Origin: a virus
IMG/VR virus record: IMGVR_UViG_3300050343_000285
Span: 1 to 64,000 of that record
Length of the DNA: 64,000 bases
Direction: 5' to 3' (one strand)
Below are positions 1 to 64,000 of the stretch, piece by piece. The notes beneath the pieces were generated by a model. The model saw nothing but the letters and a program-made list of their open reading frames with translations. It was not told where the DNA came from and made no database searches. The position numbers and the translations under genes were made by a program. The first letter of the stretch is position 1. Every line of letters starts with the position of its first letter.

Positions 1-226
1 CGTTGGTATTTAATAAGTAAATTAAGTATAAATTAGTGACTAAATTGGCCTAAAAAATTATAAAAACCAGTTGCTTTTGGTTCATACAGGAAAGGAAAAC
101 CCTAAAAATGGGTAGAAAATAGTTCTAAAACATAAAAAAATTCAAGAAACATAAGATTATTCTGTCTATTGTTATATTGTCTAGTAGTAGGGAAAATGTT
201 ATTAAAACCCGATAAAAATGAGTTTT

Positions 227-433
227 CTAAATTTGATCCTCTGTTACTGTATGGGTCATAGTAGGAGTAGTATCAAGGTTCTCTAATGAATGAGATACTT
301 TCATTATATTAATATTCAAAAAACAATCACTTAAATCCTTGCCATTTTCCTTGATCCAACTTTGTACTTCTTTTTCTATTGCCTTACAAACATTCTCACA
401 AGCCACATTATCTTTCATACTAATATTAATCAT
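227..433 (-). CDS. Hypothetical protein, 68 aa
   Basis: This small acidic protein is not recognised. It has two cysteines near the N-terminus (residues 11 and 15) and a threonine-rich C-terminus, with no membrane segment. It is the last gene of a minus-strand cluster of small genes and starts just after a degenerate copy of the AGTCAGCGAA element family that lies in the gap to the gene upstream. No clear Shine-Dalgarno sequence precedes the ATG, so the start is uncertain and reinitiation is possible. Function unknown. Confidence 0.55.
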   Translation of the reverse strand: MINISMKDNVACENVCKAIEKEVQSWIKENGKDLSDCFLNINIMKVSHSLENLDTTPTMTHTVTEDQI

Positions 434-487
434 AACAAGTTCAACCCTAATAGTTTAAATGATACAAAATTTTGCTGACCTTATATT

Positions 488-538
488 TTCACTGACTATC
501 AACTATTGGAGCAATCCTAATAGTTAAGGTAATACAAA
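488..538 (-). repeat. AGTCAGCGAA-family element, copy A
   Basis: On the minus strand this copy starts two bases after the stop codon of the 541-885 gene and ends in ATAGTCAGTGAA. Its internal stem is weaker than in other copies (CCT/AGG). It belongs to the seven-copy family also at 963, 1707, 1988, 7568, 9165 and 12804. Confidence 0.6.
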
Positions 539-540
539 GA

Positions 541-885
541 TCACTCTAATAAATCTTCATCAATATAAAGATCTTCATATAAATCTATTTGACCATCCTC
601 GACCTTTAAATCTTCCATACTAAAAGATTCTAAAATTTCACTAACAGGTGCTAGTTCCTCGACCTCACTTATCTCTGAATCAGTTGAGATAAATTCTGCA
701 ACATCTTCAATAGTTGTTTTTTCTCGATGAGGGTTATTTGGTACAGGATAATAATTTATAGGAGTATTATTCTCTAACCATATTGATACAGATATACTAG
801 TAGTTCCTGTTAAAAATAATAATATAATTATCCCAAAAAAGATTTGACCTAACATCCATCTTACTCCACGACCATTTATATCCAA
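541..885 (-). CDS. Small single-pass membrane protein with acidic tail, 114 aa
   Basis: The protein has a strong hydrophobic segment at about residues 11-33 (FFGIIILLFL core) preceded by arginines, so it is probably anchored in the inner membrane by its N-terminus. The remaining 80 residues are very rich in Glu and Asp, ending in EDLYEDLYIDEDLLE. No family is recognised. A role in modifying the host envelope or blocking superinfection would fit an early phage membrane protein but is only a guess. It lies in the minus-strand operon between two AGTCAGCGAA-type repeats, one directly after its stop codon. Confidence 0.65.
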   Translation of the reverse strand: MDINGRGVRWMLGQIFFGIIILLFLTGTTSISVSIWLENNTPINYYPVPNNPHREKTTIEDVAEFISTDSEISEVEELAPVSEILESFSMEDLKVEDGQIDLYEDLYIDEDLLE

Positions 886-962
886 CTACCATATAGTAGG
901 GCTGTTTGTTTGTCGTCACAAGATACTGTTCGGCTAATCTAATAATACACCGGGTCTTAATA

Positions 963-1013
963 TTCGCTGACTATGATTATACAGGGCAAACCTGATACAT
1001 AAGGTGGGACAAA
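963..1013 (-). repeat. AGTCAGCGAA-family element, copy B
   Basis: Begins two bases after the stop codon of the 1016-1282 gene (minus strand), contains the ACCT/AGGT stem and ends in ATAGTCAGCGAA. Confidence 0.65.
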
Positions 1014-1015
1014 TA

Positions 1016-1282
1016 TTAGGCTAGTAAATTATTTGTTTCACTAATTATTTCTAATTCTTTATCATCAATTAATTTTGCAAAACAACTATAAGATATTTTT
1101 TGTCCTTCTAGTTGGGTTTCGGCATCTACCATATGTTTAGTGTAGACATTAATTCTATATCTATTTTCCCAAAGATTAGATGCCTTACACATTATTAAAT
1201 TTTTCGGTCTACCAATCCTTTTCATTATAAGATCGCATACTATTCCATCTGTTTCTACTGATACTGGATTTACTGCTGGCAT
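1016..1282 (-). CDS. Hypothetical protein, 88 aa
   Basis: Unrecognised soluble protein with a basic patch (MKRIGRPKN) at about residues 20-28 and three scattered cysteines. The start is well supported by a strong AGGAGG Shine-Dalgarno sequence 6 nt upstream of the ATG. It is followed immediately by repeat copy B and then the membrane-protein gene at 541-885, so the two are probably co-transcribed. Confidence 0.7.
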   Translation of the reverse strand: MPAVNPVSVETDGIVCDLIMKRIGRPKNLIMCKASNLWENRYRINVYTKHMVDAETQLEGQKISYSCFAKLIDDKELEIISETNNLLA

Positions 1283-1432
1283 CTTAACCTCCTGTTGCTT
1301 TCTCTAGTTAATAAAATCTTTTAATCGGTTTTTTCTTCTTGACTATTTCTATATTTCTGTTATATTTATACAGGTCGGGAGGATAATACTAATATATTCT
1401 ATATATAAATACACCCTATCACCAACCAAGTA

Positions 1433-1504
1433 CTATATCTTGATCATGCCTATAGATATTAAAATTATATAACCCATCATAATTGTTGTTATTAAAAATT
1501 CCAT
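1433..1504 (-). CDS. Tiny transmembrane peptide, 23 aa
   Basis: The reading frame starts 2 nt after the stop codon of the 1507-1689 gene (TAA TT ATG) and encodes 23 residues, nearly all hydrophobic (MEFLITTIMMGYIILISIGM), ending in Lys-Ile. It would form one membrane helix. There is no separate ribosome binding site, so expression would depend on translational reinitiation. It is too short for normal gene calling; similar tiny membrane peptides are found at 4794, 12923 and 13283. Confidence 0.4.
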   Translation of the reverse strand: MEFLITTIMMGYIILISIGMIKI

Positions 1505-1506
1505 AA

Positions 1507-1689
1507 TTAAATTCTATTAGCCTCCATGCATTTGTTTTCATCTAATTTTGTATTAATATAAACTAAAGCAGACTCTAATGCTCCTTTAGCATCTTCTAGG
1601 TATTTTGTTTCTCCAGTACTATCGTGCCAATTCGTACGTATATTAGCAAAATTTATTAATTTCAATATCTGACTATTATAATTATTCAT
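1507..1689 (-). CDS. Hypothetical protein, 60 aa
   Basis: Small, probably helical protein, not recognised. The ATG follows repeat copy C by about 17 nt, and the 3' end of that element supplies an AAGGG Shine-Dalgarno-like sequence. This gives one example of an AGTCAGCGAA element sitting in the ribosome-binding region of the next gene. A tiny membrane ORF follows directly. Confidence 0.55.
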   Translation of the reverse strand: MNNYNSQILKLINFANIRTNWHDSTGETKYLEDAKGALESALVYINTKLDENKCMEANRI

Positions 1690-1706
1690 AATACATTCCC
1701 TTAAAA

Positions 1707-1757
1707 CTCGCTGACTATAACATCAAGACGCAAACCTGATAGGTTAGGTAATACAAA
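1707..1757 (-). repeat. AGTCAGCGAA-family element, copy C
   Basis: Starts just after the stop codon of the 1760 gene; stem AACCT/AGGTT with a 3-nt loop; ends in ATAGTCAGCGAG and leads into the Shine-Dalgarno region of the 1689 start. Confidence 0.7.
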
Positions 1758-1759
1758 TA

Positions 1760-2005
1760 TTAACCTAATTCACAACCATATAATCCAATACTAATCCCAT
1801 CCTTGTTATAACATTTACCAATAACAATAGAATTAAAACCATCATTATCAATACTTTGAATATAATGTTTCGTATACCTAGCACCTGACCAATAGTCATC
1901 AAATATTACAATCTTATCTATAATATTATCTTGACTAACAATCATTGCCCATCTTTCTTCCTGTATCAAAATCAAATACCCTCCACTTTCGCTGACTATA
2001 ACCAT
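1760..2005 (-). CDS. Hypothetical protein, about 81 aa, start uncertain
   Basis: Unrecognised protein starting MVIVSESGG if the ATG at 2005 is used; an in-frame TTG lies at 2014. The first codons (ATA GTC AGC GAA) are themselves the conserved end of repeat copy D. The frame stays open further upstream to an ATT codon placed 6 nt after a good AGGAG, so a longer form with a rare ATT start is possible. The protein looks like a small beta-rich domain (repeated I-V-I patterns) with no catalytic motif I recognise. A promoter at 2114-2142 serves it. Confidence 0.55.
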   Translation of the reverse strand: MVIVSESGGYLILIQEERWAMIVSQDNIIDKIVIFDDYWSGARYTKHYIQSIDNDGFNSIVIGKCYNKDGISIGLYGCELG

Positions 2006-2039
2006 TCTAACCAAACCTTTCGGTTTAGGTGTGACAATA
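1988..2039 (-). repeat. AGTCAGCGAA-family element, copy D (overlaps a coding start)
   Basis: Stem AAACC-gaaa-GGTTT followed by ATGGTTATAGTCAGCGAA on the minus strand. Unlike other copies, the 3' half is the start of a gene. Confidence 0.7.
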
Positions 2040-2075
2040 GTTATCTCCTATTTATATTATAATTATAAAACCCTT

Positions 2076-2104
2076 CCTAAGTCCTTACTGGGAAACAACT
2101 TACG
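2076..2104. repeat. GTAAGT hairpin H1
   Basis: Arms TAAGT/ACTTA around a CCTT...ACAA loop. It lies just downstream of the -10 box at 2114-2119 on the minus strand, so it may form the 5' end of that transcript. Confidence 0.7.
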
Positions 2105-2113
2105 CCTCCTACC

Positions 2114-2142
2114 ATTATATCGGATTTCAACCCCTTTGTCCA
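2114..2142 (-). promoter_or_regulatory. Sigma70-like promoter
   Basis: Minus strand: TGGACA, 17-nt spacer containing TCCGA, then TATAAT, serving the 1760-2005 gene. Confidence 0.65.
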
Positions 2143-2154
2143 TTAGGAAAAGAA

Positions 2155-2183
2155 CGTAAGTCCTTGTCAGATATAGACTTATG
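2155..2183. repeat. GTAAGT hairpin H2
   Basis: Seven-base arms CGTAAGT and ACTTATG (one G-T pair) flanking loop CCTTGTCAG. Same family as eleven other copies. Confidence 0.7.
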
Positions 2184-2220
2184 AACATTAACTTTTCATC
2201 TTATTCATCTTATTATTATT

Positions 2221-2274
2221 GGCACATTTCGTGCGGCCGCTTTGTAGCTAAGTCCTTATCTAGTAACGACTTAG
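2221..2274 (+). repeat. GGCAC-N5-GTGCGGCC block plus hairpin H3
   Basis: Block GGCACatttcGTGCGGCC at 2221-2240, then hairpin CTAAGT/ACTTAG at 2248-2274. The C-G pair here replaces the G-C pair of other copies. Confidence 0.75.
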
Positions 2275-2278
2275 ACAT

Positions 2279-2321
2279 AAATAAAAAAGAGAGGGCCGAC
2301 CTGACAACTAGGCCGACCCTC
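2279..2321 (-). terminator. Rho-independent terminator
   Basis: On the minus strand an 11-bp stem (2311-2321 with 2291-2301, two G-U pairs), 9-nt loop, then TCTTTTTTATTT. It ends transcription of the DUF932-like gene. Confidence 0.75.
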
Positions 2322-2351
2322 AACTGGCAACGCACCACGAAAGGAGAGCGT

Positions 2352-3298
2352 TTAGAGCGAATTAGCGTATTCTGTTGCCAACGCTAAGGCTCGATTATTA
2401 GCAGCACCATTTTGACCAAACCACAGGCTTTCCATACGGTTATTAGTATTGCGACCTTTGGTGTAATTTAGATACTCGTTGAAGCCGTTGTAAGCAGCCC
2501 ACCACGTACCCTTAACTCCGGGCATACTTTGCTTTGGCCCTTCAATCGTAGCAAGAACATCATCAAGGATATTTTTGGTACGAGTTTTCAAGTCTTCGTC
2601 AGCAGTCTTTTCTACATTCAGCAATGTTTTAACATACTTGCGAACGTCAACCTGATTGAAGTTACGACCAGCAAGGAATCGGAACTGTTCAGCAGTAGCC
2701 TCGAACTGTCCGTTGATATTATCCATAATATCTCTGACATTATCTAGATTAGCCGCTGCACTTTTCGTATGTCTAATACGTAGAAGTTTGCTTACGCCGT
2801 TTTGGTGAGCAAAAGCCAAGGTATTGACACAAACAACACGAATTGGAGTGTATCCGACACGAATAGCGGTTGTGCCATCGTGACTGTTGGATAGAAGAAT
2901 AAACTTCTGCACCTCATCACCCTTGACAATTTCGCTAGGGTCACGGTTGAGTTGAGCCAAGGCCCAGACTTTTTGACCGTCACTTAACGAACCACCCGTA
3001 TGCAGACTGCATTCACCAGCATCAATAAATGGCTGAAACCAGTTAAAAGCATCTTTATTCTGAAGAGGAACATATCGTGGGCCGACTACACCTAAAATGG
3101 TATTGTCAGTCTTTCGATAGGTTGCTCTTGCAGGTACATCATAACCATCTTTGGTTACAAGGTCTTTCGTCCCTACTTCCCAATCAAGACCACTCGCCTC
3201 GATGCTTCCGAGATTGTTGGAGCATCTTCCAATTTTTCTCCAAGGCCATGCCAAGGAGTCGCTCCAGTGTAAAACATAGATTCAACATTAGCAGGCAT
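2352..3298 (-). CDS. DUF932-like phage/plasmid protein, frame-broken near 3205
   Basis: The protein resembles the DUF932 (phage/plasmid-like, TIGR03299-type) family, whose biochemical role is not established. Family-typical sequence includes GLDWEV, the TILGVVGPRYVPLQN stretch, VRVVCVNTLAFA-like sequence and a C-terminal TWWAAYNGFNEY motif. The family's usual N-terminus (MFYTGATPWHGLGEKLEDAP) is present but in another frame, starting at the ATG at 3298, which has an AAGGA ribosome binding site. One missing base near 3205 (around ATCTCGGAAGC) breaks the frame; without repair the open part is 2352-3254. Full length would be about 315 residues. A promoter lies at 3340-3367 and a terminator at 2279-2321, so it is its own transcription unit. 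Confidence 0.8.
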
Positions 3299-3339
3299 TT
3301 CAGTTCCTTTCGTAAGAGTGTCATTGCCTTTGTTCTCTC

Positions 3340-3367
3340 AGTATACCATATATATCGTCGGATGCAA
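3340..3367 (-). promoter_or_regulatory. Sigma70-like promoter of DUF932-like gene
   Basis: TTGCAT, 16-nt spacer carrying ACGATATATA, then TATACT on the minus strand. Confidence 0.65.
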
Positions 3368-3397
3368 GGGGTATTCTTTAAACAAAATAAAAATAAA

Positions 3398-3452
3398 CGT
3401 AAGTCCTTGTCAGTAAACAACTTACGAGCAACCCGGCCGCACTATTTATGCC
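3398..3452. repeat. Hairpin H4 with inverted GC block
   Basis: Perfect CGTAAGT/ACTTACG arms (3398-3426). The GC block follows on the opposite strand (GGCATaaataGTGCGGCC read on minus, 3434-3452), the reverse of most copies. Confidence 0.75.
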
Positions 3453-3453
3453 G

Positions 3454-3933
3454 TTATAGATATTCTATACCCAAGTCTTTTTTACAATATTCGGGATGGT
3501 TTCTGTATGCACACTCATCTTTTATATAAGAGTAAACCCCCATACACTTAGATCGTGAACTTTCTATATCAATACTTTTTAGGATATGCTTAATAGTATC
3601 TCCTGAACATATTAAATCATCAACAATAATATATTTCTTTGTATATGGGCCTTCTACATAGAATTTGCTGTACCCTTTTAAATCTTTCCTTACAATAATA
3701 ATGTTCTTTTTTAATAACTCAGCAATCTGTGGAACAATCATCAATCCGCTAGTACCACAACAGGCTATTGAATCATAATCAATATTTAACTTTTTTAGAT
3801 AAGAGTATGTTGTCATAATTATCCTATTTCGATATTTATGATTTAACAACTTAGAAGTATGAGCAGCGCCTTGTATAACGCTACCATCTTCATTTCTTCT
3901 GTATTCATCTAATTGTTGCATTAAAACATTCAT
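3454..3933 (-). CDS. Phosphoribosyltransferase-like protein, about 159 aa
   Basis: The C-terminal half carries the PRPP-binding loop of type I phosphoribosyltransferases (IIVDDLICSGDTI: two acidic residues, then SGDT), preceded by a Rossmann-like pattern (CCGTSGLMIVPQIA). Such enzymes transfer ribose-5-phosphate from PRPP to a base or amine, so nucleotide salvage is a reasonable role, but the substrate cannot be told. The ATG at 3933 (MNVLMQQ) is chosen because the longer open frame runs back through a tRNA-like sequence. It lies in a cluster with tRNAs. Conserved PRPP motif: seen. Enzyme class: family knowledge. Salvage role: inference. Confidence 0.75.
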   Translation of the reverse strand: MNVLMQQLDEYRRNEDGSVIQGAAHTSKLLNHKYRNRIIMTTYSYLKKLNIDYDSIACCGTSGLMIVPQIAELLKKNIIIVRKDLKGYSKFYVEGPYTKKYIIVDDLICSGDTIKHILKSIDIESSRSKCMGVYSYIKDECAYRNHPEYCKKDLGIEYL

Positions 3934-3942
3934 AATATAAAG

Positions 3943-4021
3943 ACTGGCGACCTGATTCGAACAGGCTATATAATTTATAACTAGATAGATATATGTGTCC
4001 CACCACACCGCACCAGCCAGA
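3943..4021 (-). tRNA. tRNA-like sequence, possibly degenerate
   Basis: Minus strand: acceptor arms CTGGC/GCCAG close a sequence with a clear T-arm (CCTG TTCGAAT CAGG). I could not fit a convincing anticodon stem with a seven-base loop in the AT-rich middle, so the isotype is unknown. It may be a decaying tRNA or an unusual one. It sits next to two clear tRNA genes. Confidence 0.45.
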
Positions 4022-4026
4022 AGAGA

Positions 4027-4206
4027 TCAGTATTCTATTTTATCACTAATATCATCATAATAATTCCAACTTTGTCTGTCAACGGTATCTTCTCTACAAT
4101 CTTCATCATACTCCTCATTATTAATCATGGACTCAATATAATTAGCGCTATTATCAAAAATATCATTATTGTTATCCTTTAATACTTTCCATTCAAAGCC
4201 ACTCAT
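4027..4206 (-). CDS. Hypothetical acidic protein, 59 aa
   Basis: Starts MSGFEWKVLKDNNN after a good AAAGGAGAG ribosome binding site 7 nt upstream and is rich in Asn, Asp and Glu. No family is recognised. It lies between the tRNA-like sequence and tRNA-Lys. Confidence 0.6.
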   Translation of the reverse strand: MSGFEWKVLKDNNNDIFDNSANYIESMINNEEYDEDCREDTVDRQSWNYYDDISDKIEY

Positions 4207-4243
4207 AAAATCTCTCCTTTGTGAAAACTACCGAACATCACCA

Positions 4244-4318
4244 GTACCCCCAGTAGGACTCGAACCTACAACATACGGTTTAAAAGACCGCTACTCTACC
4301 GATTGAGTTATAGGGGCA
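4244..4318 (-). tRNA. tRNA-Lys (UUU)
   Basis: Full cloverleaf: acceptor TGCCCCT/GGGGGTA, anticodon loop CTTTTAA (UUU), T-arm TAGG TTCGAGT CCTA. AAA is a favoured codon in this AT-rich genome. No CCA is encoded. Confidence 0.9.
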
Positions 4319-4321
4319 AAG

Positions 4322-4394
4322 TAGGGCGTGAGGGAATCGAACCCACTTCTGTAGTTAATAAGACTACGGTCCTTGACCATTGAACGAACGCCCC
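4322..4394 (-). tRNA. tRNA with anticodon UAU (Ile, AUA codon)
   Basis: Acceptor GGGGCGT/ACGCCCT; anticodon stem GTAGT/ACTAC encloses loop CTTATTA, giving anticodon UAU with U at position 37. T-arm GTGGG TTCGATT CCCTC. Bacteria usually read AUA with a lysidine-modified CAU tRNA, so a UAU tRNA would work without that enzyme. The pyrimidine at position 37 is unusual. Confidence 0.8.
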
Positions 4395-4400
4395 GTAGCA

Positions 4401-4739
4401 CTACCACCAACTACTATATTCTACGCTCATGCCTTTGCAGATGGCTGCACGAGCATTCTGGATAAATTGAGTATCCTCATCCTTGTAATAATCATCACTA
4501 TCGCCACCAAAAAAGAAACCTTGAGTTTCTGGTAAATCTTTCTGATTAATGGCTTTATTGAGATCGTCAAGATCTTCTGTAGTTATTTCTACAGCCACGC
4601 AATTAAATTCTTCCTTGCCACCTTTTTTATGATACAAGTCTTCCATCCATCCCTGAAGATTAGGGTGTTTTCTCCAGCAAGCGATTTCTTCACTATTACC
4701 TTCTGAGTCTACAGCGTATGCAAATTGATCCAAACCCAT
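4401..4739 (-). CDS. Conserved phage protein of the MGLDQ type, 112 aa
   Basis: I recognise this as a small conserved protein found in aquatic phages: start MGLDQFAYA, then CWRKHPNLQGWMEDLY, an FNCV segment, LPETQGFFFG and a C-terminal VEYSSWW. Its function is unknown. The ATG has a GGAGAG ribosome binding site, and a consensus promoter 20 nt upstream (4759-4786) gives a very short leader. Confidence 0.8.
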   Translation of the reverse strand: MGLDQFAYAVDSEGNSEEIACWRKHPNLQGWMEDLYHKKGGKEEFNCVAVEITTEDLDDLNKAINQKDLPETQGFFFGGDSDDYYKDEDTQFIQNARAAICKGMSVEYSSWW

Positions 4740-4758
4740 TTGTCTCTCCTTTTCTTAA

Positions 4759-4786
4759 ATTATACCCAAGATGTCCAATAAGTCAA
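4759..4786 (-). promoter_or_regulatory. Sigma70-like promoter
   Basis: TTGACT, 16-nt spacer, TATAAT on the minus strand, directly upstream of the MGLDQ-type gene. The -35 overlaps the end of the 4783-4941 gene. Confidence 0.7.
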
Positions 4787-4941
4787 TAGTCCGCTAATGC
4801 TCTTCTCCGAATATCCATGCGGGTGCGAACTCTGCGAGGCCGGTTATCATGAGTACCAGAACCAGAACGATGAATGTTGTGTCCACGAGATACCTCCCAA
4901 GGTTTTTTAGTTGAAACTTTTATTGAACCACATTTACTCAT
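4783..4941 (-). CDS. Small basic protein, 52 aa
   Basis: An arginine-rich peptide (C-terminal half holds RRVRTRMDIRRRA) that could bind nucleic acid; no family is recognised. The ATG overlaps the TGA of the upstream gene (ATGA), so translation is probably coupled. A second short frame (4794-4886) lies inside it. Confidence 0.55.
   Translation of the reverse strand: MSKCGSIKVSTKKPWEVSRGHNIHRSGSGTHDNRPRRVRTRMDIRRRALADY
4794..4886 (-). CDS. Tiny transmembrane peptide nested in another frame, 30 aa
   Basis: GTG start with a strong GGGAGG ribosome binding site 6 nt upstream, inside the 4783-4941 gene in another frame. The product is a single membrane helix (FIVLVLVLMITGL) followed by a short acidic tail (GEEH). 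The strong ribosome binding site argues that this frame, the surrounding one, or both are real. Confidence 0.45.
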   Translation of the reverse strand: MDTTFIVLVLVLMITGLAEFAPAWIFGEEH

Positions 4942-5231
4942 AGTTTATCCTTTAATAAGTCTTCAAGAAATTCCTTAGCAACATGATCAGGATCCTCTTC
5001 TACATCCACATCACATACATTTAGTTCTCCATCAAAAGCATCTCTGTATGCTACTCCTAAGTCTTCTAGTATGTAATCATCACGCTCATCTTCGTCTAAT
5101 TCCTGATACTCTGTACCTGTAATAATATGTTTATGAGATTCATTCTCTATATAATCTCCGATCCATTGAAATCTGATACTCTCAGGGTCAGCCTCAACCC
5201 AACCAGAAAACTCTATGATAATTTTAGTCAT
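4938..5231 (-). CDS. Hypothetical acidic protein, 97 aa
   Basis: A highly acidic small protein starting MTKIIIEFSGWVEADPESIRFQWIGD, not recognised. The ATG at 5231 is preferred over an in-frame TTG at 5237 because it lies 10 nt after GGAG. It overlaps the end of the upstream gene by 8 nt and its own TGA overlaps the next ATG, so it is part of a tightly coupled chain of five small genes (5647 down to 4783). Confidence 0.7.
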   Translation of the reverse strand: MTKIIIEFSGWVEADPESIRFQWIGDYIENESHKHIITGTEYQELDEDERDDYILEDLGVAYRDAFDGELNVCDVDVEEDPDHVAKEFLEDLLKDKL

Positions 5232-5343
5232 TACCAAGTTTCTCCACTATTAGGTCACAAATCATATCAATAGTGCTAGGATCACTACGACCATCAAGGA
5301 TACATCTAATGTCTTCTTGCATTTGTTCACATATCTCGTTCAC
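5224..5343 (-). CDS. Hypothetical protein, 39 aa
   Basis: The GTG start overlaps the TGA of the upstream lipoprotein gene (GTGA) and has GGAG 6 nt upstream. The product (VNEICEQMQEDIRCILDG...) is helical and unrecognised. The overlaps at both ends make it believable despite its size. Confidence 0.5.
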   Translation of the reverse strand: MNEICEQMQEDIRCILDGRSDPSTIDMICDLIVEKLGND

Positions 5344-5513
5344 TTTCTGCTCCAATCTCTAAAGAACTCCCATCGAATCCCAACGTCCATTGTACCATCT
5401 ACTGGTCGATTGTCAAGGGATATTGTTTTATTACAGAACATAGTGGTTTTTGTAGTTGTTACACATCCACTACAGAATATCAAGATGAACGCCAAACATA
5501 GTCTATATACCAT
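5340..5513 (-). CDS. Small lipoprotein-like peptide, 57 aa
   Basis: The peptide begins MVYRLCLAFILIFCSGC: a positive residue, a hydrophobic stretch and a Cys at position 17 preceded by Ser-Gly, which looks like a signal-peptidase-II lipobox. The mature part is about 40 residues. The AAGGAGG ribosome binding site is strong. It overlaps the upstream gene by 34 nt in another frame, a layout shared with Rz/Rz1 spanin pairs, but the upstream protein has no membrane anchor, so a spanin role is not supported. Confidence 0.6.
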   Translation of the reverse strand: MVYRLCLAFILIFCSGCVTTTKTTMFCNKTISLDNRPVDGTMDVGIRWEFFRDWSRK

Positions 5514-5647
5514 TCCACTACCTCCTTAAGAGTTATATCGTCATCCTCAAGGATTTTCTTTACCTTATCTGTCTCTACCTGATTCATCACACTCATCTTG
5601 TGATTTAGGTAATCTAATACTGTTGTTATTTTTTCTTTTTTATCCAA
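5480..5647 (-). CDS. Hypothetical protein, 55 aa
   Basis: TTG start with GGAG 7 nt upstream; a charged helical protein (MDKKEKITTVLDYLNHKMSV...). Unrecognised. It is the first gene of the coupled chain and begins shortly after tRNA-Arg. Confidence 0.5.
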   Translation of the reverse strand: MDKKEKITTVLDYLNHKMSVMNQVETDKVKKILEDDDITLKEVVEWYIDYVWRSS

Positions 5648-5669
5648 TATTATTCTCCAAATAGTTAAT

Positions 5670-5740
5670 AGCCCCGGCGAGAATCGAACTCACATCGACG
5701 GTTTAGAAGACCGCTGTTCTATCCGTTGAACTACGAGGCC
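5670..5740 (-). tRNA. tRNA-Arg (UCU)
   Basis: Cloverleaf with acceptor GGCCTCG/CGGGGCT, anticodon loop CTTCTAA (UCU, reads AGA) and T-arm TGAG TTCGATT CTCG. AGA is a common phage codon that hosts often read poorly. Confidence 0.9.
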
Positions 5741-5804
5741 AATAAGAAAGCCAGAGCCGCAGTCTTGGTTATCCCCATTGACGCTGCGACTCTGACTATT
5801 CCGA

Positions 5805-6065
5805 TTAGGCTGTAGCAACTTCTGCTTCTACCCTAGCCTTAGATGCCTTATGAGCATCACCGGCTTCTTTAACGCCAATACCGAACTTACGGTTGCGAGC
5901 AACTTTCCATCCTTGTTCTGAATATTCCTTAACACCGTCTGCTTTACACAGGGCTAGAGTATCTTCAGGCAATCCGTCAGTAAGTGCTTGACGAATTGTA
6001 TCTTCGATAACTTCGGTATCAAGTGCCTCAGAAGCAATAGTAACATTAAAAGAAAAAGCCTTCAT
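5805..6065 (-). CDS. Hypothetical protein, 86 aa
   Basis: A soluble protein starting MKAFSFNVTIASEALD with a basic middle (WKVARNRKFGIGVKEAG) and an Ala/Glu-rich end. Not recognised. It is a monocistronic unit with a promoter at 6129-6156, a leader of about 57 nt and a GGAG ribosome binding site. Confidence 0.65.
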   Translation of the reverse strand: MKAFSFNVTIASEALDTEVIEDTIRQALTDGLPEDTLALCKADGVKEYSEQGWKVARNRKFGIGVKEAGDAHKASKARVEAEVATA

Positions 6066-6128
6066 GGTGAAATCTCCAAAAGTAAACCAAACTTAGTAAC
6101 TCGCACAGTGCTTGTCACTTATAATATC

Positions 6129-6156
6129 ATTCTACCATATATTATCGTCATGTCAA
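6129..6156 (-). promoter_or_regulatory. Sigma70-like promoter
   Basis: TTGACA, 16-nt spacer with ACGATAATA, TAGAAT on the minus strand, upstream of the 5805-6065 gene. Confidence 0.75.
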
Positions 6157-6193
6157 CCTTAATAACTTGAGGAAAGGTAAAAAAATAATCTCT

Positions 6194-6239
6194 CGTAAGT
6201 CGTTGATATAAAACAACTTAGGCATGCTGCGTGCGGCCG
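6194..6239 (+). repeat. Hairpin H5 fused to GGCAT-N5-GTGCGGCC block
   Basis: Hairpin GTAAGT/ACTTA at 6194-6220 runs directly into the block GGCATgctgcGTGCGGCCG at 6221-6239. The GCAT/GTGC pairing needs a U-G pair on the plus strand. Confidence 0.75.
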
Positions 6240-6249
6240 TTTTTACAGA

Positions 6250-6590
6250 AAGACCCGTTACAGCCCTACTTCTCAAAGATGTCTTTTAGTCAAATAAGAC
6301 TAATAACCCTCATAACGATTTTCAGCGATCTGTAACGGGTAATAGATAAACCGCCTTGCCCCATGAAACAATAACAGGATAGGTCTTACAGGCGGTTATA
6401 TTATTGGACGGGGAGGACTTCTTTTTCTACCTCCAACTTTTCAGGGCATGATATGTCAGTGTTCCCTACTTCGCACCGCTAGCCCAAACCTCAAGCACTC
6501 GCCCGTTGGTAAGGATTCGCGTACTGTTGCACCCTCATGCGGGCCAGCACACTTTCAGTCACCGTCCTATAACAGGGTAGCGAACCCTGC
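6250..6590. other. Structured non-coding region
   Basis: There is no coding frame here, but several strong stems: a perfect 10-bp pair (6254-6263 with 6330-6339), AACCGCC/GGCGGTT (6349-6355 with 6391-6397), ggagg/cctcc (6412-6416 with 6430-6434), ggacgg/ccgtcc spanning 6406-6567, gcccg/cgggc (6501-6505 with 6540-6544) and a 6-bp hairpin just after the stop of the 6602 gene (6573-6589). It is more GC-rich than the surroundings. It may be a non-coding RNA or a long structured 3' UTR; the strand is not certain and no known RNA family was recognised. Confidence 0.5.
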
Positions 6591-6601
6591 TATGTATTGT
6601 A

Positions 6602-7117
6602 TTATGTTTCCTCCATAGTATCATAGTATTCGTGCATACTGAACTCATCTCGCAGAGATTCTGGAAAATCGTTCCAGTTGCCCTCATAAGAATCATCCGT
6701 ACCATTGTGCCATATTCCGGCAAAACTCATCCCTGGCTCAAAATAGGACGCTTGTACGTCAAATCCCAAGACTACCAACCTCTCATAGAATCCCAATGGA
6801 GGACTCCATGCACTATCGAACGTTATACTAAGTTCGTTATCTACCCTAGTTGGTTCCAGACCATACCCATCTCCACATCCAATATCCCACTTTGTACCCC
6901 AATTGGCTACACGCCATAGATACCAGTTGTTGTTTACGTTATCATCTTTGCTCATAGCCTTATTCTCACCCATCATCATAGTTGGATCACTGGGATCTCG
7001 TGGAGTAGGATAGAAAGTTTCGATAGTCCAATCATTCCGATAGGCTTTCTCGAATTTGTCCAGCATAGACTTATCTTCGTGTGTTACAGTCAATTTATTC
7101 ATGCACCAATTAGGCAT
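6602..7117 (-). CDS. YubB/Api92-like ferredoxin-fold protein, 171 aa
   Basis: The start MPNWCMNKLTVTH and the motif NWGTKWDIG followed by ITFDSAWSPPLGFYERL match the small phage/plasmid family annotated as Api92-like or YubB, with a ferredoxin-like fold and unknown function. The length is normal for the family. It overlaps the upstream gene by 8 nt and is followed by a hairpin and the structured region at 6250-6590. Confidence 0.7.
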   Translation of the reverse strand: MPNWCMNKLTVTHEDKSMLDKFEKAYRNDWTIETFYPTPRDPSDPTMMMGENKAMSKDDNVNNNWYLWRVANWGTKWDIGCGDGYGLEPTRVDNELSITFDSAWSPPLGFYERLVVLGFDVQASYFEPGMSFAGIWHNGTDDSYEGNWNDFPESLRDEFSMHEYYDTMEET

Positions 7118-7508
7118 AACATCTCTCCTCTACAATATGTATTCTGTTGCCGTCCGTGACCAGACTATTAAAGTCATAGTCGTCCCAATCAAAATCGCCG
7201 TCATCATTCACTCGTCTCCAACTTGGCTCGACTATAGGATTATAACATAATCTTTCTAGGTTGTCAATAGGTATACTACCCTTTTCATTTATAAAAAAGT
7301 TATCACATTCTACCCAACCACAGACATCCTTCTTTCCTGCTGCATGAACTTTCTTAGCAGCATTTTTTTTATTTATTAGTATACAGCCTGTCATTTCGAT
7401 CTGATACTTTTGTGGATCAAGATACGAGACTGTACCATCCCATGCTCTAATCTGCCAGTGCATATAGTGCTTACCACGTTGCAAGTGAAATCGTACTCTG
7501 TATTTCAT
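7110..7508 (-). CDS. Conserved hypothetical phage/cyanobacterial-type protein, 132 aa
   Basis: The sequence MKYRVRFHLQRGKHYMHWQIR ... CGWVECDNFF ... YNPIVEPSWR resembles a small family I associate with cyanobacteria and aquatic phages; function unknown. The ATG at 7508 has AGGAGATAATT before it and fits the promoter at 7527-7555. The longer open frame upstream starts inside the promoter and is rejected. Confidence 0.7.
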   Translation of the reverse strand: MKYRVRFHLQRGKHYMHWQIRAWDGTVSYLDPQKYQIEMTGCILINKKNAAKKVHAAGKKDVCGWVECDNFFINEKGSIPIDNLERLCYNPIVEPSWRRVNDDGDFDWDDYDFNSLVTDGNRIHIVEERCYA

Positions 7509-7526
7509 AATTATCTCCTTCTCCCT

Positions 7527-7555
7527 AGTATACATTATCGGCATTATATTGTCAA
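7527..7555 (-). promoter_or_regulatory. Sigma70-like promoter
   Basis: TTGACA, 17-nt spacer with CCGATAATG, TATACT (minus strand), for the 7110 and 6602 genes. Confidence 0.8.
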
Positions 7556-7567
7556 GAACTTTAGTAA

Positions 7568-7618
7568 TTTCGCTGACTGCACCATTGCCACCAATCCTAT
7601 AGGATAGGGTGAGACATA
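7568..7618 (-). repeat. AGTCAGCGAA-family element, copy E
   Basis: Stem ATCC-tata-GGAT inside CACC/GGTG, ending CAGTCAGCGAAA. It lies between the ncRNA candidate and the 7527-7555 promoter. Confidence 0.7.
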
Positions 7619-7624
7619 ATAGGA

Positions 7625-7824
7625 CTTAGGCATTACTCGTACTAGAGCAACTCTTTCCCGTATACCTGTCAGGCTGCCAAGGTGGTATACGCCCTATCCA
7701 TCTTAATGTACGGCCATCGCACTAGGGACTTGCACCCTACAAGTATCTCCGAATGTTTGACGACAAAGCCTTATCGTATCACAATCTTGGGCTTGAATAC
7801 TTGGGTAACTCTTCCGTGCCATGT
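7625..7824 (-). ncRNA. Promoter-driven structured ncRNA candidate
   Basis: A consensus promoter (7831-7858) starts transcription near 7824, but no protein frame follows for about 280 nt. Pairing is extensive: ATGGCAC/GTGCGAT closes 7716-7822 (one mismatch), a T-arm-like hairpin TAGGG-TGCAAGT-CCCTA (7723-7739) lies directly inside it, a perfect 7-bp helix joins 7740-7746 with 7797-7803, and a separate 8-bp hairpin CGTATACC/GGTATACG spans 7659-7691. The first domain mimics a tRNA (acceptor next to T-arm) but at 107 nt is too long and has no usable D or anticodon arm. The 3' end is unknown. Confidence 0.6.
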
Positions 7825-7830
7825 ATTGTA

Positions 7831-7858
7831 AGTATACTATATTTATCGTCATTGTCAA
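7831..7858 (-). promoter_or_regulatory. Sigma70-like promoter with no ORF downstream
   Basis: TTGACA, 16-nt spacer with ACGATAAATA, TATACT (minus strand). It drives the ncRNA candidate. Confidence 0.8.
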
Positions 7859-7891
7859 TAGTATTCTTTAGTATAATATAGAAATAATTAT

Positions 7892-7947
7892 GGCACAAGG
7901 AGTGCGGCCGGGTCGCACGTAAGTCCTTATTCTACAACAACTTACGT
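7892..7947 (+). repeat. GGCAC-N5-GTGCGGCC block plus hairpin H6
   Basis: Block GGCACaaggaGTGCGGCCG (7892-7910) and hairpin ACGTAAGT/ACTTACGT (7917-7947). The stop codon of the 7942 gene (TAA) lies in the hairpin arm. Confidence 0.8.
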
Positions 7948-8169
7948 AGGGTATCCTTCTTTTCTTAAAATGTCTTTAGTTGGTACGACAAAAGTTAATT
8001 GGTCCGCATTCGTATAGTCTTTCATTCCACGCTGATCAATATACATATACTCGTCTAAAATATCATGTTTATTCATTTCATGTATCACTGTTCTACAGGC
8101 AGCGTAGGGTTGTTGACTTGTCGAATAAATTAATTGTAGAGTACCACTTGAAATATAATATTTAGCCAT
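7942..8169 (-). CDS. Hypothetical small phage protein, 75 aa
   Basis: Starts MAKYYISSGTLQLIYST, a short beta-type domain I have seen in cyanophage-like genomes, function unknown. It overlaps the upstream zinc-ribbon gene by 8 nt. Its TAA stop is formed by the arm of hairpin H6, so the repeat directly abuts the coding end. Confidence 0.7.
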   Translation of the reverse strand: MAKYYISSGTLQLIYSTSQQPYAACRTVIHEMNKHDILDEYMYIDQRGMKDYTNADQLTFVVPTKDILRKEGYPT

Positions 8170-8332
8170 CTATCCATACCTCCGAGTGTGAATATTCCAT
8201 ATCTATATCACATCCACCGCAAACAGGAGTTCCATTCTGTTCGTACCAATCTGGCATTATCTCAACTTCTGTACTACAGTCTTGACATATCCAAAAATTT
8301 TTTATGTGATCATCTGGTATTTTTGTAAACAT
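8162..8332 (-). CDS. Small zinc-ribbon protein, 56 aa
   Basis: Two CxxC pairs (CQDC and CGGC, about 25 residues apart) form a probable zinc ribbon in a short protein starting MFTKIPDDHIKNFW. Binding to nucleic acid or a protein partner is the usual role for such ribbons; no target is evident. The ATG at 8332 is chosen over a longer frame that overlaps the end of the upstream gene. It sits in a three-gene unit with 8347 and 7942. Confidence 0.6.
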   Translation of the reverse strand: MFTKIPDDHIKNFWICQDCSTEVEIMPDWYEQNGTPVCGGCDIDMEYSHSEVWIDG

Positions 8333-8346
8333 TATAGGATTCTTTC

Positions 8347-9057
8347 TTAATGAGATGGAAACAATACGTTGCCTAATCCCTTTACGCACAAATTACAGGC
8401 TACACTATTCTTAGTAGGGGTGCAAGTAACAACACCACGACCACGACGAATCTCTGGACAAGTAATATATTTTTCTTCACCAAGAACAACCAACTTGGGC
8501 AGACTATCACGCCATTCTTGAGCCTTAACCTTTCCCCTTGGACGTTTAGTAGCAATTTTTTCGTCGCTATCGCACCATGCGAATAATTTGAAACCTACCG
8601 CTTTGGCATCGAGAACATTTTGAGCATTGTGGACACTAGCATATACAGCCATATACTTGTCCAGACTAACAAGCCGACTATCATAAATATGAGTATAAAA
8701 CCACATATCTGGCAAATTACCACCAGAGGCAAGAATACTCTCGCAAGCCCATACGATATTATCGACATATTCTACATCCAATTCTGAACCATTTTTATAA
8801 AAATCACCACGCTCATGCCAACGAATAGACTTATCTTTTTTTTCTGCGTTCACTATCATAGCACGGATTTTGTTTTTCTCCGTGATTAGATTCTGCATAC
8901 CAGCAGGACGAACACCGGGATAAATTTTTTCTAATTGTTCGGCATAACAACCATTACCTAGAAAATCACAACTAGGCGGGCATGTGTCCCCAACTGGTCG
9001 AGAAACTACAATACATTTTTCTTTACCTAGTTTATCATTACCGTTTGCTGTTTTCAT
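8347..9057 (-). CDS. Gp88-like cysteine-rich phage protein, 236 aa
   Basis: The N-terminal motif (DTCPPSCDFLGNGCYAEQ) followed by RWHERGDF and a C-terminal CPEIRRGRGVVTCTPTKNSVACNLC match the phage protein family named after mycobacteriophage gene product 88. The spaced cysteines could bind metal or an iron-sulfur cluster, but the activity of the family is not established. The promoter at 9085-9112 and a GGAGAG ribosome binding site support the start. It is the first gene of its unit. Confidence 0.75.
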   Translation of the reverse strand: MKTANGNDKLGKEKCIVVSRPVGDTCPPSCDFLGNGCYAEQLEKIYPGVRPAGMQNLITEKNKIRAMIVNAEKKDKSIRWHERGDFYKNGSELDVEYVDNIVWACESILASGGNLPDMWFYTHIYDSRLVSLDKYMAVYASVHNAQNVLDAKAVGFKLFAWCDSDEKIATKRPRGKVKAQEWRDSLPKLVVLGEEKYITCPEIRRGRGVVTCTPTKNSVACNLCVKGLGNVLFPSH

Positions 9058-9084
9058 AATACTGCTCTCCGTGTGTGTGCTTCA

Positions 9085-9112
9085 AGTATATCATATTATC
9101 GTCTGGTGTCAA
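9085..9112 (-). promoter_or_regulatory. Sigma70-like promoter
   Basis: TTGACA, 16-nt spacer with ACGATAATATGA, TATACT, for the Gp88-like gene. Confidence 0.8.
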
Positions 9113-9164
9113 CTAAAAACTATAGAAAAAATAAAAATAATGTTTGGCACAGAATTTGCTACAC

Positions 9165-9215
9165 TTTCGCTGGCTATACCATATCGGCCCAGCCTTTAGG
9201 CTTAGATAAGACATG
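9165..9215 (-). repeat. AGTCAGCGAA-family element, copy F
   Basis: Stem AGCC-taaa-GGCT and terminal TAGCCAGCGAAA on the minus strand, adjacent to H7. Compensatory base changes relative to copies C, D and E. Confidence 0.7.
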
Positions 9216-9224
9216 AGGTCTTTC

Positions 9225-9279
9225 GGCACACGGAGTGCGGCCGGTCCGCACCTAAGTCATTGCTGGGCAACAACTTAGG
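9225..9279 (+). repeat. GGCAC-N5-GTGCGGCC block plus hairpin H7
   Basis: Block GGCACacggaGTGCGGCCG (9225-9243) then CCTAAGT/ACTTAGG hairpin (9251-9279); compensatory C-G in place of G-C. Confidence 0.8.
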
Positions 9280-9311
9280 GCGGTTCACGGCACACACACC
9301 ACGGAAGAGAG

Positions 9312-9695
9312 TTATGCTACTGCCCAACCAAATAATGGCTTGCGGCAGTTCTTTACACGTTCGCAGTAAAACTGTCGAACATTACCATCCACTGTTTCAC
9401 ATGTTACCAAATGATTGGTACGCTGAAACTTTGGATCATTTCGACGATAGGTACTATGAGCATTCATTTTACGAATTGTCCGCTCGTCGAACTTTACAAC
9501 AGGCTCCACAACGCGAGCCAAAACACGTTTTGAGTCTCCGTGTAGAGGTTGCATATACTCAAAGTTGTATACTTCTCCAACTTGAGCATTGCACAAACTA
9601 GCACGAAAACCACCATATACAGCATAGATACCAAACGCAATCAACGCAAGGGCTCCTGCTGCTAAGATACCAGCAATCAACATTACATTATCCAT
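9312..9695 (-). CDS. Membrane-anchored protein, 127 aa
   Basis: N-terminal membrane helix (about residues 5-27, LIAGILAAGALALIAFGIYAV), then a soluble domain of about 95 residues rich in basic residues, containing YNFEYMQPLHGDSKRVLARVVEPV and ending near FYCERVKNCRKPLFGWAVA. The domain reads like a small beta-barrel with a repeated R/V pattern, but I cannot name it. The ATG at 9695 has AGGAG 7 nt upstream and fits the promoter at 9733-9761. Confidence 0.7.
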   Translation of the reverse strand: MDNVMLIAGILAAGALALIAFGIYAVYGGFRASLCNAQVGEVYNFEYMQPLHGDSKRVLARVVEPVVKFDERTIRKMNAHSTYRRNDPKFQRTNHLVTCETVDGNVRQFYCERVKNCRKPLFGWAVA

Positions 9696-9732
9696 TATAA
9701 AACTCCTAAGTGTGAAAACCAAACCTAAAACC

Positions 9733-9761
9733 ATTCTACCATACTCTTGACACCGTGTCAA
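9733..9761 (-). promoter_or_regulatory. Sigma70-like promoter
   Basis: TTGACA, 17-nt spacer, TAGAAT; the spacer lacks the CGATAWWA tag. The -35 overlaps the stop of the 9758 gene. Confidence 0.7.
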
Positions 9762-10060
9762 GCCTTAATCGTCATTCCATCCTCAAAAGGTGTAATCCCA
9801 TTTACATACCATTCCCAATTTTCTTGGCGTACATAAAAAGGACTAAACTTATTGATTCTGTCTTTTGTCGTGGGTGATTTGTGCCCACCATGTCTTAGCG
9901 TTACGCTGTCGTCATCATGAATAGTAACAACATCCGTACTGTATAACATGAAAGCCACGCTACCATCCGGCTTGATTCTTGCGGTGGTATTATTGGCTAC
10001 CTTACGTTGCATTCTGTTAGTCTTACCTAAAACCAATTGTGTTGCTTCTGCGTGTGTCAT
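9758..10060 (-). CDS. Conserved small phage protein, 100 aa
   Basis: The segment DVVTIHDDDSVTLRHGGHKSPTTKDRINKF matches a widespread small phage domain, commonly of the form DVVxxxxDGxxTLxSGGWRTxTTKDRIN, seen in many unrelated phages. Function unknown. It starts after AGGAGAAAT, with a class-2 promoter at 10091-10118. Confidence 0.75.
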   Translation of the reverse strand: MTHAEATQLVLGKTNRMQRKVANNTTARIKPDGSVAFMLYSTDVVTIHDDDSVTLRHGGHKSPTTKDRINKFSPFYVRQENWEWYVNGITPFEDGMTIKA

Positions 10061-10090
10061 AAGTATTTCTCCTTACTTGTTATATCGTCA

Positions 10091-10118
10091 ATTATACAGG
10101 GTAAACTTTAGTTGTCAA
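10091..10118 (-). promoter_or_regulatory. Sigma70-like promoter (class with ACTAAAGTT spacer)
   Basis: TTGACA, 16-nt spacer starting ACTAAAGTT, TATAAT, then CGATATAAC downstream of the -10. Confidence 0.8.
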
Positions 10119-10142
10119 CAGAAAAAAAAGAAAATAATTTTT

Positions 10143-10197
10143 GGCATACTGCGTGCGGCCTCTTTTTATGTAAGTCCTTATAGATCAATCACTTACG
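10143..10197 (+). repeat. GGCAT-N5-GTGCGGCC block plus hairpin H8
   Basis: Block GGCATactgcGTGCGGCC (10143-10160), hairpin GTAAGT/ACTTAC (10169-10197). The TGA of the 10185 gene falls in the loop. Confidence 0.8.
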
Positions 10198-10478
10198 TTC
10201 ATATCTCTGTGACCCCAAAATCTCATTTCGTTTTCTTTATCATCCCAATAGCATTGTACCTCATCTTTAGAACATAGTTCGGCTAATACAAAACCCATAT
10301 TCATACTATTGACATCTTCTAAAAACATTTCCATTTTTTCTCTAGTAGATATAAACTCCCCATCGTCTTCTTCACAATAGCCACGTAAATGATTAATCAA
10401 CATACCCTCATTAAGATTTTCAAAGTCTGGAATTATATGTTCAACAACGCGATTAAGATCTACCGCAAATTCTTCCAT
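10185..10478 (-). CDS. Hypothetical acidic protein, 97 aa
   Basis: Unrecognised acidic helical protein starting MEEFAVDLNRVVEHIIPDFENL. The ATG at 10478 has AAGGAG 8 nt upstream and is preferred over a longer frame overlapping the upstream gene. Its last codons and stop run into hairpin H8. It probably shares the transcript of the 10504 gene. Confidence 0.65.
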   Translation of the reverse strand: MEEFAVDLNRVVEHIIPDFENLNEGMLINHLRGYCEEDDGEFISTREKMEMFLEDVNSMNMGFVLAELCSKDEVQCYWDDKENEMRFWGHRDMNVSD

Positions 10479-10503
10479 GGTTTTTCTCCTTAATTTTTCA
10501 AAA

Positions 10504-11097
10504 TCAGCAACTAACAACCAACTCATCATCCTGTACTAAATTACGCTCTAGCATACGATCCATAATAGTATCCATAAGCCTACCATAATCATATGTTGGC
10601 TCATCTTGAAAATCAAGCCCTTCCGACGGGTGAATAATAAAGTCTAAGGTATCATGAGGTATTGATGCTGTTATCTTATCCCCACTATGTTCAAAATACT
10701 TACAAATATTATTATAACTACCTACAGCAATAGAATATGGTGCAGAAGTTTGAGTAAGTATGATGTAATCAAACATTTTTTCTATATTATAGTTTTTACC
10801 TAACTTGTTAGCAATCGTTACAGCATTGGTTTTGCCAGTACGTTTCTGGAACATTTTTTGTTGAGATTTTCCAGATACTCGTTCTTTACAAAAAGTCCAA
10901 TCGTATCCAACCTCATCTACATATTCTAGATATGGAAAAACTTTAGCATATTTTTTATCAATCAGTTTTGCTTTCATAAATCTGTGACCAGAATCATTTA
11001 AGCTGGCTCCAATGTTATGGCATTGTTGAAGTAGTTCGTGACAGCTTTTTGGACTGTTAGTTAAATAAGCTGAGAGTAAATTACTTACGGTTTTCAT
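10504..11097 (-). CDS. Hypothetical protein, 197 aa
   Basis: One of the larger early proteins. It is basic in the middle (RTGKTNAVTIANKLGKNYNIEKMF) and acidic at the C-terminus, with three cysteines in the first 30 residues and one at the very end. No family, transmembrane segment or catalytic motif is evident. The promoter at 11121-11149 gives it its own unit together with the 10185 gene. Confidence 0.7.
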   Translation of the reverse strand: MKTVSNLLSAYLTNSPKSCHELLQQCHNIGASLNDSGHRFMKAKLIDKKYAKVFPYLEYVDEVGYDWTFCKERVSGKSQQKMFQKRTGKTNAVTIANKLGKNYNIEKMFDYIILTQTSAPYSIAVGSYNNICKYFEHSGDKITASIPHDTLDFIIHPSEGLDFQDEPTYDYGRLMDTIMDRMLERNLVQDDELVVSC

Positions 11098-11120
11098 AGC
11101 GTTGTCCTTTCGTATTTAGT

Positions 11121-11149
11121 ATCTTACCATACTATTATCGACGTGTCAA
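11121..11149 (-). promoter_or_regulatory. Sigma70-like promoter
   Basis: TTGACA, 17-nt spacer with TCGATAATAG, TAAGAT. Confidence 0.75.
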
Positions 11150-11159
11150 TATCAAAACT

Positions 11160-11465
11160 TTATTCTTCGTAAGTAATAAATACCCACGACCACTCTCTGG
11201 TTTTTAGATTGTATTTATAATGTTTATAAACTACCCTATTGTAAATATGTCTATTGTCCACAGTGGTTTTAAGAATATCATTTTCCAGACTTATATCTAC
11301 TATATCAGAGTAGGGAAAGTCTAACAGCAAACGATAGTCGCTACTGTAAAACCAGTAGGTATTATATGTCTTATTGTATGTTCTATGGACACGTTCACCT
11401 ATATAATCTAAATCAATTACACAGTTTCCTGAAATAGCTAATCCTAAAATTAGTTTTAATAACAT
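11160..11465 (-). CDS. Putative secreted or membrane-associated protein, 101 aa
   Basis: Begins MLLKLILGLAISGNC, a short hydrophobic stretch after one Lys that resembles a signal peptide, ending at a Cys; the residue before it (Asn) makes a lipobox doubtful. The rest is rich in Tyr and beta-prone (HRTYNKTYNTYWFYSSDYR). Unrecognised. The promoter at 11501-11529 and the GGAGAAAAC ribosome binding site support the start. Confidence 0.65.
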   Translation of the reverse strand: MLLKLILGLAISGNCVIDLDYIGERVHRTYNKTYNTYWFYSSDYRLLLDFPYSDIVDISLENDILKTTVDNRHIYNRVVYKHYKYNLKTREWSWVFITYEE

Positions 11466-11500
11466 TTTGTTTTCTCCTTGTTTTAGTCTTAAGTATTGCT

Positions 11501-11529
11501 ATTCTACCAATTATTATCGTCTAGATCAA
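11501..11529 (-). promoter_or_regulatory. Sigma70-like promoter
   Basis: TTGATC, 17-nt spacer with ACGATAATAA, TAGAAT. Confidence 0.7.
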
Positions 11530-11558
11530 GCAATTTCTTGATTTTTATTTTGGTAGCT

Positions 11559-11603
11559 GTAAGTGCTTGTCAAATAAGAACTTAGGCACGCAGAGTGCGG
11601 CCG
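11559..11603 (+). repeat. Hairpin H9 fused to GGCAC-N5-GTGCGGCC block
   Basis: GTAAGT/ACTTAG hairpin (11559-11585) runs directly into GGCACgcagaGTGCGGCCG (11585-11603), as in H5. Confidence 0.75.
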
Positions 11604-11647
11604 GGTAGCCCCTCTAGGGGGTGAACCCTATTTGAGGAGCATTACCT

Positions 11648-11860
11648 TCAATTAGATGTAATATTGTTGTAAGGATAATTCCCATTATAAGGGCTGTTAC
11701 CATAATTCGGACTAGGCTCTTCTGGTCTTTCCTCGTAGTATTCTTCTCGTTCATATTCGCTCTCCTTAGCGTCTAACATATCCCTGAGATACCAACACAA
11801 CAACGTGCCGCATACATATCCTATCGTCAAACTAGCAACGTCAAGTTGAATAAAATTCAT
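11648..11860 (-). CDS. Small membrane protein with Tyr/Asn-rich tail, 70 aa
   Basis: Hydrophobic helix at about residues 8-25 (VASLTIGYVCGTLLCWYL), then an acidic Glu-rich stretch and a low-complexity tail of repeated N-Y-P/G units (NYGNSPYNGNYPYNN). No family is recognised. Its ATG overlaps the TGA of the upstream gene (ATGA). It is the last gene of a four-gene coupled unit (12488 to 11648). Confidence 0.65.
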   Translation of the reverse strand: MNFIQLDVASLTIGYVCGTLLCWYLRDMLDAKESEYEREEYYEERPEEPSPNYGNSPYNGNYPYNNITSN

Positions 11861-12087
11861 TCTCCCTTATACTCCTCATAAGTGAAACTTTGTACGCCAT
11901 TACGATATTGTTGCTCTACAACACCTGAAATTGCTACAATATTTTCTTGACGATCTTCTGGTGTGTTAAGATCAATTCTAGGTACTGCTACCATGATTGT
12001 CAAGTTGTCCTGCTCTTCGCCTGTAATTTCATCGACAATATTTTTGCAATCGTAGTATCTAAAATTTGGATCCATCGCGTTATTCAT
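11857..12087 (-). CDS. Hypothetical protein, 76 aa
   Basis: Acidic soluble protein starting MNNAMDPNFRYYDCKN, not recognised. It is coupled by 4-nt overlaps to genes on both sides, so it should be co-translated with them. Confidence 0.65.
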   Translation of the reverse strand: MNNAMDPNFRYYDCKNIVDEITGEEQDNLTIMVAVPRIDLNTPEDRQENIVAISGVVEQQYRNGVQSFTYEEYKGE

Positions 12088-12266
12088 TTTTCATCCCTGT
12101 ATCGTTTGAGTAATTCTTTAGAACCTGATCGAACCACATTTTCTAATATCTCTAATTCTGTCAAGTCTCCTCTCAATTTTGCTTTCGGGATGTCCTTTCC
12201 ACATTCCCTAACCCACATCTGTATATCTTCGGTTGGAAATTCGTCAAAATAGTATGGCATATCCAT
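12084..12266 (-). CDS. Hypothetical protein, 60 aa
   Basis: Small helical protein (MDMPYYFDEFPTEDIQMWVRECGKD...). The WVRECGKD segment resembles WIRTLGQD in the 15300 gene and WIKENGKD in the 227 gene, hinting at a shared short helix motif among these early proteins. It begins 3 nt after the stop of the upstream gene. Confidence 0.65.
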   Translation of the reverse strand: MDMPYYFDEFPTEDIQMWVRECGKDIPKAKLRGDLTELEILENVVRSGSKELLKRYRDEK

Positions 12267-12269
12267 AGT

Positions 12270-12488
12270 TTAACCCCAATCTTCTGGATACTCAAGACAG
12301 TCGTGGTAGCATTCCCATTCCGCCCCGTATCCGTATAGATCGTTACATTCCTGCTCAAGATCAGGCTGTCCGTCATCATCCCCATCATAGAAGGCATGTT
12401 CGTACTGATCATCCTCCATCATGTCACGGGTGTCAAGACCATCAACAACGTCCTCATCTGAACGATAAATGTTTTCAGCAGGTGTCAT
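12270..12488 (-). CDS. Hypothetical very acidic protein, 72 aa
   Basis: Starts MTPAENIYRSDEDVVDG at the ATG with GGAG 8 nt upstream. About one third of its residues are Asp or Glu (FYDGDDDGQPDLEQECND), a profile like phage DNA-mimic or inhibitor proteins, though no family is recognised and that idea is speculative. The promoter lies at 12525-12552. Confidence 0.65.
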   Translation of the reverse strand: MTPAENIYRSDEDVVDGLDTRDMMEDDQYEHAFYDGDDDGQPDLEQECNDLYGYGAEWECYHDCLEYPEDWG

Positions 12489-12524
12489 AACTTTTCTCCA
12501 ATTGGGTCTTGTTGTTATATTCCA

Positions 12525-12552
12525 AGTATACAATCATTATCGACATTGTCAA
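12525..12552 (-). promoter_or_regulatory. Sigma70-like promoter
   Basis: TTGACA, 16-nt spacer with TCGATAATGA, TATACT; first in line for the 12488-11648 operon. Confidence 0.8.
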
Positions 12553-12561
12553 GCGAAATCT

Positions 12562-12720
12562 TTATTTTTTTTCATAGATTGTGTCCAAGTAAATTTCCTC
12601 CGGCGTGATAACATAACCATACTCACAATTAGGGGTATACACTCCGAAATATACTTTTCCGTTGTCGTACCCTTCGAACCCGATCATCATGCCAAAGATA
12701 GTGTAGATTGTCAACATCAT
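12562..12720 (-). CDS. Hypothetical protein, 52 aa
   Basis: Starts MMLTIYTIFGMMIGFEGYDNG after CGGAG and has a mildly hydrophobic N-terminus that could be a weak signal or a membrane-associated helix. Unrecognised. A TGGACA followed by TCGATAATATATATA lies just upstream, but I could not place a good -10 box. Confidence 0.5.
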   Translation of the reverse strand: MMLTIYTIFGMMIGFEGYDNGKVYFGVYTPNCEYGYVITPEEIYLDTIYEKK

Positions 12721-12803
12721 TTTTCTCCGTGGGTTATTGTTTCCTATATATATTATCGACTTGTCCAGGCGAAAACATTAGGATAAAAAAGAAAATTTTT
12801 GGG

Positions 12804-12857
12804 AATTCACTGGCTGTCGTGCTATGACAAGTGAAGCGGGAGGCTTAGGTGCGACAG
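12804..12857 (-). repeat. AGTCAGCGAA-family element, copy G
   Basis: The most diverged copy: stem AAGC/GCTT and end CAGCCAGTGAA on the minus strand. It adjoins hairpin H10. Confidence 0.55.
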
Positions 12858-12873
12858 AACGTATACCAACTTT

Positions 12874-12921
12874 GGCGGCCGGTCGAACTGCTCGTAAGTC
12901 CTTTACTGACAACAACTTACG
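12874..12921 (+). repeat. GCGGCCG core plus hairpin H10
   Basis: Reduced GC block GGCGGCCG (12874-12881) and perfect CGTAAGT/ACTTACG hairpin (12893-12921). The loop contains TACTGACAACA. Confidence 0.75.
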
Positions 12922-12922
12922 A

Positions 12923-13042
12923 TTACTTTATGTTAAATACTAATTTAGTAAACATATAAGCAAACAACAACACGTACCCCATCGAAACGATAGGGCCGTA
13001 TTGCTGAATGAATGGAACCAAGTCAAGCCACGGCTGCATCAT
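12923..13042 (-). CDS. Tiny transmembrane protein overlapping the upstream gene, 39 aa
   Basis: Frame starting MMQPWLDLVPFIQQYG with a GAGG-type ribosome binding site, overlapping the last 20 nt of the 13023 gene in another frame. Its C-terminal half is a membrane helix (VSMGYVLLFAYMF) ending in basic residues. It ends next to hairpin H10. With 13283 and 4794 it belongs to a recurring group of tiny overlapping membrane peptides. Confidence 0.5.
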   Translation of the reverse strand: MMQPWLDLVPFIQQYGPIVSMGYVLLFAYMFTKLVFNIK

Positions 13043-13286
13043 CTTCTTCTACCTCGTCGTCTTCCGCATCTTCAGCAAAACATGCTGCGTTGATCTCATC
13101 TATATCTAAGTTGCTATCATTCCATGCTACATGGTCAGGAGTTTCCAGTGAATCCAACTCCCGCATAGTACCAACAAACTCATCATAATTAGCACAAGAC
13201 ATGCTGAGATTGTAGAGCCCTTCATCGTTAGCAATCCACAAGCAAACATTCCACGTTTCATAGTTTTCATATCCGTTGTAACTCAT
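13023..13286 (-). CDS. DUF7249-like small phage protein, 87 aa
   Basis: The N-terminus MSYNGYENYETWNVCLWIANDEGLY matches the small phage family that begins with a NGWxNYETWNVxLWI signature, function unknown. The C-terminus is an acidic run (DAEDDEVEEDDAAVA). The start overlaps the stop of the tiny membrane ORF upstream (ATGA) and another tiny membrane ORF overlaps its end, so the three are probably translated together. Confidence 0.8.
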   Translation of the reverse strand: MSYNGYENYETWNVCLWIANDEGLYNLSMSCANYDEFVGTMRELDSLETPDHVAWNDSNLDIDEINAACFAEDAEDDEVEEDDAAVA

Positions 13287-13372
13287 GATAGCCTCTCAAG
13301 TAAAATCATTGAAACAGTAACCACTAAGAAAAGTATAACACACATTCCATCAGCGTCAAATCTTTTTTTCAT
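13283..13372 (-). CDS. Tiny transmembrane protein, 29 aa
   Basis: A 29-residue frame with an excellent AAGGAG ribosome binding site and a promoter directly upstream (13399-13427). Product: a short basic N-terminus (MKKRFDADGM), one membrane helix (VILFLVVTVSMILL) and ERLS. It is the first gene of a three-gene unit and overlaps the next start by 4 nt. Promoter, ribosome binding site and coupling together support it despite its size. Confidence 0.6.
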   Translation of the reverse strand: MKKRFDADGMCVILFLVVTVSMILLERLS

Positions 13373-13398
13373 CTTTAACTCCTTACTGTTATATCGAC

Positions 13399-13427
13399 AT
13401 TATATACAGTATAACTTTAGTTGTCAA
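13399..13427 (-). promoter_or_regulatory. Sigma70-like promoter (class with ACTAAAGTT spacer)
   Basis: TTGACA, 17-nt spacer starting ACTAAAGTT, TATAAT, then TCGATATAAC. Near-identical in layout to the promoter at 10091. Confidence 0.8.
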
Positions 13428-13448
13428 TAGATAAATTTAAAATATTTT

Positions 13449-13495
13449 GCGGCCGCACTCCCTGTGCCTAAGTCCTTTACCGATAATGGTTTACG
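13449..13495. repeat. Inverted GC block plus degenerate hairpin H11
   Basis: On minus, GGCACagggaGTGCGGCC (13449-13468); the hairpin (13468-13495) keeps the CTAAGTCCTTTACC left arm but has a diverged right arm. The TAA of the 13491 gene lies in it. Confidence 0.65.
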
Positions 13496-13913
13496 TCAAC
13501 AATACATATCGTTTCTTATTACCTCCCATTGTTTCCAGTTTTGAAATTTTATGTCGAAAAAATAAGGCTGCTTTCCCTTGTATATATCTACTGCTTAGAT
13601 GTTGATTCATTTCCTCGAATGATATTTTATCTTTACCCTCTACCATCTGATTCCATATAACATCTTTCTGCTCTGATGTAACATACTTAGGATTCATAGG
13701 AGTAGCAGTCATACTCTTCATCTTTTGTTCAATTTGTTTCTCTACAAACTCTGGTGATAGGTCACTCATAATATCAGAGTACTGTTCTTTTATATCCTTT
13801 ACTCTCTGCTCATATCGTTGGTACTGCTCTATTATCAGTCGATTCTGAATTAGTACTTCTGCCATATCTCTGCACATATCATCTAATGCTGTCAATCTTG
13901 TTTCAAAATCCAT
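13491..13913 (-). CDS. Hypothetical coiled-coil protein, 140 aa
   Basis: Residues 1-65 form a probable coiled coil (ETRLTALDDMCRDMAEVLIQ... YEQRVKDIKEQYSDIM); the C-terminal part is basic and globular (GKAALFFRHKISKLETMGGNKKRYVLL). Unrecognised. The ATG at 13913 is preferred to one at 13919 because it is 7 nt from GGAG. It overlaps the upstream stop region. Confidence 0.65.
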   Translation of the reverse strand: MDFETRLTALDDMCRDMAEVLIQNRLIIEQYQRYEQRVKDIKEQYSDIMSDLSPEFVEKQIEQKMKSMTATPMNPKYVTSEQKDVIWNQMVEGKDKISFEEMNQHLSSRYIQGKAALFFRHKISKLETMGGNKKRYVLLT

Positions 13914-13915
13914 AA

Positions 13916-14182
13916 TCATTCTCCTTTGGATGTTTTATTGCCCCATGCTTTAATAGCAGATACTGAACATGCGTGAAGGTTATTGTCAAATTTAAATATA
14001 CCTCCTACCGTTTCAATACTCTCTGTTGCCCAACCCTTACCATCATTCATGTCTTCTCTGTAATAACACATCTCCGTTCCTTTATAAGTATACATATCTA
14101 CAACTTTCCTACGCCATCCATGACCCTTTTTTCTTTCCCATACACTTCCGGTTTCTACTGTAATTATTTTTCTGTTACTCAT
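13916..14182 (-). CDS. Hypothetical basic protein, 88 aa
   Basis: Short basic protein starting MSNRKIITVETGSVWERKKGHGWRRKV; the GSVWERKKGHGWRR pattern and later VGGIFKFDNNLH suggest a small beta-barrel such as an SH3- or DUF-like phage domain, not named with confidence. It is part of the 14850-13491 operon, overlapping its upstream neighbour by 8 nt. Confidence 0.65.
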   Translation of the reverse strand: MSNRKIITVETGSVWERKKGHGWRRKVVDMYTYKGTEMCYYREDMNDGKGWATESIETVGGIFKFDNNLHACSVSAIKAWGNKTSKGE

Positions 14183-14333
14183 TGTAAAAGTTCCTGCAAT
14201 GTAAAATGTTGTCTGCTACTCTCATTCCGTCCTTATCGTCAGTCTCCCAACAAGACACGTAGTACATTTGTACCAAACGAGTTGATAACTTGTCAAGGAT
14301 ATCATATAGGTTCTTTTCAATTAGTTCGTTCAT
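14175..14333 (-). CDS. Hypothetical protein, 52 aa
   Basis: Small helical protein starting MNELIEKNLYDILDKL. An in-frame ATG at 14342 is also possible, but it lies only 3 nt from the AGGAG. It overlaps the end of the 14317 gene. Unrecognised. Confidence 0.55.
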   Translation of the reverse strand: MNELIEKNLYDILDKLSTRLVQMYYVSCWETDDKDGMRVADNILHCRNFYNE

Positions 14334-14679
14334 TGTAAGCATACTCTCCTGTGTCATAGTTTCTAATCTCTTGTAGTCTATCAGCAATTTCAAAATGGTC
14401 AAGCCATCCAAATACTTCTACCGCCCCATGTCGCTTGTGTATAGGATGACTCTCTAATACTTTGTACGACATATTAGGATCGGTGCCGTGTTTATGTTCT
14501 ATAATCCAGACTTCAAAGTAGCCGCTATTCCCGCCATAACTTTTGTCATGATTACACACAATAGCACCAAGCCCATTAGAGAAAAAATAACGCTTAACAT
14601 ATCGACCCTTCTCTTTCATATACTGGGAATCAAAATATGTTTCATTTAGTTTCAGTGGGTTCACTTTAGTTGTGATCAT
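14317..14679 (-). CDS. Hypothetical protein, 120 aa
   Basis: Soluble protein with a beta-rich core (GRYVKRYFFSNGLGAIVCNHDKSYGG ... FEVWII) followed by a predicted helical C-terminus. Not recognised. GAGGAG lies upstream of the ATG, 6 nt away and within the end of the preceding gene. Confidence 0.65.
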   Translation of the reverse strand: MITTKVNPLKLNETYFDSQYMKEKGRYVKRYFFSNGLGAIVCNHDKSYGGNSGYFEVWIIEHKHGTDPNMSYKVLESHPIHKRHGAVEVFGWLDHFEIADRLQEIRNYDTGEYAYNERTN

Positions 14680-14682
14680 TTT

Positions 14683-14850
14683 TTACTCCTCAATATGTGA
14701 TAGTGTGAATGGGATTATAACATGATCGGCTACCTTTTGTCTAGCCTCAGTTTCTGTCATGGCCCCAACTTCGCCAATCTTATTTCCTTGTAGGTCAATT
14801 ACAGCCCAAACATTTTTTCTAGGATACACTACGCAATTATTGTTACTCAT
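14683..14850 (-). CDS. Hypothetical protein, 55 aa
   Basis: Starts MSNNNCVVYPRKNVWAVIDLQG after GGAG; a short beta-alpha protein. Unrecognised. It precedes the 14679 start by 3 nt, so the two are coupled. Confidence 0.6.
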   Translation of the reverse strand: MSNNNCVVYPRKNVWAVIDLQGNKIGEVGAMTETEARQKVADHVIIPFTLSHIEE

Positions 14851-14878
14851 TTTAATTTCTCCTTATTTATAAAGTTTA

Positions 14879-15061
14879 TCAGCCAGCCCCGTGGAAGTCA
14901 AGGCTAGATTCAAAATGTACAGCTTCCGAACAATCAAAGTCTGTACGATCTTCGATAACCTCACAATGTTCGTAGCATGTGGGACAGATGTCTGCGTCGG
15001 AGTGAACCGAAGCACCACAGCAGTCTGAAGAGTAAACGATTTCAAAGTTGTTATTTAACAT
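14879..15061 (-). CDS. Small zinc-ribbon protein, 60 aa
   Basis: Four metal-ligand cysteines (CCGA ... CPTC, about 12 residues apart, plus a following HC) match the compact zinc ribbon found in many small phage proteins of the form CCGAxVxxDxDICxxCxEHCE. Likely a protein or nucleic acid binding module; no enzyme domain. It is first in its unit, with a promoter at 15101-15129. Confidence 0.7.
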   Translation of the reverse strand: MLNNNFEIVYSSDCCGASVHSDADICPTCYEHCEVIEDRTDFDCSEAVHFESSLDFHGAG

Positions 15062-15100
15062 TTTCTTTTCTTTCTAATCTTTGTTACTTGTTATATCTGA

Positions 15101-15129
15101 AGTATATATACTATATCGGAATTTGTCAA
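15101..15129 (-). promoter_or_regulatory. Sigma70-like promoter
   Basis: TTGACA, 17-nt spacer with CCGATATAG, TATACT. Confidence 0.75.
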
Positions 15130-15230
15130 GCAATAATTTAGAAATATTTTTATTTTTTTTCTGTGTGCAAATATCATGCCATAATTTTTTTTCTTTTGGC
15201 ACATGATTTGCTATATGTTAAGATAGGTAA

Positions 15231-15278
15231 CCCGGCCGGGCGAAATGCTCGTAAGTCATGATGTGGCAACGACTTACG
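15231..15278 (+). repeat. GGCCGG core plus hairpin H12
   Basis: Palindromic CCCGGCCGGG (15231-15240) and perfect CGTAAGT/ACTTACG hairpin (15250-15278). Confidence 0.75.
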
Positions 15279-15299
15279 AACATCCACCCCAATGGGTGA

Positions 15300-15497
15300 T
15301 TATGCAGCCTGATAGTGGCGTATACGATTACTTCTTCTTACTCTTTTTAGTTTTTCTCGTACGGCTTCTTTCATAAGTTCAGCAACTACACTATATTTTT
15401 TTGTAGTGTAAGTCTGTTCATTATCTCTTAGATCTTGTCCAAGTGTACGGATCCAAGCATCTAGTTCAACTGTTTTCATTTGCTGGAAAGTACTCAT
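15300..15497 (-). CDS. Hypothetical basic protein, 65 aa
   Basis: Starts MSTFQQMKTVELDAWIRTLGQDLRD at the ATG 9 nt after GGAG, with a strongly basic C-terminus (REKLKRVRRSNRIRHY) that could contact nucleic acid. Unrecognised. A CACCC/GGGTG hairpin follows the stop codon. Confidence 0.65.
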   Translation of the reverse strand: MSTFQQMKTVELDAWIRTLGQDLRDNEQTYTTKKYSVVAELMKEAVREKLKRVRRSNRIRHYQAA

Positions 15498-15501
15498 AGG
15501 T

Positions 15502-15786
15502 TTATTCTCCAAATGGTGATTGTTCTAAGGTGGTTGCATAATGTAAACGTAACGCTGCTATTCTTTCATCACTTCCCGGTTTACCTACTGGTATAATCAT
15601 ATCGTCTTTACTACTAAGATACCTATCGTCTACCTTCGCTTGCTCACTCTTTACAATTTTTCTCATAGCCTTTCTATTAAACTTATGAACCGTACCATCC
15701 TGTTCAACACCTTTCCATATCATACTACATTCATCCCATGCAGCGGATAAAATAGGATATTTTCTCATTAGTTTTTCTGTACTCAT
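15502..15786 (-). CDS. Hypothetical protein, 94 aa
   Basis: Unrecognised soluble protein starting MSTEKLMRKYPILSAAWDECSMIWKG with a basic centre (NRKAMRKIVKSEQ). It overlaps the upstream stop by 4 nt and leads to the 15497 start. Confidence 0.65.
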   Translation of the reverse strand: MSTEKLMRKYPILSAAWDECSMIWKGVEQDGTVHKFNRKAMRKIVKSEQAKVDDRYLSSKDDMIIPVGKPGSDERIAALRLHYATTLEQSPFGE

Positions 15787-15911
15787 TTTTTATCATCCTC
15801 AAATATAGGGTCGCCACACTCATCAACTGGTATACCGTCTTCACTCATAAATATATCACCATTCCGCAGTCCGTCAATAGTAATTTCTAATTTTTCTTGC
15901 TCTGTAAACAT
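15783..15911 (-). CDS. Hypothetical acidic protein, 42 aa
   Basis: Starts MFTEQEKLEITIDGLRNGD after AGGAAAG; its TGA overlaps the next ATG (ATGA). Acidic and unrecognised. Confidence 0.5.
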   Translation of the reverse strand: MFTEQEKLEITIDGLRNGDIFMSEDGIPVDECGDPIFEDDKK

Positions 15912-15927
15912 TTAGAATCTTTCCTGT

Positions 15928-16080
15928 CTACTGTGCTGCATTTAAGTAAATTTCATCGAATAAGTCTACCCCAGTGACTTCACACCAATCAAGCGGGTGT
16001 GAATTGTTGTCATCGCAAGGTTCTACCACACCTTCATTTTCTAGGGCGGCAATTAACAGTTGAGTATTTATATCTAACAT
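15928..16080 (-). CDS. Hypothetical acidic protein, 50 aa
   Basis: Starts MLDINTQLLIAALENEGVVEP with GGAG 8 nt upstream; acidic, with two cysteines. A promoter with an 18-nt spacer lies at 16110-16139. Unrecognised. Confidence 0.55.
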   Translation of the reverse strand: MLDINTQLLIAALENEGVVEPCDDNNSHPLDWCEVTGVDLFDEIYLNAAQ

Positions 16081-16109
16081 CTCAATTTCTCCGTGGTAAG
16101 TGTATCAAA

Positions 16110-16139
16110 AGTGTACCAAAATTTTTCTGTCTACGTCAA
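16110..16139 (-). promoter_or_regulatory. Weak sigma70-like promoter
   Basis: TTGACG, 18-nt spacer, TACACT; no CGATAWWA tag. Confidence 0.5.
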
Positions 16140-16148
16140 TAGCAAAAA

Positions 16149-16346
16149 TTAACCTAATCCCCAAACGCGGTTTAGGTCATAACTATTCTGTAATGTTCTC
16201 ATTACAATAGAATCATCTTGACAAAATTTGCCATTCTTAGCATATCCGATTACCTTGTTGGTATCGGTTGTTACTACTACTTGACGATTGTGAACGTCTA
16301 CGATTTTAAGATTGTTAGCTATTCGATTTTTTTGTGAAATAATCAT
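16149..16346 (-). CDS. Hypothetical protein, 65 aa
   Basis: Small beta-type protein (IVDVHNRQVVVTTDTNKVIGYAKNG), unrecognised. It is the first small gene right of the cluster and has its own promoter at 16386-16413. Confidence 0.65.
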   Translation of the reverse strand: MIISQKNRIANNLKIVDVHNRQVVVTTDTNKVIGYAKNGKFCQDDSIVMRTLQNSYDLNRVWGLG

Positions 16347-16385
16347 TTTTTATCCTTTGTTTAATGTCCTATTTACTATATCGGA

Positions 16386-16413
16386 ATTTTAGCATAGTAA
16401 ACTTTAATGTCAA
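16386..16413 (-). promoter_or_regulatory. Sigma70-like promoter
   Basis: TTGACA, 16-nt spacer with AAAGTT, TAAAAT, then TCCGATATAG downstream. Confidence 0.7.
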
Positions 16414-16744
16414 GAAAAAACTTTTTTTCTTTTCTAATATATATATAGTGCAAGTATCATGCCATTCGGATAAAATTTTTTTGGCTATACTTGTATACTT
16501 TTTATATTGTCATTATGGCATAATTCACATTATTGCGACACGTTTTGTCACGTTGTTGTGAATAGTGTATAAAACCCGTTAAATACGTGTCATATTATTG
16601 TGACACATTTTAAGATGATTCACACGTATGATACACTTAGCATGGGGGTTTTTTTGTTTTACGTATGTACGCTGTCGCCGTGCTAAAAAATGCCGGGTGG
16701 TCCAAAAATAGTAAGGACGGTCTATATTAAATGTAATACCTAAA
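16414..16744. other. Non-coding region with nested inverted repeats
   Basis: No gene seen. It contains the imperfect pair CAAGTATcatGCCA/TTGGCTATACTTG (about 16460-16500), a long pair ATTCACA/TGTGAAT around CGACA/TGTC (about 16526-16563), a GTGTCA-N7-TGACAC palindrome (about 16588-16606) and TTAGCATGG/CCGTGCTAA (about 16637-16686). Such clustered palindromes could be operators or part of an origin. A similar IR (CAAAT..CATG..GCCA) lies at 15167-15210. Confidence 0.5.
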
Positions 16745-18202
16745 CTATCCTGTTTGCCCCAACAGCTTCTTAGATCCTACTAGCTGCCTTAATTCTTGAA
16801 TAGCTCCATCATCAAATTCCATCTCTACCCCATACTCCCTTTTACATATCTCCAATAATTCCTCATCTGAATACCTATCGCCAAAATATTCAACTAACTT
16901 TTCCGCCTCTATTCCCCACCTAGATAGAGCATCTCTTCTGTATAAATCCCCTGACTTTTCTTGAATCATCTTTGGTTTATATAGACTTAAATGAAATCTC
17001 ATTGCTCTAATCGTTCCTAACTTATATGAAGTTCCTAACTTTTGATTAACTAGTATCGCTAGGTCCTCATCTGAATATTCTTCATAATTATCTCTAATAA
17101 CACTCATGGCCCCTGTTTTGTCGCAATTTTTGATTCTTTTTCTATTTTTATTGATTGATTTGCCTTTAATTTTTCTTTTCATATTGCTTACTTGACGAGG
17201 TGTTAACTTTAAATCAAATTTCTTATTCAAAGCTTCTGCTATTTTAATATTCTTTTTCCCATACCTCTCCTCACACTCCTGTACAAATTCCTGTATATCT
17301 TTTCTTTTCCATAAACCTGGTCTCATAGCTCTTTTGTTATTATATATATCAGGATACTTTTTCCTTAACCCTAATTTCTTTTCCCAGCTATATACTGCTG
17401 TAGACACACTCTTATATTTCCTTTGGCAATTTCTTTTCCATCCATATAATTCAGTCAACTTATCTGCATCTCCCTCTAACCTTACCCAATCGTTTTCGAA
17501 TCTTCTTGGAAAATCCCCTCTTTTATCAATACTATTTTCACTATGAGTACCAGCTTTTAAATGATCTGGATTATAACAGCATTTATTATTACATAAATGA
17601 CGTACCAATTCTGGGTATTCTCCATATTTTTCCCAATAAGCTACTCTATGCTTAGTTAAATGTTTTACTTCACCATTTATCCGTATTTGCACCTTACCAT
17701 ATCCTGATCGCTGAATAGCATTACTTTCTTTACAAGGTGTTGCATTATAAAAGTTTTTATTGCTATAACTAAAATTATTCTTATATGCCTTACTCTTGAT
17801 AGCTTTTTCTAACCATGGTTTAATTTTGTCCACACTAATTGCCACCCACTTATTTAATAAATTATCTTTCGCCCACTTATGCTGATACTCTCTTTCTTTT
17901 GACAAAATTTCATCTTCGCTAAAACGCTCTAGTATAACAAAATTCATTTGATATTTAGGATCGTTATAACACTCTAGTAATTTACTTGAAGTTTTATAGC
18001 TAGTATTCTTTATATCTCTTAGATGCTGTTGACATCTATATATAATATCCATACTACTACCAACATAAATTTTAACACTTTTAACATTCTTCTTATTAAA
18101 AACAATACCATACACTCCACAGACCTTTTCCCTTGATCCTAAATGTACTTTTTCAAACTTTTCTACTTGGTCTTGAGTTAGTCTTTTTTGTTTTTGGCTC
18201 AT
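16745..18202 (-). CDS. Homing endonuclease with GIY-YIG and HNH domains, 485 aa
   Basis: Residues about 28-120 carry a GIY-YIG nuclease domain (VYGIVF, KIYVGSS, catalytic-type Arg in YRCQQHL, Glu in REYQHKW). Residues about 150-225 carry an HNH-type domain (HRVAYWEKYG, RHLCNNKCCYNPDHL, THSEN) with paired cysteines. The rest holds at least three similar helix-turn-helix-like modules of about 35 residues (IAEALNKKFDLKLTPRQVSNMKRK; YSDEDLAILVNQKLGTSYKLGTI; YSDEELLEICKREYGVEM). Free-standing homing endonucleases cut DNA to spread their own gene. Two nuclease domains in one chain is unusual. It is separated from the early genes by the palindrome region and faces the plus-strand virion genes. Confidence 0.85.
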   Translation of the reverse strand: MSQKQKRLTQDQVEKFEKVHLGSREKVCGVYGIVFNKKNVKSVKIYVGSSMDIIYRCQQHLRDIKNTSYKTSSKLLECYNDPKYQMNFVILERFSEDEILSKEREYQHKWAKDNLLNKWVAISVDKIKPWLEKAIKSKAYKNNFSYSNKNFYNATPCKESNAIQRSGYGKVQIRINGEVKHLTKHRVAYWEKYGEYPELVRHLCNNKCCYNPDHLKAGTHSENSIDKRGDFPRRFENDWVRLEGDADKLTELYGWKRNCQRKYKSVSTAVYSWEKKLGLRKKYPDIYNNKRAMRPGLWKRKDIQEFVQECEERYGKKNIKIAEALNKKFDLKLTPRQVSNMKRKIKGKSINKNRKRIKNCDKTGAMSVIRDNYEEYSDEDLAILVNQKLGTSYKLGTIRAMRFHLSLYKPKMIQEKSGDLYRRDALSRWGIEAEKLVEYFGDRYSDEELLEICKREYGVEMEFDDGAIQELRQLVGSKKLLGQTG

Positions 18203-18273
18203 ACCCAGTATCTCCTTTACTCCTGTATAAATACTATCCTTATAGTAACTAGTTTTATTATTTTTTTAATATC

Positions 18274-18290
18274 TTGGTGTATAATCTTAA
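18274..18290 (+). promoter_or_regulatory. Late-promoter-like motif
   Basis: TTGGTGTATAATCTTAA, 40 nt before the first virion-side gene. Confidence 0.5.
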
Positions 18291-18326
18291 TATTGTAAGA
18301 TCAGCATTCTAATAAGGTATATAATA

Positions 18327-19673
18327 ATGGCTAATAATATAAGATTTAATTTTGGATCTAAAATGTGGGGCAAATTTCGCAAGGGAAATAATGACTCAAT
18401 AATGGATTATAAAGATACTACCTTAAACAAAAAAACACTTGACTATAAAAGTACAGATTATTTATTAGAAAGCAAAGATGCTAAAGTTATAGGCAATATG
18501 GATATTGATAGTAGTAAAAATTTTGCTATAGGAGGTAGAGTAGGGCAGGGTGATCGTGAACGTAGACTTGCTATAAAAAATGAGGAACTTAGTTATGATT
18601 TACAAGATAATTTAGACCCTTATACTTATCTTGGTAATAATAAAGTAGATAATGATGTTTTATTAATACTTAACTCACCGCATGATCCCGATCCTGCTGG
18701 TAAAACAATATTCAGTGGCGATCACTATACCACTTATCCAAATGATTATCCGCCACAAAACACGCCTTGTAATTGGTGCAGAATTCCAGATCCTGATAAT
18801 CCAGGTAAGTGTATATCTTATGAAAAGATGTATCCTTGTGCGAGATGCGATCCAAAAATGAAGCAATTCACGATCGAAGTAACGTATGATGCTAATAGTA
18901 TTAATAAGACATTGGCAGGAAAAACATTTACGCGTAGGGTTACGGTTGCTACCGGAGAAGAAATTAAACCTTCTCGTGCTTGCGAAAAATTTCAGCAAGA
19001 TTGCAAAAATTGTGTTACCTTTAATACTGGCAATGGAGTTGTTGAATGTGTCGGACAACCGCGAGCCAAAAACACACCATGCGATGAATGTATTGATGGG
19101 ACATACGAAGGTTGCGAAAGGCATGGTGCCTATACATGCGTAAACGGTGAATGTAAGCCTGATGATTGTGGTGGTGAGGTTTGTGATGAAACACAGTGCA
19201 TGTCATGTGAGAGTAAGAATCCGAAAAATCCAAAGCTGGGTAAACATTGTGTATTTCAATGTAAAGGATCAACTCCTGATTGCTTAGAAGTATTTACAGG
19301 CATGGGTCAGCCTAGACAATATGGTTGCGGTTGCGCAGTTGCGATGAATGGATGTCAAGATCCTGCTAAGCCTGACTTAGATACGGACTCTTGTAGCTGC
19401 CGTTGCGATGCAGAGGTAACTTTGATTGTCCCGTTGGGAAAAACACAAGCCCAGATATGCAATGAAGATACTAATAAACATTGGGATGGTGCGACATGTA
19501 GTTGCGTAACTCAGTGTGATCCACCATGTGAAGCTCCTGAAGTATGCGCTCAAGTTGAACCGGGCGTGTATTCGTGTATGTGTCCCGGAGAACCTGCTGG
19601 AGCTAGTAGTTTAAGCTCTAGTGTATGTTCTAATTATAGTCTCACTGAACTACCTTACTCGTTATTGCCTTAG
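18327..19673 (+). CDS. Cysteine-rich putative virion or adhesin protein, 448 aa
   Basis: The first 140 residues are polar and cysteine-free; residues about 145-430 hold some 45 cysteines in short EGF- or disulfide-type clusters (CNWCR, CARC, CDECIDG, CSCRC, CDPPCEAPEVC). The last residues, NYSLTELPYSLLP, resemble the tails of the 19695 and 24075 products. No signal peptide is seen, so any export or virion assembly would be by the phage. I infer a surface-exposed virion protein or host-binding decoration; it could also be a tail fibre accessory. No database family can be named. It opens the plus-strand operon. Confidence 0.65.
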   Translation: MANNIRFNFGSKMWGKFRKGNNDSIMDYKDTTLNKKTLDYKSTDYLLESKDAKVIGNMDIDSSKNFAIGGRVGQGDRERRLAIKNEELSYDLQDNLDPYTYLGNNKVDNDVLLILNSPHDPDPAGKTIFSGDHYTTYPNDYPPQNTPCNWCRIPDPDNPGKCISYEKMYPCARCDPKMKQFTIEVTYDANSINKTLAGKTFTRRVTVATGEEIKPSRACEKFQQDCKNCVTFNTGNGVVECVGQPRAKNTPCDECIDGTYEGCERHGAYTCVNGECKPDDCGGEVCDETQCMSCESKNPKNPKLGKHCVFQCKGSTPDCLEVFTGMGQPRQYGCGCAVAMNGCQDPAKPDLDTDSCSCRCDAEVTLIVPLGKTQAQICNEDTNKHWDGATCSCVTQCDPPCEAPEVCAQVEPGVYSCMCPGEPAGASSLSSSVCSNYSLTELPYSLLP

Positions 19674-19694
19674 TATTAATAAGTAGGAAGCTTC

Positions 19695-20528
19695 ATGTCA
19701 TATATTATCTATGGTTCTAGAATAGTTTCTCAGGTGTCTGTTAACAAGATACCTGAGGAGCCTATTATTAGCAACGACCCTAATGTTAAAGGGGTTAAGG
19801 GAAACGAACTATCTTCAGGCCACTCTAAAGAGACAGGTTCTATTGTGGGTCTGACAGCTGCTGCTGGAGCTTTACTAGGTTTTGCTAATATATCTAGTAT
19901 AGGAGGTCCGGGCACTTACACACCAGAATGTGAAGGCTTTGATGAACACCCTGATAATATGTGTGTAATTTGTTATAATGGTAGATGGACTCATTATGAT
20001 GAATTATATCCTTGCAGTCTGCATGCAGAAGGTACAAGGCCTTTTAATCTCATACCAGCTTGCTATGAGATAGATAATGCTGGTTGCCAAATTTGTGGTC
20101 CTTGTTTTCAGTGTAATTCTGATGGTGAGGGTAATTACAGTTGTGATGAGAGAGCAGTCTTCGATTCACTTACTGAGGAATGTTTAGAATGTCATAATAG
20201 TACTGAGTATTGTGGAAGTGCTCTTAGTCCTTATAGGTTTTTGTGTGAGGGTCAGGGTGAGATACCATTTTGTTGCAGTGGTACATGTATAGATGCTGCA
20301 AAAGAATGTTATTATTATCATGGAACATTTCCAAATGTTACTTGTGGCGTAGGATGTAAACCTTTTACTTGTGAAGTATGTGTAAATGGTTTCTGCACGT
20401 TTACTTGTGGAGAGTGTCAAAAATGTGATACAGGAGTTTGTGTACATGATAGTGACGCATATGATAATCAAGGAGAGCCATGTGGGAATTATGCTCAAAG
20501 TTTAATAAATGGTAAAATTATTCCATAA
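19695..20528 (+). CDS. Cysteine-rich putative virion protein, 277 aa
   Basis: N-terminal 80 residues are low in cysteine with a Gly/Ala-rich stretch (GLTAAAGALLGFANISSIGG); the remainder has about 35 cysteines. The segment CVICYNGRWTHYDELYPC parallels CNWCR...YEKMYPCARC in the upstream gene, so the two are distant paralogues. The end NYAQSLINGKIIP matches the tail motif of its neighbours. AGGAAG precedes the ATG. A structural or adhesin role is inferred. Confidence 0.65.
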   Translation: MSYIIYGSRIVSQVSVNKIPEEPIISNDPNVKGVKGNELSSGHSKETGSIVGLTAAAGALLGFANISSIGGPGTYTPECEGFDEHPDNMCVICYNGRWTHYDELYPCSLHAEGTRPFNLIPACYEIDNAGCQICGPCFQCNSDGEGNYSCDERAVFDSLTEECLECHNSTEYCGSALSPYRFLCEGQGEIPFCCSGTCIDAAKECYYYHGTFPNVTCGVGCKPFTCEVCVNGFCTFTCGECQKCDTGVCVHDSDAYDNQGEPCGNYAQSLINGKIIP

Positions 20529-20532
20529 ATCC

Positions 20533-20568
20533 TTGACATACTTGTTTTGACCGTTATTATATTATAAC
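20533..20568 (+). promoter_or_regulatory. Possible sigma70-like promoter
   Basis: TTGACA at 20533 with AT-rich -10 candidates (ATTATA or TATAAC). Weak. Confidence 0.3.
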
Positions 20569-20609
20569 GCGTTTGTTATTAATTCCCTATAGGATAAAGG
20601 AAATATTAC

Positions 20610-21212
20610 ATGAAATTAAATGAAAAAATTAGTATTCAGCCTCCTCCATATTCTGATAATGTAGGTAATGTTACTACCCCAGAAGCTATTGTGACAGATA
20701 CTCTAGCCCTTATTTTTGAAGACGATCCTCAGCGTAAGACGGTAAGTTGTAGGGTTCTAGATATTCCTGTTCCTGTTACTTTATACACCGGTGAAGCTTA
20801 CGATAAAGCAGGTGATTGGACTAAAGCCCAGCTAGAAGATCGATTAAAATCTTTAATGGGGGATAATCCAGCTAAGTTTTTACGAACATTTTTTCCTAAA
20901 ACTATGGAAGAGGATCCTCATGGACCGGGTACTCAATTAGCTAAGATGATTAAAACTCTAGGTATGCATATGAGTGATAGTTGTTCTTGCAGACGTCATG
21001 CCATCAAAATGAATGCTGAAGGAAACGATTGGTGTGAGCAGAACATTGACACTGTTGTTGGATGGATTGAGCAAGAAGCCAAAAATAGAGGATTACCATT
21101 CGTTAAAATGGTTGGTAAAGTAATGATTAATAGGGCTATTAAAAAGTCTAGAAAATTACTAGCTAATCAGCCAGTTCCAGAAAATGATGAAGATCTAGAT
21201 AACGAAGATTAA
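20610..21212 (+). CDS. Hypothetical protein with CxC motif, 200 aa
   Basis: The C-terminal half contains SCSCRRHAIKMNAEGNDWCEQNIDTVVGWIEQEA, a cysteine motif with a following helix that I have seen as a small conserved module in phage and some bacterial proteins without an assigned function. The N-terminal half is acidic and unrecognised. It has an AAAGGAA ribosome binding site and is followed by a good terminator at 21246-21271, so it closes the first plus-strand unit. Confidence 0.65.
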   Translation: MKLNEKISIQPPPYSDNVGNVTTPEAIVTDTLALIFEDDPQRKTVSCRVLDIPVPVTLYTGEAYDKAGDWTKAQLEDRLKSLMGDNPAKFLRTFFPKTMEEDPHGPGTQLAKMIKTLGMHMSDSCSCRRHAIKMNAEGNDWCEQNIDTVVGWIEQEAKNRGLPFVKMVGKVMINRAIKKSRKLLANQPVPENDEDLDNED

Positions 21213-21245
21213 TCTATTTTACATAAATAGAGAGATATTTTTTGA

Positions 21246-21271
21246 AGCACCTGAGAAATCGGGTGCTTTTT
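21246..21271 (+). terminator. Rho-independent terminator
   Basis: AGCACC/GGTGCT stem followed by TTTTTGTG. Confidence 0.8.
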
Positions 21272-21287
21272 GTGTATATAATTATAT
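21271..21287 (+). promoter_or_regulatory. Late-promoter-like motif
   Basis: TGTGTATATAATTATAT, directly after the terminator and 42 nt before the 21329 start. Confidence 0.5.
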
Positions 21288-21328
21288 AGCATTTGATATG
21301 TAAACGATAAAAATACAAGGGTATCACG

Positions 21329-22621
21329 ATGGCATGTTTTGAAGATGAAGCTCCAGAAGAAGAAGCACCTAAAATACCTGAATATGAAGGTAGCTTTGAG
21401 AAAAAGGAACGTATAAAAAAAGCACTTACAGGAGATATATGTTTTGCTTATGATGATGAAGCACTAGTTCAAGATGCTACAGACCCCTGTTCTTCAGAAC
21501 TTATATTTACGAAGGTAACTAATCCTGGTGAATATTCAATGAATGATGTATCGTTTTATGACAAAGCTGCTGGCGTAAAAGTTACTTCAAGATGGCAGAC
21601 AGCATCGACAAGAAAATTCGCTGTGTCATATCCTTGTAAAGCTTGTGCCAAAGGAACCGATTATGATAATCGAGCAATTGATAGATGGAAAAAAGGACTA
21701 CCTAATTCAGCATATCATCAATGCCATCGTGGCGAAGGCGAATCGGCTTATTGGGATATTTGTTGTATACAAAATCAAATACTTACAGAAGATATGAGAG
21801 GTGAAGGAATATGTGGTTATAATTCTACAGACCCTATAACATTTGATTGGGCTTGGACAAATTATAAGGGAGGTACGCCTCCACATTGCCCTGGTAGAGG
21901 AGGGGTTACTTTTATTGCTAAAACAAGGCCGAGAGTTCTATGTAAAGTAACTGCTAAGGCTTGTGTAGGCACCAAAAATGGAATTGTATGTGCGGACGGC
22001 ATAGGTAGATCTTCTAAGGCTTTCGGTGATGGAGCAGAAGCATATGGTCCGTTAGAGGGTGTAATTGAGACTGCCCCGGCAAGTGGTCCACACACATATA
22101 ATCCACAGTGTCTAGAGCTTTCAAAGCAAGATGCAGATCGACCATGTACAGGACTCGGCTTTAATAGTCGAGGAGGCTGCTATCCGTGTCCTTGGTACAA
22201 ATCTACTAAATCATGTGGATTTGGTTTTTATGAATGCAGTGCTTGGGCCCGTGTGGGCAGCGCTATGCCTGACATTCGCTGTAAGCATAATGGATTAAGT
22301 ACTTCTCCTAATTCCAGCCTTTCGTTAAAAACACTCGGAGACTTTGCTGATAAAAGTATGTTTAATGCTTTCGACATATCTTGGTGTCAAAAAGCGCAAC
22401 CAAGGAACAGTGCATTACCTTGCGCACCTGATCCTACTGTAGGTGCGATGGGGGCTTATTGTCTTACTTTAGCTGGAGCGATGAAATCAGCTGATTGGGG
22501 AGCCATAATAGACAGCGCTTATAGTCTTGCCAAGGCTGACGCTGAGAGCAAAATTTCGGGGGGATGTGACGGAAGTCCTGTCGCTACCTCTCTTGTTAGC
22601 GTAGAACTGACTTTCAAATAA
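21329..22621 (+). CDS. Putative virion protein with moderate cysteine content, 430 aa
   Basis: A 430-residue protein with about 25 cysteines, including CKACAKGTDYDNRAIDRW and GGCYPCPWYKS, and many Trp and Gly residues. The C-terminus lacks the SLLP-type tail. No family is recognised; its position between other cysteine-rich and fibre-like genes suggests a virion or adsorption component. The ATG follows a terminator plus late-type motif. Confidence 0.6.
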   Translation: MACFEDEAPEEEAPKIPEYEGSFEKKERIKKALTGDICFAYDDEALVQDATDPCSSELIFTKVTNPGEYSMNDVSFYDKAAGVKVTSRWQTASTRKFAVSYPCKACAKGTDYDNRAIDRWKKGLPNSAYHQCHRGEGESAYWDICCIQNQILTEDMRGEGICGYNSTDPITFDWAWTNYKGGTPPHCPGRGGVTFIAKTRPRVLCKVTAKACVGTKNGIVCADGIGRSSKAFGDGAEAYGPLEGVIETAPASGPHTYNPQCLELSKQDADRPCTGLGFNSRGGCYPCPWYKSTKSCGFGFYECSAWARVGSAMPDIRCKHNGLSTSPNSSLSLKTLGDFADKSMFNAFDISWCQKAQPRNSALPCAPDPTVGAMGAYCLTLAGAMKSADWGAIIDSAYSLAKADAESKISGGCDGSPVATSLVSVELTFK

Positions 22622-22667
22622 ACGGTACAGACGTAACATTATAAGAATAATATTGAAGAGAGAATAA

Positions 22668-24062
22668 ATGATATATAATAAATTTAAAGAATCAAAAAAG
22701 AAAAAAATTACTCTTCCTATTAGAGATATATATTCTCATCAAGTTAGTAATTTAACTTACAAAGGTCTTGGAGATGGTACTACGATACAATTATCTTCTA
22801 ATATTACAAATATACCTGCTACATCTTCTTTGAAGTTTGATCAAACCGGAGGCGAAGAACCTGCTGTTGATGGAGTATTTTCAATAAACAGTAATACGTC
22901 TCAAATCTTAGATTTTTCTGATGGTAATTTAGATATAAGCAGTACCAATGTTTATCATATTATCAATTTAGCTCCTAATGTTTTTGACTCTATTGATGGT
23001 GCTTACATTCCTGGCGTTGTTAGATATACAGTTACCGCTGGTAAATTAACATCTCCTACTATATTACTAAATGGTTCTATGGAGTCTGAAGGAACATTTA
23101 CTGATGACCGAGATATATATAATTATAAACAAAACCATAACAATAAAACTTACCAAGAATATGTAAATGCTAATATTTCAGTTGATTATTTTGTTGAAAG
23201 TCTTGTAGGAACCAATGTTACAGATGCTACTATTATTATAAGTGGAGAGGGATATAAATTAGGTAGTACTTTCTATATTGATCAGTTTTATAATCTATCA
23301 GATCATATATTAAATCTGCAAACTAATAAATGTGAATTAGACAATTGTAAACTGTGCTTATCTCTCAATACAGTTTCTATTAGTGGTGGCACAGGATATG
23401 TTGTAGGTGATACATTTACAGTTCCTCCTTCACCCGGAGATGATGGTGAGATAACCGTAGCATCTGTAGATAGCAGTGGGGGTATTACTTCTACTACTGT
23501 AAGTAATGTTGGTTCTGGATTTACTTCTACTCCTTCAGTATCATATAATGGTTCTACTGGTAGTTCTGCTACTATTACCATTACTGATGATTATGGCATA
23601 TGTTATAATAATACATATTTTGAAGATGATGAAACTTATATTTCTGAGCTGACTCCGGGCGGAGACATATTATATATTAGTCAGACTATAGACTCTCCTT
23701 ATAGTATTATTACAGCCAGCGGAGAAGCTTATCTAAACGGTACTTATGAGATTAAAGCTAAAGATTCTCTTGGCGCTAATTATAGCATAGATACGCCAGC
23801 AACTGTTAATATTATAACTGAAGACATACCTAATGAAGATGTTATTATCTTTAATGCTGATGATTTTGATCTTGTTGATTTAGCATTAAAAAGTTCTGGT
23901 AATAATTTATCAACATCAAATGTAAAACTAAAATTAATTATCCATACCCCTAATAGCTTTAATATATCTGACGTTTCTTTAGATTTTATCGGGGATTTCG
24001 AAGATATAGACAAACCTGATAATTCTGATTTTACTATTACCGATCAATTTACAAGAGCATAA
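22668..24062 (+). CDS. Fibre-like structural protein, 464 aa
   Basis: The centre (residues about 240-310) contains ISGGTGYVVGDTFTV, then VDSSGGITSTTVSNVGSGFTSTPSVSYNG, the Gly-rich beta repeat of form GGxGYxxGDxxTV...GSGFTxxP that is common in phage tail fibre and structural proteins. The flanks are beta-prone and rich in Ser, Thr, Asn and Asp. I infer a tail fibre or virion surface protein. It is co-directional with the cysteine-rich gene that starts 13 nt after it. Confidence 0.7.
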   Translation: MIYNKFKESKKKKITLPIRDIYSHQVSNLTYKGLGDGTTIQLSSNITNIPATSSLKFDQTGGEEPAVDGVFSINSNTSQILDFSDGNLDISSTNVYHIINLAPNVFDSIDGAYIPGVVRYTVTAGKLTSPTILLNGSMESEGTFTDDRDIYNYKQNHNNKTYQEYVNANISVDYFVESLVGTNVTDATIIISGEGYKLGSTFYIDQFYNLSDHILNLQTNKCELDNCKLCLSLNTVSISGGTGYVVGDTFTVPPSPGDDGEITVASVDSSGGITSTTVSNVGSGFTSTPSVSYNGSTGSSATITITDDYGICYNNTYFEDDETYISELTPGGDILYISQTIDSPYSIITASGEAYLNGTYEIKAKDSLGANYSIDTPATVNIITEDIPNEDVIIFNADDFDLVDLALKSSGNNLSTSNVKLKLIIHTPNSFNISDVSLDFIGDFEDIDKPDNSDFTITDQFTRA

Positions 24063-24074
24063 CCGGAGAAAATT

Positions 24075-25223
24075 ATGGTAAAATGTTGCAATGATAGTTG
24101 CTGTCCACCGATTAGTGACTATCTCTATTATCCTCCTAATGAGAAGAACGGTTGGCCAGAATGGGAAGTCGAGATACAGGCAATAGGAGACTATTTGCCG
24201 GGAAATCACAATGGGACATGCTGTCCTTGTCAATGGGATATAGATGGCAATGAATGCCCTGCTGCTACCCCTCATAGGTCTCCAGATGAAATAGTAGAGC
24301 TAACTAGACCTGGTAGTGGTGCGGTATACGAGTTCACCAGAAAGATCTGCGAATGCACTTGCGATCAAGAAAAAATTATGTCAAAAGTTAATTATGACAT
24401 GAGCGGTCCTTGCAATACAAAAGTTCCTTATGGTAAAGATGCGGATGGTAATGATATCTATCAATATAGATGTCCTGATTCTACACCTACTTTTAATAGT
24501 GCTAATTGTAGTTGTGAATGCACAGTTGAATCATGTCCTGCATCAGCTCCTACTTTCGTGAGTGAACTATGCTTGTGTCGTTGTGGCATTAGTCATCAGG
24601 CTTGCGTAGCAGAGACTACAGAAAGTGAAATATGTGCAGCTGACCCAGCAACTCCTGATTTTAATGGAGCTACATGTAGTTGTGTTTGCAATAAAAGTCA
24701 AGCTGATTGTGCCGCAGATGAAACATTTGATGATAGTATATGTGATTGTGTGTGCTCTAAAGTGTGTGATGATCCAGCACTTCCTGATTTAACTGATGAC
24801 TGCGAATGTGTGTGTAATGTTACAGCAGATGATTGTATGGGTAGTGATGAGTATGATAGTGCTACATGTAGTTGTATCCCTTGTAATCTTCATTGTCCTG
24901 GATGTCAGACATATGCTGATGATGCATGCGAATGCGTAGGATGCGAAAAGTGTAATGAAACTCAGTATTGTTTTGGAGATCCTGAAACATGCATTTGTTG
25001 CGGTCCTGGTACAGTAGAGTGCAATGGAGGTTGCGTTAATAATGACTGTGGGGGAGGTAAAACATTTAATTCGAGCTCTTGTCAGTGCGAATGTGATGGT
25101 GATAAAGTATTGTGCAATGAGACATGTTACGATCCTTGTCCAGAAGGAGAAGGCTTTGACCCTGATTGCGAATGTAGCTCTGCTTATGCTGAGTCTCTAT
25201 TGCATTCTTCCCTCTTACCATAA
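24075..25223 (+). CDS. Cysteine-rich repeat protein, 382 aa
   Basis: About 70 cysteines. Residues about 145-290 contain repeated units of the form PxFNxATCSCVC (PTFNSANCSCEC, PTFVSELCLCRC, PDFNGATCSCVC, ETFDDSICDCVC, PDLTDDCECVC), the clearest tandem arrangement of the three cysteine-rich proteins. It ends CSSAYAESLLHSSLLP, sharing the tail motif. In a phage, such disulfide-type repeats suggest a rigid extracellular virion fibre or receptor-binding decoration; this is inference. Confidence 0.65.
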   Translation: MVKCCNDSCCPPISDYLYYPPNEKNGWPEWEVEIQAIGDYLPGNHNGTCCPCQWDIDGNECPAATPHRSPDEIVELTRPGSGAVYEFTRKICECTCDQEKIMSKVNYDMSGPCNTKVPYGKDADGNDIYQYRCPDSTPTFNSANCSCECTVESCPASAPTFVSELCLCRCGISHQACVAETTESEICAADPATPDFNGATCSCVCNKSQADCAADETFDDSICDCVCSKVCDDPALPDLTDDCECVCNVTADDCMGSDEYDSATCSCIPCNLHCPGCQTYADDACECVGCEKCNETQYCFGDPETCICCGPGTVECNGGCVNNDCGGGKTFNSSSCQCECDGDKVLCNETCYDPCPEGEGFDPDCECSSAYAESLLHSSLLP

Positions 25224-25232
25224 TTTTATATT

Positions 25233-25436
25233 CTATGGGGTGGGATGATTTTTCTTCCTACCTCTGTTTTTTACTATTTTTAATTTTCGTCTTTGTGCTC
25301 GCACCATATCTGTGGATATTTGATATCCTGTAATTTTGGAAAGTGTCATAGCTACAGTATTATCTGGCATATTAGGTCCATTATTTTTAATAAATTCAAT
25401 ATCTTCTTCTCTCCACTTTTTATATTTCTTAGACAT
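25233..25436 (-). CDS. Small helix-turn-helix-like DNA-binding protein, 67 aa
   Basis: Reads WREEDIEFIKNNGPNMPDNTVAMTLSKITGYQISTDMVRAQRRKLKI followed by a basic tail. This is the same type of module repeated at the C-terminus of the 16745 homing endonuclease, here free-standing. It is the only minus-strand gene among the plus-strand virion genes and faces the sigma-like operon, so a regulatory role is plausible but not shown. Confidence 0.6.
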   Translation of the reverse strand: MSKKYKKWREEDIEFIKNNGPNMPDNTVAMTLSKITGYQISTDMVRAQRRKLKIVKNRGRKKNHPTP

Positions 25437-25450
25437 ATTAAATCCTATAC

Positions 25451-25478
25451 TTTACTTGGTGTAATTATATCGTATAAT
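25451..25478 (+). promoter_or_regulatory. Sigma70-like promoter of sigma operon
   Basis: TTTACT, 16-nt spacer, TATAAT; it also contains GGTGTAATTATAT. Confidence 0.6.
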
Positions 25479-25511
25479 AGTATATTAATCCTTTTGAGAA
25501 AATGGTCAATC

Positions 25512-25700
25512 ATGAAAAATAAAAAATACCGTAATGTAGCTCATTCTACCATTAAAGTCATTGCTTCTGAGAATATCGATATATCTCATGATCTTAATAA
25601 TAATGAGCATAAAAGTATAGCACAATTATATGAGGAAGAAAATTCCAAAGAAGAAAATCCTACAGAAGAAAACATCAAAAAAAACGAATCAGAAGAATGA
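25512..25700 (+). CDS. Small acidic ORF, possible N-terminus of the sigma-like factor, 62 aa
   Basis: Encodes MKNKKYRNVAHSTIKVIASENID and a Glu-rich end (EENSKEENPTEENIKKNESEE). It overlaps the next gene by 71 nt; removing one base from the run of eight A at about 25676-25683 joins the two frames into one protein. The Lys-rich start of the next gene looks like the out-of-frame reading of this Glu-rich stretch, so the two are probably one gene split by an insertion or joined by frameshifting. Confidence 0.5.
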   Translation: MKNKKYRNVAHSTIKVIASENIDISHDLNNNEHKSIAQLYEEENSKEENPTEENIKKNESEE

Positions 25701-26289
25701 AGTAGTATCAGAAGAAGAGTTTTTAGCTGTTTTAGAAAACATAAGTAAAAGACTATGCTATAAATTTAAATTTGCATATCATGATATTAATGATATGAAG
25801 CAACAAGCTGCTATTTTTGCTATAGAAGGCTTAGAAAAATATGATTACTCTAGACCATTAGAGAACTTTTTATGGACACATGTTAGGAATAGATTATTTA
25901 ATTATAAGCGAGATAACTATCAAAGGCCGGATAAGCCATGTTTAACATGTCCTTTATATAACATTAATTCATCAGATGGTAATGACTGTAATGAATTTAA
26001 TGATAAGTTTAATTGCCACGCTTATAGATCTTGGTTTCAACGTAATAATAATAAAAAAGGTATTATTCAACCATCTTACATAGATAAGATAGATCCAGCT
26101 AGTAACCAAGATTTTGTTGACAATATATCTGATCAGCAATTAATAGATTTTATAGAAGAAAATTTACCAGTTAAATATAGAAGCACCTACCTTAAGTTAA
26201 AATATGGTCAAAAGGTAGTTAAAAATGAAAAAGTGAAATTGCAGAATTTTATTAAAAAGAAACTCATACCTAAGTATAAAAATGAATAA
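25630..26289 (+). CDS. Sigma-like transcription factor, 219 aa
   Basis: Residues about 35-95 resemble sigma region 2 (DINDMKQQAAIFAIEGLEKYDYSRPLENFLWTHVRNRLFNYKRDNYQ), which contacts RNA polymerase and the -10 element. A four-cysteine insert follows (CLTCPLY...C...C), probably zinc binding, and the C-terminus is basic, in place of a clear region 4. Phages use such factors to switch the host polymerase to late genes. It starts the packaging operon, overlapping the small terminase by 8 nt. The true N-terminus may lie in the preceding frame at 25512. Confidence 0.75.
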   Translation: MRKKIPKKKILQKKTSKKTNQKNEVVSEEEFLAVLENISKRLCYKFKFAYHDINDMKQQAAIFAIEGLEKYDYSRPLENFLWTHVRNRLFNYKRDNYQRPDKPCLTCPLYNINSSDGNDCNEFNDKFNCHAYRSWFQRNNNKKGIIQPSYIDKIDPASNQDFVDNISDQQLIDFIEENLPVKYRSTYLKLKYGQKVVKNEKVKLQNFIKKKLIPKYKNE

Positions 26290-27100
26290 AAAAAGAGGAC
26301 AGCTTTCTTTAAAGGAAGAAAAGTATATAAGAGATAATGCTACTACTTCTAGTATTGAAGAGATAGCAGAATACTTAAATAGAAATACTACTCCAGTTAA
26401 GAAATATATAGAAAAAAACCAGTTATTACAAACCCCTGCTGAACATGCAGATACTGAGATATTAAGTATGAAATTAAGATCCAAAACCTTTTGGAGTGAG
26501 GTATGTAAACAGTTTGATAGAGAAACTGGAGAATTAGACTATTTCGAAAGTACATGGGTTAATCTTATTAAGCAGTTTAGAGAAGATGTTTTACCAGCAG
26601 AAGAATTACAGATCAAACAGTTTATCACTATAGATATTCTTATTAATAGAAGTATGAAAGAAAGAAAAAGGCATATAGCAGAAACTGAAAAACTACAAAA
26701 GCAAGTTGATTTTGAATATTCTATGCCAGACGTAGATAGGGACACAGCGAAGCTTGCTAATTTAGAAACTCAGCTTAGTTTCGCTAGAAACAGTATTGCT
26801 AGTTATACCAATGAATATACTAAGCTTTTAAGTGAACAGCAAAAAATTAGCAAAGATCTTAAAGCTACTAGAGAACAAAGAATTAAAAGAATTGAAGATG
26901 GTAAAAGTAGTTGGACAGGATTAATTAGAATGTTGGAAGATGAAGAGATTAGAGAGAAAGAAGGTAGACAGCTTGAAATATTAAAGATGGCTACTGATAA
27001 ATCTAAAAATGACTTACAATCTCCACATCAATACCAAGATAATGAATTTGATACACCTATACTAAATGCAGAATCAGTATTAAAGAATCAAGATGAATAA
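26282..27100 (+). CDS. Putative small terminase subunit, 272 aa
   Basis: An N-terminal helix-turn-helix-like region (residues about 8-50, KEEKYIRDNATTSSIEEIAEYLNRNTTPVKKYIEKN) is followed by a long helical, coiled-coil region (about 100-240). This, and the position upstream of the large terminase, fit a small terminase subunit that recognises packaging sites. No direct sequence match is recognised, so the call depends on architecture and context. Confidence 0.6.
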   Translation: MNKKRGQLSLKEEKYIRDNATTSSIEEIAEYLNRNTTPVKKYIEKNQLLQTPAEHADTEILSMKLRSKTFWSEVCKQFDRETGELDYFESTWVNLIKQFREDVLPAEELQIKQFITIDILINRSMKERKRHIAETEKLQKQVDFEYSMPDVDRDTAKLANLETQLSFARNSIASYTNEYTKLLSEQQKISKDLKATREQRIKRIEDGKSSWTGLIRMLEDEEIREKEGRQLEILKMATDKSKNDLQSPHQYQDNEFDTPILNAESVLKNQDE

Positions 27101-27359
27101 AAGACTATACGATAAACAATATAAGGACTGGATTAAAAAAGTTTTTGCAAGAGACAAGTTTAAGTGTCAGTGGCCAGAATGTAAAAAACACAGAGGGCGA
27201 TTAAATGCTCATCATATTAAAAAGTGGGCAGATTATCCAGGTTTAAGATTACATCCTGATAATGGAATTACTTTATGTAAATATCATCATGATCTTATAA
27301 AAAGCAATGAAGAAAATTATGAAATGATGTTTTTTAAGATTGTAGCAGGTAAAAAATGA
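27093..27359 (+). CDS. HNH endonuclease, 88 aa
   Basis: Classic HNH motif: CQWPEC, LNAHHIKKW, then DNGITLCKYHHDLIKS. Zinc ligands (two CxxC-type pairs) are present. Small HNH nucleases next to terminases in HK97-type phages assist DNA packaging cleavage, which fits its position here. It overlaps both neighbours by 4-8 nt. Confidence 0.85.
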   Translation: MNKRLYDKQYKDWIKKVFARDKFKCQWPECKKHRGRLNAHHIKKWADYPGLRLHPDNGITLCKYHHDLIKSNEENYEMMFFKIVAGKK

Positions 27360-27988
27360 TAGTATTACATGATTATAAGATATGTTTTTTACGAAAACCT
27401 AAATGTGGCAGTACTTCTCTAGAAAAAGCTATCAGAAAATCGAATGTTAATTTACATTCTAAAATTTTCTATAGTACTAAAACTTTAGTAGATTGTGGAT
27501 GGAATCATCATCATTTTAATTGGGTTCATTCAAATTTAGATAGTGCGATTGTCTTTTTACAACAAAAACATAAACAAAATATAGATGATTGGACTTTCAT
27601 AGTTACTACTAGAGAACCAATTGATATGTTTAAAAGCTTATATTTTTTTGATATTCGTAGACAAAATCTTCTTCTACATGGAAGAAATATTTGGCATCAA
27701 TTTAGTTGCGCCCAGAGCATGATGAAAACAGTTCATTACAAAATGCTAACAGATAAAGTATTTTTTAATAATCATCAAGAAGTTAATTTAAAATTATTTA
27801 AACTAGAAGATATCTCTTCTTTAGAAAAGTATCTACACTCTAAATTTAATATAGATATTGATTTTCCTCAAGATAATGTTAATCAAGCTAGACTAATAAA
27901 TAAAGATATAGATATTTCTCACTTAGAATCACAAATTTATAAAGATTTTTACCTATATACCAAATTTTACAATATAGATGTCCAATAA
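27356..27988 (+). CDS. Sulfotransferase-like protein, 210 aa
   Basis: The N-terminus reads KICFLRKPKCGSTSLEKAI, matching the PAPS 5'-phosphosulfate loop of sulfotransferases (PKCGSTSL form). Residues about 80-95 (FIVTTREPIDMFKSLYFF) match the 3'-phosphate-binding REPxxxxxSxY motif. These enzymes move sulfate from PAPS to a carbohydrate or protein. A phage might modify host glycans or its own virion, but no substrate is evident and its place inside the packaging genes is unexpected. Key motifs seen; activity inferred. Confidence 0.7.
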   Translation: MIVLHDYKICFLRKPKCGSTSLEKAIRKSNVNLHSKIFYSTKTLVDCGWNHHHFNWVHSNLDSAIVFLQQKHKQNIDDWTFIVTTREPIDMFKSLYFFDIRRQNLLLHGRNIWHQFSCAQSMMKTVHYKMLTDKVFFNNHQEVNLKLFKLEDISSLEKYLHSKFNIDIDFPQDNVNQARLINKDIDISHLESQIYKDFYLYTKFYNIDVQ

Positions 27989-28655
27989 CTTATACTTATA
28001 TAATTTAATTTTTAACTCTGAATTTTGTAATTACACTCCAGAATGTTCTTGTATTTTAGGTATGGAGCCATCTTTAGCATTATATCTCTTTAACTATTCT
28101 AAGAATTTATTTTTTAGTTATCCAAGAAGCTTTACTAAGAATTCTTTAGTAATTAATAATTATAAATTCTTTAATACCTGTATTTACTTAAGCAAAACAC
28201 ATCCTCAAGTATCTAAATTTTCTTTTAATTATAAAAATATTAATTTTAAATACTTAGAAGACTATAATGTGAACATTCGCTATATTGATTATGTTAATAA
28301 GTATGACAAAGTTTATCTAAATAATCCTCCAGAGTTTTTAGAATATAATGGTATAGGTTATTATTTACCTAAAGTAGAAGATGTCATAGGCTATTGTTTG
28401 TATCTGTATAGTAAATCCTTTAATCTTAATTATTTAACAGATGCTTGTGTTATAGGCTCTATTTATATAAATAGAATAGTAAAGAATAATATATTGACTA
28501 ATTTATTGATAGCAGGGTGTAATATAAAAAAGGTTTTCTCTAAAGCTTTAAGAGATTTTAATAAACTTAAATTTTTAGATATGGATTTCGAAATATCGCA
28601 AAATATTATAGAACAAAGAATGTTACCCGTATTGAATTTTTGCCATGACTCATAA
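27978..28655 (+). CDS. Hypothetical protein, 225 aa
   Basis: Unrecognised AT-rich gene rich in Tyr, Asn, Phe and Ile (LYLYNLIFNSEFCNYTPECSC). No motif or membrane segment is certain. It overlaps the sulfotransferase-like gene by 11 nt and the nuclease gene by 11 nt, so it is part of the same operon; a shared pathway with the sulfotransferase is conceivable. Confidence 0.6.
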   Translation: MSNNLYLYNLIFNSEFCNYTPECSCILGMEPSLALYLFNYSKNLFFSYPRSFTKNSLVINNYKFFNTCIYLSKTHPQVSKFSFNYKNINFKYLEDYNVNIRYIDYVNKYDKVYLNNPPEFLEYNGIGYYLPKVEDVIGYCLYLYSKSFNLNYLTDACVIGSIYINRIVKNNILTNLLIAGCNIKKVFSKALRDFNKLKFLDMDFEISQNIIEQRMLPVLNFCHDS

Positions 28656-29121
28656 ACCAGATAAGAAATATAGTTTTAACATTATTATAGATACCAGAGA
28701 ACAAAAACCTTGGGCTTTTGCTGGTTGTGATACTATTAATAGAAAGCTAGATACAGGAGATTATAGTATTGAGGGGTTAGAAGAGCTTTTATGCATAGAG
28801 AGAAAAAATAGCGTAAGCGAAATAGCTAATAATATTTCTGAGGCTAGATTTAAAGCTGAGATACTTAGAATGAATGATTACTTATATAAGTTTATATTAC
28901 TAGAGTTTAGTTTACAGGATGTTTTAAAATACCCTATTGGTTCTAATGTTCCTAGACATATGTGGTCTAAAATTAAAATTAGACCTGCTTACATATTAAA
29001 GTACTTAACAGAACTACAAATTAAACATAATATAAATGTAGTATTTTGTGATAACCCAGAAGCTGCTAACCAAATGGCTTTTTCTATTTTTAAGAGAGTG
29101 AACGAATTACATGGTAAGTAA
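28645..29121 (+). CDS. ERCC4/XPF-type nuclease domain protein, 158 aa
   Basis: Contains IIIDTREQKPW, then LDTGDYSIEGLEELLCIERKNS: the GDxxERK-type core of XPF/ERCC4 nucleases, which cut branched DNA with a divalent metal. The usual acidic residue three positions after ERK is replaced (ERKNSVSE), so catalysis is likely but not certain. Small single-domain forms occur in phages. It overlaps the large terminase start by 11 nt; a role in resolving DNA before packaging would fit. Confidence 0.8.
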   Translation: MTHKPDKKYSFNIIIDTREQKPWAFAGCDTINRKLDTGDYSIEGLEELLCIERKNSVSEIANNISEARFKAEILRMNDYLYKFILLEFSLQDVLKYPIGSNVPRHMWSKIKIRPAYILKYLTELQIKHNINVVFCDNPEAANQMAFSIFKRVNELHGK

Positions 29122-31142
29122 CAGCTATTTAGATAACGCATGGTTAAATATAGGCGATATAGATAAGATCAACATAGATAAAAATGTTATGATCAATCGC
29201 TCTGAAACAGATATAGAGAATCCAGATAGACATTTAGTTAATATAATTAAAGACCCAGCTAATTTTTCCATGACTGCAAAACTTTTAATGGATATAGAAT
29301 TGCATCCCATTCAAGCAGCTATTTTAGAGGAATTTTGGGATAGGCCATTCCCAATGTTTATTGCTAGTCGTGGATTTGGTAAATCTTTCTTACTTGAGTC
29401 TATATTGCATACTTTAAAATGCATTTTTGTTCCTGGTAGTAAGATCGTTGTAGTTGGTGCTGCTTTCAGACAGAGTAAAATTATTTTTGAATACATGGAA
29501 AATATGTGGCGCACTAGCCCTATAATACGTAGTATTTTTAATGGTAATGACGATGGTCCTAGAAGAGATGTAGATAGATGTACTATGCGATTATGGAGAT
29601 AGTTGGACTATTGCTATCCCTCTTGGTGATGGTAGTAAGATTAGAGGCTTAAGAGCTCATATTATTATTGCTGATGAATTTGCGTCTATTTCTCCAGATA
29701 GTATATGAGACTGTTGTATGCTGGTTTTGCTGCTGTGTCTGCTAGATCCTATGGGTAATGTTAAAGCAGAAGCTAAAAAAGAACTAATGAAAGAACTTGG
29801 CATTTGGAACGAAGAGCTAGAGTCTTTACAATATCGGAAAAGTAATCAAGCTATCATTGCAGGTACTGCTGATTATAGTTTCAAACACTTCGCTCGGTAT
29901 TGGGAGAGATATAGATCTATTATACATAGTAAAGGAGATAAGGAAAAGTTAGGTAAAATATTCCAAGGAGAAGTCCCTAATAATTTTAATTGGCAAGATT
30001 ATAGCGTTGTTAGAGTTCCATATGAATTAATACCTAAAGGCTTTATGGATGATAGACAGGTTGCTAGAGCAAGAGCTACGATACATAGTGGTATTTACAA
30101 TATGGAATATGCAGCTTGTTTTACTAAAGATAGTAGTGGATTTTTTCGTAGAAGCTTAGTTGAGAGTTGTGTAGCTAATGTTAAAAACCCTATTATTATT
30201 AATGAAGAACCTATGATTTTTGATGCTAGGGTAAAGGGAGATCCTGATAAAAAATATGTTTATGGTATTGACCCAGCGAGCGAACAGGATAACTTTTGTA
30301 TAGTAGTTATAGAATTACACCCTAATCATTCGAGAATAGTATATGTCTGGACTACCAACAGAACTAATTTTAAGAAGAGACAAAAAACAGGATTAGTAGA
30401 AGAGAATGATTTTTATGGCTTTTGCGCTAGAAAAATTAGAGAATTAATGACTGTATTTCCATGCGAAAGAATAGGCATTGACGCACAGGGAGGCGGTATA
30501 GCTATTGAGGAAGCTTTACACGATAATAATAAGCTAAAGGAAAATGAAGTTCCTATATGGCCTATTATAGATGGAAAAAAGCATAAAGATAGTGATGATA
30601 AACCAGGATTACATATTTTAGAGTTAGTGCAATTTGCTAGATCTGATTGGACCAGTCATGCTAATCATGGACTTAGAAAAGATTTCGAAGATAAAGTCTT
30701 ACTATTTCCATCATTTGATAATCTAACACTAGGTTTAGCTATGGAGAAAGATGCTCAGAATGTTATGGAAACTGATCTAGAGAATGTTTATGATACTCTA
30801 GGAGAGTGTATTTTAGAAATAGAAGAACTAAAAAACGAACTAACAACTATAGTAATGAGTCAAACTAGCAATAGTTCTGGAGCTAGAGAAAAATGGGATA
30901 CCCCAGATAATAAGGGAGCAGGAGCCAAAAGAGGTAAATTAAGGAAAGATAGATACAGCTCACTAGTTATAGCCAATTCTATAGCTAGATCTATTAGCAG
31001 AGCAGACGCTCCTGTTGAGTATGATGTTATCGGAGGTGTAGATGGTAGATATAAAGACGATAAAGAAAGTCTCTATAAAGGTCCAGCATGGTTTACAAAT
31101 GATGCTAATAATGATATATATCTTGGTATTTACAAAAAATAG
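29111..31142 (+). CDS. terL: Large terminase subunit, frame-broken four times
   Basis: The packaging motor ATPase and nuclease. Walker A at residues about 89-98 (ASRGFGKSFL), Walker B in IIIADEFASIS, nuclease Asp residues in YGIDPASEQDN and RIGIDAQGGG. As given, the open parts are 29111-29602 and 29718-31142. The missing middle reads well if one base is removed at each of four points near 29591, 29701, 29718 and 29746, restoring YGDSWTIAIPLGDG, ISPDIYETVVAGF and SASPMGNV. Full length is then about 675 residues. Either the assembly has four insertions here or the gene is inactive. Confidence 0.85.
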
Positions 31143-31157
31143 TGTATAATAATAGAG
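31141..31157 (+). promoter_or_regulatory. Late-promoter-like motif
   Basis: AGTGTATAATAATAGAG, 44 nt before the portal start. Confidence 0.5.
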
Positions 31158-31200
31158 TCTTCCATAATCATTAGAATTGCAATAGAAATACAATAGAATT

Positions 31201-33390
31201 ATGTCCAAAAAATATCCGAAAAGTGATGCTATAGAAAACGCAGAGATCGAAAAAGAAGAACTATACGTAACATGGGGAGAAGATTTAAAATCTAAACAAC
31301 AAGCTCTAGAAGAATCTTCTAAGTCTATCAGTGAGTTTGAAGGGATACATAAAACCACTGGTTATGCTAGATATAATAGGGATTTTTCTAATTTATCAGA
31401 CAATACTTCTGGTAGGCCAGGACTAACCAGATCTGATTATGATTATTTTAGACCTAACGAGGCAGTGCCCGTTAAGCTAAAAAATATTATTAAGACAGCA
31501 GATACTATATATCAAAGAGTTGGTCTTGTTAAGAATGTTATTGATTTAATGGGGGATTTTGGTTCCCAAGGAATTAGACTGTCTCACAGAAATAAAAGAA
31601 TAGAAAGATTTTATAGAAATTGGTTTAGAAAAGTTAATGGTTTAGATAGAAGTGAAAGATTTCTTAATAATTTATACAGAGTTGGCAATGTTGTTATCAA
31701 TAAGCAGACAGCTAAAATTAACAAAAAAATATCTGATGAATTATACAAGGCGAATGCTAAAGCTGATATAGACCCATCTTTAGAAGAAATTAAAGTTGAA
31801 AGAAAAGAGATTCCGTGGAGATATACTTTTATAGATCCTTTTTATGTTGATGTTTTGGGAGAGAGTTTGTCTTCTTTTGTTGGTAAAAAACAATATGCTA
31901 TATCAATGCCTTCTCAATTAAGGAAAACAATTAATAGCCCTAAGAATAGTGTTGAGAAACAAATAGTTGCAGAATTACCAGAAACTATTTTATTAGCAGC
32001 TAAAAATAAAACACTATACCCTTTAGAAGTTGAAAAAACTTTAGTATTCCATTATAAAAAAGATGACTGGCAAAATTGGGCTTATCCTATGATATATGCT
32101 ATCATGGATGATATTAATATTATTGAAAAACTTAAACTTGCAGATTTAGCAGCCTTAGATGGCGCTATTTCTAATATTAGAATTTTTAAGTTAGGTAATT
32201 TAGAGCATAAGATTGCACCAACAAAAGCGGCAGCAGCAAAGTTATCAAATATTTTACAAAATAATGTTGGTGGTGGCACTATGGATTTAATTTGGGGTCC
32301 AGACATTGAATTATTAGAAAGTAAAACTAATGTTCATCAATTCTTAGGAGAGGCAAAATATACGCCACATCTAAATAGTGTTTATGCTGGTCTTGGCATC
32401 CCCCCTACTCTTACGGGTACATATGGAGCTGCTGGAACTACTAATAATTTCATTAGTTTAAAAACATTAACTCAAAGATTAGAGTATGGAAGACAAGTCT
32501 TAATGCAGTTTTGGCAGCAAGAAATTTATGCAGTTCAAAAAGCTATGGGTTTCAGATATCCAGCCAAAATAGAATTTGACAGGATGGACCTTAGTAATGA
32601 AGAAGCAGAAAAAGCCTTATTAATACAACTTGCTGACAGAAACTTAGTTAGTGAGGAATTAATACAAACTAGATTTGGTCTTGATTCTGATATGGAGCAA
32701 AGTAGAATTAGCAGAGAAAGCAAGGAAAGAAAGTCTAATAAGAGACCTACTAAGTCTGGACCATATCATGACGCAGAATTCCTAAACAGTCTGAAAAAAA
32801 TAGCTTTACAGGCTGGAATGGCTACTCCTAGCGAGGTGGGCTTAGATCTTAATAAAAAGAAACGAGGAGAAAAAAATCTTTATGAACTAAAAAATAACAC
32901 AGAAAAGACTAACACAACGAAGTTGGTTAAAGATTCTCCGGAATCTTTACCTGGCGTCCCTGGAGAAGGCCGTCCAAAAATGTCAAAAGATACTGATAAA
33001 CGAAAAACTAAAGAATTTAGACCAAGAACTGGAGCTACTCTAGACATATGGGCGCAAGACGCTCAGGAAAAAATAGCGGGAATAATTAATCCTCTGATAT
33101 TAGAATTTTATGATAAGAAAAATTTGAGATCTTTGTCTAATGGAGAATCTAAAAATTTGGAATTCATAAAAACCCAAGCTTTATTTTCATTAAGTCCTTT
33201 TGCAAAAATTGACTCAGATAAAATTTCTTCTAATATAAAAAATATTTCAAAGAATACCAAAACGTTAATATCGGGGTATGAATACTGGGTAAGATCTATA
33301 TCTAATAATTTACGAAGAAACTTGACAACAGAAGAGCAAAAATTGGTTAAATCTATTTACTACTCATCTATTCACACGGAAGAGAATTAA
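31201..33390 (+). CDS. Portal protein, 729 aa
   Basis: Length, position after the large terminase and portal-type sequence (IDPFYVDVL, then GIPPTLTGTYGAAGTTNNFIS and LEYGRQVLMQFWQQEI) identify the portal, the dodecameric ring through which DNA enters and leaves the head. The C-terminal 200 residues are charged and may be a species-specific ext. It is followed after 2 nt by the protease/scaffold gene. Confidence 0.8.
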   Translation: MSKKYPKSDAIENAEIEKEELYVTWGEDLKSKQQALEESSKSISEFEGIHKTTGYARYNRDFSNLSDNTSGRPGLTRSDYDYFRPNEAVPVKLKNIIKTADTIYQRVGLVKNVIDLMGDFGSQGIRLSHRNKRIERFYRNWFRKVNGLDRSERFLNNLYRVGNVVINKQTAKINKKISDELYKANAKADIDPSLEEIKVERKEIPWRYTFIDPFYVDVLGESLSSFVGKKQYAISMPSQLRKTINSPKNSVEKQIVAELPETILLAAKNKTLYPLEVEKTLVFHYKKDDWQNWAYPMIYAIMDDINIIEKLKLADLAALDGAISNIRIFKLGNLEHKIAPTKAAAAKLSNILQNNVGGGTMDLIWGPDIELLESKTNVHQFLGEAKYTPHLNSVYAGLGIPPTLTGTYGAAGTTNNFISLKTLTQRLEYGRQVLMQFWQQEIYAVQKAMGFRYPAKIEFDRMDLSNEEAEKALLIQLADRNLVSEELIQTRFGLDSDMEQSRISRESKERKSNKRPTKSGPYHDAEFLNSLKKIALQAGMATPSEVGLDLNKKKRGEKNLYELKNNTEKTNTTKLVKDSPESLPGVPGEGRPKMSKDTDKRKTKEFRPRTGATLDIWAQDAQEKIAGIINPLILEFYDKKNLRSLSNGESKNLEFIKTQALFSLSPFAKIDSDKISSNIKNISKNTKTLISGYEYWVRSISNNLRRNLTTEEQKLVKSIYYSSIHTEEN

Positions 33391-33392
33391 TT

Positions 33393-35105
33393 ATGCAAAT
33401 TTATCAACAAGAATGGGATGATGGTGTCGCTGAAAAAGTGATGGCTAATGCGTCTGTAGCATATGTCACTAAAATTCAACCAACTACTGTATCAAATATT
33501 AATATAGCAAAAGCTAGTCTTGATACGGAGATTGAAAAAGTTTTAGAGAATATCTCTGATCCAGATGGTAAATCTTTAGCCTCGGTCGACGATGACGACT
33601 TGTATTATGTGCAGTCTATTCTTGTCTCTTCTTCATGGAATCGTAATGATGACATCTTTGATAAAGCAGAAGTTTGGAAAGCTAAAAATACACCTGAAGA
33701 TAAACCCACAAATTTAGAGCATGATGAAGACCAAATAGTAGGTCATATTATTTCTAATTGGCCTATAGATTCTGAAGGCAATAAAATACCAGAAAATTCA
33801 GACATTTCTGTATTACCAAATAAATTTCATATTGTTACAGGCTCTGTTATATATCGTAATTTTTCTAATCCAGAATTAAGAGAAAGAGCTGCGTCTCTTA
33901 TACAAGACATTGAGGCTGGTAAGAAGTTTGTCAGTATGGAGTGTTATTTTAATAATTTTGATTATGGATTATTAAATGCAGAAACTGGAGAATATAAGAT
34001 TTTAGCTAGAAATAATAATACATCTTATTTAACAAAATTCTTGAGGTCTTATGGTGGTATTGGTGAATATGATAATCATAAAATTGGCAGGGTGTTAAGG
34101 AATATTAGCTTTTCTGGAAAGGGTTTTGTAGACAAGCCTGCGAATCCAGAGAGTATTATTTTTGATAAAGACACCACTGATAAAATTTTTCTTAAAAAAG
34201 ATGATAACCTTTTAGCCAATAATAGTGTATTTAATATCCAAGCGTCCTTTAACCCGGAGAATGATAATATGAGTCTAGAAAAAGATGTAAAAGAACTCAC
34301 AGAAAAAGTCGAAGCTATGACCGGCTGTGGCGAAGTTCTTAAAGAAGCTTATAGTCGCGTTAGCGAACTAGAAGCCAAAGTCATGCAACTAGAAGCTACT
34401 ATGAAAGATAAAGAAGAAGAAATGGCTAGAATGTCAGACTCCTCTTCTAAACTCAGTGAATCAGTAGCTGAAAAAGATAAACTTTTAGAAGAACATAAAA
34501 ATAAAATGGAATATGATGTTGCACAGCTTGACGAAGTTAAAGCAAATGAGCTTAAAGAGCTTGCTGTCACTCATGAAGAATCCATTAAAGCTAAAGATTG
34601 CGATCTTGAGGCTTTAAAAACCGAACTTGCTGCTGCTAATGAAGCTATTGAAGCGTATAAAGCAAAAGAAGCTGAACTTGCTAGGCAGGCAATTATTGTT
34701 AGTAGGGTCTCTGAACTTGTCGAGTCTGGTGTTGCTCACGATGTAGCTACTGTTACAGTGAGTAAATTTGAAGATCTAGACGACGAGGCTTTCGCTACTA
34801 TCAAGTCTTTGGTAAGTTCTAATGTCCCTGAGTGGGCTCAGACTAAATCAGAAGAAGTTGCTTCAGAAGAAGTTGCAGAAACTGAAGAAGTTGTAGAGGC
34901 TACTGAAACTGAAGAACAAGAAAGTGAAACAGAAGATTTAGTTGCTGAAGTTGCTGAAGAAGCTTTAGAAACTGCAGAAGCTGAAGAAGCTGTTGATCTT
35001 AGTGTTGGTAGTGATGAAGATTCAGAGATCGATCACACTAGAGCATCATTAGTAGATTTTGTTTATTCTAGACTAGGCAAACAACAGTCCAATAAAGGAG
35101 AATGA
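33393..35105 (+). CDS. Prohead protease fused to scaffold, 570 aa
   Basis: Residues 1-260 look like a prohead protease of the XkdF or S78 type (LYYVQSILVSSSWNRNDDIF, NLEHDEDQIVGHI with the catalytic-type His, then FVSMECYF with Ser-region sequence). Residues about 290-440 form a long coiled coil, followed by a highly acidic tail (EEVVEATETEEQESETED). This layout suggests a self-processing scaffold that is cut during head maturation. Catalytic assignment is by motif resemblance only. Confidence 0.7.
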   Translation: MQIYQQEWDDGVAEKVMANASVAYVTKIQPTTVSNINIAKASLDTEIEKVLENISDPDGKSLASVDDDDLYYVQSILVSSSWNRNDDIFDKAEVWKAKNTPEDKPTNLEHDEDQIVGHIISNWPIDSEGNKIPENSDISVLPNKFHIVTGSVIYRNFSNPELRERAASLIQDIEAGKKFVSMECYFNNFDYGLLNAETGEYKILARNNNTSYLTKFLRSYGGIGEYDNHKIGRVLRNISFSGKGFVDKPANPESIIFDKDTTDKIFLKKDDNLLANNSVFNIQASFNPENDNMSLEKDVKELTEKVEAMTGCGEVLKEAYSRVSELEAKVMQLEATMKDKEEEMARMSDSSSKLSESVAEKDKLLEEHKNKMEYDVAQLDEVKANELKELAVTHEESIKAKDCDLEALKTELAAANEAIEAYKAKEAELARQAIIVSRVSELVESGVAHDVATVTVSKFEDLDDEAFATIKSLVSSNVPEWAQTKSEEVASEEVAETEEVVEATETEEQESETEDLVAEVAEEALETAEAEEAVDLSVGSDEDSEIDHTRASLVDFVYSRLGKQQSNKGE

Positions 35106-35108
35106 AAA

Positions 35109-35570
35109 ATGGCTTTAAAACCAGATCGTGTTGAAAGTTTTACCGATGTATCTTTCTTTATGAACACCACCGGCGATCGTGGCGGTGTTGTAGTATACAA
35201 CGGTAATGGTGGTATCGGTTCATCCATGGATGACGCTGATGCCGTAGTTATCTATCCGACAGGCAGCCCATCAGGTACTGCACCAGCAGGTGTTTTACTA
35301 AATGATGTTGTTAATCTTGATCTTACAAGACAGCACATCAATTATCATAAAGATGAGGTTCAGGCTGGAGGCAAAGTGGCTCTTCTTCGTAGGGGTCAAG
35401 TTACTACTGACAGTCTTACTGCTGGTCAAGCACCAGTGGCTGGAGACGCTGCTTATTATGATGGTGCTGGTGATCTCACCACAGTATCTACAAATAGCGT
35501 TAAAGTTGGTACATTTTTAAGCGGCAAAGATGCCGATGGCTACGTCAAAGTAGATATTAACATTACCTGA
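35109..35570 (+). CDS. Head decoration protein, 153 aa
   Basis: A Gly- and Asp-rich beta protein placed between scaffold and capsid genes, with the DLTRQHINYHKDEVQAGGKVALLRRGQVTT and VGTFLSGKDADGYVKVDI pattern of capsid-stabilising decoration proteins. The start has an AGGAG ribosome binding site. Confidence 0.7.
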   Translation: MALKPDRVESFTDVSFFMNTTGDRGGVVVYNGNGGIGSSMDDADAVVIYPTGSPSGTAPAGVLLNDVVNLDLTRQHINYHKDEVQAGGKVALLRRGQVTTDSLTAGQAPVAGDAAYYDGAGDLTTVSTNSVKVGTFLSGKDADGYVKVDINIT

Positions 35571-35591
35571 TTAAGAAGGAGATTTATAAAC

Positions 35592-36593
35592 ATGGCTAAT
35601 AAATTTGAACCATCCGCTGAGCTTACTGATCTTCTGATTAGATCAGGTTCGGCAGAAAAAGAGCAGTCTTTAGCTGCAAGTAAAGAGTTTGCAAAAGCTC
35701 TTGAGCTTCCATTGCGTCAAGCTATTCTTAGTGGAGATATTCTCGATAACATCTTTGAGCCAATTCAATTAGCTCCAGGTGCTACTCCAGAATTTCCATT
35801 AGATTTCTTGGCCCCTGGAACAGAGGCTGATTTTGTTGCGTATACTTTACCTAATCATGGTTATGTGCCAGAACGACATGTCGAAGGCGACTATGTCATG
35901 GTTCCAACCTATGATATTGGTGCAAGTATCGATTATCTTTTAAAGTATGCTCGTGACGCCCGTTGGGATGTTGTCGGTCGTGCTATGGAAGTTCTCGAAG
36001 CGCAGTTTACCAAGAAAATGAATGATGATGGATGGCACACCTTGCTTGCTGCTGGTGTTGACAGAAACATCGTTGTTTTTGATAGTGACGCTGATGCTGG
36101 TCAGTTTACTAAGAGACTTGTTTCTCTCATGAAAACTGTCATGCGTCGTAATGGTGGTGGCAACTCTGCTAGCAATAACAGAGGTATCCTCACCGATCTT
36201 TATGTTTCGCCAGAAGGTATGGAAGACATCAGAAACTGGGGCGTAGATCAAGTTGACGAAATTACTCGTCGTGAAATCTACACCGCTGCTGATGGCAATG
36301 TAAACCGTGTCTTTGGTGTTAACCTTCATGATGTTGATGAGCTTGGCGAAGGTCAAGAATATCAAGAGTTTTATGATAATGTTCTTTCTGGAACAATGGA
36401 TGCTGGCGACAGTGAAATTGTTGTTGGTCTCGATCTTCGTAAGAGAGACTCATTTATCATGCCGGTTCGTCAAGAAGTTCAGATTTTTGAAGACGATACA
36501 TTACATCGTCAGAAGAGAGCTGGTTTCTATGGATGGGCTGAGCAAGGGTTTGCTGTTCTAGATAATAGAAGAGTGCTTCTTGGTTCTCTCTAA
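35592..36593 (+). CDS. Major capsid protein, 333 aa
   Basis: Abundant-protein features: strong AAGGAG ribosome binding site, higher GC and a terminator directly after. The sequence (IFEPIQLAPGATPEFPLDFLAPG, YVMVPTYDIGASIDYLLKYARD, GILTDLYVSPEGMEDIRNW) and position fit an HK97-fold major capsid protein. It lacks an obvious N-terminal delta domain, so the separate scaffold upstream probably performs that role. Confidence 0.8.
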   Translation: MANKFEPSAELTDLLIRSGSAEKEQSLAASKEFAKALELPLRQAILSGDILDNIFEPIQLAPGATPEFPLDFLAPGTEADFVAYTLPNHGYVPERHVEGDYVMVPTYDIGASIDYLLKYARDARWDVVGRAMEVLEAQFTKKMNDDGWHTLLAAGVDRNIVVFDSDADAGQFTKRLVSLMKTVMRRNGGGNSASNNRGILTDLYVSPEGMEDIRNWGVDQVDEITRREIYTAADGNVNRVFGVNLHDVDELGEGQEYQEFYDNVLSGTMDAGDSEIVVGLDLRKRDSFIMPVRQEVQIFEDDTLHRQKRAGFYGWAEQGFAVLDNRRVLLGSL

Positions 36594-36621
36594 GATTTAA
36601 GCTTATATTGCTTAATAAAGG

Positions 36622-36652
36622 TAGCCACCTCTTTTGGGGTGGCTATTTTTTT
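36622..36652 (+). terminator. Rho-independent terminator after capsid
   Basis: TAGCCACC/GGTGGCTA 8-bp stem followed by a T run. Confidence 0.9.
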
Positions 36653-36672
36653 ATATACATGCAGTCTATAAT

Positions 36673-36689
36673 GGGGTATATAAATATAG
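36673..36689 (+). promoter_or_regulatory. Late-promoter-like motif
   Basis: GGGGTATATAAATATAG; contains TATAAATA, the T4-type late promoter core. Confidence 0.5.
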
Positions 36690-36718
36690 TTAGTCCACTA
36701 TTATCATAAGAGGTTATT

Positions 36719-37255
36719 ATGTCAGCAGAAATTAGAACTATTGTACGTGCCTTGATTAATGACCCAGCTCCACCAGATGCTAATAATGTATATAGCGACA
36801 CAAAAATAAACGATCTCATATCTGTTGCTGCTAGGTATGTTGTTATTGATCTAAATTTAGATCAGGAATATAAAATTGATGTTGTAACAAATACAATAAC
36901 GCCAGATCCTACTGGGGTAAACACAAGAGATGAAACATTCATTAGTTTTGTAGCATTAAGGGCATCTTGCTTTTTAGATCAAAGCACCTACAGAACTAGA
37001 GCTGCTACTGAAGGTATTAAAGCAGGATTAGGACCAGCTCAACTTAATGTATCTGGCAATTTATCTGGATATAAAAATATTATTGATATTGGTCCTTGTG
37101 GAGTTTACGAATATCTTAAACAACAGCATAATATAGGTAATGCTACTGCGATTAGTGCTGTGCTTAGTCCGTTTGCTGGCAATAATTTTGATCCTAGATT
37201 TTTGTTCGTTGCTGATTTACCAGCCCGTAGTACTCGTGATGGATTTTATACATAA
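36719..37255 (+). CDS. Head-tail connector (adaptor), 178 aa
   Basis: The order after the capsid and the pattern IRTIVRALINDPAPPDANNVYSDTKINDLISVAARYV fit a gp6-type adaptor that attaches beneath the portal. It ends with TAATG overlapping the next start. Confidence 0.6.
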   Translation: MSAEIRTIVRALINDPAPPDANNVYSDTKINDLISVAARYVVIDLNLDQEYKIDVVTNTITPDPTGVNTRDETFISFVALRASCFLDQSTYRTRAATEGIKAGLGPAQLNVSGNLSGYKNIIDIGPCGVYEYLKQQHNIGNATAISAVLSPFAGNNFDPRFLFVADLPARSTRDGFYT

Positions 37256-37752
37256 TGGATTTGACACCACTTAAGACTTTATATAATCAACAAATAGACA
37301 TTATCTTAGCGGATACTGGGCTAACCATACCGTGTAATTTAATATACGAAACTACAAAATTAACTCAATGTCCTAATTGTGTTTATGATAGTATTAGTAA
37401 AAAATCTGCTAATATATATAATGGTACAGGACCTATTTCTTTCGTTAATGGACAAACTTGCCCTTTTTGTTTAGGTTCCGGTTTGACTAACTCCTCCGTA
37501 GCAGAAGACGCTGTACATTTCGCTGTTTTAACAGATAGTAAGAATTTTGTAGGAGCTGTTAATGCACCGAATATTGATGCTCAAACTATATGCAATATTA
37601 GCTATTTAGATAACATTAAAAAGTGTTCTAAAATTGTTTTTAACACAGATATACCTAGTTTAACTAATAATATATTTATTAGAGCTAACGAGCCTGCACC
37701 GGTTGGTCTTGGTGATAGTAGATATATTTTTACTAATTGGAAAAGAACATAA
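37255..37752 (+). CDS. Putative head-closure protein with zinc ribbon, 165 aa
   Basis: Two CxxC-type pairs about 38 residues apart (CPNCVYDS and CPFCLGSG) form a zinc ribbon. The position between adaptor and tail-completion genes suggests a head-closure (stopper) protein. Overlaps its neighbours by 1 nt at each end. Confidence 0.55.
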   Translation: MDLTPLKTLYNQQIDIILADTGLTIPCNLIYETTKLTQCPNCVYDSISKKSANIYNGTGPISFVNGQTCPFCLGSGLTNSSVAEDAVHFAVLTDSKNFVGAVNAPNIDAQTICNISYLDNIKKCSKIVFNTDIPSLTNNIFIRANEPAPVGLGDSRYIFTNWKRT

Positions 37753-38387
37753 TGAATGTTGATATTAACATTAAAGAAACCAGTTCGCAAATATCTGTAA
37801 AAATACTCAAAGCCTTATCTGGTGAGGTAGATAAATATTTTCAACAAGCCTTTAATAGATGCAAAAGAGATATTGTGAGTATAGTTTCTGAGGCTATAAC
37901 TAGCCATAGAACATATCAATCTTTAACCTCAGGAAAATTAAGAGCAGAATTTGGCTTAGATAGTTCTAGTAGTAGATTATCTCAAATATTAAGGTTCTGG
38001 GAAAATTTAGAAGTAGAATATAAAAAACCTAAAATTAAAAGTAATCAAATAATCGGTTCTTTCTCCCTCTCTATGATTCAATCTGATTACTCCGATGTTT
38101 TAAGTAGTGCTGCTGCGGTAGTAAATACAGAAAAGGGATCTCAGTTAGAATGGTTAAGATGGTTATTATTATTTGGAGACAAAGAGATTATTAAAGATTA
38201 TGATATTAAGTTTGGTAGCAATCCTAGATCTAGATCTGGTAATGCTATTATGGTTGGTAAAACTGGTAGTAGATGGGGAGTACCTTCATCTTTTGCTGGT
38301 ACAGCCAATAAGAATTGGATTACAGAGGCCATAGATAGCGTAGAAGATCAGGTATTTAGACTGTTAGAACAATCCCTAAGGAAATAA
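37752..38387 (+). CDS. Putative tail-completion or minor head-tail protein, 211 aa
   Basis: Position and the N-terminal MNVDINIKETSSQISVKILKALSG fit an HK97 gp10-like head-tail joining protein. The ATG at 37752 overlaps the upstream stop (TAATG) and is preferred to one at 37737. Confidence 0.5.
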   Translation: MNVDINIKETSSQISVKILKALSGEVDKYFQQAFNRCKRDIVSIVSEAITSHRTYQSLTSGKLRAEFGLDSSSSRLSQILRFWENLEVEYKKPKIKSNQIIGSFSLSMIQSDYSDVLSSAAAVVNTEKGSQLEWLRWLLLFGDKEIIKDYDIKFGSNPRSRSGNAIMVGKTGSRWGVPSSFAGTANKNWITEAIDSVEDQVFRLLEQSLRK

Positions 38388-38390
38388 AAC

Positions 38391-39362
38391 ATGGCTAAAG
38401 GTGATGAAAAATTTAGTGGTATAGATTCAATTAATGATTATTTACTTATATCTAATATAGAAAATAATATGAAGTCTTTTCTTGATTGGGGTTTTTTGAA
38501 TATTGGTGGATTTGTTAATGTTAATTCTACAGCTAATAGTTCAAGTGCAGACCCTAACAAACTAGCATATGTTAATGACCCTAACTATTCTGATGGTCAG
38601 GTATGGCAGACTAGACATCAGGATTGGGTTTATGAAAGTATAGACGATTATTCTCCTACTATTGCTAATAGTATCACTGTAGATGGTGTTGCTGCTCCTT
38701 CTCACACTTTAGATTTTATGAATAGTAGAGTTATTTTTGATACTGCTATTAGTCTTACTAGTGATGTTAGAATGGATTATGCATATAGATGGGTGCAAGT
38801 GCATAAATCTAGTAGTAATTTAGTATGGTGGAAACAATTTCAATCCGATATTGTTAATGACCCTACACAATTTAGCGAGAATACTGGAGAATATGCTATT
38901 TTTAATCAAAATAGAGTTCAGATGCCTAGTGTTATTATAGAAACAGTCCCCAAAGGAACTTCAAAACCTTATCAATTAGGTAATAAATCTTTAATCTCTC
39001 AACAAGATCTTATCTTGCATGTTATAGCTAATAATGCTGCTCATAGAAATTCTATTATAGATATCATTCGTTTACAGGAAGATAAGGTAATATGGCTGTA
39101 TGATACCAAAAAATTAGCGACTAATGGTGTTTTGCCATTTAGTTTTGATGGGTCTTTAAATTCTGCTAGATTATCTTATAATGATCTTATTATGGATTGT
39201 ACAGATCCAGACCCTGTTACTGGTGAAATTACCTGCGATGATACCTATAGATGGAAAACTTGCTATTTAAAGGATTTTATAGTCTCCGAAGTAGAAAGTA
39301 GATATTTCTTTGAAGAGGCTAAGATTAGAGTTACAGCTGAAATAATATTTGATACACTTTAA
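38391..39362 (+). CDS. Putative tail terminator or neck protein, 323 aa
   Basis: A beta-rich protein (VWQTRHQDWVYESI, WLYDTKKLATNGVLPFSFDG) upstream of the tail tube genes. Its place suggests tail termination or head-tail joining. No recognised family; it is long for a terminator. Confidence 0.5.
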   Translation: MAKGDEKFSGIDSINDYLLISNIENNMKSFLDWGFLNIGGFVNVNSTANSSSADPNKLAYVNDPNYSDGQVWQTRHQDWVYESIDDYSPTIANSITVDGVAAPSHTLDFMNSRVIFDTAISLTSDVRMDYAYRWVQVHKSSSNLVWWKQFQSDIVNDPTQFSENTGEYAIFNQNRVQMPSVIIETVPKGTSKPYQLGNKSLISQQDLILHVIANNAAHRNSIIDIIRLQEDKVIWLYDTKKLATNGVLPFSFDGSLNSARLSYNDLIMDCTDPDPVTGEITCDDTYRWKTCYLKDFIVSEVESRYFFEEAKIRVTAEIIFDTL

Positions 39363-39366
39363 AAAA

Positions 39367-39383
39367 TTGGTGTATATACCTGT
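39367..39383 (+). promoter_or_regulatory. Late-promoter-like motif
   Basis: ATTGGTGTATATACCTG before the first tail tube gene. Confidence 0.45.
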
Positions 39384-39428
39384 AAGTGTTCCCACTAGTT
39401 CCTTATAATATTAGACGGAGATTTAACT

Positions 39429-40325
39429 ATGCCAAATAATAGAGTATTTTACGCCTCTCATGGCGTTAAAATTGGTACTACAGTTGTACAAGGCGCTCAG
39501 AGCGTAGGTATAACCACCAACTTTAATCTTGAGCAGGCTTTCCAGCTTGGTCAGCTCGCTCTTTATGACAATATTTCACTTGATCCAGAAGTTGAAATTA
39601 CAGTATCTAAAGTTCTTGATGGACAAAGCAGTATCTGGAATCTTGCCACAAATGGTGGTGGTAGTTTGATTGAAAATGCTCAAGATGACGCCGTTGTTGT
39701 TGTTGGAGTTGGTGATGATACATCAGCTACTCTTGCAAACACCAGCGCTATTACTTGTAGCGGTATGTTTGTTTCTAGCGTTAGCTACTCATTCCCTGTA
39801 GATGGAAATCTTACAGAAGAAGTTAGTTTTGTTGGTAATGCAAAAGCTCTTACTGGTAGTGTCGCTGCTCCGAGTACTGCAGAATCAACAATTCTTAGAA
39901 GACAAAATGTTGATATTGCTAGTTCGACTATCCCATCAGAGGTTTCTGGTAAAAACATTACTAGTATTAGTATTAGTGCTGATCTTGGTCGTGAAAGTAT
40001 GTATAAGCTTGGTAGCTTAAAGCCTTTTCATCGTTTCGTTAACTTCCCTCTTGAGGTTACTTGCGAGTTTGAGGTTATTGCTATTACTCATGATGGCGTT
40101 GAAGTAGACGTTCCAGAAACAGCTTGTAGCGGTCTTGCTGCTAATGATCGTGAAATTGTAGTGAAGATTTGTGGTAGCGATGGGGCTAATGACTATACCT
40201 TTGACCTTGGTGACAAATGTAAGTTAACAAGTGTAAATTATAGTGGTGGAGATACTGGTGGTGGAAACGCTACTATCACCTATAGCTATAGCACCTTTAA
40301 TGAATTAACTATCGACGACAGTTGA
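39429..40325 (+). CDS. Tail tube protein (major), 298 aa
   Basis: A beta-rich protein with good codon use and a strong ribosome binding site, upstream of tail chaperones and tape measure: the expected place of the tail tube subunit. Start MPNNRVFYASHGVKIGTTVVQGAQSVGITTNF. It is paralogous to the next gene. A promoter-like motif precedes it and a terminator follows. Confidence 0.7.
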   Translation: MPNNRVFYASHGVKIGTTVVQGAQSVGITTNFNLEQAFQLGQLALYDNISLDPEVEITVSKVLDGQSSIWNLATNGGGSLIENAQDDAVVVVGVGDDTSATLANTSAITCSGMFVSSVSYSFPVDGNLTEEVSFVGNAKALTGSVAAPSTAESTILRRQNVDIASSTIPSEVSGKNITSISISADLGRESMYKLGSLKPFHRFVNFPLEVTCEFEVIAITHDGVEVDVPETACSGLAANDREIVVKICGSDGANDYTFDLGDKCKLTSVNYSGGDTGGGNATITYSYSTFNELTIDDS

Positions 40326-40348
40326 TTCTTACCTGTTGGGAACACGTA

Positions 40349-40383
40349 TTGGTGGGGATTTCGGTCCCCATCAATTTATTTTT
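40349..40383 (+). terminator. Rho-independent terminator between tail tube paralogues
   Basis: 10-bp stem TTGGTGGGGA/TCCCCATCAA (one G-T pair) then TTTATTTTT. Confidence 0.85.
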
Positions 40384-40403
40384 AACATAGCTAGGAGAGA
40401 TAA

Positions 40404-41264
40404 ATGTCAAATAGAGTTTTTTATGCTTGTCACGCTGCATTTCTAGATAATAGCCCTGTTAAAGGCGCTCAAAGTGTAGGTATAACAACCACTTTTGATC
40501 TCGAACCTGTATTTCAATTAGGTCAAGTAAAGCCTGTAGATATTATGAATCTTGCTCCTAGTGTAGAGTTTACCGTTAGTAGAGCTTTGACAAGTAGTAG
40601 TGGTACAATGTGGAGTGGAAACTTTATTACTAATGTAGGATCAGCTGATAAGACTTTATGTCTTGGCATTGGAGATGACACATCACCTCTTTTAACTAGT
40701 ACAGCTAGTGTGCAGTGTACAGGTGCTGGTATTAGTGGTGCAACTTATAATTTTCCTGTTGACGGTATTTTTACTGAAGAATTAACATTTTTTGCTGATA
40801 ACAAAGTATTAGGTGGTGGTTGCGGTAGTGTCAGTGAAGACACCAGCTCTACAGCTAAAACTAGACAGCACTATAATGGAGGCGCTCCGTCTTTAGTAAC
40901 TAACGCTGGTAATTTAACTAATATTAGTATTAGCACATCTGTTAGTCGTGAGCAAATTTTAGCTCTTGGAAACTTTAAATCTGTTCATAACTATGCTAGT
41001 TTACCAGCAGAAGTAACCGTTGAGTTTGAGGTTAGCGCAACAAGTACGGACGGTGCAGCGTTTGGTACCGTAGCGGCTTGTAATAGTCCTACTAATGGTG
41101 TTTACGAGAAGCAAGATATAAGTTTAAATATGTGCGGGATAACTTTCTTAATGGAGGATTGTAAACTTAGTAATGTGACTTATGGAGGCGGTGATACTGG
41201 TGGCGGAAATGCTACTATCAGCTTTACATATACTACATATAATAATCTAACGATTACAACATAG
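40404..41264 (+). CDS. Second tail tube-like protein, 286 aa
   Basis: Clear paralogue of the upstream tail tube: MSNRVFYACHAAFLDNSPVKGAQSVGITTTFDLEPVFQLGQ aligns along its length, ending GGGDTGGGNATISFTYTTYNNL as the first does. It has extra cysteines. It could be a minor tube subunit at the tail tip or neck. Confidence 0.7.
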   Translation: MSNRVFYACHAAFLDNSPVKGAQSVGITTTFDLEPVFQLGQVKPVDIMNLAPSVEFTVSRALTSSSGTMWSGNFITNVGSADKTLCLGIGDDTSPLLTSTASVQCTGAGISGATYNFPVDGIFTEELTFFADNKVLGGGCGSVSEDTSSTAKTRQHYNGGAPSLVTNAGNLTNISISTSVSREQILALGNFKSVHNYASLPAEVTVEFEVSATSTDGAAFGTVAACNSPTNGVYEKQDISLNMCGITFLMEDCKLSNVTYGGGDTGGGNATISFTYTTYNNLTITT

Positions 41265-41281
41265 TTTATTTTTGAAAATTT

Positions 41282-42340
41282 ATGGATATAGAAGGAACTC
41301 TATACAGGATTATTAATGGCAGTTATTATACTTTTGTAAAAAGCAAAAGATATAAAGTAGTTTTGCCTAATCTACAAATCAAACAACAAGCACATGCTTT
41401 ATCTTTAGATATCATACAAAATAATAGGTTCGATACTACTCATTGGCTAACTAAACATCAGGCTGAGAAAATATTAAGAACTAATGATATATGGAATAAT
41501 GAACAAGAAGAACAATTAAAGATTTTAAATAACAGACTAGAGGATATGAAAATTGAATTATACCTTAAGTATATTGATCCGGCTATGAAAAAGAAAATTA
41601 AAGCTAGCTTAGAAACAGGCAAATCTGCTATAGCAGAATTATTAGGCAAAAAACACTCTATGGATCACCTAACTCTAGATAGTCATGCTGAGAGTGCCAA
41701 AAATTCATATATTTTAACTCATACTATTTACGACGATAAAGATAATTTAGTATTTAATGATGAGCATGTAGACTCTGGAGAATTGGAAGATTTTATGACT
41801 GCTGTACAAAAACATGATGTATCTCATGATGATTTGAGAACTTTGGCTAGAAGTGAGATATGGAAATCTTATTGGGATGCTGCTAAAGGTAATATTTTTG
41901 CACCTCCTGCATATCTTTGGACAGATGAACAAAGACTCTTAATTAATATTAGTAAAATGTATGATTCCGTACGAGAACACCCTGAATGTCCTGAAGATGC
42001 TGTTATAAATGATGATGATGCTTTAGACGGATGGGTATTATTTTGGAAAAGAAAGGCTGAAAAAGAACGTAAGAAAAATAAACTTATGGAAGATGTTGGC
42101 GGTAAATATAAAAATGCTGGAGAAGTATTTGTTATAGCTAATTCTACAGAAGAGGCTAAAGAAATTTATGGTCTGAATGATGCTAAAGGTATGGCAGAAA
42201 TTAGACATATGCAAAAATTGGCAGCAGATAATACATCAGAATCTGGTATTCCTTGGCAGGATTTACCACATGTAAAGACTCAAATACAAAATCAAGTTAA
42301 TAGTAAACAACAATCTATGGCAGCCCAAAAGGGAAATTAA
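41282..42340 (+). CDS. Hypothetical tail assembly protein, 352 aa
   Basis: Charged helical protein between tail tube and tape measure. The segment LRTNDIWNNEQEEQLKILNNRLEDM parallels LKDQGLWDDNKQARFMAIQTELND in the 42635 gene, so the two are related. Such genes act as tail assembly chaperones in many siphoviruses; here that is inferred. Confidence 0.55.
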   Translation: MDIEGTLYRIINGSYYTFVKSKRYKVVLPNLQIKQQAHALSLDIIQNNRFDTTHWLTKHQAEKILRTNDIWNNEQEEQLKILNNRLEDMKIELYLKYIDPAMKKKIKASLETGKSAIAELLGKKHSMDHLTLDSHAESAKNSYILTHTIYDDKDNLVFNDEHVDSGELEDFMTAVQKHDVSHDDLRTLARSEIWKSYWDAAKGNIFAPPAYLWTDEQRLLINISKMYDSVREHPECPEDAVINDDDALDGWVLFWKRKAEKERKKNKLMEDVGGKYKNAGEVFVIANSTEEAKEIYGLNDAKGMAEIRHMQKLAADNTSESGIPWQDLPHVKTQIQNQVNSKQQSMAAQKGN

Positions 42341-42341
42341 T

Positions 42342-42635
42342 ATGAAAAATCATAGTAGACGACAAATGATAGATCAAATGGAAAAAAGATTTAAAACTAC
42401 AATAATTGGTGCTCTTGCTAGATTTGAAAATGAATTTGGATATCTTTGGAATGGTAATCAAGAACCTTCAGATGGTCAAGAAGCTTATTTTAGAGATAAG
42501 TGGGAAGACTTAAGAAGTGATTTGCTAGATCATGGAAATGATCAAATGAGAAACGGAATACAGGATTTGAACAATTACTTAAACAAGGTGGAGAAATACC
42601 ATCTACAAATTTATTATAATAAAGGAGATAGATAA
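42342..42635 (+). CDS. Hypothetical protein, 97 aa
   Basis: Small charged helical protein (HSRRQMIDQMEKRFKTTIIGALARFENEF) between two chaperone-like genes; the stop overlaps the next ATG by 1 nt. Unrecognised. Confidence 0.65.
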   Translation: MKNHSRRQMIDQMEKRFKTTIIGALARFENEFGYLWNGNQEPSDGQEAYFRDKWEDLRSDLLDHGNDQMRNGIQDLNNYLNKVEKYHLQIYYNKGDR

Positions 42636-43519
42636 TGGCAGAAACATTTAGTTTACAGGTTGATGGAAAAGCTGTTGAGTTTCTCGTACAGTCACCCACA
42701 CTACATCAACAAAGAGAAGGACAGAAAGTATATAATCAAGCATTCTCAGATGCTGTAAAATCAGGCTCTATTGTTAGAGCCAAATTAGATGATCTATTAA
42801 AAGATCAAGGACTATGGGATGATAATAAGCAAGCTAGATTTATGGCTATTCAAACAGAATTAAATGATTGTGAAAAACAATTAGCTACGGGTGGCATATC
42901 TCTACAAAATGCTAAAGGTGTAGCCCTTAAAATGAAAAATTTACGAGAAGAGCTAAAAGATCTTATATCTGTTAGAACTAATCTCGATACGCATACGGCA
43001 GAAGGACAGGCTGATAATGCTAGGTTTAATTATTTAGTTTCTTGCTGCTTGGTGTATAGTAGTAATAAGAAAGTTTATTTTAGTAGCTATGAAGACTACC
43101 TAAATAGATCTTCTGATCCTATTGGAGTTATGGGAGCACAAAAATTGGCAGCCATGTTATATGGTTTAGATTCAGAATTTGAGAAAAAATTACCAGAAAA
43201 TAAGTTTTTAATTAACTATAAATTTGTTAATGATGACTTAAGATTCGTTAATCCAGCAGGTCAGTTGGTAGACGAAGATGGTAGACGAGTTGATGAGAAT
43301 GGCAGATATGTTAATGAGGCAGGAAAATTTGTTGATAGGGATGGAACCTTAGTTAGTGCAGATGGTGATTATGTTGTAGATTTTGTTCCTTTTACTGATG
43401 ATAGTGGTAAGCCCGTAGTTTTGGAAAATGAAAATGAAAACAAAACAGAAGAATCAACAGATCAACCGGAAGTTTCAACTAAAGAAGATAAGGAACCAGA
43501 AACCCAACCAGTTGAATAG
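42635..43519 (+). CDS. Putative tail assembly chaperone with 7-residue repeats, 294 aa
   Basis: N-terminal 195 residues resemble a tail assembly chaperone. Residues about 205-250 hold six tandem seven-residue units of form V[DN]xxGxx (VDEDGRRVDENGRYVNEAGK and on), then an acidic tail. A slippery sequence for a frameshifted longer form was not found. It directly precedes the tape measure, the usual chaperone position. Confidence 0.55.
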   Translation: MAETFSLQVDGKAVEFLVQSPTLHQQREGQKVYNQAFSDAVKSGSIVRAKLDDLLKDQGLWDDNKQARFMAIQTELNDCEKQLATGGISLQNAKGVALKMKNLREELKDLISVRTNLDTHTAEGQADNARFNYLVSCCLVYSSNKKVYFSSYEDYLNRSSDPIGVMGAQKLAAMLYGLDSEFEKKLPENKFLINYKFVNDDLRFVNPAGQLVDEDGRRVDENGRYVNEAGKFVDRDGTLVSADGDYVVDFVPFTDDSGKPVVLENENENKTEESTDQPEVSTKEDKEPETQPVE

Positions 43520-43548
43520 ACATAATTTGTTTATATCATACATTCAAG

Positions 43549-43576
43549 ATCCTCTATTAATTTAGGGGATTTTGTG
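43549..43576 (+). terminator. Rho-independent terminator before tape measure
   Basis: ATCCTCT/AGGGGAT stem followed by TTTTGTG. Confidence 0.6.
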
Positions 43577-43588
43577 TGTATATTAGAT
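43572..43588 (+). promoter_or_regulatory. Late-promoter-like motif
   Basis: TTGTGTGTATATTAGAT, partly in the terminator tail, close to the tape measure start. Confidence 0.4.
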
Positions 43589-43600
43589 TAAGGTAAATAA

Positions 43601-46600
43601 ATGGCAGCGGCATTCAATCTCACAGCACAAATTAATCTTAGAGGCCCTAGAAATACTAGAGCAATTGCTTCTCAAATGAGGAAACAATTATCTGGTGTTA
43701 AAGTTAAAGTAGATCTTGATTTAAAAGGAGCATCTGCTAAAAACGTAGCTAATATTAACAAACAGCTACAAGGTTTATCTAGAAATGCAGCATTAGCTCA
43801 TAAGAATGTAGCTAGACTAAATCAAAGCGTAGTTCAGTTAGGTGCAGGACTAAAAGGAATGGGTGCTGGCTCAGTTCAGTCTATTGCTAAGGTGCAGAAG
43901 CAAGTTAATAATGCTGGTAAATCTATAGATACTGCTACTTCACAGATACAAGAATTTGGTAAGCAATCAGGCTTGGCTATTAGAAGATTTGCTGCGTTTA
44001 GTGCTGTTACAGGTGTTGTGTATGGTTTAACCAATGCTATTAATAGTGCTTATAAAGAATTCGTACAATTTGATAGACAATTAATTAGATTAAGTCAAGT
44101 TACTGGTACTAGTGTTGCTGGGCTCCAAGGTATTACTAAAGAGATAACAAGTCTTTCTACTAACTTAGGGGTAGCTTCTACAGACTTAATGCAAATTTCA
44201 GTAACTTTAGCTCAGGCTGGTTTAAGTGCTCAGGAAGCTAAAACAGCATTAGAAGCTCTGGCTAAATCTTCACTAGCTCCTTCTTTTGATAATCTGAACG
44301 ATACTGTTGAGGGTAGTATCGCTTTAATGAAACAGTTTAGCATATCTTCTACGGACCTTGAGGCAGCTTTAGGTAGTGTTAATGCTGTTGCTGCTAGTTT
44401 TGCTGTTGAAGCTGGAGATATTATTAAAGCTATTCAGCGTACTGGTGGCGTGTTTGCTAGCGCTAGTAAAGGAGTAAGTACAGGTACTCAGGCTTTGAAT
44501 GAATTTGTTGCGCTTTTTACTAGTGTTAGATCAACTACTCGTGAAGGTGCAGAGACTATCGCTACTGGTCTGCGAACTATTTTCACTAGGATTCAGAGAG
44601 GTTCTACAATAGAATCTTTAAAAGAATTTGGTATTACGTTAACAGATTTAGAAGGTAAATTTGTAGGGCCGTTTGAAGCAGTTAAAAGATTAAGCCAAGG
44701 TCTTAGTGGTCTTGATCCTAGAGATTTAAGGTTTGGACAGATTGTTGAAGAGCTTGGTGGTTTCCGTCAGATTGGTAAAGTTATTCCTTTAATTCAACAG
44801 TTTGCTACTGCTCAAAAAGCTTTAGGCGTAGCTCAATCTGGGCAAGGCAGTTTAAGTAAGGCCGCTATACAAGCGCAAGCTTCATTAGCTGTGCAGTTTG
44901 AAAAAACTAGGCAATCTTTTGTGGGTTTAATTAGAGAGATTGGAGATAGTACAACATTTAGGACTATTGCTACGGTTAGTTTAACAACCGCTAATGCTTT
45001 TATTAGTCTTGCAGGTGCTTTGAAACCATTACTTCCTATGCTTACAGCTCTTACTGCTATTAAAGGAGCTTCTATCCTGAGTGAATTTGGTAGTGGCTTT
45101 CTTGGTGGAGTAGGTAAGTCTGGTGGCGGTGGAGGTGGAGGTGGTCTTGGAGGTCTTCTTGGTGGAGGTAAAGGGCCAAAGGGTTCTGGTGGTGGTAGAA
45201 AAGGTAGTCCTGCTAGCTTAAAAGCCAATACAGCTGCCTTAGCAGCAAATACATCTACTATGGCAGAGTTGATTGCTTCAATGCAAAATTTAAACTCTAT
45301 GATTGCTGGTATGTCGGGAGGATCTACTAAGGCTTTTGCTAGTGGTGGTTTAGTGCCTGGTAGTGGTAACAGAGATACTGTATCAGCTAAGCTGACTCCT
45401 GGTGAATATGTTATTCGCAAGAAAGCTGTAGAAAAAATAGGAGCTGATAAGTTAAGTAAATTAAATCGTGGAGGCAGGATTCAAAAGTTTGTTACAGGTG
45501 GTTCTGTAGAAGAATTAGCTGAGCAAAGAGGAGTAAGCGCAACAGATATTGTAGCTCAAGAGATACAGAATGCTAAATCGATTAAGAATGTTAAAGAGCT
45601 TGCGGGTATAGACAATAGAAGCAAATTTAGTAAAAGCCTAAATAATATATTAAGAAAAGGAGTTTATGACGATCCAAGTAATCCAGAAGCACTTGCTACA
45701 GCTATAGATGTGATCAATAAAGTTTTAGCTAAAAAAGCTGGAGATGCCGAAAAGCTAGAAGGAGAAAAGGCGGTTGCTCCATCATACGCTCTAGTAGGAT
45801 TACGAGGTAAGCCCGCAGACCACTTCATGGAAGCTGAAGATGGTACGATGGTTAATCTTGTAGGTCGCAGAGCCAAATTTGGAAGAAGTTATGATAAACA
45901 AATGAGAGAAGGTTTTGTAGGTACAGTTCAGGATGTTGCTGGGTCAATGGCTCAAAAAATTGGCGGGGGAACGAAAGTTAAAATACCAGATAAAAAAGGA
46001 TTGGCAAGAGCAGGTTTATACAATGCTATAGGAGCTTATCTTGAAGCAGCAGTAGCTTCTATTGGCGCTCCTTACGATAAAGATCAAAGTAATGATCCTT
46101 TAGACTTTGAAAAGGGACTAGGTCCTGCTGCTAGTATGTTTGGCGTGCCATCAGATATGCCTGCTGATACTACTAGAACAGTTTTCGGCAAAGGTAAAAG
46201 TCCTGCAAAATTCCTTGATCAAGTAAATAGATATAGAAAAAATAGAATGGCTACAGGAGGTTCTGTAGAAGATACAGTTCCCGCATTACTTACTCCGGGA
46301 GAATACGTCCTTAATAAAAAAGCTGCTCAAAAATTAGGCTCTCAAAAACTAGATAAGCTAAATAAAGCAGATAAAATTCAAGGCTTTAATAAGGGTGGTG
46401 CTGTCGGTTTTGTTCAAAGATTTGCTGCTGGAGGCGGCGTACAAGCTGATCAAGCTGCTTATGTTGCTAGAATGGCTAAGAAATTAGGAATGACTGTTGA
46501 AAAATATGAGAAAAGTATTAGAAACAGAATTCTTAATCAAGCTGAAAAACAAGCTACTAGTAAAACTGGAGCCCAAACAGATCTTCTAAACGTTCTTGTG

Positions 46601-49600
46601 AAAAATATTGAATCTATTGGCGATGCTGATGTAGAAAATCTGGTAAGAGGACAAGCTCAAGAATTAGTAGAGAAAATTTATGGTGGAGCAGATCAAATTG
46701 ATCCTGATGTTTTAAGCGATTCAATAGACGATCTTGTTGCTTCAATGAAGAGTGGATTATCTATAGAAGAAATTAAGGCTAGTTCAAGCCAATGGGCTGA
46801 AACATTAGATATGCAAATTAATGCATCTGGTGAAGTTGCTAAAGCTCAAGAAAATATGGCAAAGAAATTAGGTTTTCTTAGTTCTGGAATGAAAACTAAA
46901 GATATTGACATTAGAGCCAGACAATCGCTCAATGAAGGTAAGTTTGGATCTTTTGATAAAATGAATTTACGAAATGCTCAAACCAATATAGAGTCTGGAT
47001 TTGGTAGCATTTTAGATAACATCGGTCAGAAACTTAGTACTGCAAATATACCCGGTATGAATAAGCTTTCTAAAGCTTTTCCTGATGCAGCAAATAAGAT
47101 TACTTCTATTGGCGATAAAATGGGTGGCCTAACTGGTATTTTAGGATCAGGAGCAACTATATTATCTACTCAATTACCTAAGATGTTTGATAGCTTTGAC
47201 AAGTTGACAGGTTCTGTTTCAGATCATAGCGAGACTCTTGCTGGAGTTACTGGAGCTTTAAGTTCTGGTGGTAGTTTTGGTATGAGTGGAGCTATATTAG
47301 GACAACAAGCATTCGGCAGACGGGGCGCTGCTATTGGTGGAGTAGCTGGAATGGCTGGTGGTGCGATTAGTGGCTTTATTAAAGAGTCTACAGCTAGAGA
47401 GCTAGAGAATGCTATGAGGGGCGTAACAGCTGCGTCTAGTAATCTTGATAAAACATTAGGTCGTTTAGATATGGCTCAAACTATAGAAGAAAGACAAGAG
47501 CTTGTTCAACAACTTAATAGAGATTATGAAAATCTTAATCAAGCTTTAAATCAATCAGCACAAGAAATAGAAAAAAATAGAATTTGGAATGCTTTAAGTA
47601 GTGGTTTAGAAGGATTTATGTCATCGCTTACTACTGTTATAGGCTTCATGGCTGCGGCTAAGATAAGTGCTGCTGCATCTTCATTTATACCTAGAGGAAA
47701 AGCAAAAGGCGGCTCTATTGGTTTTAATACTGGAGGTATGGTTCCTGTTAAATTAGCTAGTGGAGAAGGAGTATTTACACCACCATTACCGACATCTATT
47801 GGTAATCTTAAAAAGATGAATCAAGCGGATAGAAACGGTTATAAACCAAATTTTGCTGGTGGCATGGGGATTGTTCCTGGTTCAGGTAGCGGGGAAGTTG
47901 ATAATTACGATACTATGTTGCCAGAAGGTAGTTATGTTATTCGTGCCAAGGCTATGAAAAGCATGCAGGCTGCAACAGGGGGTAGAATTGGTAGTAGTTC
48001 TGTAGGAGTTAAGGGCTATGCTAGTGGTGGAGGTGTTCAAGGATATTTCTTGGGTGGTTTGATAAGACCACTTATAAAGGTAGGCTTTAGAACTATCGGT
48101 CCTTATCTAACTAAAGCTTTAGTACAAGGTGTGAAAACTACAGGTCTCATTGCTGCGGTAAATCTTATACCGGCGGCTATACAAGGTGCTTTGGGTTTCC
48201 TCGATAATACAGCTACTGATCAGCAATTAGCAGCACAAGTAGCTAGTTTAGAACAACTGAGAAAACTTGTAGATATACAGACCAACTTTGTTGTTAAAGA
48301 TCAGAAATCTTCTCAAAGATTATTAAGCCAGATGGATCCTATTGAAAGAGCTAATCTTACTACTGAACAAAGACAGGCGATGTATGCTAGTCCTACATCA
48401 GCTAGTGGTGATTTTAATGAATTAAATATTTTAGGTTCTAGACAAGCTAGAGCTAAGCTAAGTGGTGCTGGTTTTGATGTAGGTCAAGGACAAGGCATTC
48501 AAGAATATTTAGATAGTTTAAATAGTAATGATAGGCAGGCAGCTGAAGAACTTGTTGTTGAAGCTAATCAAGAATTAGCAAAAAGAATTTATATAGAAGC
48601 TAGGCAAAGAGAGGGTATAGAACTATCTACAGCTAGAAAAGAATTTGAAAGTTCTGATCCTGAAACTCAAACAAAAGTTAAGAAACGTATTGATGAAGAG
48701 TTAGGTAGTCAAAATAGACGTATAGCTTTAGCTAGACGTATGATGGTTGTTAATAGACAATTACAAAAATTCACATTAAGTTTAACAGATGTTATGAATA
48801 GACTTGGTAGCACTATGCAAAGAGTCACATCTGAGATTGTTTCTAGCACAAATAGATTATCACAATTATCTGGTGAGTTTACTGGAGAAACTGTTGGTGC
48901 AGCTAATCCATCAGAAAAAATGGCTCAAACATTATCTAATATTACAGCATACTCTGCTCAGGAATTAGCTCGTGTGGTCGATGGTGTTAATAGTAGTTTA
49001 GGTAATACGAAAGAAACTAGACAGATGGGAGATCTTATTAAAGGTCTTCAAATTATACAAAAAGAATTGCCATTAATTTTAAGAGACACTGCTGAAGGTG
49101 GAGACTTAGACGCTGGTGCAGAAAGTAGTATTAGAGATAGATTAGATACTATGTTTGCGGGTGTTGATATTGGTAACAATATAAAGAAAAATCTGGAAGA
49201 TAGTATTATCAACTATATAACAGATTCTACAGGCAACAGACAGGGAATGAGTTATGAAGACTTAGCTAATAATATTGAAGGACTTAAAGAGTTAGATGCC
49301 GCAGCAGAAAAAGCTAGATCTACCTTTGAAGATTATGCTAATAAACAAATAGAAACAAATAGACTTTTAGGTGGTGTTTCCAATCAATTAGCTAGCCAAT
49401 TAGATAAATTAAAAGACAATGTTATTAAAGTTCGAGATATTCAGTTACAAAGCGCTTTACAACTAGCTGATAAATTTAATAAGACTATAAGTTTATCCGA
49501 TTTAAATTCTCCTTTTAATAATTCTGTAAAAGGACTTACAGGAGGTACAACAGACGCGGCTGAAATAGGTAGAATAATAGCAGAAGCAATTGAACAAAAA

Positions 49601-52600
49601 CGCATGTTGGAAGCTGATCCAGCTACACAAACCAGCGCCTTGGGCGCAGGTCAGATAGCTAAGTTGACTTCGAAGATTAATAGATATCAAAGAGCTTTAG
49701 GTCTCTTAGCAGATAGTACTGATAAAGCTTCTAACGCATTGAAAAAAATTGATGAGCAGCAAAGAATCTCTGCTGGTCGTAGAACTGGAGTAATGGATTT
49801 TCTGTCTAATATCAATAACCCAGAAGCTTTGCTTGGTATGAGAAGAGATCAGGTTTCCTATTCTAATGTAATGTCTGGAACAGGAACTATTAATGATATT
49901 GCTCAGGGTATTTCTCAATTAAGACTTGTTGAAAATACACAAACCCCAGAGGACTTCGCTAGAACTCAAGAAGCATTTTTTAATAATGCTATGGGCATAC
50001 TTGAATCTTCTGGTGGAAATCCTGAAGTCTTTAGGCAGTTCAAAGAAATGTTTGCTGCTGATTTTGGTCCACAAGGACAGAACCCAGCTATATCTCCTTT
50101 TGTAGATGCATTTAGGCAAGCTTCAGAGAAGCAAATAGAGGCAGCTAAGGTGCAATCTGGATTAATAACTAGCGGTGCTGAAATTGCCGGAGATGCTTTA
50201 CGCAAAGGGGCTGAGGACTTTACATCAAAGATGAAAGTAGCTACAGATGCTATAGTAGCTGAACTTAATGGGGTAGCTGATAGACTTGGTTTAGGACAGC
50301 CTAGTGGCAGTCAAACGTTTGCTAATGGAGGTGTAGTATATGCTTCTGCTGGTCAGATGATTAATTTCCAACCAAAAGGTACAGACACAGTACCAGCAAT
50401 GCTTACTCCTGGCGAATTTGTTGTTAATAGAGCATCAACTTCTAAAAACCTACCTTTACTTAAGTCTATAAATAGTGGAGGTTACAGTAGAGGAGGAAGT
50501 GTATCTTATTATGATCAAGGAGGCTATGTATCAACTAGTGGTAATAAATTTCAAGGGGCTCAAAATAAACTTGATAAAAATTTAGAAACAGATTTTCAAG
50601 AACTTATTAGTGGCATATTAAAGGAATCTAAACAAGAATTACCAATGCAGGATGCTGGTTCTTATCAGATTCAAAAGAATATGTTTAAACGTAATAGGAA
50701 ATTGACCAACAAAATGACTGGTATACAGTCTGGTATGGACTTTTTTAATAATTTAGATAGTGGTGATTCTAGAAAGATAAAAAAACTAGACGTATTCAAA
50801 ACTCCTTCACAAACAATTACTAATAAAGATTTATACAGAACACTTGCTGGAGATAACAGGCTGGTTTCTTCAATAAATCCATATTTAACATCAGGTAAAG
50901 AAAATTCTTGGTGGAGTTTCTTTGAAGGACAGGGAAAAAACAACGAAAAATATAAAGGTAATTTAGCAGACTCTAAAGCTACCATAGAAACTCTTGGACC
51001 TAAACTTGATCAGTATTCCGGTATTATGGGAGATAGAATATCTGAACTTCCTGAACTTAAGAAAGTAGCAGCTAAAGATAGATCGATTGCATCAAGAAGA
51101 AAAATTCCTGAACTTGAATCGTTAAAACAAAGAAAAGGACTTATTGATGGTCTTATTGATTTTAGGGCTTTTGGTCAAGGACTTGTAGATACTGATAGCA
51201 TACGACATCTTTTCGGTTTTGGCGACACTGCGCTTGGTGGATCCGGTGGAAGTAGCACTGGTAAATATAGTAATGATCTGACATCTTTAATAAAAACTGG
51301 TTTATTGCCTGAAGATATCTTAGACGAAGGCGCTAAAGAAGGTGTGAGAAAAGGTCTAAGAAATGCTGCCATAGGATTAGGTGCTGGGGCTGCGGTAGCA
51401 GCGGCTCCTTTTACTGGTGGTGCTAGCTTAGCTTCTCTTGGATTAATGTTGGGTGGCACTATGGGTGTTAGCATGGGTGCTATTAATATTGCAGATATGA
51501 TAGAAGAACAACAATTTCAAAAACTAAAAAATAGTGATCCTTTAACCTATGAAAAGATTAGAGCTTTAAAAGATAATGAAAACTTTAAATCTACAGCGAG
51601 CACGTACGAAGGTTTAATAGATATTGCGGATTTGGGTGTGTCTGCTGGTCCCGGTGTTGCTAAATTTTTGCGCAATAGAGGTAGCAGATTAATGAAGAGT
51701 GTCGTTAAACCTGGTGCTATAGGTATGGCGGATGATGCTGTTAGTCCTGGTAGTAAACAATTGCTAAAAGATATTACATCAGATAGTCCTTCTACTAAAA
51801 ATAGTCCTTCTACTAAAAAACCTCCTAAACTTAAAGGTGGCACAAATCCCGATACAATAATGCGAATGACAGATGATGTTCGCTCAATGCTTACTAAGAT
51901 TGAAGGTCAGAGAGGTAGTGAATTAGCTGCAAGTTTTTCTAAAGCTGGTTCAGATAATCTTCTCCAGAATGTTCGAAATTCTCTGGATATATTAGGAGTA
52001 AATCCTGAAGACTTTTATAAAGTTTTACCTAGAGAGATTTCAGTTTCTGATAACTTACCGGGTGCTCTAGGTTTCTTCCGATCTAATCAAGGAGCTTTTG
52101 GAGATATGGGAGATATAGGAATTAGAAGATCCGCTTATGCAAAAACTTTGTATCATGAAATGACTCATTCTATGATGGATCAGATAAAAAAGAAGAGACC
52201 GGAAGCTTGGACAAGATATCAAGACAAGGTGAAGAGTGTGTTTTCAGGAAAAGATCCTCATAAGCTTGGTGATGCTATTACCTCTTTGAGTAAAAATTAT
52301 CAACCTGCAGATATGATGTATGGAAGATATTATAAATTACTAAGATTGCAAAAATTTGGTCAAAAAACATGGCAAAGGAACGTACCAAAAAATTACTAAG
52401 AAATATCCATCGCTAAGGACATTCTTAGATAATCCAGGTAATTATAAGCAGCCTTATGATGGTGCTACAGATGCCATAATGAATGGAGCATTAACAGATT
52501 TAGGGGCTAGCCCAGCACAATTAACCTGGGATGCTAGTTCTGGCATGGAAGAATTTTTAACAAAATTGGTTGATAGCGCTAATGATATGAGTAACAAGCA

Positions 52601-55600
52601 AAGAAAAGGCTTAGGAGGTATATTAGATAACCTGTTGATGGGTCCACCTCCACCACCAATATCTAGGAACAATAGCGCATTAAAAAGTTTAGATACTCCT
52701 AATAAATTAACAGTTATGAAACAGTCATGGAGTAGATTTACCAAGCCTATCAGAAGATTTATGGGTGATGACCCCGATATCTTTTATGGATCAGATTCAC
52801 TTCCTGTTATGGTAGAAAATTCATTCCCCTCGACTGTAGCAGGAGGGGTATTGGCAGGGGCGATAGCGGCTGCTGAAGACCTTTATTCAAATCCGACAGC
52901 TGGTAGTGGTTCTGCTAGTGGTAGTTCTTCTAGTGGTAGTTCTGCTAGTGGTAGTTCTTCTAGTGGTGGTTCTGCTAGTGGTGGTTCTTCTGGTGCAAGC
53001 ACTTCTGTTCCACCTACTAGTAGTAGTGCTGGAGGTAGCGCTGGAAGTAGTGGCGCACAAGAAGCTATAGAACAACACTTGGAAGAGACTAGAAGAGTTT
53101 TTGCAACGACTAACGCTTCTCTTTTAGATGCTACTGGAGGAGAAGGTATAGGTGAGGATAATAGTAGATATAGTTTTGGACAAGCTGTTCAAGGTCGTAA
53201 TAAAGGTCTTGTAGATCCTCTTGATGCTGTCAATTATTATGCTAGAAGAATTCGTATTCCTGAATTTGAGCTTGGTGGTACTAGTCAAAAGGGTGGTGTT
53301 GCTGCTGGTGAGCTATTAACTGAAGATCAAAGACAAGTATATGAGAGTCAATATTATGATGTTTTAAATAAAATTAAATCATTGTATAAATCTAGCGGTA
53401 TGTCTCCTGATCCAGCAAAATTATCAGATTTTACCAATGAAAGAGATTTACTTAAAGAAGTTTTAGATAGTGATTATAGGGCTCAATTTAATCTTGGCCA
53501 ACCTACTAAAGCGCCTAAATTCAATTTAACATCTCCTACACAACCTAATAGTAGTCCTCCTAGCAATGCTGAAAAAATGATGCTAGAGGATGATGTACCA
53601 AAAGATAATAAAAGATTATTAGAGTTGATGTCACATATAAAAACTGGAACAACTACCAAAACTAATGAAGAGATTTTAAAACCTTTTGGCTCAAGATTTA
53701 CCAGTGTTGGTCAATCTTTAAACGAAGCGTTAAAACCAGGCTCAAAGATAGATTATCAAAAACAAGTTTTATCAGATTTTAATAAACTTAAAGCAGATTA
53801 TTTAAAAGCTTATGCTGCTCCACAAGATGTTACAGCTACCAATATTGGTTTTTCAAGTAGCACAAGTGGGCCTTCATCAACTCAAAAAGCTATAGCAGAG
53901 CTTAATCTTTTAAAAAAGGATAAATCAGCAAAGACTCAGGATCCGCAATTTATGTCTTCTCCAGGTGGTTTACCAATTACACCAGCAGAGTTAAATAAGG
54001 TGAACGATGATGTAAATAGTTTAGTAGCAAAATATCAAGGTCAATATGGACAACAGAGCCCAGCAGACTTAAAAGATATTCTGCAAAAAGCTACTGAAAG
54101 AAGAGATCTTCTTAGAATTCAACACGGAAACTGGGATAAGTATTATAAAGAAAAAAGCGGATATGATAAGAAAAGATTAGAGTTTGAGTTTTTAGAAAAA
54201 AGATGGAATTTCAGAGATGAGCTTAAGGCAGATCCTGAAGGTAGAATGTCCGGAGGTGGACAATTTGGTATGGGTTCTTTAGAATATGCATTATTTAACC
54301 ACCCAAGCCCTATCGGTAAAGTAAATCCTTTTGAGGTATTCAAAAAAGATCCTGAAAGTACACTTTATGGTAGACCTGCTACAGATCTTGATTCTGTCAT
54401 GGGCTCAGTCAATAAAACTACTAATAAGATTATTGAAAATCTAATTAAAAATTATGGACAAGCTTTAGGTATTAATCCAGGTTTACCTATACCGAAAAAA
54501 TCCAGTGATATGGATACTTGGCTTAGTAATATTAATCCCGACGCTGTATCATTAATGGATAGTAGTGTGCCAAATCCAGGATGGATGTTGGATGTTTTAA
54601 AAAATCAGTACACCCCAGGTAGGGTTTCAAACGGTGAGACGCTTGCAAGTAAATTTGGATTATGGAGTGTTACTGGTGCTAAAAATGGTTGGAATAGTAA
54701 CTTTGGTAAAGATTATGAAGCAGAATTCCAAAAAAGAGTTAGAGAAAAATTGACAGATTGTATACGAACTTAAAGGTAAAAGAGCAGACACGCTTGATGG
54801 AGGTAAAGTATCTACTCAGGAAAGTATCATAGACTCTTTAGCTACATATAGTGGTTTAATGAATCCTGCGGTTTATAGAGCTGGTAATCCTGCGTTTGGT
54901 CCTTTGATTATACCTAAAAATAATGCTAATATACCAGACGATAAAAAGGTTGCAAGATATAGAAAAGATATTGGAAGAGCATACCAAGCCTACACTAAAT
55001 CTAATTTTGATATGACATTTGGCGGCCGTACTAGTGTAGATGGATATCAAGCAATTGCTGATAGATTAGGTATTCCTTTAGGTGGAGAAGCTCTTAGAGA
55101 AACAGTTTTAACAGATAGAAATGCTTTAAAAAGAATTAAAGAAGGTAGAACTTTTGCTGTAGGCAGAGCAGGTAAAGGTACGGAAGGAGCTAAACAAAGT
55201 ACTGGTATCGCCAATCTTTTTGCTGCTGGTCGTAGTGCCGAGGTACCAGAGGGTGATCGTGGCAGATTCACAGATTTAGACGGTAATGAAGAAAAAAGTA
55301 AAACCATATTAGGATTACTAGCTAGTGGATTGAATTTTAGTAATAGATTAGGTATTACTAATAGACAATCTAGACTAGATTATGTTAAAGATTTTAAATT
55401 TGCTGATCTTTTACAAGATCCTATATACGCTAAATATGAAAAAGATCATTTAGATCCTAGTATCTCAGCCCTCAAACCTGTGTATAAAGTTTGGGATTCA
55501 TTAAAAAATTATTTTGTTAAAGATGGTCTAACTACCGCTAGAATTATTGATGAAAATGCTTCTGGAGTTGTTAGTCGAACTCAAAAAAGTAAAAATGATA

Positions 55601-56484
55601 GATTTCTTATTGGTGGCAAACCGATAGGGGCAGAGAATTTCTTAGATAATTATGCAAATGCTTTGAAAGATGGTAAAGATCCTTATAGTTTAATTCTTGA
55701 GGGTGCTAGTATTCTCAAAGATGCTACAAAGGACGGAGGCGCATTTAGCTCAATAGTAGGTAAACCAACTCCTTTTAATAATAAAGAATTTATCTTAGCT
55801 AAAAAAGAAATACAAATGCAAGATCCGCTTAATAGAGCAAAAGGCGGTTCAATACCAAATTATTTCAGTGGTGGTGGCTCTACACTTGTAAACTATCAAG
55901 CCAAAGGGACGGATACTGTGCCCGCGATGCTTACTCCGGGAGAGTTTGTAATTAATAGGGCCGCTACCCAAAAACATCTTCCATTATTAAAATCTATAAA
56001 TAATGGATCAATGCCTTCTAGCATAAGCGGTACTACATACGCCAGATCCGGCGGTGTTATACAAGCTAGGAACTATTTTGATGGAGGTCTTGGTAAGATG
56101 GGAAATCTTGCTTCAGGAGGTCTTGGCTTAGATTTATCGAGTGCTGAAGGTGTATTTAATACATTTATTAGAAACTTTAGTAGTGAAACTAGTGCTTTTG
56201 GTGGGCTTATTAATAACTTAGCTAGAGTCTTCCCTGCTCTTAGCGGACCTGTTAATAATTTTGGCAATCATGTTGATAAACTAGTTAATGCCCTTAATGG
56301 TCTTAAAAATATAGAAATAAAAGGACCAAATATTCCAGATACAATTAATGTTAATAGTGAGACTATTAGGGTCGAATTAATAGCACCACAAGATAGTAAC
56401 TATAAATTAAGTGATGATGATAGAAGACAGATTACTCAGTCTTTAGAAACTAGACTAAAAGAATTGACTACATTAGGTAGATAA
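43601..56484 (+). CDS. Giant tail tape measure protein (two frame breaks), about 4,290 aa
   Basis: Sets tail length and is ejected into the host. Residues about 150-400 match the TP901-type tape measure core (FDRQLIRLSQVTGTSVAGLQ, then GLRTIFTRIQRGSTIESLKEFG). Gly-rich linkers carry repeated PGE modules of form DTVPAxLTPGEFVxNxxA near 45400, 46300, 50400 and 55930. An HExxH motif (LYHEMTHSMM, about residue 2851) suggests a zinc peptidase-like domain. A Ser/Gly repeat lies at 52897-53050. Open parts are 43601-52399, 52356-54773 and 54859-56484; single-base changes near 52360 (run of six A) and 54755 join them. It is probably one gene; the breaks look like assembly insertions. Confidence 0.8.
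52897..53050 (+). repeat. Ser/Gly-coding tandem repeat in tape measure
   Basis: Repeats of a 30-nt unit built from GGTAGTTCTGCTAGT and GGTAGTTCTTCTAGT, giving a flexible SGSSSSGSSASG linker. Confidence 0.8.
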
Positions 56485-56511
56485 GTATTATATATTAAGG
56501 AATAATATTTT

Positions 56512-58119
56512 ATGAAAATTAGAGACGAAAAAACAACAGTTCAAAATGTATCCATACAAAATGTAGGTGCTGGTGGAGCTAGTGTTTCTGTTAATGGAAC
56601 GTCTTTAGACCCAGCTCCTTTTGTTAGTCTCTCTACAGATCAGTATCGTGTTGGGGAATTAATAGTTGGTGGAGTATTAAGCGTATCTCTTAATGGTACG
56701 ATTTATACAGCTAGTGCTAGCAGTGGTGGTTTTTCAAATATAGCTGGTAAAGCAAACAATATATTAAACTCTGTAGGTAGCAGTGGGGATTGTGTAAATA
56801 TTAATATTAATTGTAATGGAACAGTTTTAGTTAATGGTTTTGGTACTATTAGATCTGTTAGTGTAGAAGAGGGTCCAGATCCTACATGGACAAAGTTAGC
56901 TACATATAATATAGAAATAGAAATGTATCATAATAATGGCCAACTAGCTGTTAAACCTAATACGGCTGCTGGTAGTTATGTTACTACTAATGAGATTATT
57001 AAAGATGTCAGCGAAAGCGTTACCCTTAATGTAGATAATGATGGTTTTGCTGTAGATGACGCTAATGGTACTAAAGCAGGTAGGGCACATGCTAAATATA
57101 GTTTTAGTATTAGTGCTACAGGAGGTAGCGTAGGTTGTAAAGGTCAACTTTCCCAAAAGACTGGTATTGAGGCTGCTGAAGAGGTTGTGAAAAGACGTAT
57201 AAGTAGTATTTCAAGTGGTAGTATCGGTACAGGCTTAGGTTCTCCTTCAGAATTAACTAGCCAATTAAACACCTATCATAGTGGTAGTAAAAAATTACAT
57301 GTACGTAATGTTGATGCCGATCCTATTAATGGAAGTATGACGGTTTCTGGTGATATTATTTTAAGACCTAGCGGTTGCACACATCCTGAAGCTTTTATCG
57401 ATATTACTGTTGATTCTAGGGCAGATAGTTCACAGGTGGGTAGAACTGTAACGGTGAGTGGAACTGTAGAAGGTCTATATAGTCATGATTTTAATTCCAT
57501 TATAACTAATGGTACTTTTCATTCACACGGTGCGGATCGTCTTGGCTCGGCAGAAGGAGTGTATAATAGCATAAAAGGCTCTTTCGAAAGTATGGCTCAA
57601 ACTTATTTAGAAGGAATTCTTAACGACACCAGCGATTGTACTAATGGAGGCTTGTTAGGTATCTGCGAAACTATCGTTACTCCTGCTGAATGTAATTTGA
57701 GAGAAGTAAATAAAAGTGTTACTAGGAATTTTGGTCAAGGTACTGTATCTTTTACTCATGAATATTCAACAGCTAGAAATTGTAGTATTCCTGGTGCTGC
57801 TAAAACAGACATAGAGATTAGTCATACTTATCCTACAGATGTTTTCGCAGAATTTACTATACCTTTTCGTGGTGGTGGACCACTACTGCAAAGTTTAGGC
57901 ACAACGACAAAAGAAACGATATCTGTTAATGTTAATGTTACTGTAGACGATACAGGTTGCGAGGAGAGATATTTAACTTCTTGCGCTACTTCAAAAGCTG
58001 ATGAAGCTGGGAATACAGAGGGTGCTGGTGGCTGGTATTTAACCCAAAACTCTATTACTAAAACAAACACAGGTTCTTTTAGAGTAACAAAGGAATGGAC
58101 GAAACCAAGTAATTGTTAA
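56512..58119 (+). CDS. Putative distal tail protein, 535 aa
   Basis: Follows the tape measure, where distal tail (Dit) proteins lie. It is beta-rich with repeated NGTxxV and GGTFxSxSA type segments (SVSVNGTSLDPAPF, VSVEEGPDPTWTKLATYNIEIEM). No clear domain name; the family call is from position. Confidence 0.5.
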   Translation: MKIRDEKTTVQNVSIQNVGAGGASVSVNGTSLDPAPFVSLSTDQYRVGELIVGGVLSVSLNGTIYTASASSGGFSNIAGKANNILNSVGSSGDCVNININCNGTVLVNGFGTIRSVSVEEGPDPTWTKLATYNIEIEMYHNNGQLAVKPNTAAGSYVTTNEIIKDVSESVTLNVDNDGFAVDDANGTKAGRAHAKYSFSISATGGSVGCKGQLSQKTGIEAAEEVVKRRISSISSGSIGTGLGSPSELTSQLNTYHSGSKKLHVRNVDADPINGSMTVSGDIILRPSGCTHPEAFIDITVDSRADSSQVGRTVTVSGTVEGLYSHDFNSIITNGTFHSHGADRLGSAEGVYNSIKGSFESMAQTYLEGILNDTSDCTNGGLLGICETIVTPAECNLREVNKSVTRNFGQGTVSFTHEYSTARNCSIPGAAKTDIEISHTYPTDVFAEFTIPFRGGGPLLQSLGTTTKETISVNVNVTVDDTGCEERYLTSCATSKADEAGNTEGAGGWYLTQNSITKTNTGSFRVTKEWTKPSNC

Positions 58120-58135
58120 AGGACATGCAAACGGA

Positions 58136-60076
58136 ATGAAATCTTATAATATAGACATACAATCTCCTGAATGCTTATCTAATTCTAATGGTCGTATTAC
58201 CATAAGGGATTTGACAGAGAATCAATCCCTATCTTTTACATGGAAGAACTTGCCTATTGACTCTAAAATAGAAAACAAAGGATCTATAGTTTCAAATTTA
58301 GAATGTGGTACTTATGATATAGATATATATGATTTAGAAAGCAAAAAAAATATTAATGAAAAGATAACTATAGAATGCAAGGATGTTCTGTCTTTAGATT
58401 TACTGCAAATAGAAGGGTTGCATTGTTATGAAGATGTTGGTCAAATGAATATTGCATGGTCTGGAGGCCAAGCTCCATATACACTATCTATAGGCTCGGA
58501 CAACCATACTACTTATAATAATGTATTTTCTTATAATATATTAGCTAATCATACCTATTCTCTAACTATCAAAGATGCTAATGGGTGTTTAATTAATAGA
58601 AATAATATTACTAAAAATATTGATTTGCTAAACATTGATGTATATTGGGAACCTATTAGCCATTATGGAGGCTCTTCTGCTCATGTCAAATGCGAAATAT
58701 CTGGGGGTAAACCTCCATATCAAATAGCATGGTTTATAGATGGTCAAGATAAGCCTATTATTGTCAATAAGTCAAAAATTACCGATACATTAGATTCTAA
58801 TCATTATCTTATTACTGTTGAAGATAGTAATAAATGCAAAACAACAAAAGAGTTTTTTATATCAGAACCTTCTAATATAATGGTTAATTTAAAAACAAGT
58901 GCTGACTATCATAGTAATTCTTATTTTCCAGAAGAGGATGCTCAAAAGATCTATAATCTTCTGCTCTTTCCTGTAAAAAAAGATAAAATCAAAGATTTTC
59001 ATAAAAAACTTAAAAGTAATAAGCTAGTATTAAATCATAAAAATCAAAAAATAACACAGAATATTGTTTTAGATTTTGATATAGTAACTATAAATAATAT
59101 AGAATATATGTATTTTTATATTAGTCCTGGATTATTAGCTATTCAACAGGCCACATCTAAACTTTCTATAGGTGATGAAGAAATTACCTTACATCACAAT
59201 CCTGAACTTAATAATCAGAATAAACTATTAATGGGTTCTATTATTTTAGATCAGAATTATGAGTATCTATTTCATGAAAACGATGTGGTTAACTTATCTA
59301 GTAATAATAATGATAAAATTTTAAAAACAAAAATTAAATATGCATATACTATGAGTGGTTTATATCTATCTCCTAATATATCAACTATTATTAATTTTTT
59401 ACCTAATAATTCAGATCAAGTTTTGAATTTACTGAATCAAAAAAATGATTTAAAAATACAATGCTTAACTACTAAATCTAATAACAAATTAGGCGAAATA
59501 TCTTTATATGTGAATGGTGGACATACCGATTCTTTACAAGTGGAATTAGTAGATAGCCATCATAATGCGTCATACCATCATATAAAAAATCATTATGTAA
59601 ATATAAGCAATTTATCTTATGGTGATTACAAAATTAAAGTTTTTGATAAATTTAATACTGCAACAGAATATAATAGGACAATAATAGACGACCTACATTA
59701 CCCTGTTAAAATTATGCAGTCTTTTCAAGAAGAACAGGCTCATGCTCAGCTAGAAATATCGAATAAATATAATATTTCTCATACCCTTTTAAATAAATAT
59801 GACTCAACTCCTAGTAAATTATTATTTACATCTCCAGAATTCGAAAATGGGGTATTAATAAATATATCTCCATCTGAAGCTTATTTTGAGATTGTTGATG
59901 CGGACGGAAATAAGGTAGATGGTTGTGGTTATAGCGTTGTGGATTTAGATTATGGAAAATATACTATAACAGCTTTTCATGATGGTTATAAGACACAGAC
60001 TAAAGATTTTTTTGTTAATAGTTCTAAGGATTTAGTAACAGTTTTATTAGAGAAGGAAGATTATGGCTTCAGCTAA
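58136..60076 (+). CDS. SprB-repeat-like tail adhesin, 646 aa
   Basis: The N-terminal 260 residues contain three units like SprB/PKD adhesin repeats: GGQAPYTLSIG ... SLTIKDANGC, GGKPPYQIAWFIDG ... LITVEDSNKC. Bacteroidetes adhesins of this type bind surfaces. In a tail module this suggests a receptor-binding or cell-surface-binding protein. The C-terminal part has another beta domain (AYFEIVDADGNKVDGCGYSVVDLDYGKYTITAFHDGYKT) like a CarboxypepD_reg fold. Overlaps the next gene by 14 nt. Confidence 0.6.
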   Translation: MKSYNIDIQSPECLSNSNGRITIRDLTENQSLSFTWKNLPIDSKIENKGSIVSNLECGTYDIDIYDLESKKNINEKITIECKDVLSLDLLQIEGLHCYEDVGQMNIAWSGGQAPYTLSIGSDNHTTYNNVFSYNILANHTYSLTIKDANGCLINRNNITKNIDLLNIDVYWEPISHYGGSSAHVKCEISGGKPPYQIAWFIDGQDKPIIVNKSKITDTLDSNHYLITVEDSNKCKTTKEFFISEPSNIMVNLKTSADYHSNSYFPEEDAQKIYNLLLFPVKKDKIKDFHKKLKSNKLVLNHKNQKITQNIVLDFDIVTINNIEYMYFYISPGLLAIQQATSKLSIGDEEITLHHNPELNNQNKLLMGSIILDQNYEYLFHENDVVNLSSNNNDKILKTKIKYAYTMSGLYLSPNISTIINFLPNNSDQVLNLLNQKNDLKIQCLTTKSNNKLGEISLYVNGGHTDSLQVELVDSHHNASYHHIKNHYVNISNLSYGDYKIKVFDKFNTATEYNRTIIDDLHYPVKIMQSFQEEQAHAQLEISNKYNISHTLLNKYDSTPSKLLFTSPEFENGVLINISPSEAYFEIVDADGNKVDGCGYSVVDLDYGKYTITAFHDGYKTQTKDFFVNSSKDLVTVLLEKEDYGFS

Positions 60077-60998
60077 AGCTTTTAATTGTGAAATTGCTAG
60101 TTTAACATGTAATTTAGGATTCGGTTCTAGCGAATCGAGTGTATCATTAAAATTAATAGAGCAACAAGAATGCGGAACATATAACGGCTCTTTGGGTTGT
60201 GTATATACTATTAATGTGGGAGGTTTTAATTTTAGTGGTGTTTTAGCAGACCATACTTACCAACAATCTTCCTCAGGATTAGTATGGGATGTTAGATTAA
60301 CCGATGGTAGACAAAGCCTTAATAATGTCTCTGTTATTATGAACGACTATTATTGTAGTCTCGATACACCCAATCTAATTAATGTTTTAGCTCTGTTGGA
60401 ACCATCTGTTTGTAATTTTGATTGCGGAGATTTTATGGCTTCGTTTAAAGATGAATCAGGTATACCCATGTTATATGTATTAAGAGCACTGCATCAACAG
60501 TCTGTCTTGCTGCCAGTTTGTGGAGCAACGTTAAGTCTTGATCTTTCTCAGGTCATAGCTATTTGCCCATTTTACTTACGAATTAACGATACAAGCTCTA
60601 ATGTTTTAAATATTATAGATCAAGCCTGCAAAGAAGCTGGTTTTGATTTTTTTGTACAGATTGTTGGCGGAAATTTTGAGGTAGTTCCTATAAATAAAAA
60701 AGTTGCGCCACCTAGTGGTGCGTTAAGAACATTATTAAATACTATAGCTGCTAGTTCCTGTGGTGGTCAAGGGACTATAGACCATAGATATGGAGAAGAA
60801 ACATCGTATGAACCTAGTAAGAAATTTGTTTTAGGAAATAAGGTACATTATTTAACACAAGTAGACAAAGATGGGGTTTGTACTGGTAATCCTGGTACAG
60901 ATATTAGACCTCCTGTACCTGACGACGGAGTAGTAACCAGTGCTGGGTTTATTCAAAATAATAACGATATTATAACACCTCAACCCAAAATTATATAA
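60063..60998 (+). CDS. Putative baseplate or tail hub protein, 311 aa
   Basis: Cysteine-containing protein whose centre (LRINDTSSNVLNIIDQACKEAGFDFFVQIVGGNFEVVPI) looks like a hub domain segment of phage late control or tail hub proteins. Position after the adhesin supports a tail-tip role. Weak assignment. Confidence 0.5.
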   Translation: MASAKAFNCEIASLTCNLGFGSSESSVSLKLIEQQECGTYNGSLGCVYTINVGGFNFSGVLADHTYQQSSSGLVWDVRLTDGRQSLNNVSVIMNDYYCSLDTPNLINVLALLEPSVCNFDCGDFMASFKDESGIPMLYVLRALHQQSVLLPVCGATLSLDLSQVIAICPFYLRINDTSSNVLNIIDQACKEAGFDFFVQIVGGNFEVVPINKKVAPPSGALRTLLNTIAASSCGGQGTIDHRYGEETSYEPSKKFVLGNKVHYLTQVDKDGVCTGNPGTDIRPPVPDDGVVTSAGFIQNNNDIITPQPKII

Positions 60999-61011
60999 GC
61001 GAAGGATTATT

Positions 61012-64000
61012 ATGGCTTGTAATGTAAAAATGTTTTTTGGAGAAAGATTAACAGGTAATGGTTTTGAGGCTTACCTATCAGAACCAGAGAGTGTATTTAT
61101 CGCAGATTTTGATTGTACCATGATATCTACCGCTCTTGGTATGGGCTTTACGGAGTTTGAATTAACTGAAAAAGAACTATTATCTACAGCTACTTTTCAA
61201 ACATGGTGCATGTATATTTCTGAGACAAATAATAATAATCTCTATGGGCCACAGGTTTTTGATGCTTTAGGTTTAGATTTGGCCGAACTTAGAGAGATCA
61301 CTGGTAAATTTTTTCAAGATATTATAGATAATAAAAATCCCACCTCTATCAATGCACATATTAATCAATTGGTTAAAGATGATGTTGCAGTTACAATGCC
61401 AAAATTAGAACAGGCGTTCAAGTGGATTAAAAATGTTCATGATAACTATTACGGTAAAACATATCTAATACAAATAGGGGATGCTAATAGTGGGGTTTGC
61501 ATTAAAGATAAATTCGGGAATGCTCCTGCTTTCGACTTAAAAGCAGAGCCTGGAGGACTATATTATACTAGCGATTCGCCTTCTACAGCTGGGGCTTGGC
61601 CAAACCCAAATGTAAATAATATATTAGGACTACAGATTGGTCAAGAAACTCTTTTATTTCACGGTTCTGATAATAGAGTTGGTTCATTTTGTAGATTTGA
61701 CGAAAAAGAAAATATAATAAAGTCGGGATTTGCAAATCTAAACTGGAGTATAGATCTTTCTAGTATTGATGATGGATCATTTGTTCAGAAGAATGATCAA
61801 CTTTTTTTAAGTTGTTCTATAGATGAATCTATTTATCAGATAGATGGTGATCAGTATGTTAAAGTTGAAGTTAATGGTCCCCCAAAACTTAAATTACAGG
61901 CTGATGGAGAATTATGTGAAGTTAATTTAATGAGTCAGGGTGCTGTAGCATTAATGGCATTATTTGGAGATCAACACCCTGAATTATCTACAGCTTTAGG
62001 AGATACTTTTTGTGATGATCCTGATGACACTCAAGATGGTGCCCCAACTAATAGAAGTGCTTTTAATATTCTAAAAAGTAATAGACCGGCTGTTGTTCCT
62101 AGTCATTTTATATTACCTATGAAAAGCAATTTGTTTGTATACGGACCATGGAGTTATGTATCAAATCCTGTAGGTGGAACTATGGTAGATAATAATCAGG
62201 AGTTGTGCCCATGGAAATTTAGCGATGGATTTGATGATGGTTATGATAGAATGAATCAGTATGGTGCTCTTATTGCTCAAGATGGCCCAAGGGGTTTACA
62301 AAAACAAGAATCTGGCTCTATCACAGTACCTTCTTTACCTTCTTATAATCTTGGTTTTATGGTAGGTACTAATGCAGCTACATTAACAGACATTAATATT
62401 AATATAGGGGAAAGTGGTTATACAACTACTTATAATTTTCAAACATACACACCTAAGTTTGGAGAGCCCGGAAGAGCTTTAGCTGATTTATGGTCTAAGA
62501 GCTATCAATCAATGTCTTACATTAATAAGTTTTTCAAAGATCAGGCTATAGATTTACAAAAGTTAATAAATTCTACAGACCAGGAACTGTCTAAAAAAAG
62601 ATTTTTTGATATTCCTAAAGTTAATCAGGATGGCATTAGTCAAGAAGATGGTGGAGATAATACTCCGGGTAGTGGCAGAAGTCCTGGATTATTACTTATT
62701 GGTTCGTTTTTTATGAGAGATAAAGCAACCAATGCTAGTGGAGGAACTGATTGTTCTGACGGCACAGCAGGGTTAGCTAGAGGGTGTCATGCTTGTGGGC
62801 CAACTCCACCACCGCCTCCTCCATTACCACCCCCATCAAATGCTTCTACTGGTAACATTCTACAGAACAGACCAAAAACAGAACTAGAGAAGGGCTACAC
62901 TTGGGAACATATTAGAAAAAATACATTTCATCGTGTAGCGATATCAACACTTGATTTAATTTTTACGCCCATCAGTACTAATCAAGAAGGAGATGATAGG
63001 GCGCATCTACCTAGATTGACTATGTATCAAGATTATGAGTGTTCGCAGATGGAATTTAGTGATAAGCCAGTAGATACTCAGCCAGGTAGACCTCCATCGT
63101 CTAGACCAAGGAGTGAAATACCTCCTTTCCTTTTAGATTCTGCTTTAACATATGACCTACCAGTGAACCAACAGTATTTAAACGCTGTAACTTCTGAAAC
63201 TATGTTAAATGATTGGGGAGATAGAATTAACGGCAGTACTAAAGGTTTTATTTGTCACTTAATTAGTTATGGTAATGATTTTGAAGATTTTAAATATAGT
63301 AATCAGGATAGTGATGAGGAAGCCAGACAAGCAGAAGAGAATTTTAGGTATAACATATTGAAAGGCCCATTAAGTTTGCAAGGTTGGGGATATGACACTT
63401 CCGGAAAACCTATACCTAATGCTGTCGATTCTGCAGAAGACACAGAGAAAGGCATGTTTAGAAGAAAAGGACTCAAAGACCAATTCTTAAAAGATTGGCT
63501 AGAAAACCCCAAAACGTGGCCTGCTGGACCCATTGATTTACGATGGGATAGAGAAAGAGGTGTTTGGGTAGCTCCCCCAGCTAATAAAATAGTAGTGGCT
63601 AGATTACTAGGTAATTTACAGAAATATGGTACTGTTGAAGCTGAATTAATTAATCCTACTGGTGGAGAGGTAGCTTTCTATGAATATTATGATATATGGG
63701 ATGCTGAAGGTAGAAATATTAAACAGTCTATTAATAAAGCTAAGATAAAAATATATGATTATTTAGGAATAGAGCTTTGTAAATGTGATACAGTGTATGC
63801 TTACTATGATGATAATAGATATATTGTTCTAGAAAGTAGTAGAGCTTATCAAGACCCTAACGAAGCTTGCTGTCCTACTACCACACTTGCGACAGAACCT
63901 GTTTCAGTTGCAACACCCACTCCTACATCATGTTGGTGTAACCTTGAATGTTTACAAACATTAAAAAATTATAAAGAAGGTAAACATCAAGCACTAGTTC
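61012..64000 (+). CDS. Tail tip/baseplate structural protein, partial, >996 aa
   Basis: Open from ATG at 61012 (ribosome binding site GAAGGA) to the window end with no stop. The segment LQGWGYDTSGKPIPNA ... LENPKTWPAGPIDLRWDRERGVWVAPP is a sequence I associate with large tail proteins in aquatic phage genomes. A Pro-rich linker (TPPPPPPLPPP) lies near residue 600. It is a virion protein, probably tail tip; the C-terminus is outside the window. Confidence 0.65.
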   Translation, partial: MACNVKMFFGERLTGNGFEAYLSEPESVFIADFDCTMISTALGMGFTEFELTEKELLSTATFQTWCMYISETNNNNLYGPQVFDALGLDLAELREITGKFFQDIIDNKNPTSINAHINQLVKDDVAVTMPKLEQAFKWIKNVHDNYYGKTYLIQIGDANSGVCIKDKFGNAPAFDLKAEPGGLYYTSDSPSTAGAWPNPNVNNILGLQIGQETLLFHGSDNRVGSFCRFDEKENIIKSGFANLNWSIDLSSIDDGSFVQKNDQLFLSCSIDESIYQIDGDQYVKVEVNGPPKLKLQADGELCEVNLMSQGAVALMALFGDQHPELSTALGDTFCDDPDDTQDGAPTNRSAFNILKSNRPAVVPSHFILPMKSNLFVYGPWSYVSNPVGGTMVDNNQELCPWKFSDGFDDGYDRMNQYGALIAQDGPRGLQKQESGSITVPSLPSYNLGFMVGTNAATLTDININIGESGYTTTYNFQTYTPKFGEPGRALADLWSKSYQSMSYINKFFKDQAIDLQKLINSTDQELSKKRFFDIPKVNQDGISQEDGGDNTPGSGRSPGLLLIGSFFMRDKATNASGGTDCSDGTAGLARGCHACGPTPPPPPPLPPPSNASTGNILQNRPKTELEKGYTWEHIRKNTFHRVAISTLDLIFTPISTNQEGDDRAHLPRLTMYQDYECSQMEFSDKPVDTQPGRPPSSRPRSEIPPFLLDSALTYDLPVNQQYLNAVTSETMLNDWGDRINGSTKGFICHLISYGNDFEDFKYSNQDSDEEARQAEENFRYNILKGPLSLQGWGYDTSGKPIPNAVDSAEDTEKGMFRRKGLKDQFLKDWLENPKTWPAGPIDLRWDRERGVWVAPPANKIVVARLLGNLQKYGTVEAELINPTGGEVAFYEYYDIWDAEGRNIKQSINKAKIKIYDYLGIELCKCDTVYAYYDDNRYIVLESSRAYQDPNEACCPTTTLATEPVSVATPTPTSCWCNLECLQTLKNYKEGKHQALV

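Follow-up and report, generated by a model that had tools for sequence, protein, structure and literature searches.

A predicted tRNA-like RNA with an internal pseudoknot, conserved in structure among related phages

The window analyzed here (64,000 nucleotides, bases 1-64000 of a 194,787-base phage contig) encodes on its minus strand a putative 113-nt RNA, TLS-A, whose tRNA-like fold with an internal pseudoknot is almost certainly a conserved structure, as judged from its homologs. Together with TLS-B it belongs to a class defined through covariation in 41 distinct sequences, whose subfamilies share a pseudoknotted cloverleaf and little sequence. Phage non-coding RNAs beyond tRNAs are poorly charted. 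The predicted elements of the locus are the following.

7858-7831, minus strand: sigma-70-type promoter, TTGACA (7858-7853), 16-nt spacer, TATACT (7836-7831), 11 of 12 consensus matches
7823-7711, minus strand: TLS-A, tRNA-like RNA with pseudoknot, 113 nt, delimited by the homolog alignment; 115.7 bits with model R1, whose training set includes the window
7823-7816, minus strand: 5' strand of the acceptor-like stem P1, CAUGGCAC, pairing with 7722-7715
7722-7715, minus strand: 3' strand of P1, GUGCGAUG, pairing with 7823-7816
7815-7804, minus strand: D mini-hairpin GGAA-GAGU-UACC, 4 bp and a 4-nt loop with a conserved AG
7803-7797, minus strand: 5' strand of P2, CAAGUAU, pairing with 7746-7740
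7746-7740, minus strand: 3' strand of P2, AUACUUG, a perfect 7-bp helix with 7803-7797
7794-7790, minus strand: 5' strand of the pseudoknot helix S1, AAGCC, pairing with GGCUU at 7770-7766
7786-7781 with 7756-7751, minus strand: helix H3, enclosing the S2 hairpin
7777-7773 with 7764-7760, minus strand: S2 hairpin, whose loop AA-GGCUU-U contains the 3' strand of S1
7739-7723, minus strand: T-arm UAGGG-UGCAAGU-CCCUA, 5-bp stem and 7-nt loop, directly adjoining P2
7714-7711, minus strand: 3' end GCCG, a discriminator-like base plus CCG
7701-7622, minus strand: downstream module M2, five homologs, two compensatory pairs
7691-7684 with 7666-7659 (spanning 7691-7659), minus strand: 8-bp hairpin of M2, CGUAUACC/GGUAUACG, separate from TLS-A
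7650-7633, minus strand: second hairpin of M2, UUGCUC-UAGUAC-GAGUAA
7613-7568, minus strand: M4, a 3' repeat element, hairpin then AGUCAGCGAAA, with the next promoter after it at 7555-7527

In the hand alignment P1, the D mini-hairpin, the P2 arm and the T-arm of TLS-A follow one another without linker nucleotides, and the pseudoknot is formed by the S2 loop (AA, five nucleotides and U), which pairs with the five-nucleotide strand between P2 and H3. The copy of the window is among the weaker versions, with mismatches in P1 (G.G), H3 (U.U) and the D stem (A.A). Its P1 has seven of eight pairs, the G.G mismatch being present also in two near relatives; most relatives have 8 bp with one bulge. 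The 3' end is CCG in the window and G-CCA in three relatives (L005, L006 and L112). The first-pass annotation of this DNA had described an acceptor-like stem, a T-arm-like hairpin, a 7-bp helix and a separate 8-bp hairpin, and all of them are present; it missed the D mini-hairpin, two more helices, the pseudoknot and the GCCG end, and the 8-bp hairpin that it named is part of another module, which varies between relatives. The "tRNA-like ends" of which it spoke were borne out by covariation in the acceptor stem, the T-arm and the D mini-hairpin, by the encoded N-CCR 3' end and by agreement with the D-loop/T-loop rule presented below.

The folding energy of the region was unremarkable relative to dinucleotide shuffles (z = -1.5 for 227 nt and z = -1.2 for 127 nt), for which reason energy-based significance was dropped as evidence, and the minimum free energy (MFE) fold of the window sequence taken singly differs from the conserved fold. 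Since energy alone was not unusual, homologs were needed, covariation being what reveals structure. They were collected by scanning IMG/VR with DNA patterns and with the two neighboring proteins (236 aa and 171 aa), followed by local blastn. Ten distinct TLS-A versions (window, L083, L008, L087, L004, L003, L084, L005, L006 and L112) come from 11 phage records, the TLS-A of L082 being nearly the same as that of L083; a broad T-arm pattern scan gave mostly false hits and one new member, L112. Model R1 finds TLS-A once per record in 11 of 45 whole records.

The hand alignment of the ten sequences showed 380 of 392 cells paired and compensatory changes in 31 of the 40 pairs, pseudoknot included. 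As it was built to fit the structure, the latter is tested more fairly by an automatic MAFFT alignment, in which 88% of the cells are paired, 25 pairs have double changes, and the covariation score is 0.544 versus 0.232 +/- 0.021 in shuffled alignments (0 of 500); sliding the structure gives no more than 0.173. Covariation is seen in P1 (CAUGG/CCAUG, CACGG/CCGUG, AGUGG/CCACU, UGUGG/CCAUA) and in the D mini-hairpin (GGCA/UGCC, AGCA/UGCU, GAAG/UUUC), and S1 pairs in four unrelated sequences (AAGCC/GGCUU, GUACC/GGUAC, CAGAC/GUCUG, CCGGA/UUCGG). The T-loop of the hand alignment follows a 7-nt pattern, UGCRANY. Unconstrained MFE folding gives the cloverleaf in L004, L084, L005, L006 and L112. The alignment of homologs for covariation, a check proposed in the first-pass annotation, revealed compensatory changes throughout TLS-A. 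A decayed tRNA, which the resemblance of the T-arm and acceptor to those of a tRNA could suggest, or a functionless prediction artefact, with which the ordinary folding energy would agree, is very improbable, because the compensatory changes, which extend to the pseudoknot, and the presence of TLS-A or TLS-B in 40 of 44 virus records point to selection.

The promoter, already recognized as a consensus promoter in the first-pass annotation, has the same position in each of the ten TLS-A homologs, with P1 5-7 nt after the end of the -10 box. In the window the predicted start lies at about 7824 on the minus strand, one base ahead of P1, and the TLS-A transcript is thus predicted to begin at, or 1-2 bases from, the acceptor stem. 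Between this promoter and the next one at 7555 lie about 280 bases in which no reading frame is conserved. The earlier statement that no ORF follows the promoter was right in substance, although a 39-codon frame (MARKSYP...) exists. That TLS-A is a short protein-coding gene is hardly credible: the ATG of this frame lies inside P1 in the window, but 7 of the 10 homologs lack the frame or have it truncated, and no ribosome-binding site was seen upstream of it, and a small protein from this locus was rejected since the frame is not conserved. Elsewhere in the window, ARAGORN called an odd tRNA with anticodon "atct" (3941-4018, minus strand), which overlaps a reading frame and receives no support from Rfam. 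A protein search with a 729-aa protein of the window, made for a lead to the host, gave no match.

TLS-B, which model R1 matches weakly in L019/L022 (E = 0.28), comprises 31 distinct sequences from 29 records, 113-164 nt long as extracted. Its elements come in the same order as those of TLS-A (P1, D hairpin, P2, S1, H3, S2 and T-arm), and its S1 (AUAACC/GGUUAU or AUAAGCC/GGCUUAU), again within the S2 loop, is 100% paired, including a C-G to G-C swap. The covariation score is 0.253 versus 0.121 +/- 0.007. Both subfamilies end in N-CCA or a close variant. Model R2 finds TLS-B in 29 of the 44 virus records, none of which is a TLS-A record. That the two are never in the same record suggests that they are interchangeable and share a role, the records being related to each other and hence giving no clean statistics. 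One record with neither of them (L077) has a further version of the same order, read by eye from 11943 to about 12058, with P1 AACCUU/AGGGUU and S1 AAGGC/GCCUU in the loop of AUUGAC/GUCAAU; in three weak R2 matches (L179-L181), S1 was read by eye as AUAGCC/GGCUAU. RNAs of unlike sequence and the same shape in nearly all the related phages examined argue for a real RNA class. The exact TLS-B core pattern was absent from the species genomes scanned. Tandem tRNA-like RNAs, with spacings between a few and about 30 bases, were seen in the G029, G034 and G008 records, and in L006 the first is immediately followed by a second, longer tRNA-like candidate at about 9575-9730 (GAGUGUG...GUAGG-UGCAACU-CCUAC-CACACUC-GCCG).

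In the elbow of tRNA, D-loop bases 18-19 contact T-loop bases 55-56, and this 18/55 rule provides a built-in test of tRNA mimicry. Among the parsable tRNAs of these phages, those with U55 in the T-loop have GG in the D-loop in 299 cases, AG in 5 and TG in 3 (14 unread), and those with G55 have AG in 20 of 20, many of these 20 being closely related. Beside GG with U55, the pairing of AG with G55 is an alternative elbow in real tRNAs. TLS-A and TLS-B proper combine a UGC T-loop with an AG D-loop throughout, so that TLS-A appears to have the elbow of the phages' G55 tRNAs. In the remaining TLS-B members (B2, n = 21), the D-loop AUGC can pair with the T-loop GCAU/GCGU over 4-5 bp in 19 of 21. At the level of sequence, both devices point to an L-shaped tRNA-like body.

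The sequences that follow TLS-A differ among relatives. L005, L006 and L008 carry another version of M2. In L083, L084, L087 and L112, M2 is followed by a strongly conserved stretch of about 125 nt with a CCTTCCGGCTAGGCCGGGGAAGATTGGACCAACATCG core, absent in the window. L003 has a different module, M5, which also follows most TLS-B, and in L004 a likely ORF, preceded by a ribosome-binding site, comes directly after TLS-A. M5 is a structured-looking RNA (CCAGTAACCG...GGAGGATTTCCGTGGGCGGTTT...GGGGCGTAAAAG...CGCTGGTA; about 11387-11530 in L003, 12067-12200 in L077) that adjoins tRNA-like RNAs and has no Rfam match. M4 occurs on the minus strand of the window at 497, 972, 1997, 7578 and 9175, and in many copies in related loci, with a consensus hairpin of approximately CCTAATCC-N3-GGATTTGG followed by AGTCAGCSAAA; it sits between genes, often right ahead of the next promoter. 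Its 3' motif has 294 distinct matches in about 100 relative loci (one mismatch being allowed, so that part of them arise by chance), and M4 may be a terminator, a processing site or a mobile repeat. A Pistol ribozyme (Rfam RF02679, 51 bits) is found in a relative phage, L028, at 9452-9514.

We tentatively favor, with somewhat less than even confidence, a TLS-A locus that makes a stable trans-acting tRNA-like RNA engaging host tRNA-binding proteins. The sequences show the promoter, the fold, its conservation, the elbow rule and the lack of an Rfam match, and from these we infer a transcript, its processing, its binding and a benefit to the phage. Host RNA polymerase would start at the acceptor stem or 1-2 bases from it, and the transcript would fold into a linker-less four-way junction of P1, D mini-hairpin, P2 arm and T-arm. 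Its D-loop and T-loop would meet in an elbow of the tRNA type, and its 3' end resembles N-CCA. The stack of P2, H3 and S2 would replace the anticodon arm, its terminal loop being tied back as a pseudoknot, and since this loop would be locked, TLS-A could not decode. Because of the elbow and the N-CCA-like end, TLS-A may be bound by host proteins that recognize a tRNA by its elbow and acceptor end. Candidates are EF-Tu, enzymes of tRNA processing, CCA addition or modification, and tRNA-targeting defence nucleases, which TLS-A might occupy, recruit or divert in the course of an infection. That it is a decoy for a nuclease in particular is unlikely. Three observations count against a trans-acting mimic: the 3' end of the window is CCG and not CCA, which makes charging or CCA recognition doubtful without repair; the G.G mismatch of P1 is shared by the window and two near relatives; and the TLS-A of L004, just upstream of a likely ORF, fits a role in cis too.

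A cis-acting 5' element of an early transcript, serving in 5'-end decay protection, translation control or put-type antitermination, is a serious rival, given that the transcript is predicted to start where P1 does, although we consider it on the unlikely side. The spacing between the -10 box and P1 in all ten TLS-A members agrees with such an element, as do the likely ORF behind TLS-A in L004 and the 11 of 31 TLS-B members that lie 8-24 nt behind a promoter-like site. However, the usual neighbor downstream is not a gene but further structured RNA, after which another promoter comes. In eleven TLS-B copies the nearest promoter-like site is about 90-120 nt upstream, and an element of this kind would not need a conserved elbow or an N-CCA end. 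A gene leader as the only role was rejected, since it fits L004 and not most other TLS-A loci. It is also improbable that the tRNA-like modules are punctuation, cut by tRNA-processing enzymes to free the neighboring structured RNAs of the array. The joining of modules through short linkers such as AUACA(A), the tandem copies mentioned above and the variation of downstream modules between relatives would be expected from such processing, but L004 has no other RNA module after TLS-A, and TLS-A would require no cut at its 5' side, where the transcript itself is predicted to begin.

A more far-reaching reading, which we hold to be less likely than not, concerns a whole clade of large uncultured phages. 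Almost all of its members would have one of several sequence-unrelated, isostructural tRNA-like pseudoknot RNAs, placed first in an RNA array or close to its start; these RNAs could constitute a new class of tRNA-mimicking effectors that engage a specific host factor and are selected on shape and not on sequence. Models R1 and R2 offer a way to find relatives in phages that can be grown, in which the gain to a DNA phage from a tRNA-like RNA unable to decode could be studied.

The class is apparently undescribed so far. With Rfam 15 (4,227 families) searched at gathering and permissive thresholds, the TLS RNAs match no family above the gathering threshold, in line with the first-pass annotation, which knew of no matching RNA class and had proposed this search. 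ARAGORN makes no tRNA or tmRNA call for TLS-A, no nucleotide relatives of it were found among cultured phages and plasmids, and the open-access literature (preprints and most subscription papers being outside this scope) held no description of such an RNA. Like class I and II tRNAs, TLS-A has four arms, the elbow rule and an N-CCA-like end, its acceptor, D and T arms being supported by covariation. Unlike them, it lacks linkers 8-9, a variable loop and an anticodon loop, and its long arm is pseudoknotted, the loop being paired in 10 of 10 members where a tRNA has a free 7-nt anticodon loop. It was therefore rejected as a tRNA, since it does not match the Rfam tRNA model or ARAGORN and its loop is not free to decode. 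With tmRNA it shares the acceptor stem and T-arm, a P2 that replaces the anticodon stem and an internal pseudoknot, but the TLS RNAs are only about 110-160 nt long and have a D mini-hairpin in place of the unpaired D-loop of tmRNA; this assignment was also discarded, as there is no ARAGORN or Rfam tmRNA match and no conserved tag reading frame.

GOLLD and ROOL are several times longer than the TLS RNAs. Both are ornate bacterial or phage-linked RNAs that came from comparative genomics, partly of metagenomes (PMC2864571, PMC12286853). TLS-A is set apart from them by having no Rfam match. The tRNA-like structures of plant RNA viruses are viral tRNA mimics that, like TLS-A, use a pseudoknot. There the pseudoknot makes the acceptor at the 3' end of the genomic RNA, whereas in TLS-A it is predicted to lie in the anticodon-side arm of a separate transcript of a DNA phage. 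The TLS RNAs would be a new form of viral or phage tRNA-like RNA, and a categorically new role is possible.

Phage T4 also encodes, with its tRNAs, small stable non-tRNA RNAs, rnaC (species 1) and rnaD (species 2), whose role, to our knowledge, is still unsettled. Of these, rnaC resembles TLS-A in its acceptor-like end and its T-arm, but it has a canonical UUCGAAU T-loop and a 10-bp hairpin similar to a variable arm. The predicted fold of rnaC does not have the TLS-A layout (as given by a folding program that cannot show pseudoknots), nor does rnaD. They were not retained as the same family, since the fold differs and neither R1 nor R2 matches anything in T4. The RNA annotated as "species 1 RNA" in T4, rnaC, is nevertheless the nearest precedent in kind, with another fold.

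Follow-up and report, generated by a model that had tools for sequence, protein, structure and literature searches.

Hypervariable cysteine-rich proteins with a common C-terminal tail, a candidate docking tag, in large uncultured tailed phages

Three cysteine-rich proteins encoded in the 64,000-base window, which opens a 194,787-base virus record (IMG/VR IMGVR_UViG_3300050343_000285), end in a C-terminal tail that is conserved at the protein level in related phages; the bodies carrying this tail are hypervariable, nearly always hold an even number of cysteines and are encoded in a paired gene arrangement. We see about an even chance that they are disulfide-stiffened, probably elongated surface proteins, which would be anchored to the phage particle by the common tag. 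The source is a large uncultured marine phage, whose host is probably a member of Planctomycetota.

The genes follow one another in the order 18327, 19695, 20610, 21329, 22668, 24075 and the sigma-like gene at 25630, with the following features:

18327..19673 (+), Cys-rich protein 1, 448 aa, 36 Cys (8.0%), a Cys-rich body followed by the tail
18327..18767 (+), Cys-free N-terminal region of protein 1 (residues 1-147), starting IRFNFGSKMW
19629..19670 (+), C-terminal tail of protein 1, SNYSLTELPYSLLP
19695..20528 (+), Cys-rich protein 2, 277 aa, 28 Cys (10.1%)
19695..19928 (+), Cys-free N-terminal region of protein 2, starting IIYGSRIV, with a hydrophobic stretch
20484..20525 (+), C-terminal tail of protein 2, GNYAQSLINGKIIP
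20610..21212 (+), conserved protein, 200 aa, constant neighbour of the Cys-rich genes, 63-78% identity in tagged relatives
21329..22621 (+), tailless protein, 430 aa, 24 Cys (5.6%), no tail
22668..24062 (+), Cys-poor protein, 464 aa, directly upstream of the CXCXC gene at 24075
24075..25223 (+), Cys-rich protein 3, 382 aa, 58 Cys (15.2%), tandem C-x-C-x-C units
25056..25094 (+), marginal match of protein 3 to the Pfam CXCXC repeat PF03128, 17.5 bits (cut-off 15)
25176..25220 (+), C-terminal tail of protein 3, SSAYAESLLHSSLLP
25630..26289 (+), sigma-factor-like gene (phrog_1740, weak), just downstream of the module

The three Cys-rich ORFs are thus present where a sequence-only reading had placed them, and their C-terminal endings are as it quoted. 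Its range of 35-70 cysteines holds for the products of 18327 and 24075 and is too high for that of 19695, and the form it gave for the tail, Y-x-x-[ST]-L-x4-[IL][IL]P, describes 19695 and 24075 and fails in 18327, where E takes the place of L (2/3). The form common to all three tails is Y-x-x-[ST]-x-[LI]-x-x-x-[IL][IL]-P. The module is flanked by a GIY-YIG/HNH endonuclease-like gene (16745-18202, minus strand), and the same border is seen in L102 (6419-7936) and L103 (13335-14840), with ORFs of ~500 aa.

Tagged high-Cys proteins amount to 18 distinct sequences, three in the window and 15 in related uncultured phages (four in G001, two in G004/G005, one in L014, three in G006, one in G007/G008 and four in G020, the contig of L119). 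The sequence-only reading had named missing tail conservation in relatives, together with absence from virions, as evidence against it; as to conservation, every high-Cys module protein (18/18, from 7 phage lineages and with divergent bodies) ends in [LIVMFT][LIVME]-P. Position -1 is Pro in all 18, position -2 is Leu, Ile or Val in 17/18 and Glu in one, and position -3 is Leu, Ile, Phe, Met or Thr in all 18, with a single Thr. In addition, position -4 is often Asp or Ser, position -7 is hydrophobic in 16/18, mostly Leu, and Tyr is frequent near position -12. The 13-17 residues after the last cysteine are Cys-free in all 18, though cysteine makes up 8-16% of each protein.

From composition, such an ending would be expected by chance in ~0.4% of proteins. 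Counted over loci, [LIVMF][LIVM]P closes 14/28 Cys-rich ORFs vs 0/792 other distinct ORFs of at least 150 aa, and a larger survey of ORFs of at least 100 aa with a slightly wider pattern gave 15/25 vs 4/2032, the background ORFs of both surveys including six-frame non-genes. Synonymous codons differ at the conserved tail positions, and it is thus the peptide rather than the DNA on which selection acts. A nucleotide-level cause, such as shared 3' DNA or overlap with the ribosome site of the next gene, is ruled out by the same codon variation. A short C-terminal motif common to dissimilar proteins and kept in relatives is characteristic of docking or sorting tags, and it was found here in 18/18. 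The earlier observation is therefore partly confirmed, being real and stronger than first stated once the small corrections above are made, and its docking or sorting interpretation is partly supported at the level of sequence.

The 18 proteins are not independent of each other. They fall into 7 groups at blastp E<1e-6, all belong to one phage clade and may share ancestry, since 17/18 link at E<1e-3 even when the tail is removed. This linkage agrees with an unlikely alternative, in which the tail would be an ancestral intramolecular cap, its helix plus LLP packing on the protein's own last Cys-rich unit with no external partner, and the structure model of the 24075 product does show a helix (residues 370-377) where the repeat region ends. 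However, the tail stays constant across the seven groups, unlike the last Cys-rich unit, and the last five residues of the model are of low confidence, with pLDDT <50 at the end of the tail, too low to depict docking.

The rest of that model (mean pLDDT 54.7) consists of successive short hairpins, mostly with pLDDT of about 60-79 in residues 200-370. The cysteine number is even in 17/18 tagged proteins (binomial p 7e-5 if these are taken as independent). Together, the even counts and the hairpin units of the model favour paired cysteines, presumably as disulfides, with metal binding also compatible. According to the latter reading, which we consider very improbable, the cysteine clusters would bind zinc, copper or iron in a metallothionein-like manner and the tail would bring the stored metal to the particle or an enzyme. 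The 162 CxC, 107 CxxC and 27 CC motifs of the 18 proteins are as it would predict; however, the even counts, a His content of only 1.0% and the modelled hairpins fit disulfide-rich extracellular repeats better, although the argument from even counts is not decisive because Cys4 sites also give even counts. A fold search with the 24075 model returned no match at E<=0.001 and none at Z>=5, which does not prove the fold new; its matches were generic disulfide-rich chains, with EGF/TNFR-like ones at Z<3 only. The phage also encodes a thioredoxin-like protein that has a CPYC site and whose N-terminus is hydrophobic (record 167989-168462, i.e. L090:9989-10462, minus strand), relatives of which occur in 10/19 other records searched.

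The Cys-rich proteins seem to work with a second part, which is either fused to them or encoded next to them. G001 and G020 have, directly before several Cys-rich genes, a separate small ORF (~100-140 aa) that is Cys-free and starts like ..[YR]G[GS]xI (a short motif chosen by eye and then pattern-checked). The products of 18327 and 19695 and the two long G006 proteins have a Cys-free part with a similar start as the N-terminal region of the same chain, that of 18327 resembling the start of the separate small ORFs adjoining the relatives' Cys-rich genes. This fused or split arrangement suggests that the N-terminal and Cys-rich parts act together, and the tail is not simply the interface of the pair, because it is kept both where the N-terminal region is fused and where it is split off. 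The 24075 group has another kind of partner, a Cys-poor protein of ~380-460 aa whose gene lies immediately upstream; G004/G005 carry this pair in duplicate. The central domain of the window's copy, 22668 (about residues 184-311), was modelled with high confidence and weakly resembles a tail-sheath domain (profile E 0.0088; Foldseek rank 1, E 0.03), such as those of T4 gp18 and the Klebsiella phage KP1-variant tail sheath, but the match covers only ~70 residues of the 464-aa protein and the remainder is unlike a sheath protein.

In comparison with the structural genes at 31.2-43.5 kb, which are 53-97% identical in tagged relatives, the Cys-rich bodies are only 0-51% identical. By tblastn against five tagged relatives, 18327 and 21329 had no match in any, whereas the products of 19695 and 24075, where matched, were 24-51% and 28-32% identical, respectively; the 51% identity belongs to the G001 homologue of 19695. 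Likewise, no similarity was detectable between the 21329 product and the ORFs (319-504 aa) that relatives have in its place. The relative L028, whose 31201 protein is 75% identical, has a 20610 homologue, yet no Cys-rich ORF in the stretch read, and the module is therefore accessory, which weighs against the anchored-protein reading. Bodies that vary over an end that does not, the presence of several copies in each genome, and their gain and loss among relatives would nevertheless fit swappable surface proteins with a common anchor. In the untagged sister clade (G021-G025), large Cys-rich proteins adjoin the 20610 homologue within the capsid and structural gene cluster, which supports a structural role.

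Cys-rich proteins without the tail are found elsewhere too. In L121, L122, L123 and L124, large Cys-rich or Cys-containing proteins of the sister clade lie beside the 20610 homologue and lack the tail. Tailless examples, a further point against the anchored-protein reading, are also encoded in the window's own genome: L088:5803-10812 (record 125803-130812, minus strand) is a 1,669-aa Thr/Pro-repeat protein with a granulin-like CC-rich region near the C-terminus and no LLP tail, and L087:15074-19999 (record 116074-120999, minus strand) is a frame of at least 1,641 aa with a laminin-G-like domain, Thr/Pro linkers and 56 Cys, to which a frame in G001 is similar in its ending. When a receptor for the tail was sought by presence and absence, the 60063-60998 protein stood out, with 71-75% conservation among tagged genomes against 34% or less in those without the tag; since this pattern also follows overall relatedness, the protein is no more than a lead.

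Apart from the marginal CXCXC repeat, the Cys-rich proteins matched no family in the databases searched. The three window proteins matched no PHROGs family at E<=0.1, NCBIfam gave nothing relevant to the Cys-rich proteins, annotated phages and plasmids gave no match, and no paper on Cys-rich phage proteins with CXCXC turned up in a literature search. Scanning for further family members by alignment was unsuccessful, as conserved stretches are lacking, and single-protein scans brought no new phage lineage. The CXCXC repeat PF03128 occurs in the C-terminal region of VEGF-C and in Balbiani ring protein 3. The 24075 product and L014 match it and share its C-x-C-x-C units spaced by Asp/Pro-containing loops, but the likeness is confined to the 24075 group (18327 and 19695 gave no match), the scores are marginal and the whole proteins are unrelated; to our knowledge, no C-terminal tag is known in CXCXC repeat proteins. 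Another comparison is with the cargo-loading peptides of encapsulins, C-terminal tags that dock to an HK97-fold shell. They too are short, extreme C-terminal peptides common to otherwise different proteins, with shell docking as we propose here, whereas the phage tail has no evident sequence resemblance to them and sits on proteins that are Cys-rich and probably external.

The window also contains genes from which the virus is recognized as a tailed phage:

29111-31142, large terminase (phrog_2), split into two ORFs of 163 and 474 aa
35592-36593, major-capsid-like protein, distantly similar to the major head protein of Bacillus phage G (21% identity, E 6e-6)
43601-52399, tape-measure protein, 2,932 aa

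The terminase is intact in a near-identical contig (L108:15898-17922), whose mismatches to the window are bunched in one ~400-base patch, and the split probably reflects a mistake in assembly or reads, or else a local mosaic. The 31201-33390 protein, at the portal position, has 132 relatives in IMG/VR contigs, the best 80 of the 132 being kept, and none in annotated phage records. Except for the distant capsid match to phage G, comparison with 50,697 annotated phage records brought up no relative of the tested proteins of this phage group.

Another alternative, which we regard as highly unlikely, is that the tail is a type-I-like C-terminal export signal, the proteins being factors that are secreted or released instead of virion parts. 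Some type I substrates have C-termini with an acidic residue and hydrophobic residues at the extreme end, as have the half of the 18 proteins in which Asp at position -4 precedes the hydrophobic residues, and no obvious N-terminal Sec signal is present in the translations. Nevertheless, Pro is the last residue without exception, cysteines are usually few in type I substrates, and the genes adjoin sigma-like and packaging or structural genes.

The host is likely a member of Planctomycetota, judging from gene families on the record. A DUF1559/N-methyl pseudopilin gene (record 163888-164853, i.e. L090:5888-6853, minus strand) is present in the window's record (G000), G004 and G005 and absent from 14/14 control genomes, and it lies ~3 kb from the CPYC thioredoxin-like gene in both G000 and G005, as well as in the tagged relative G004. 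Because G004 and G005, both tagged, have it as well, it seems to be a gene of the phage rather than an assembly accident. DUF1501 (frame broken) and DUF1553 genes are found at the record end (L091:15579-17785, minus strand) and may be host flank, transduced DNA or phage genes. The DUF1559, DUF1501 and DUF1553 families are hallmarks of Planctomycetota. The one match in GTDB genomes, from a Chitinophagia MAG, is a more distant relative. A planctomycete envelope has been described as Pro/Cys-rich and disulfide-stabilised (PMC3035269), to which the phage proteins may be likened by description, the host itself being inferred.

In the arrangement that we consider here, the tag would have Leu at about -7 in a short stretch and then an acidic residue or Ser, two hydrophobic residues and Pro-COOH, and it would fit a single conserved site of one virion (or assembly) protein common to all of them. 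The exposed Cys-rich bodies, candidate adhesins, could then be swapped with the anchor unchanged, and the second half of the unit would be the Cys-free N-terminal region or the separate small or ~400-aa Cys-poor neighbour. The disulfides might close after lysis or with the help of the phage CPYC thioredoxin-like protein. More tentatively, the tail may represent an undescribed C-terminal sorting signal of tailed phages, by which one virion site could present changing, hypervariable, disulfide-rich surface proteins suited to the disulfide-rich envelope of Planctomycetota. A constant anchor with a variable head is the way in which phages change what they touch. If the proposal is true, disulfide-rich external proteins of this kind would be unusual among tailed phages, and a portable tag would offer a way into a widespread group of large uncultured phages: their surface proteins could be predicted from sequence, and their particles might be used for protein display.
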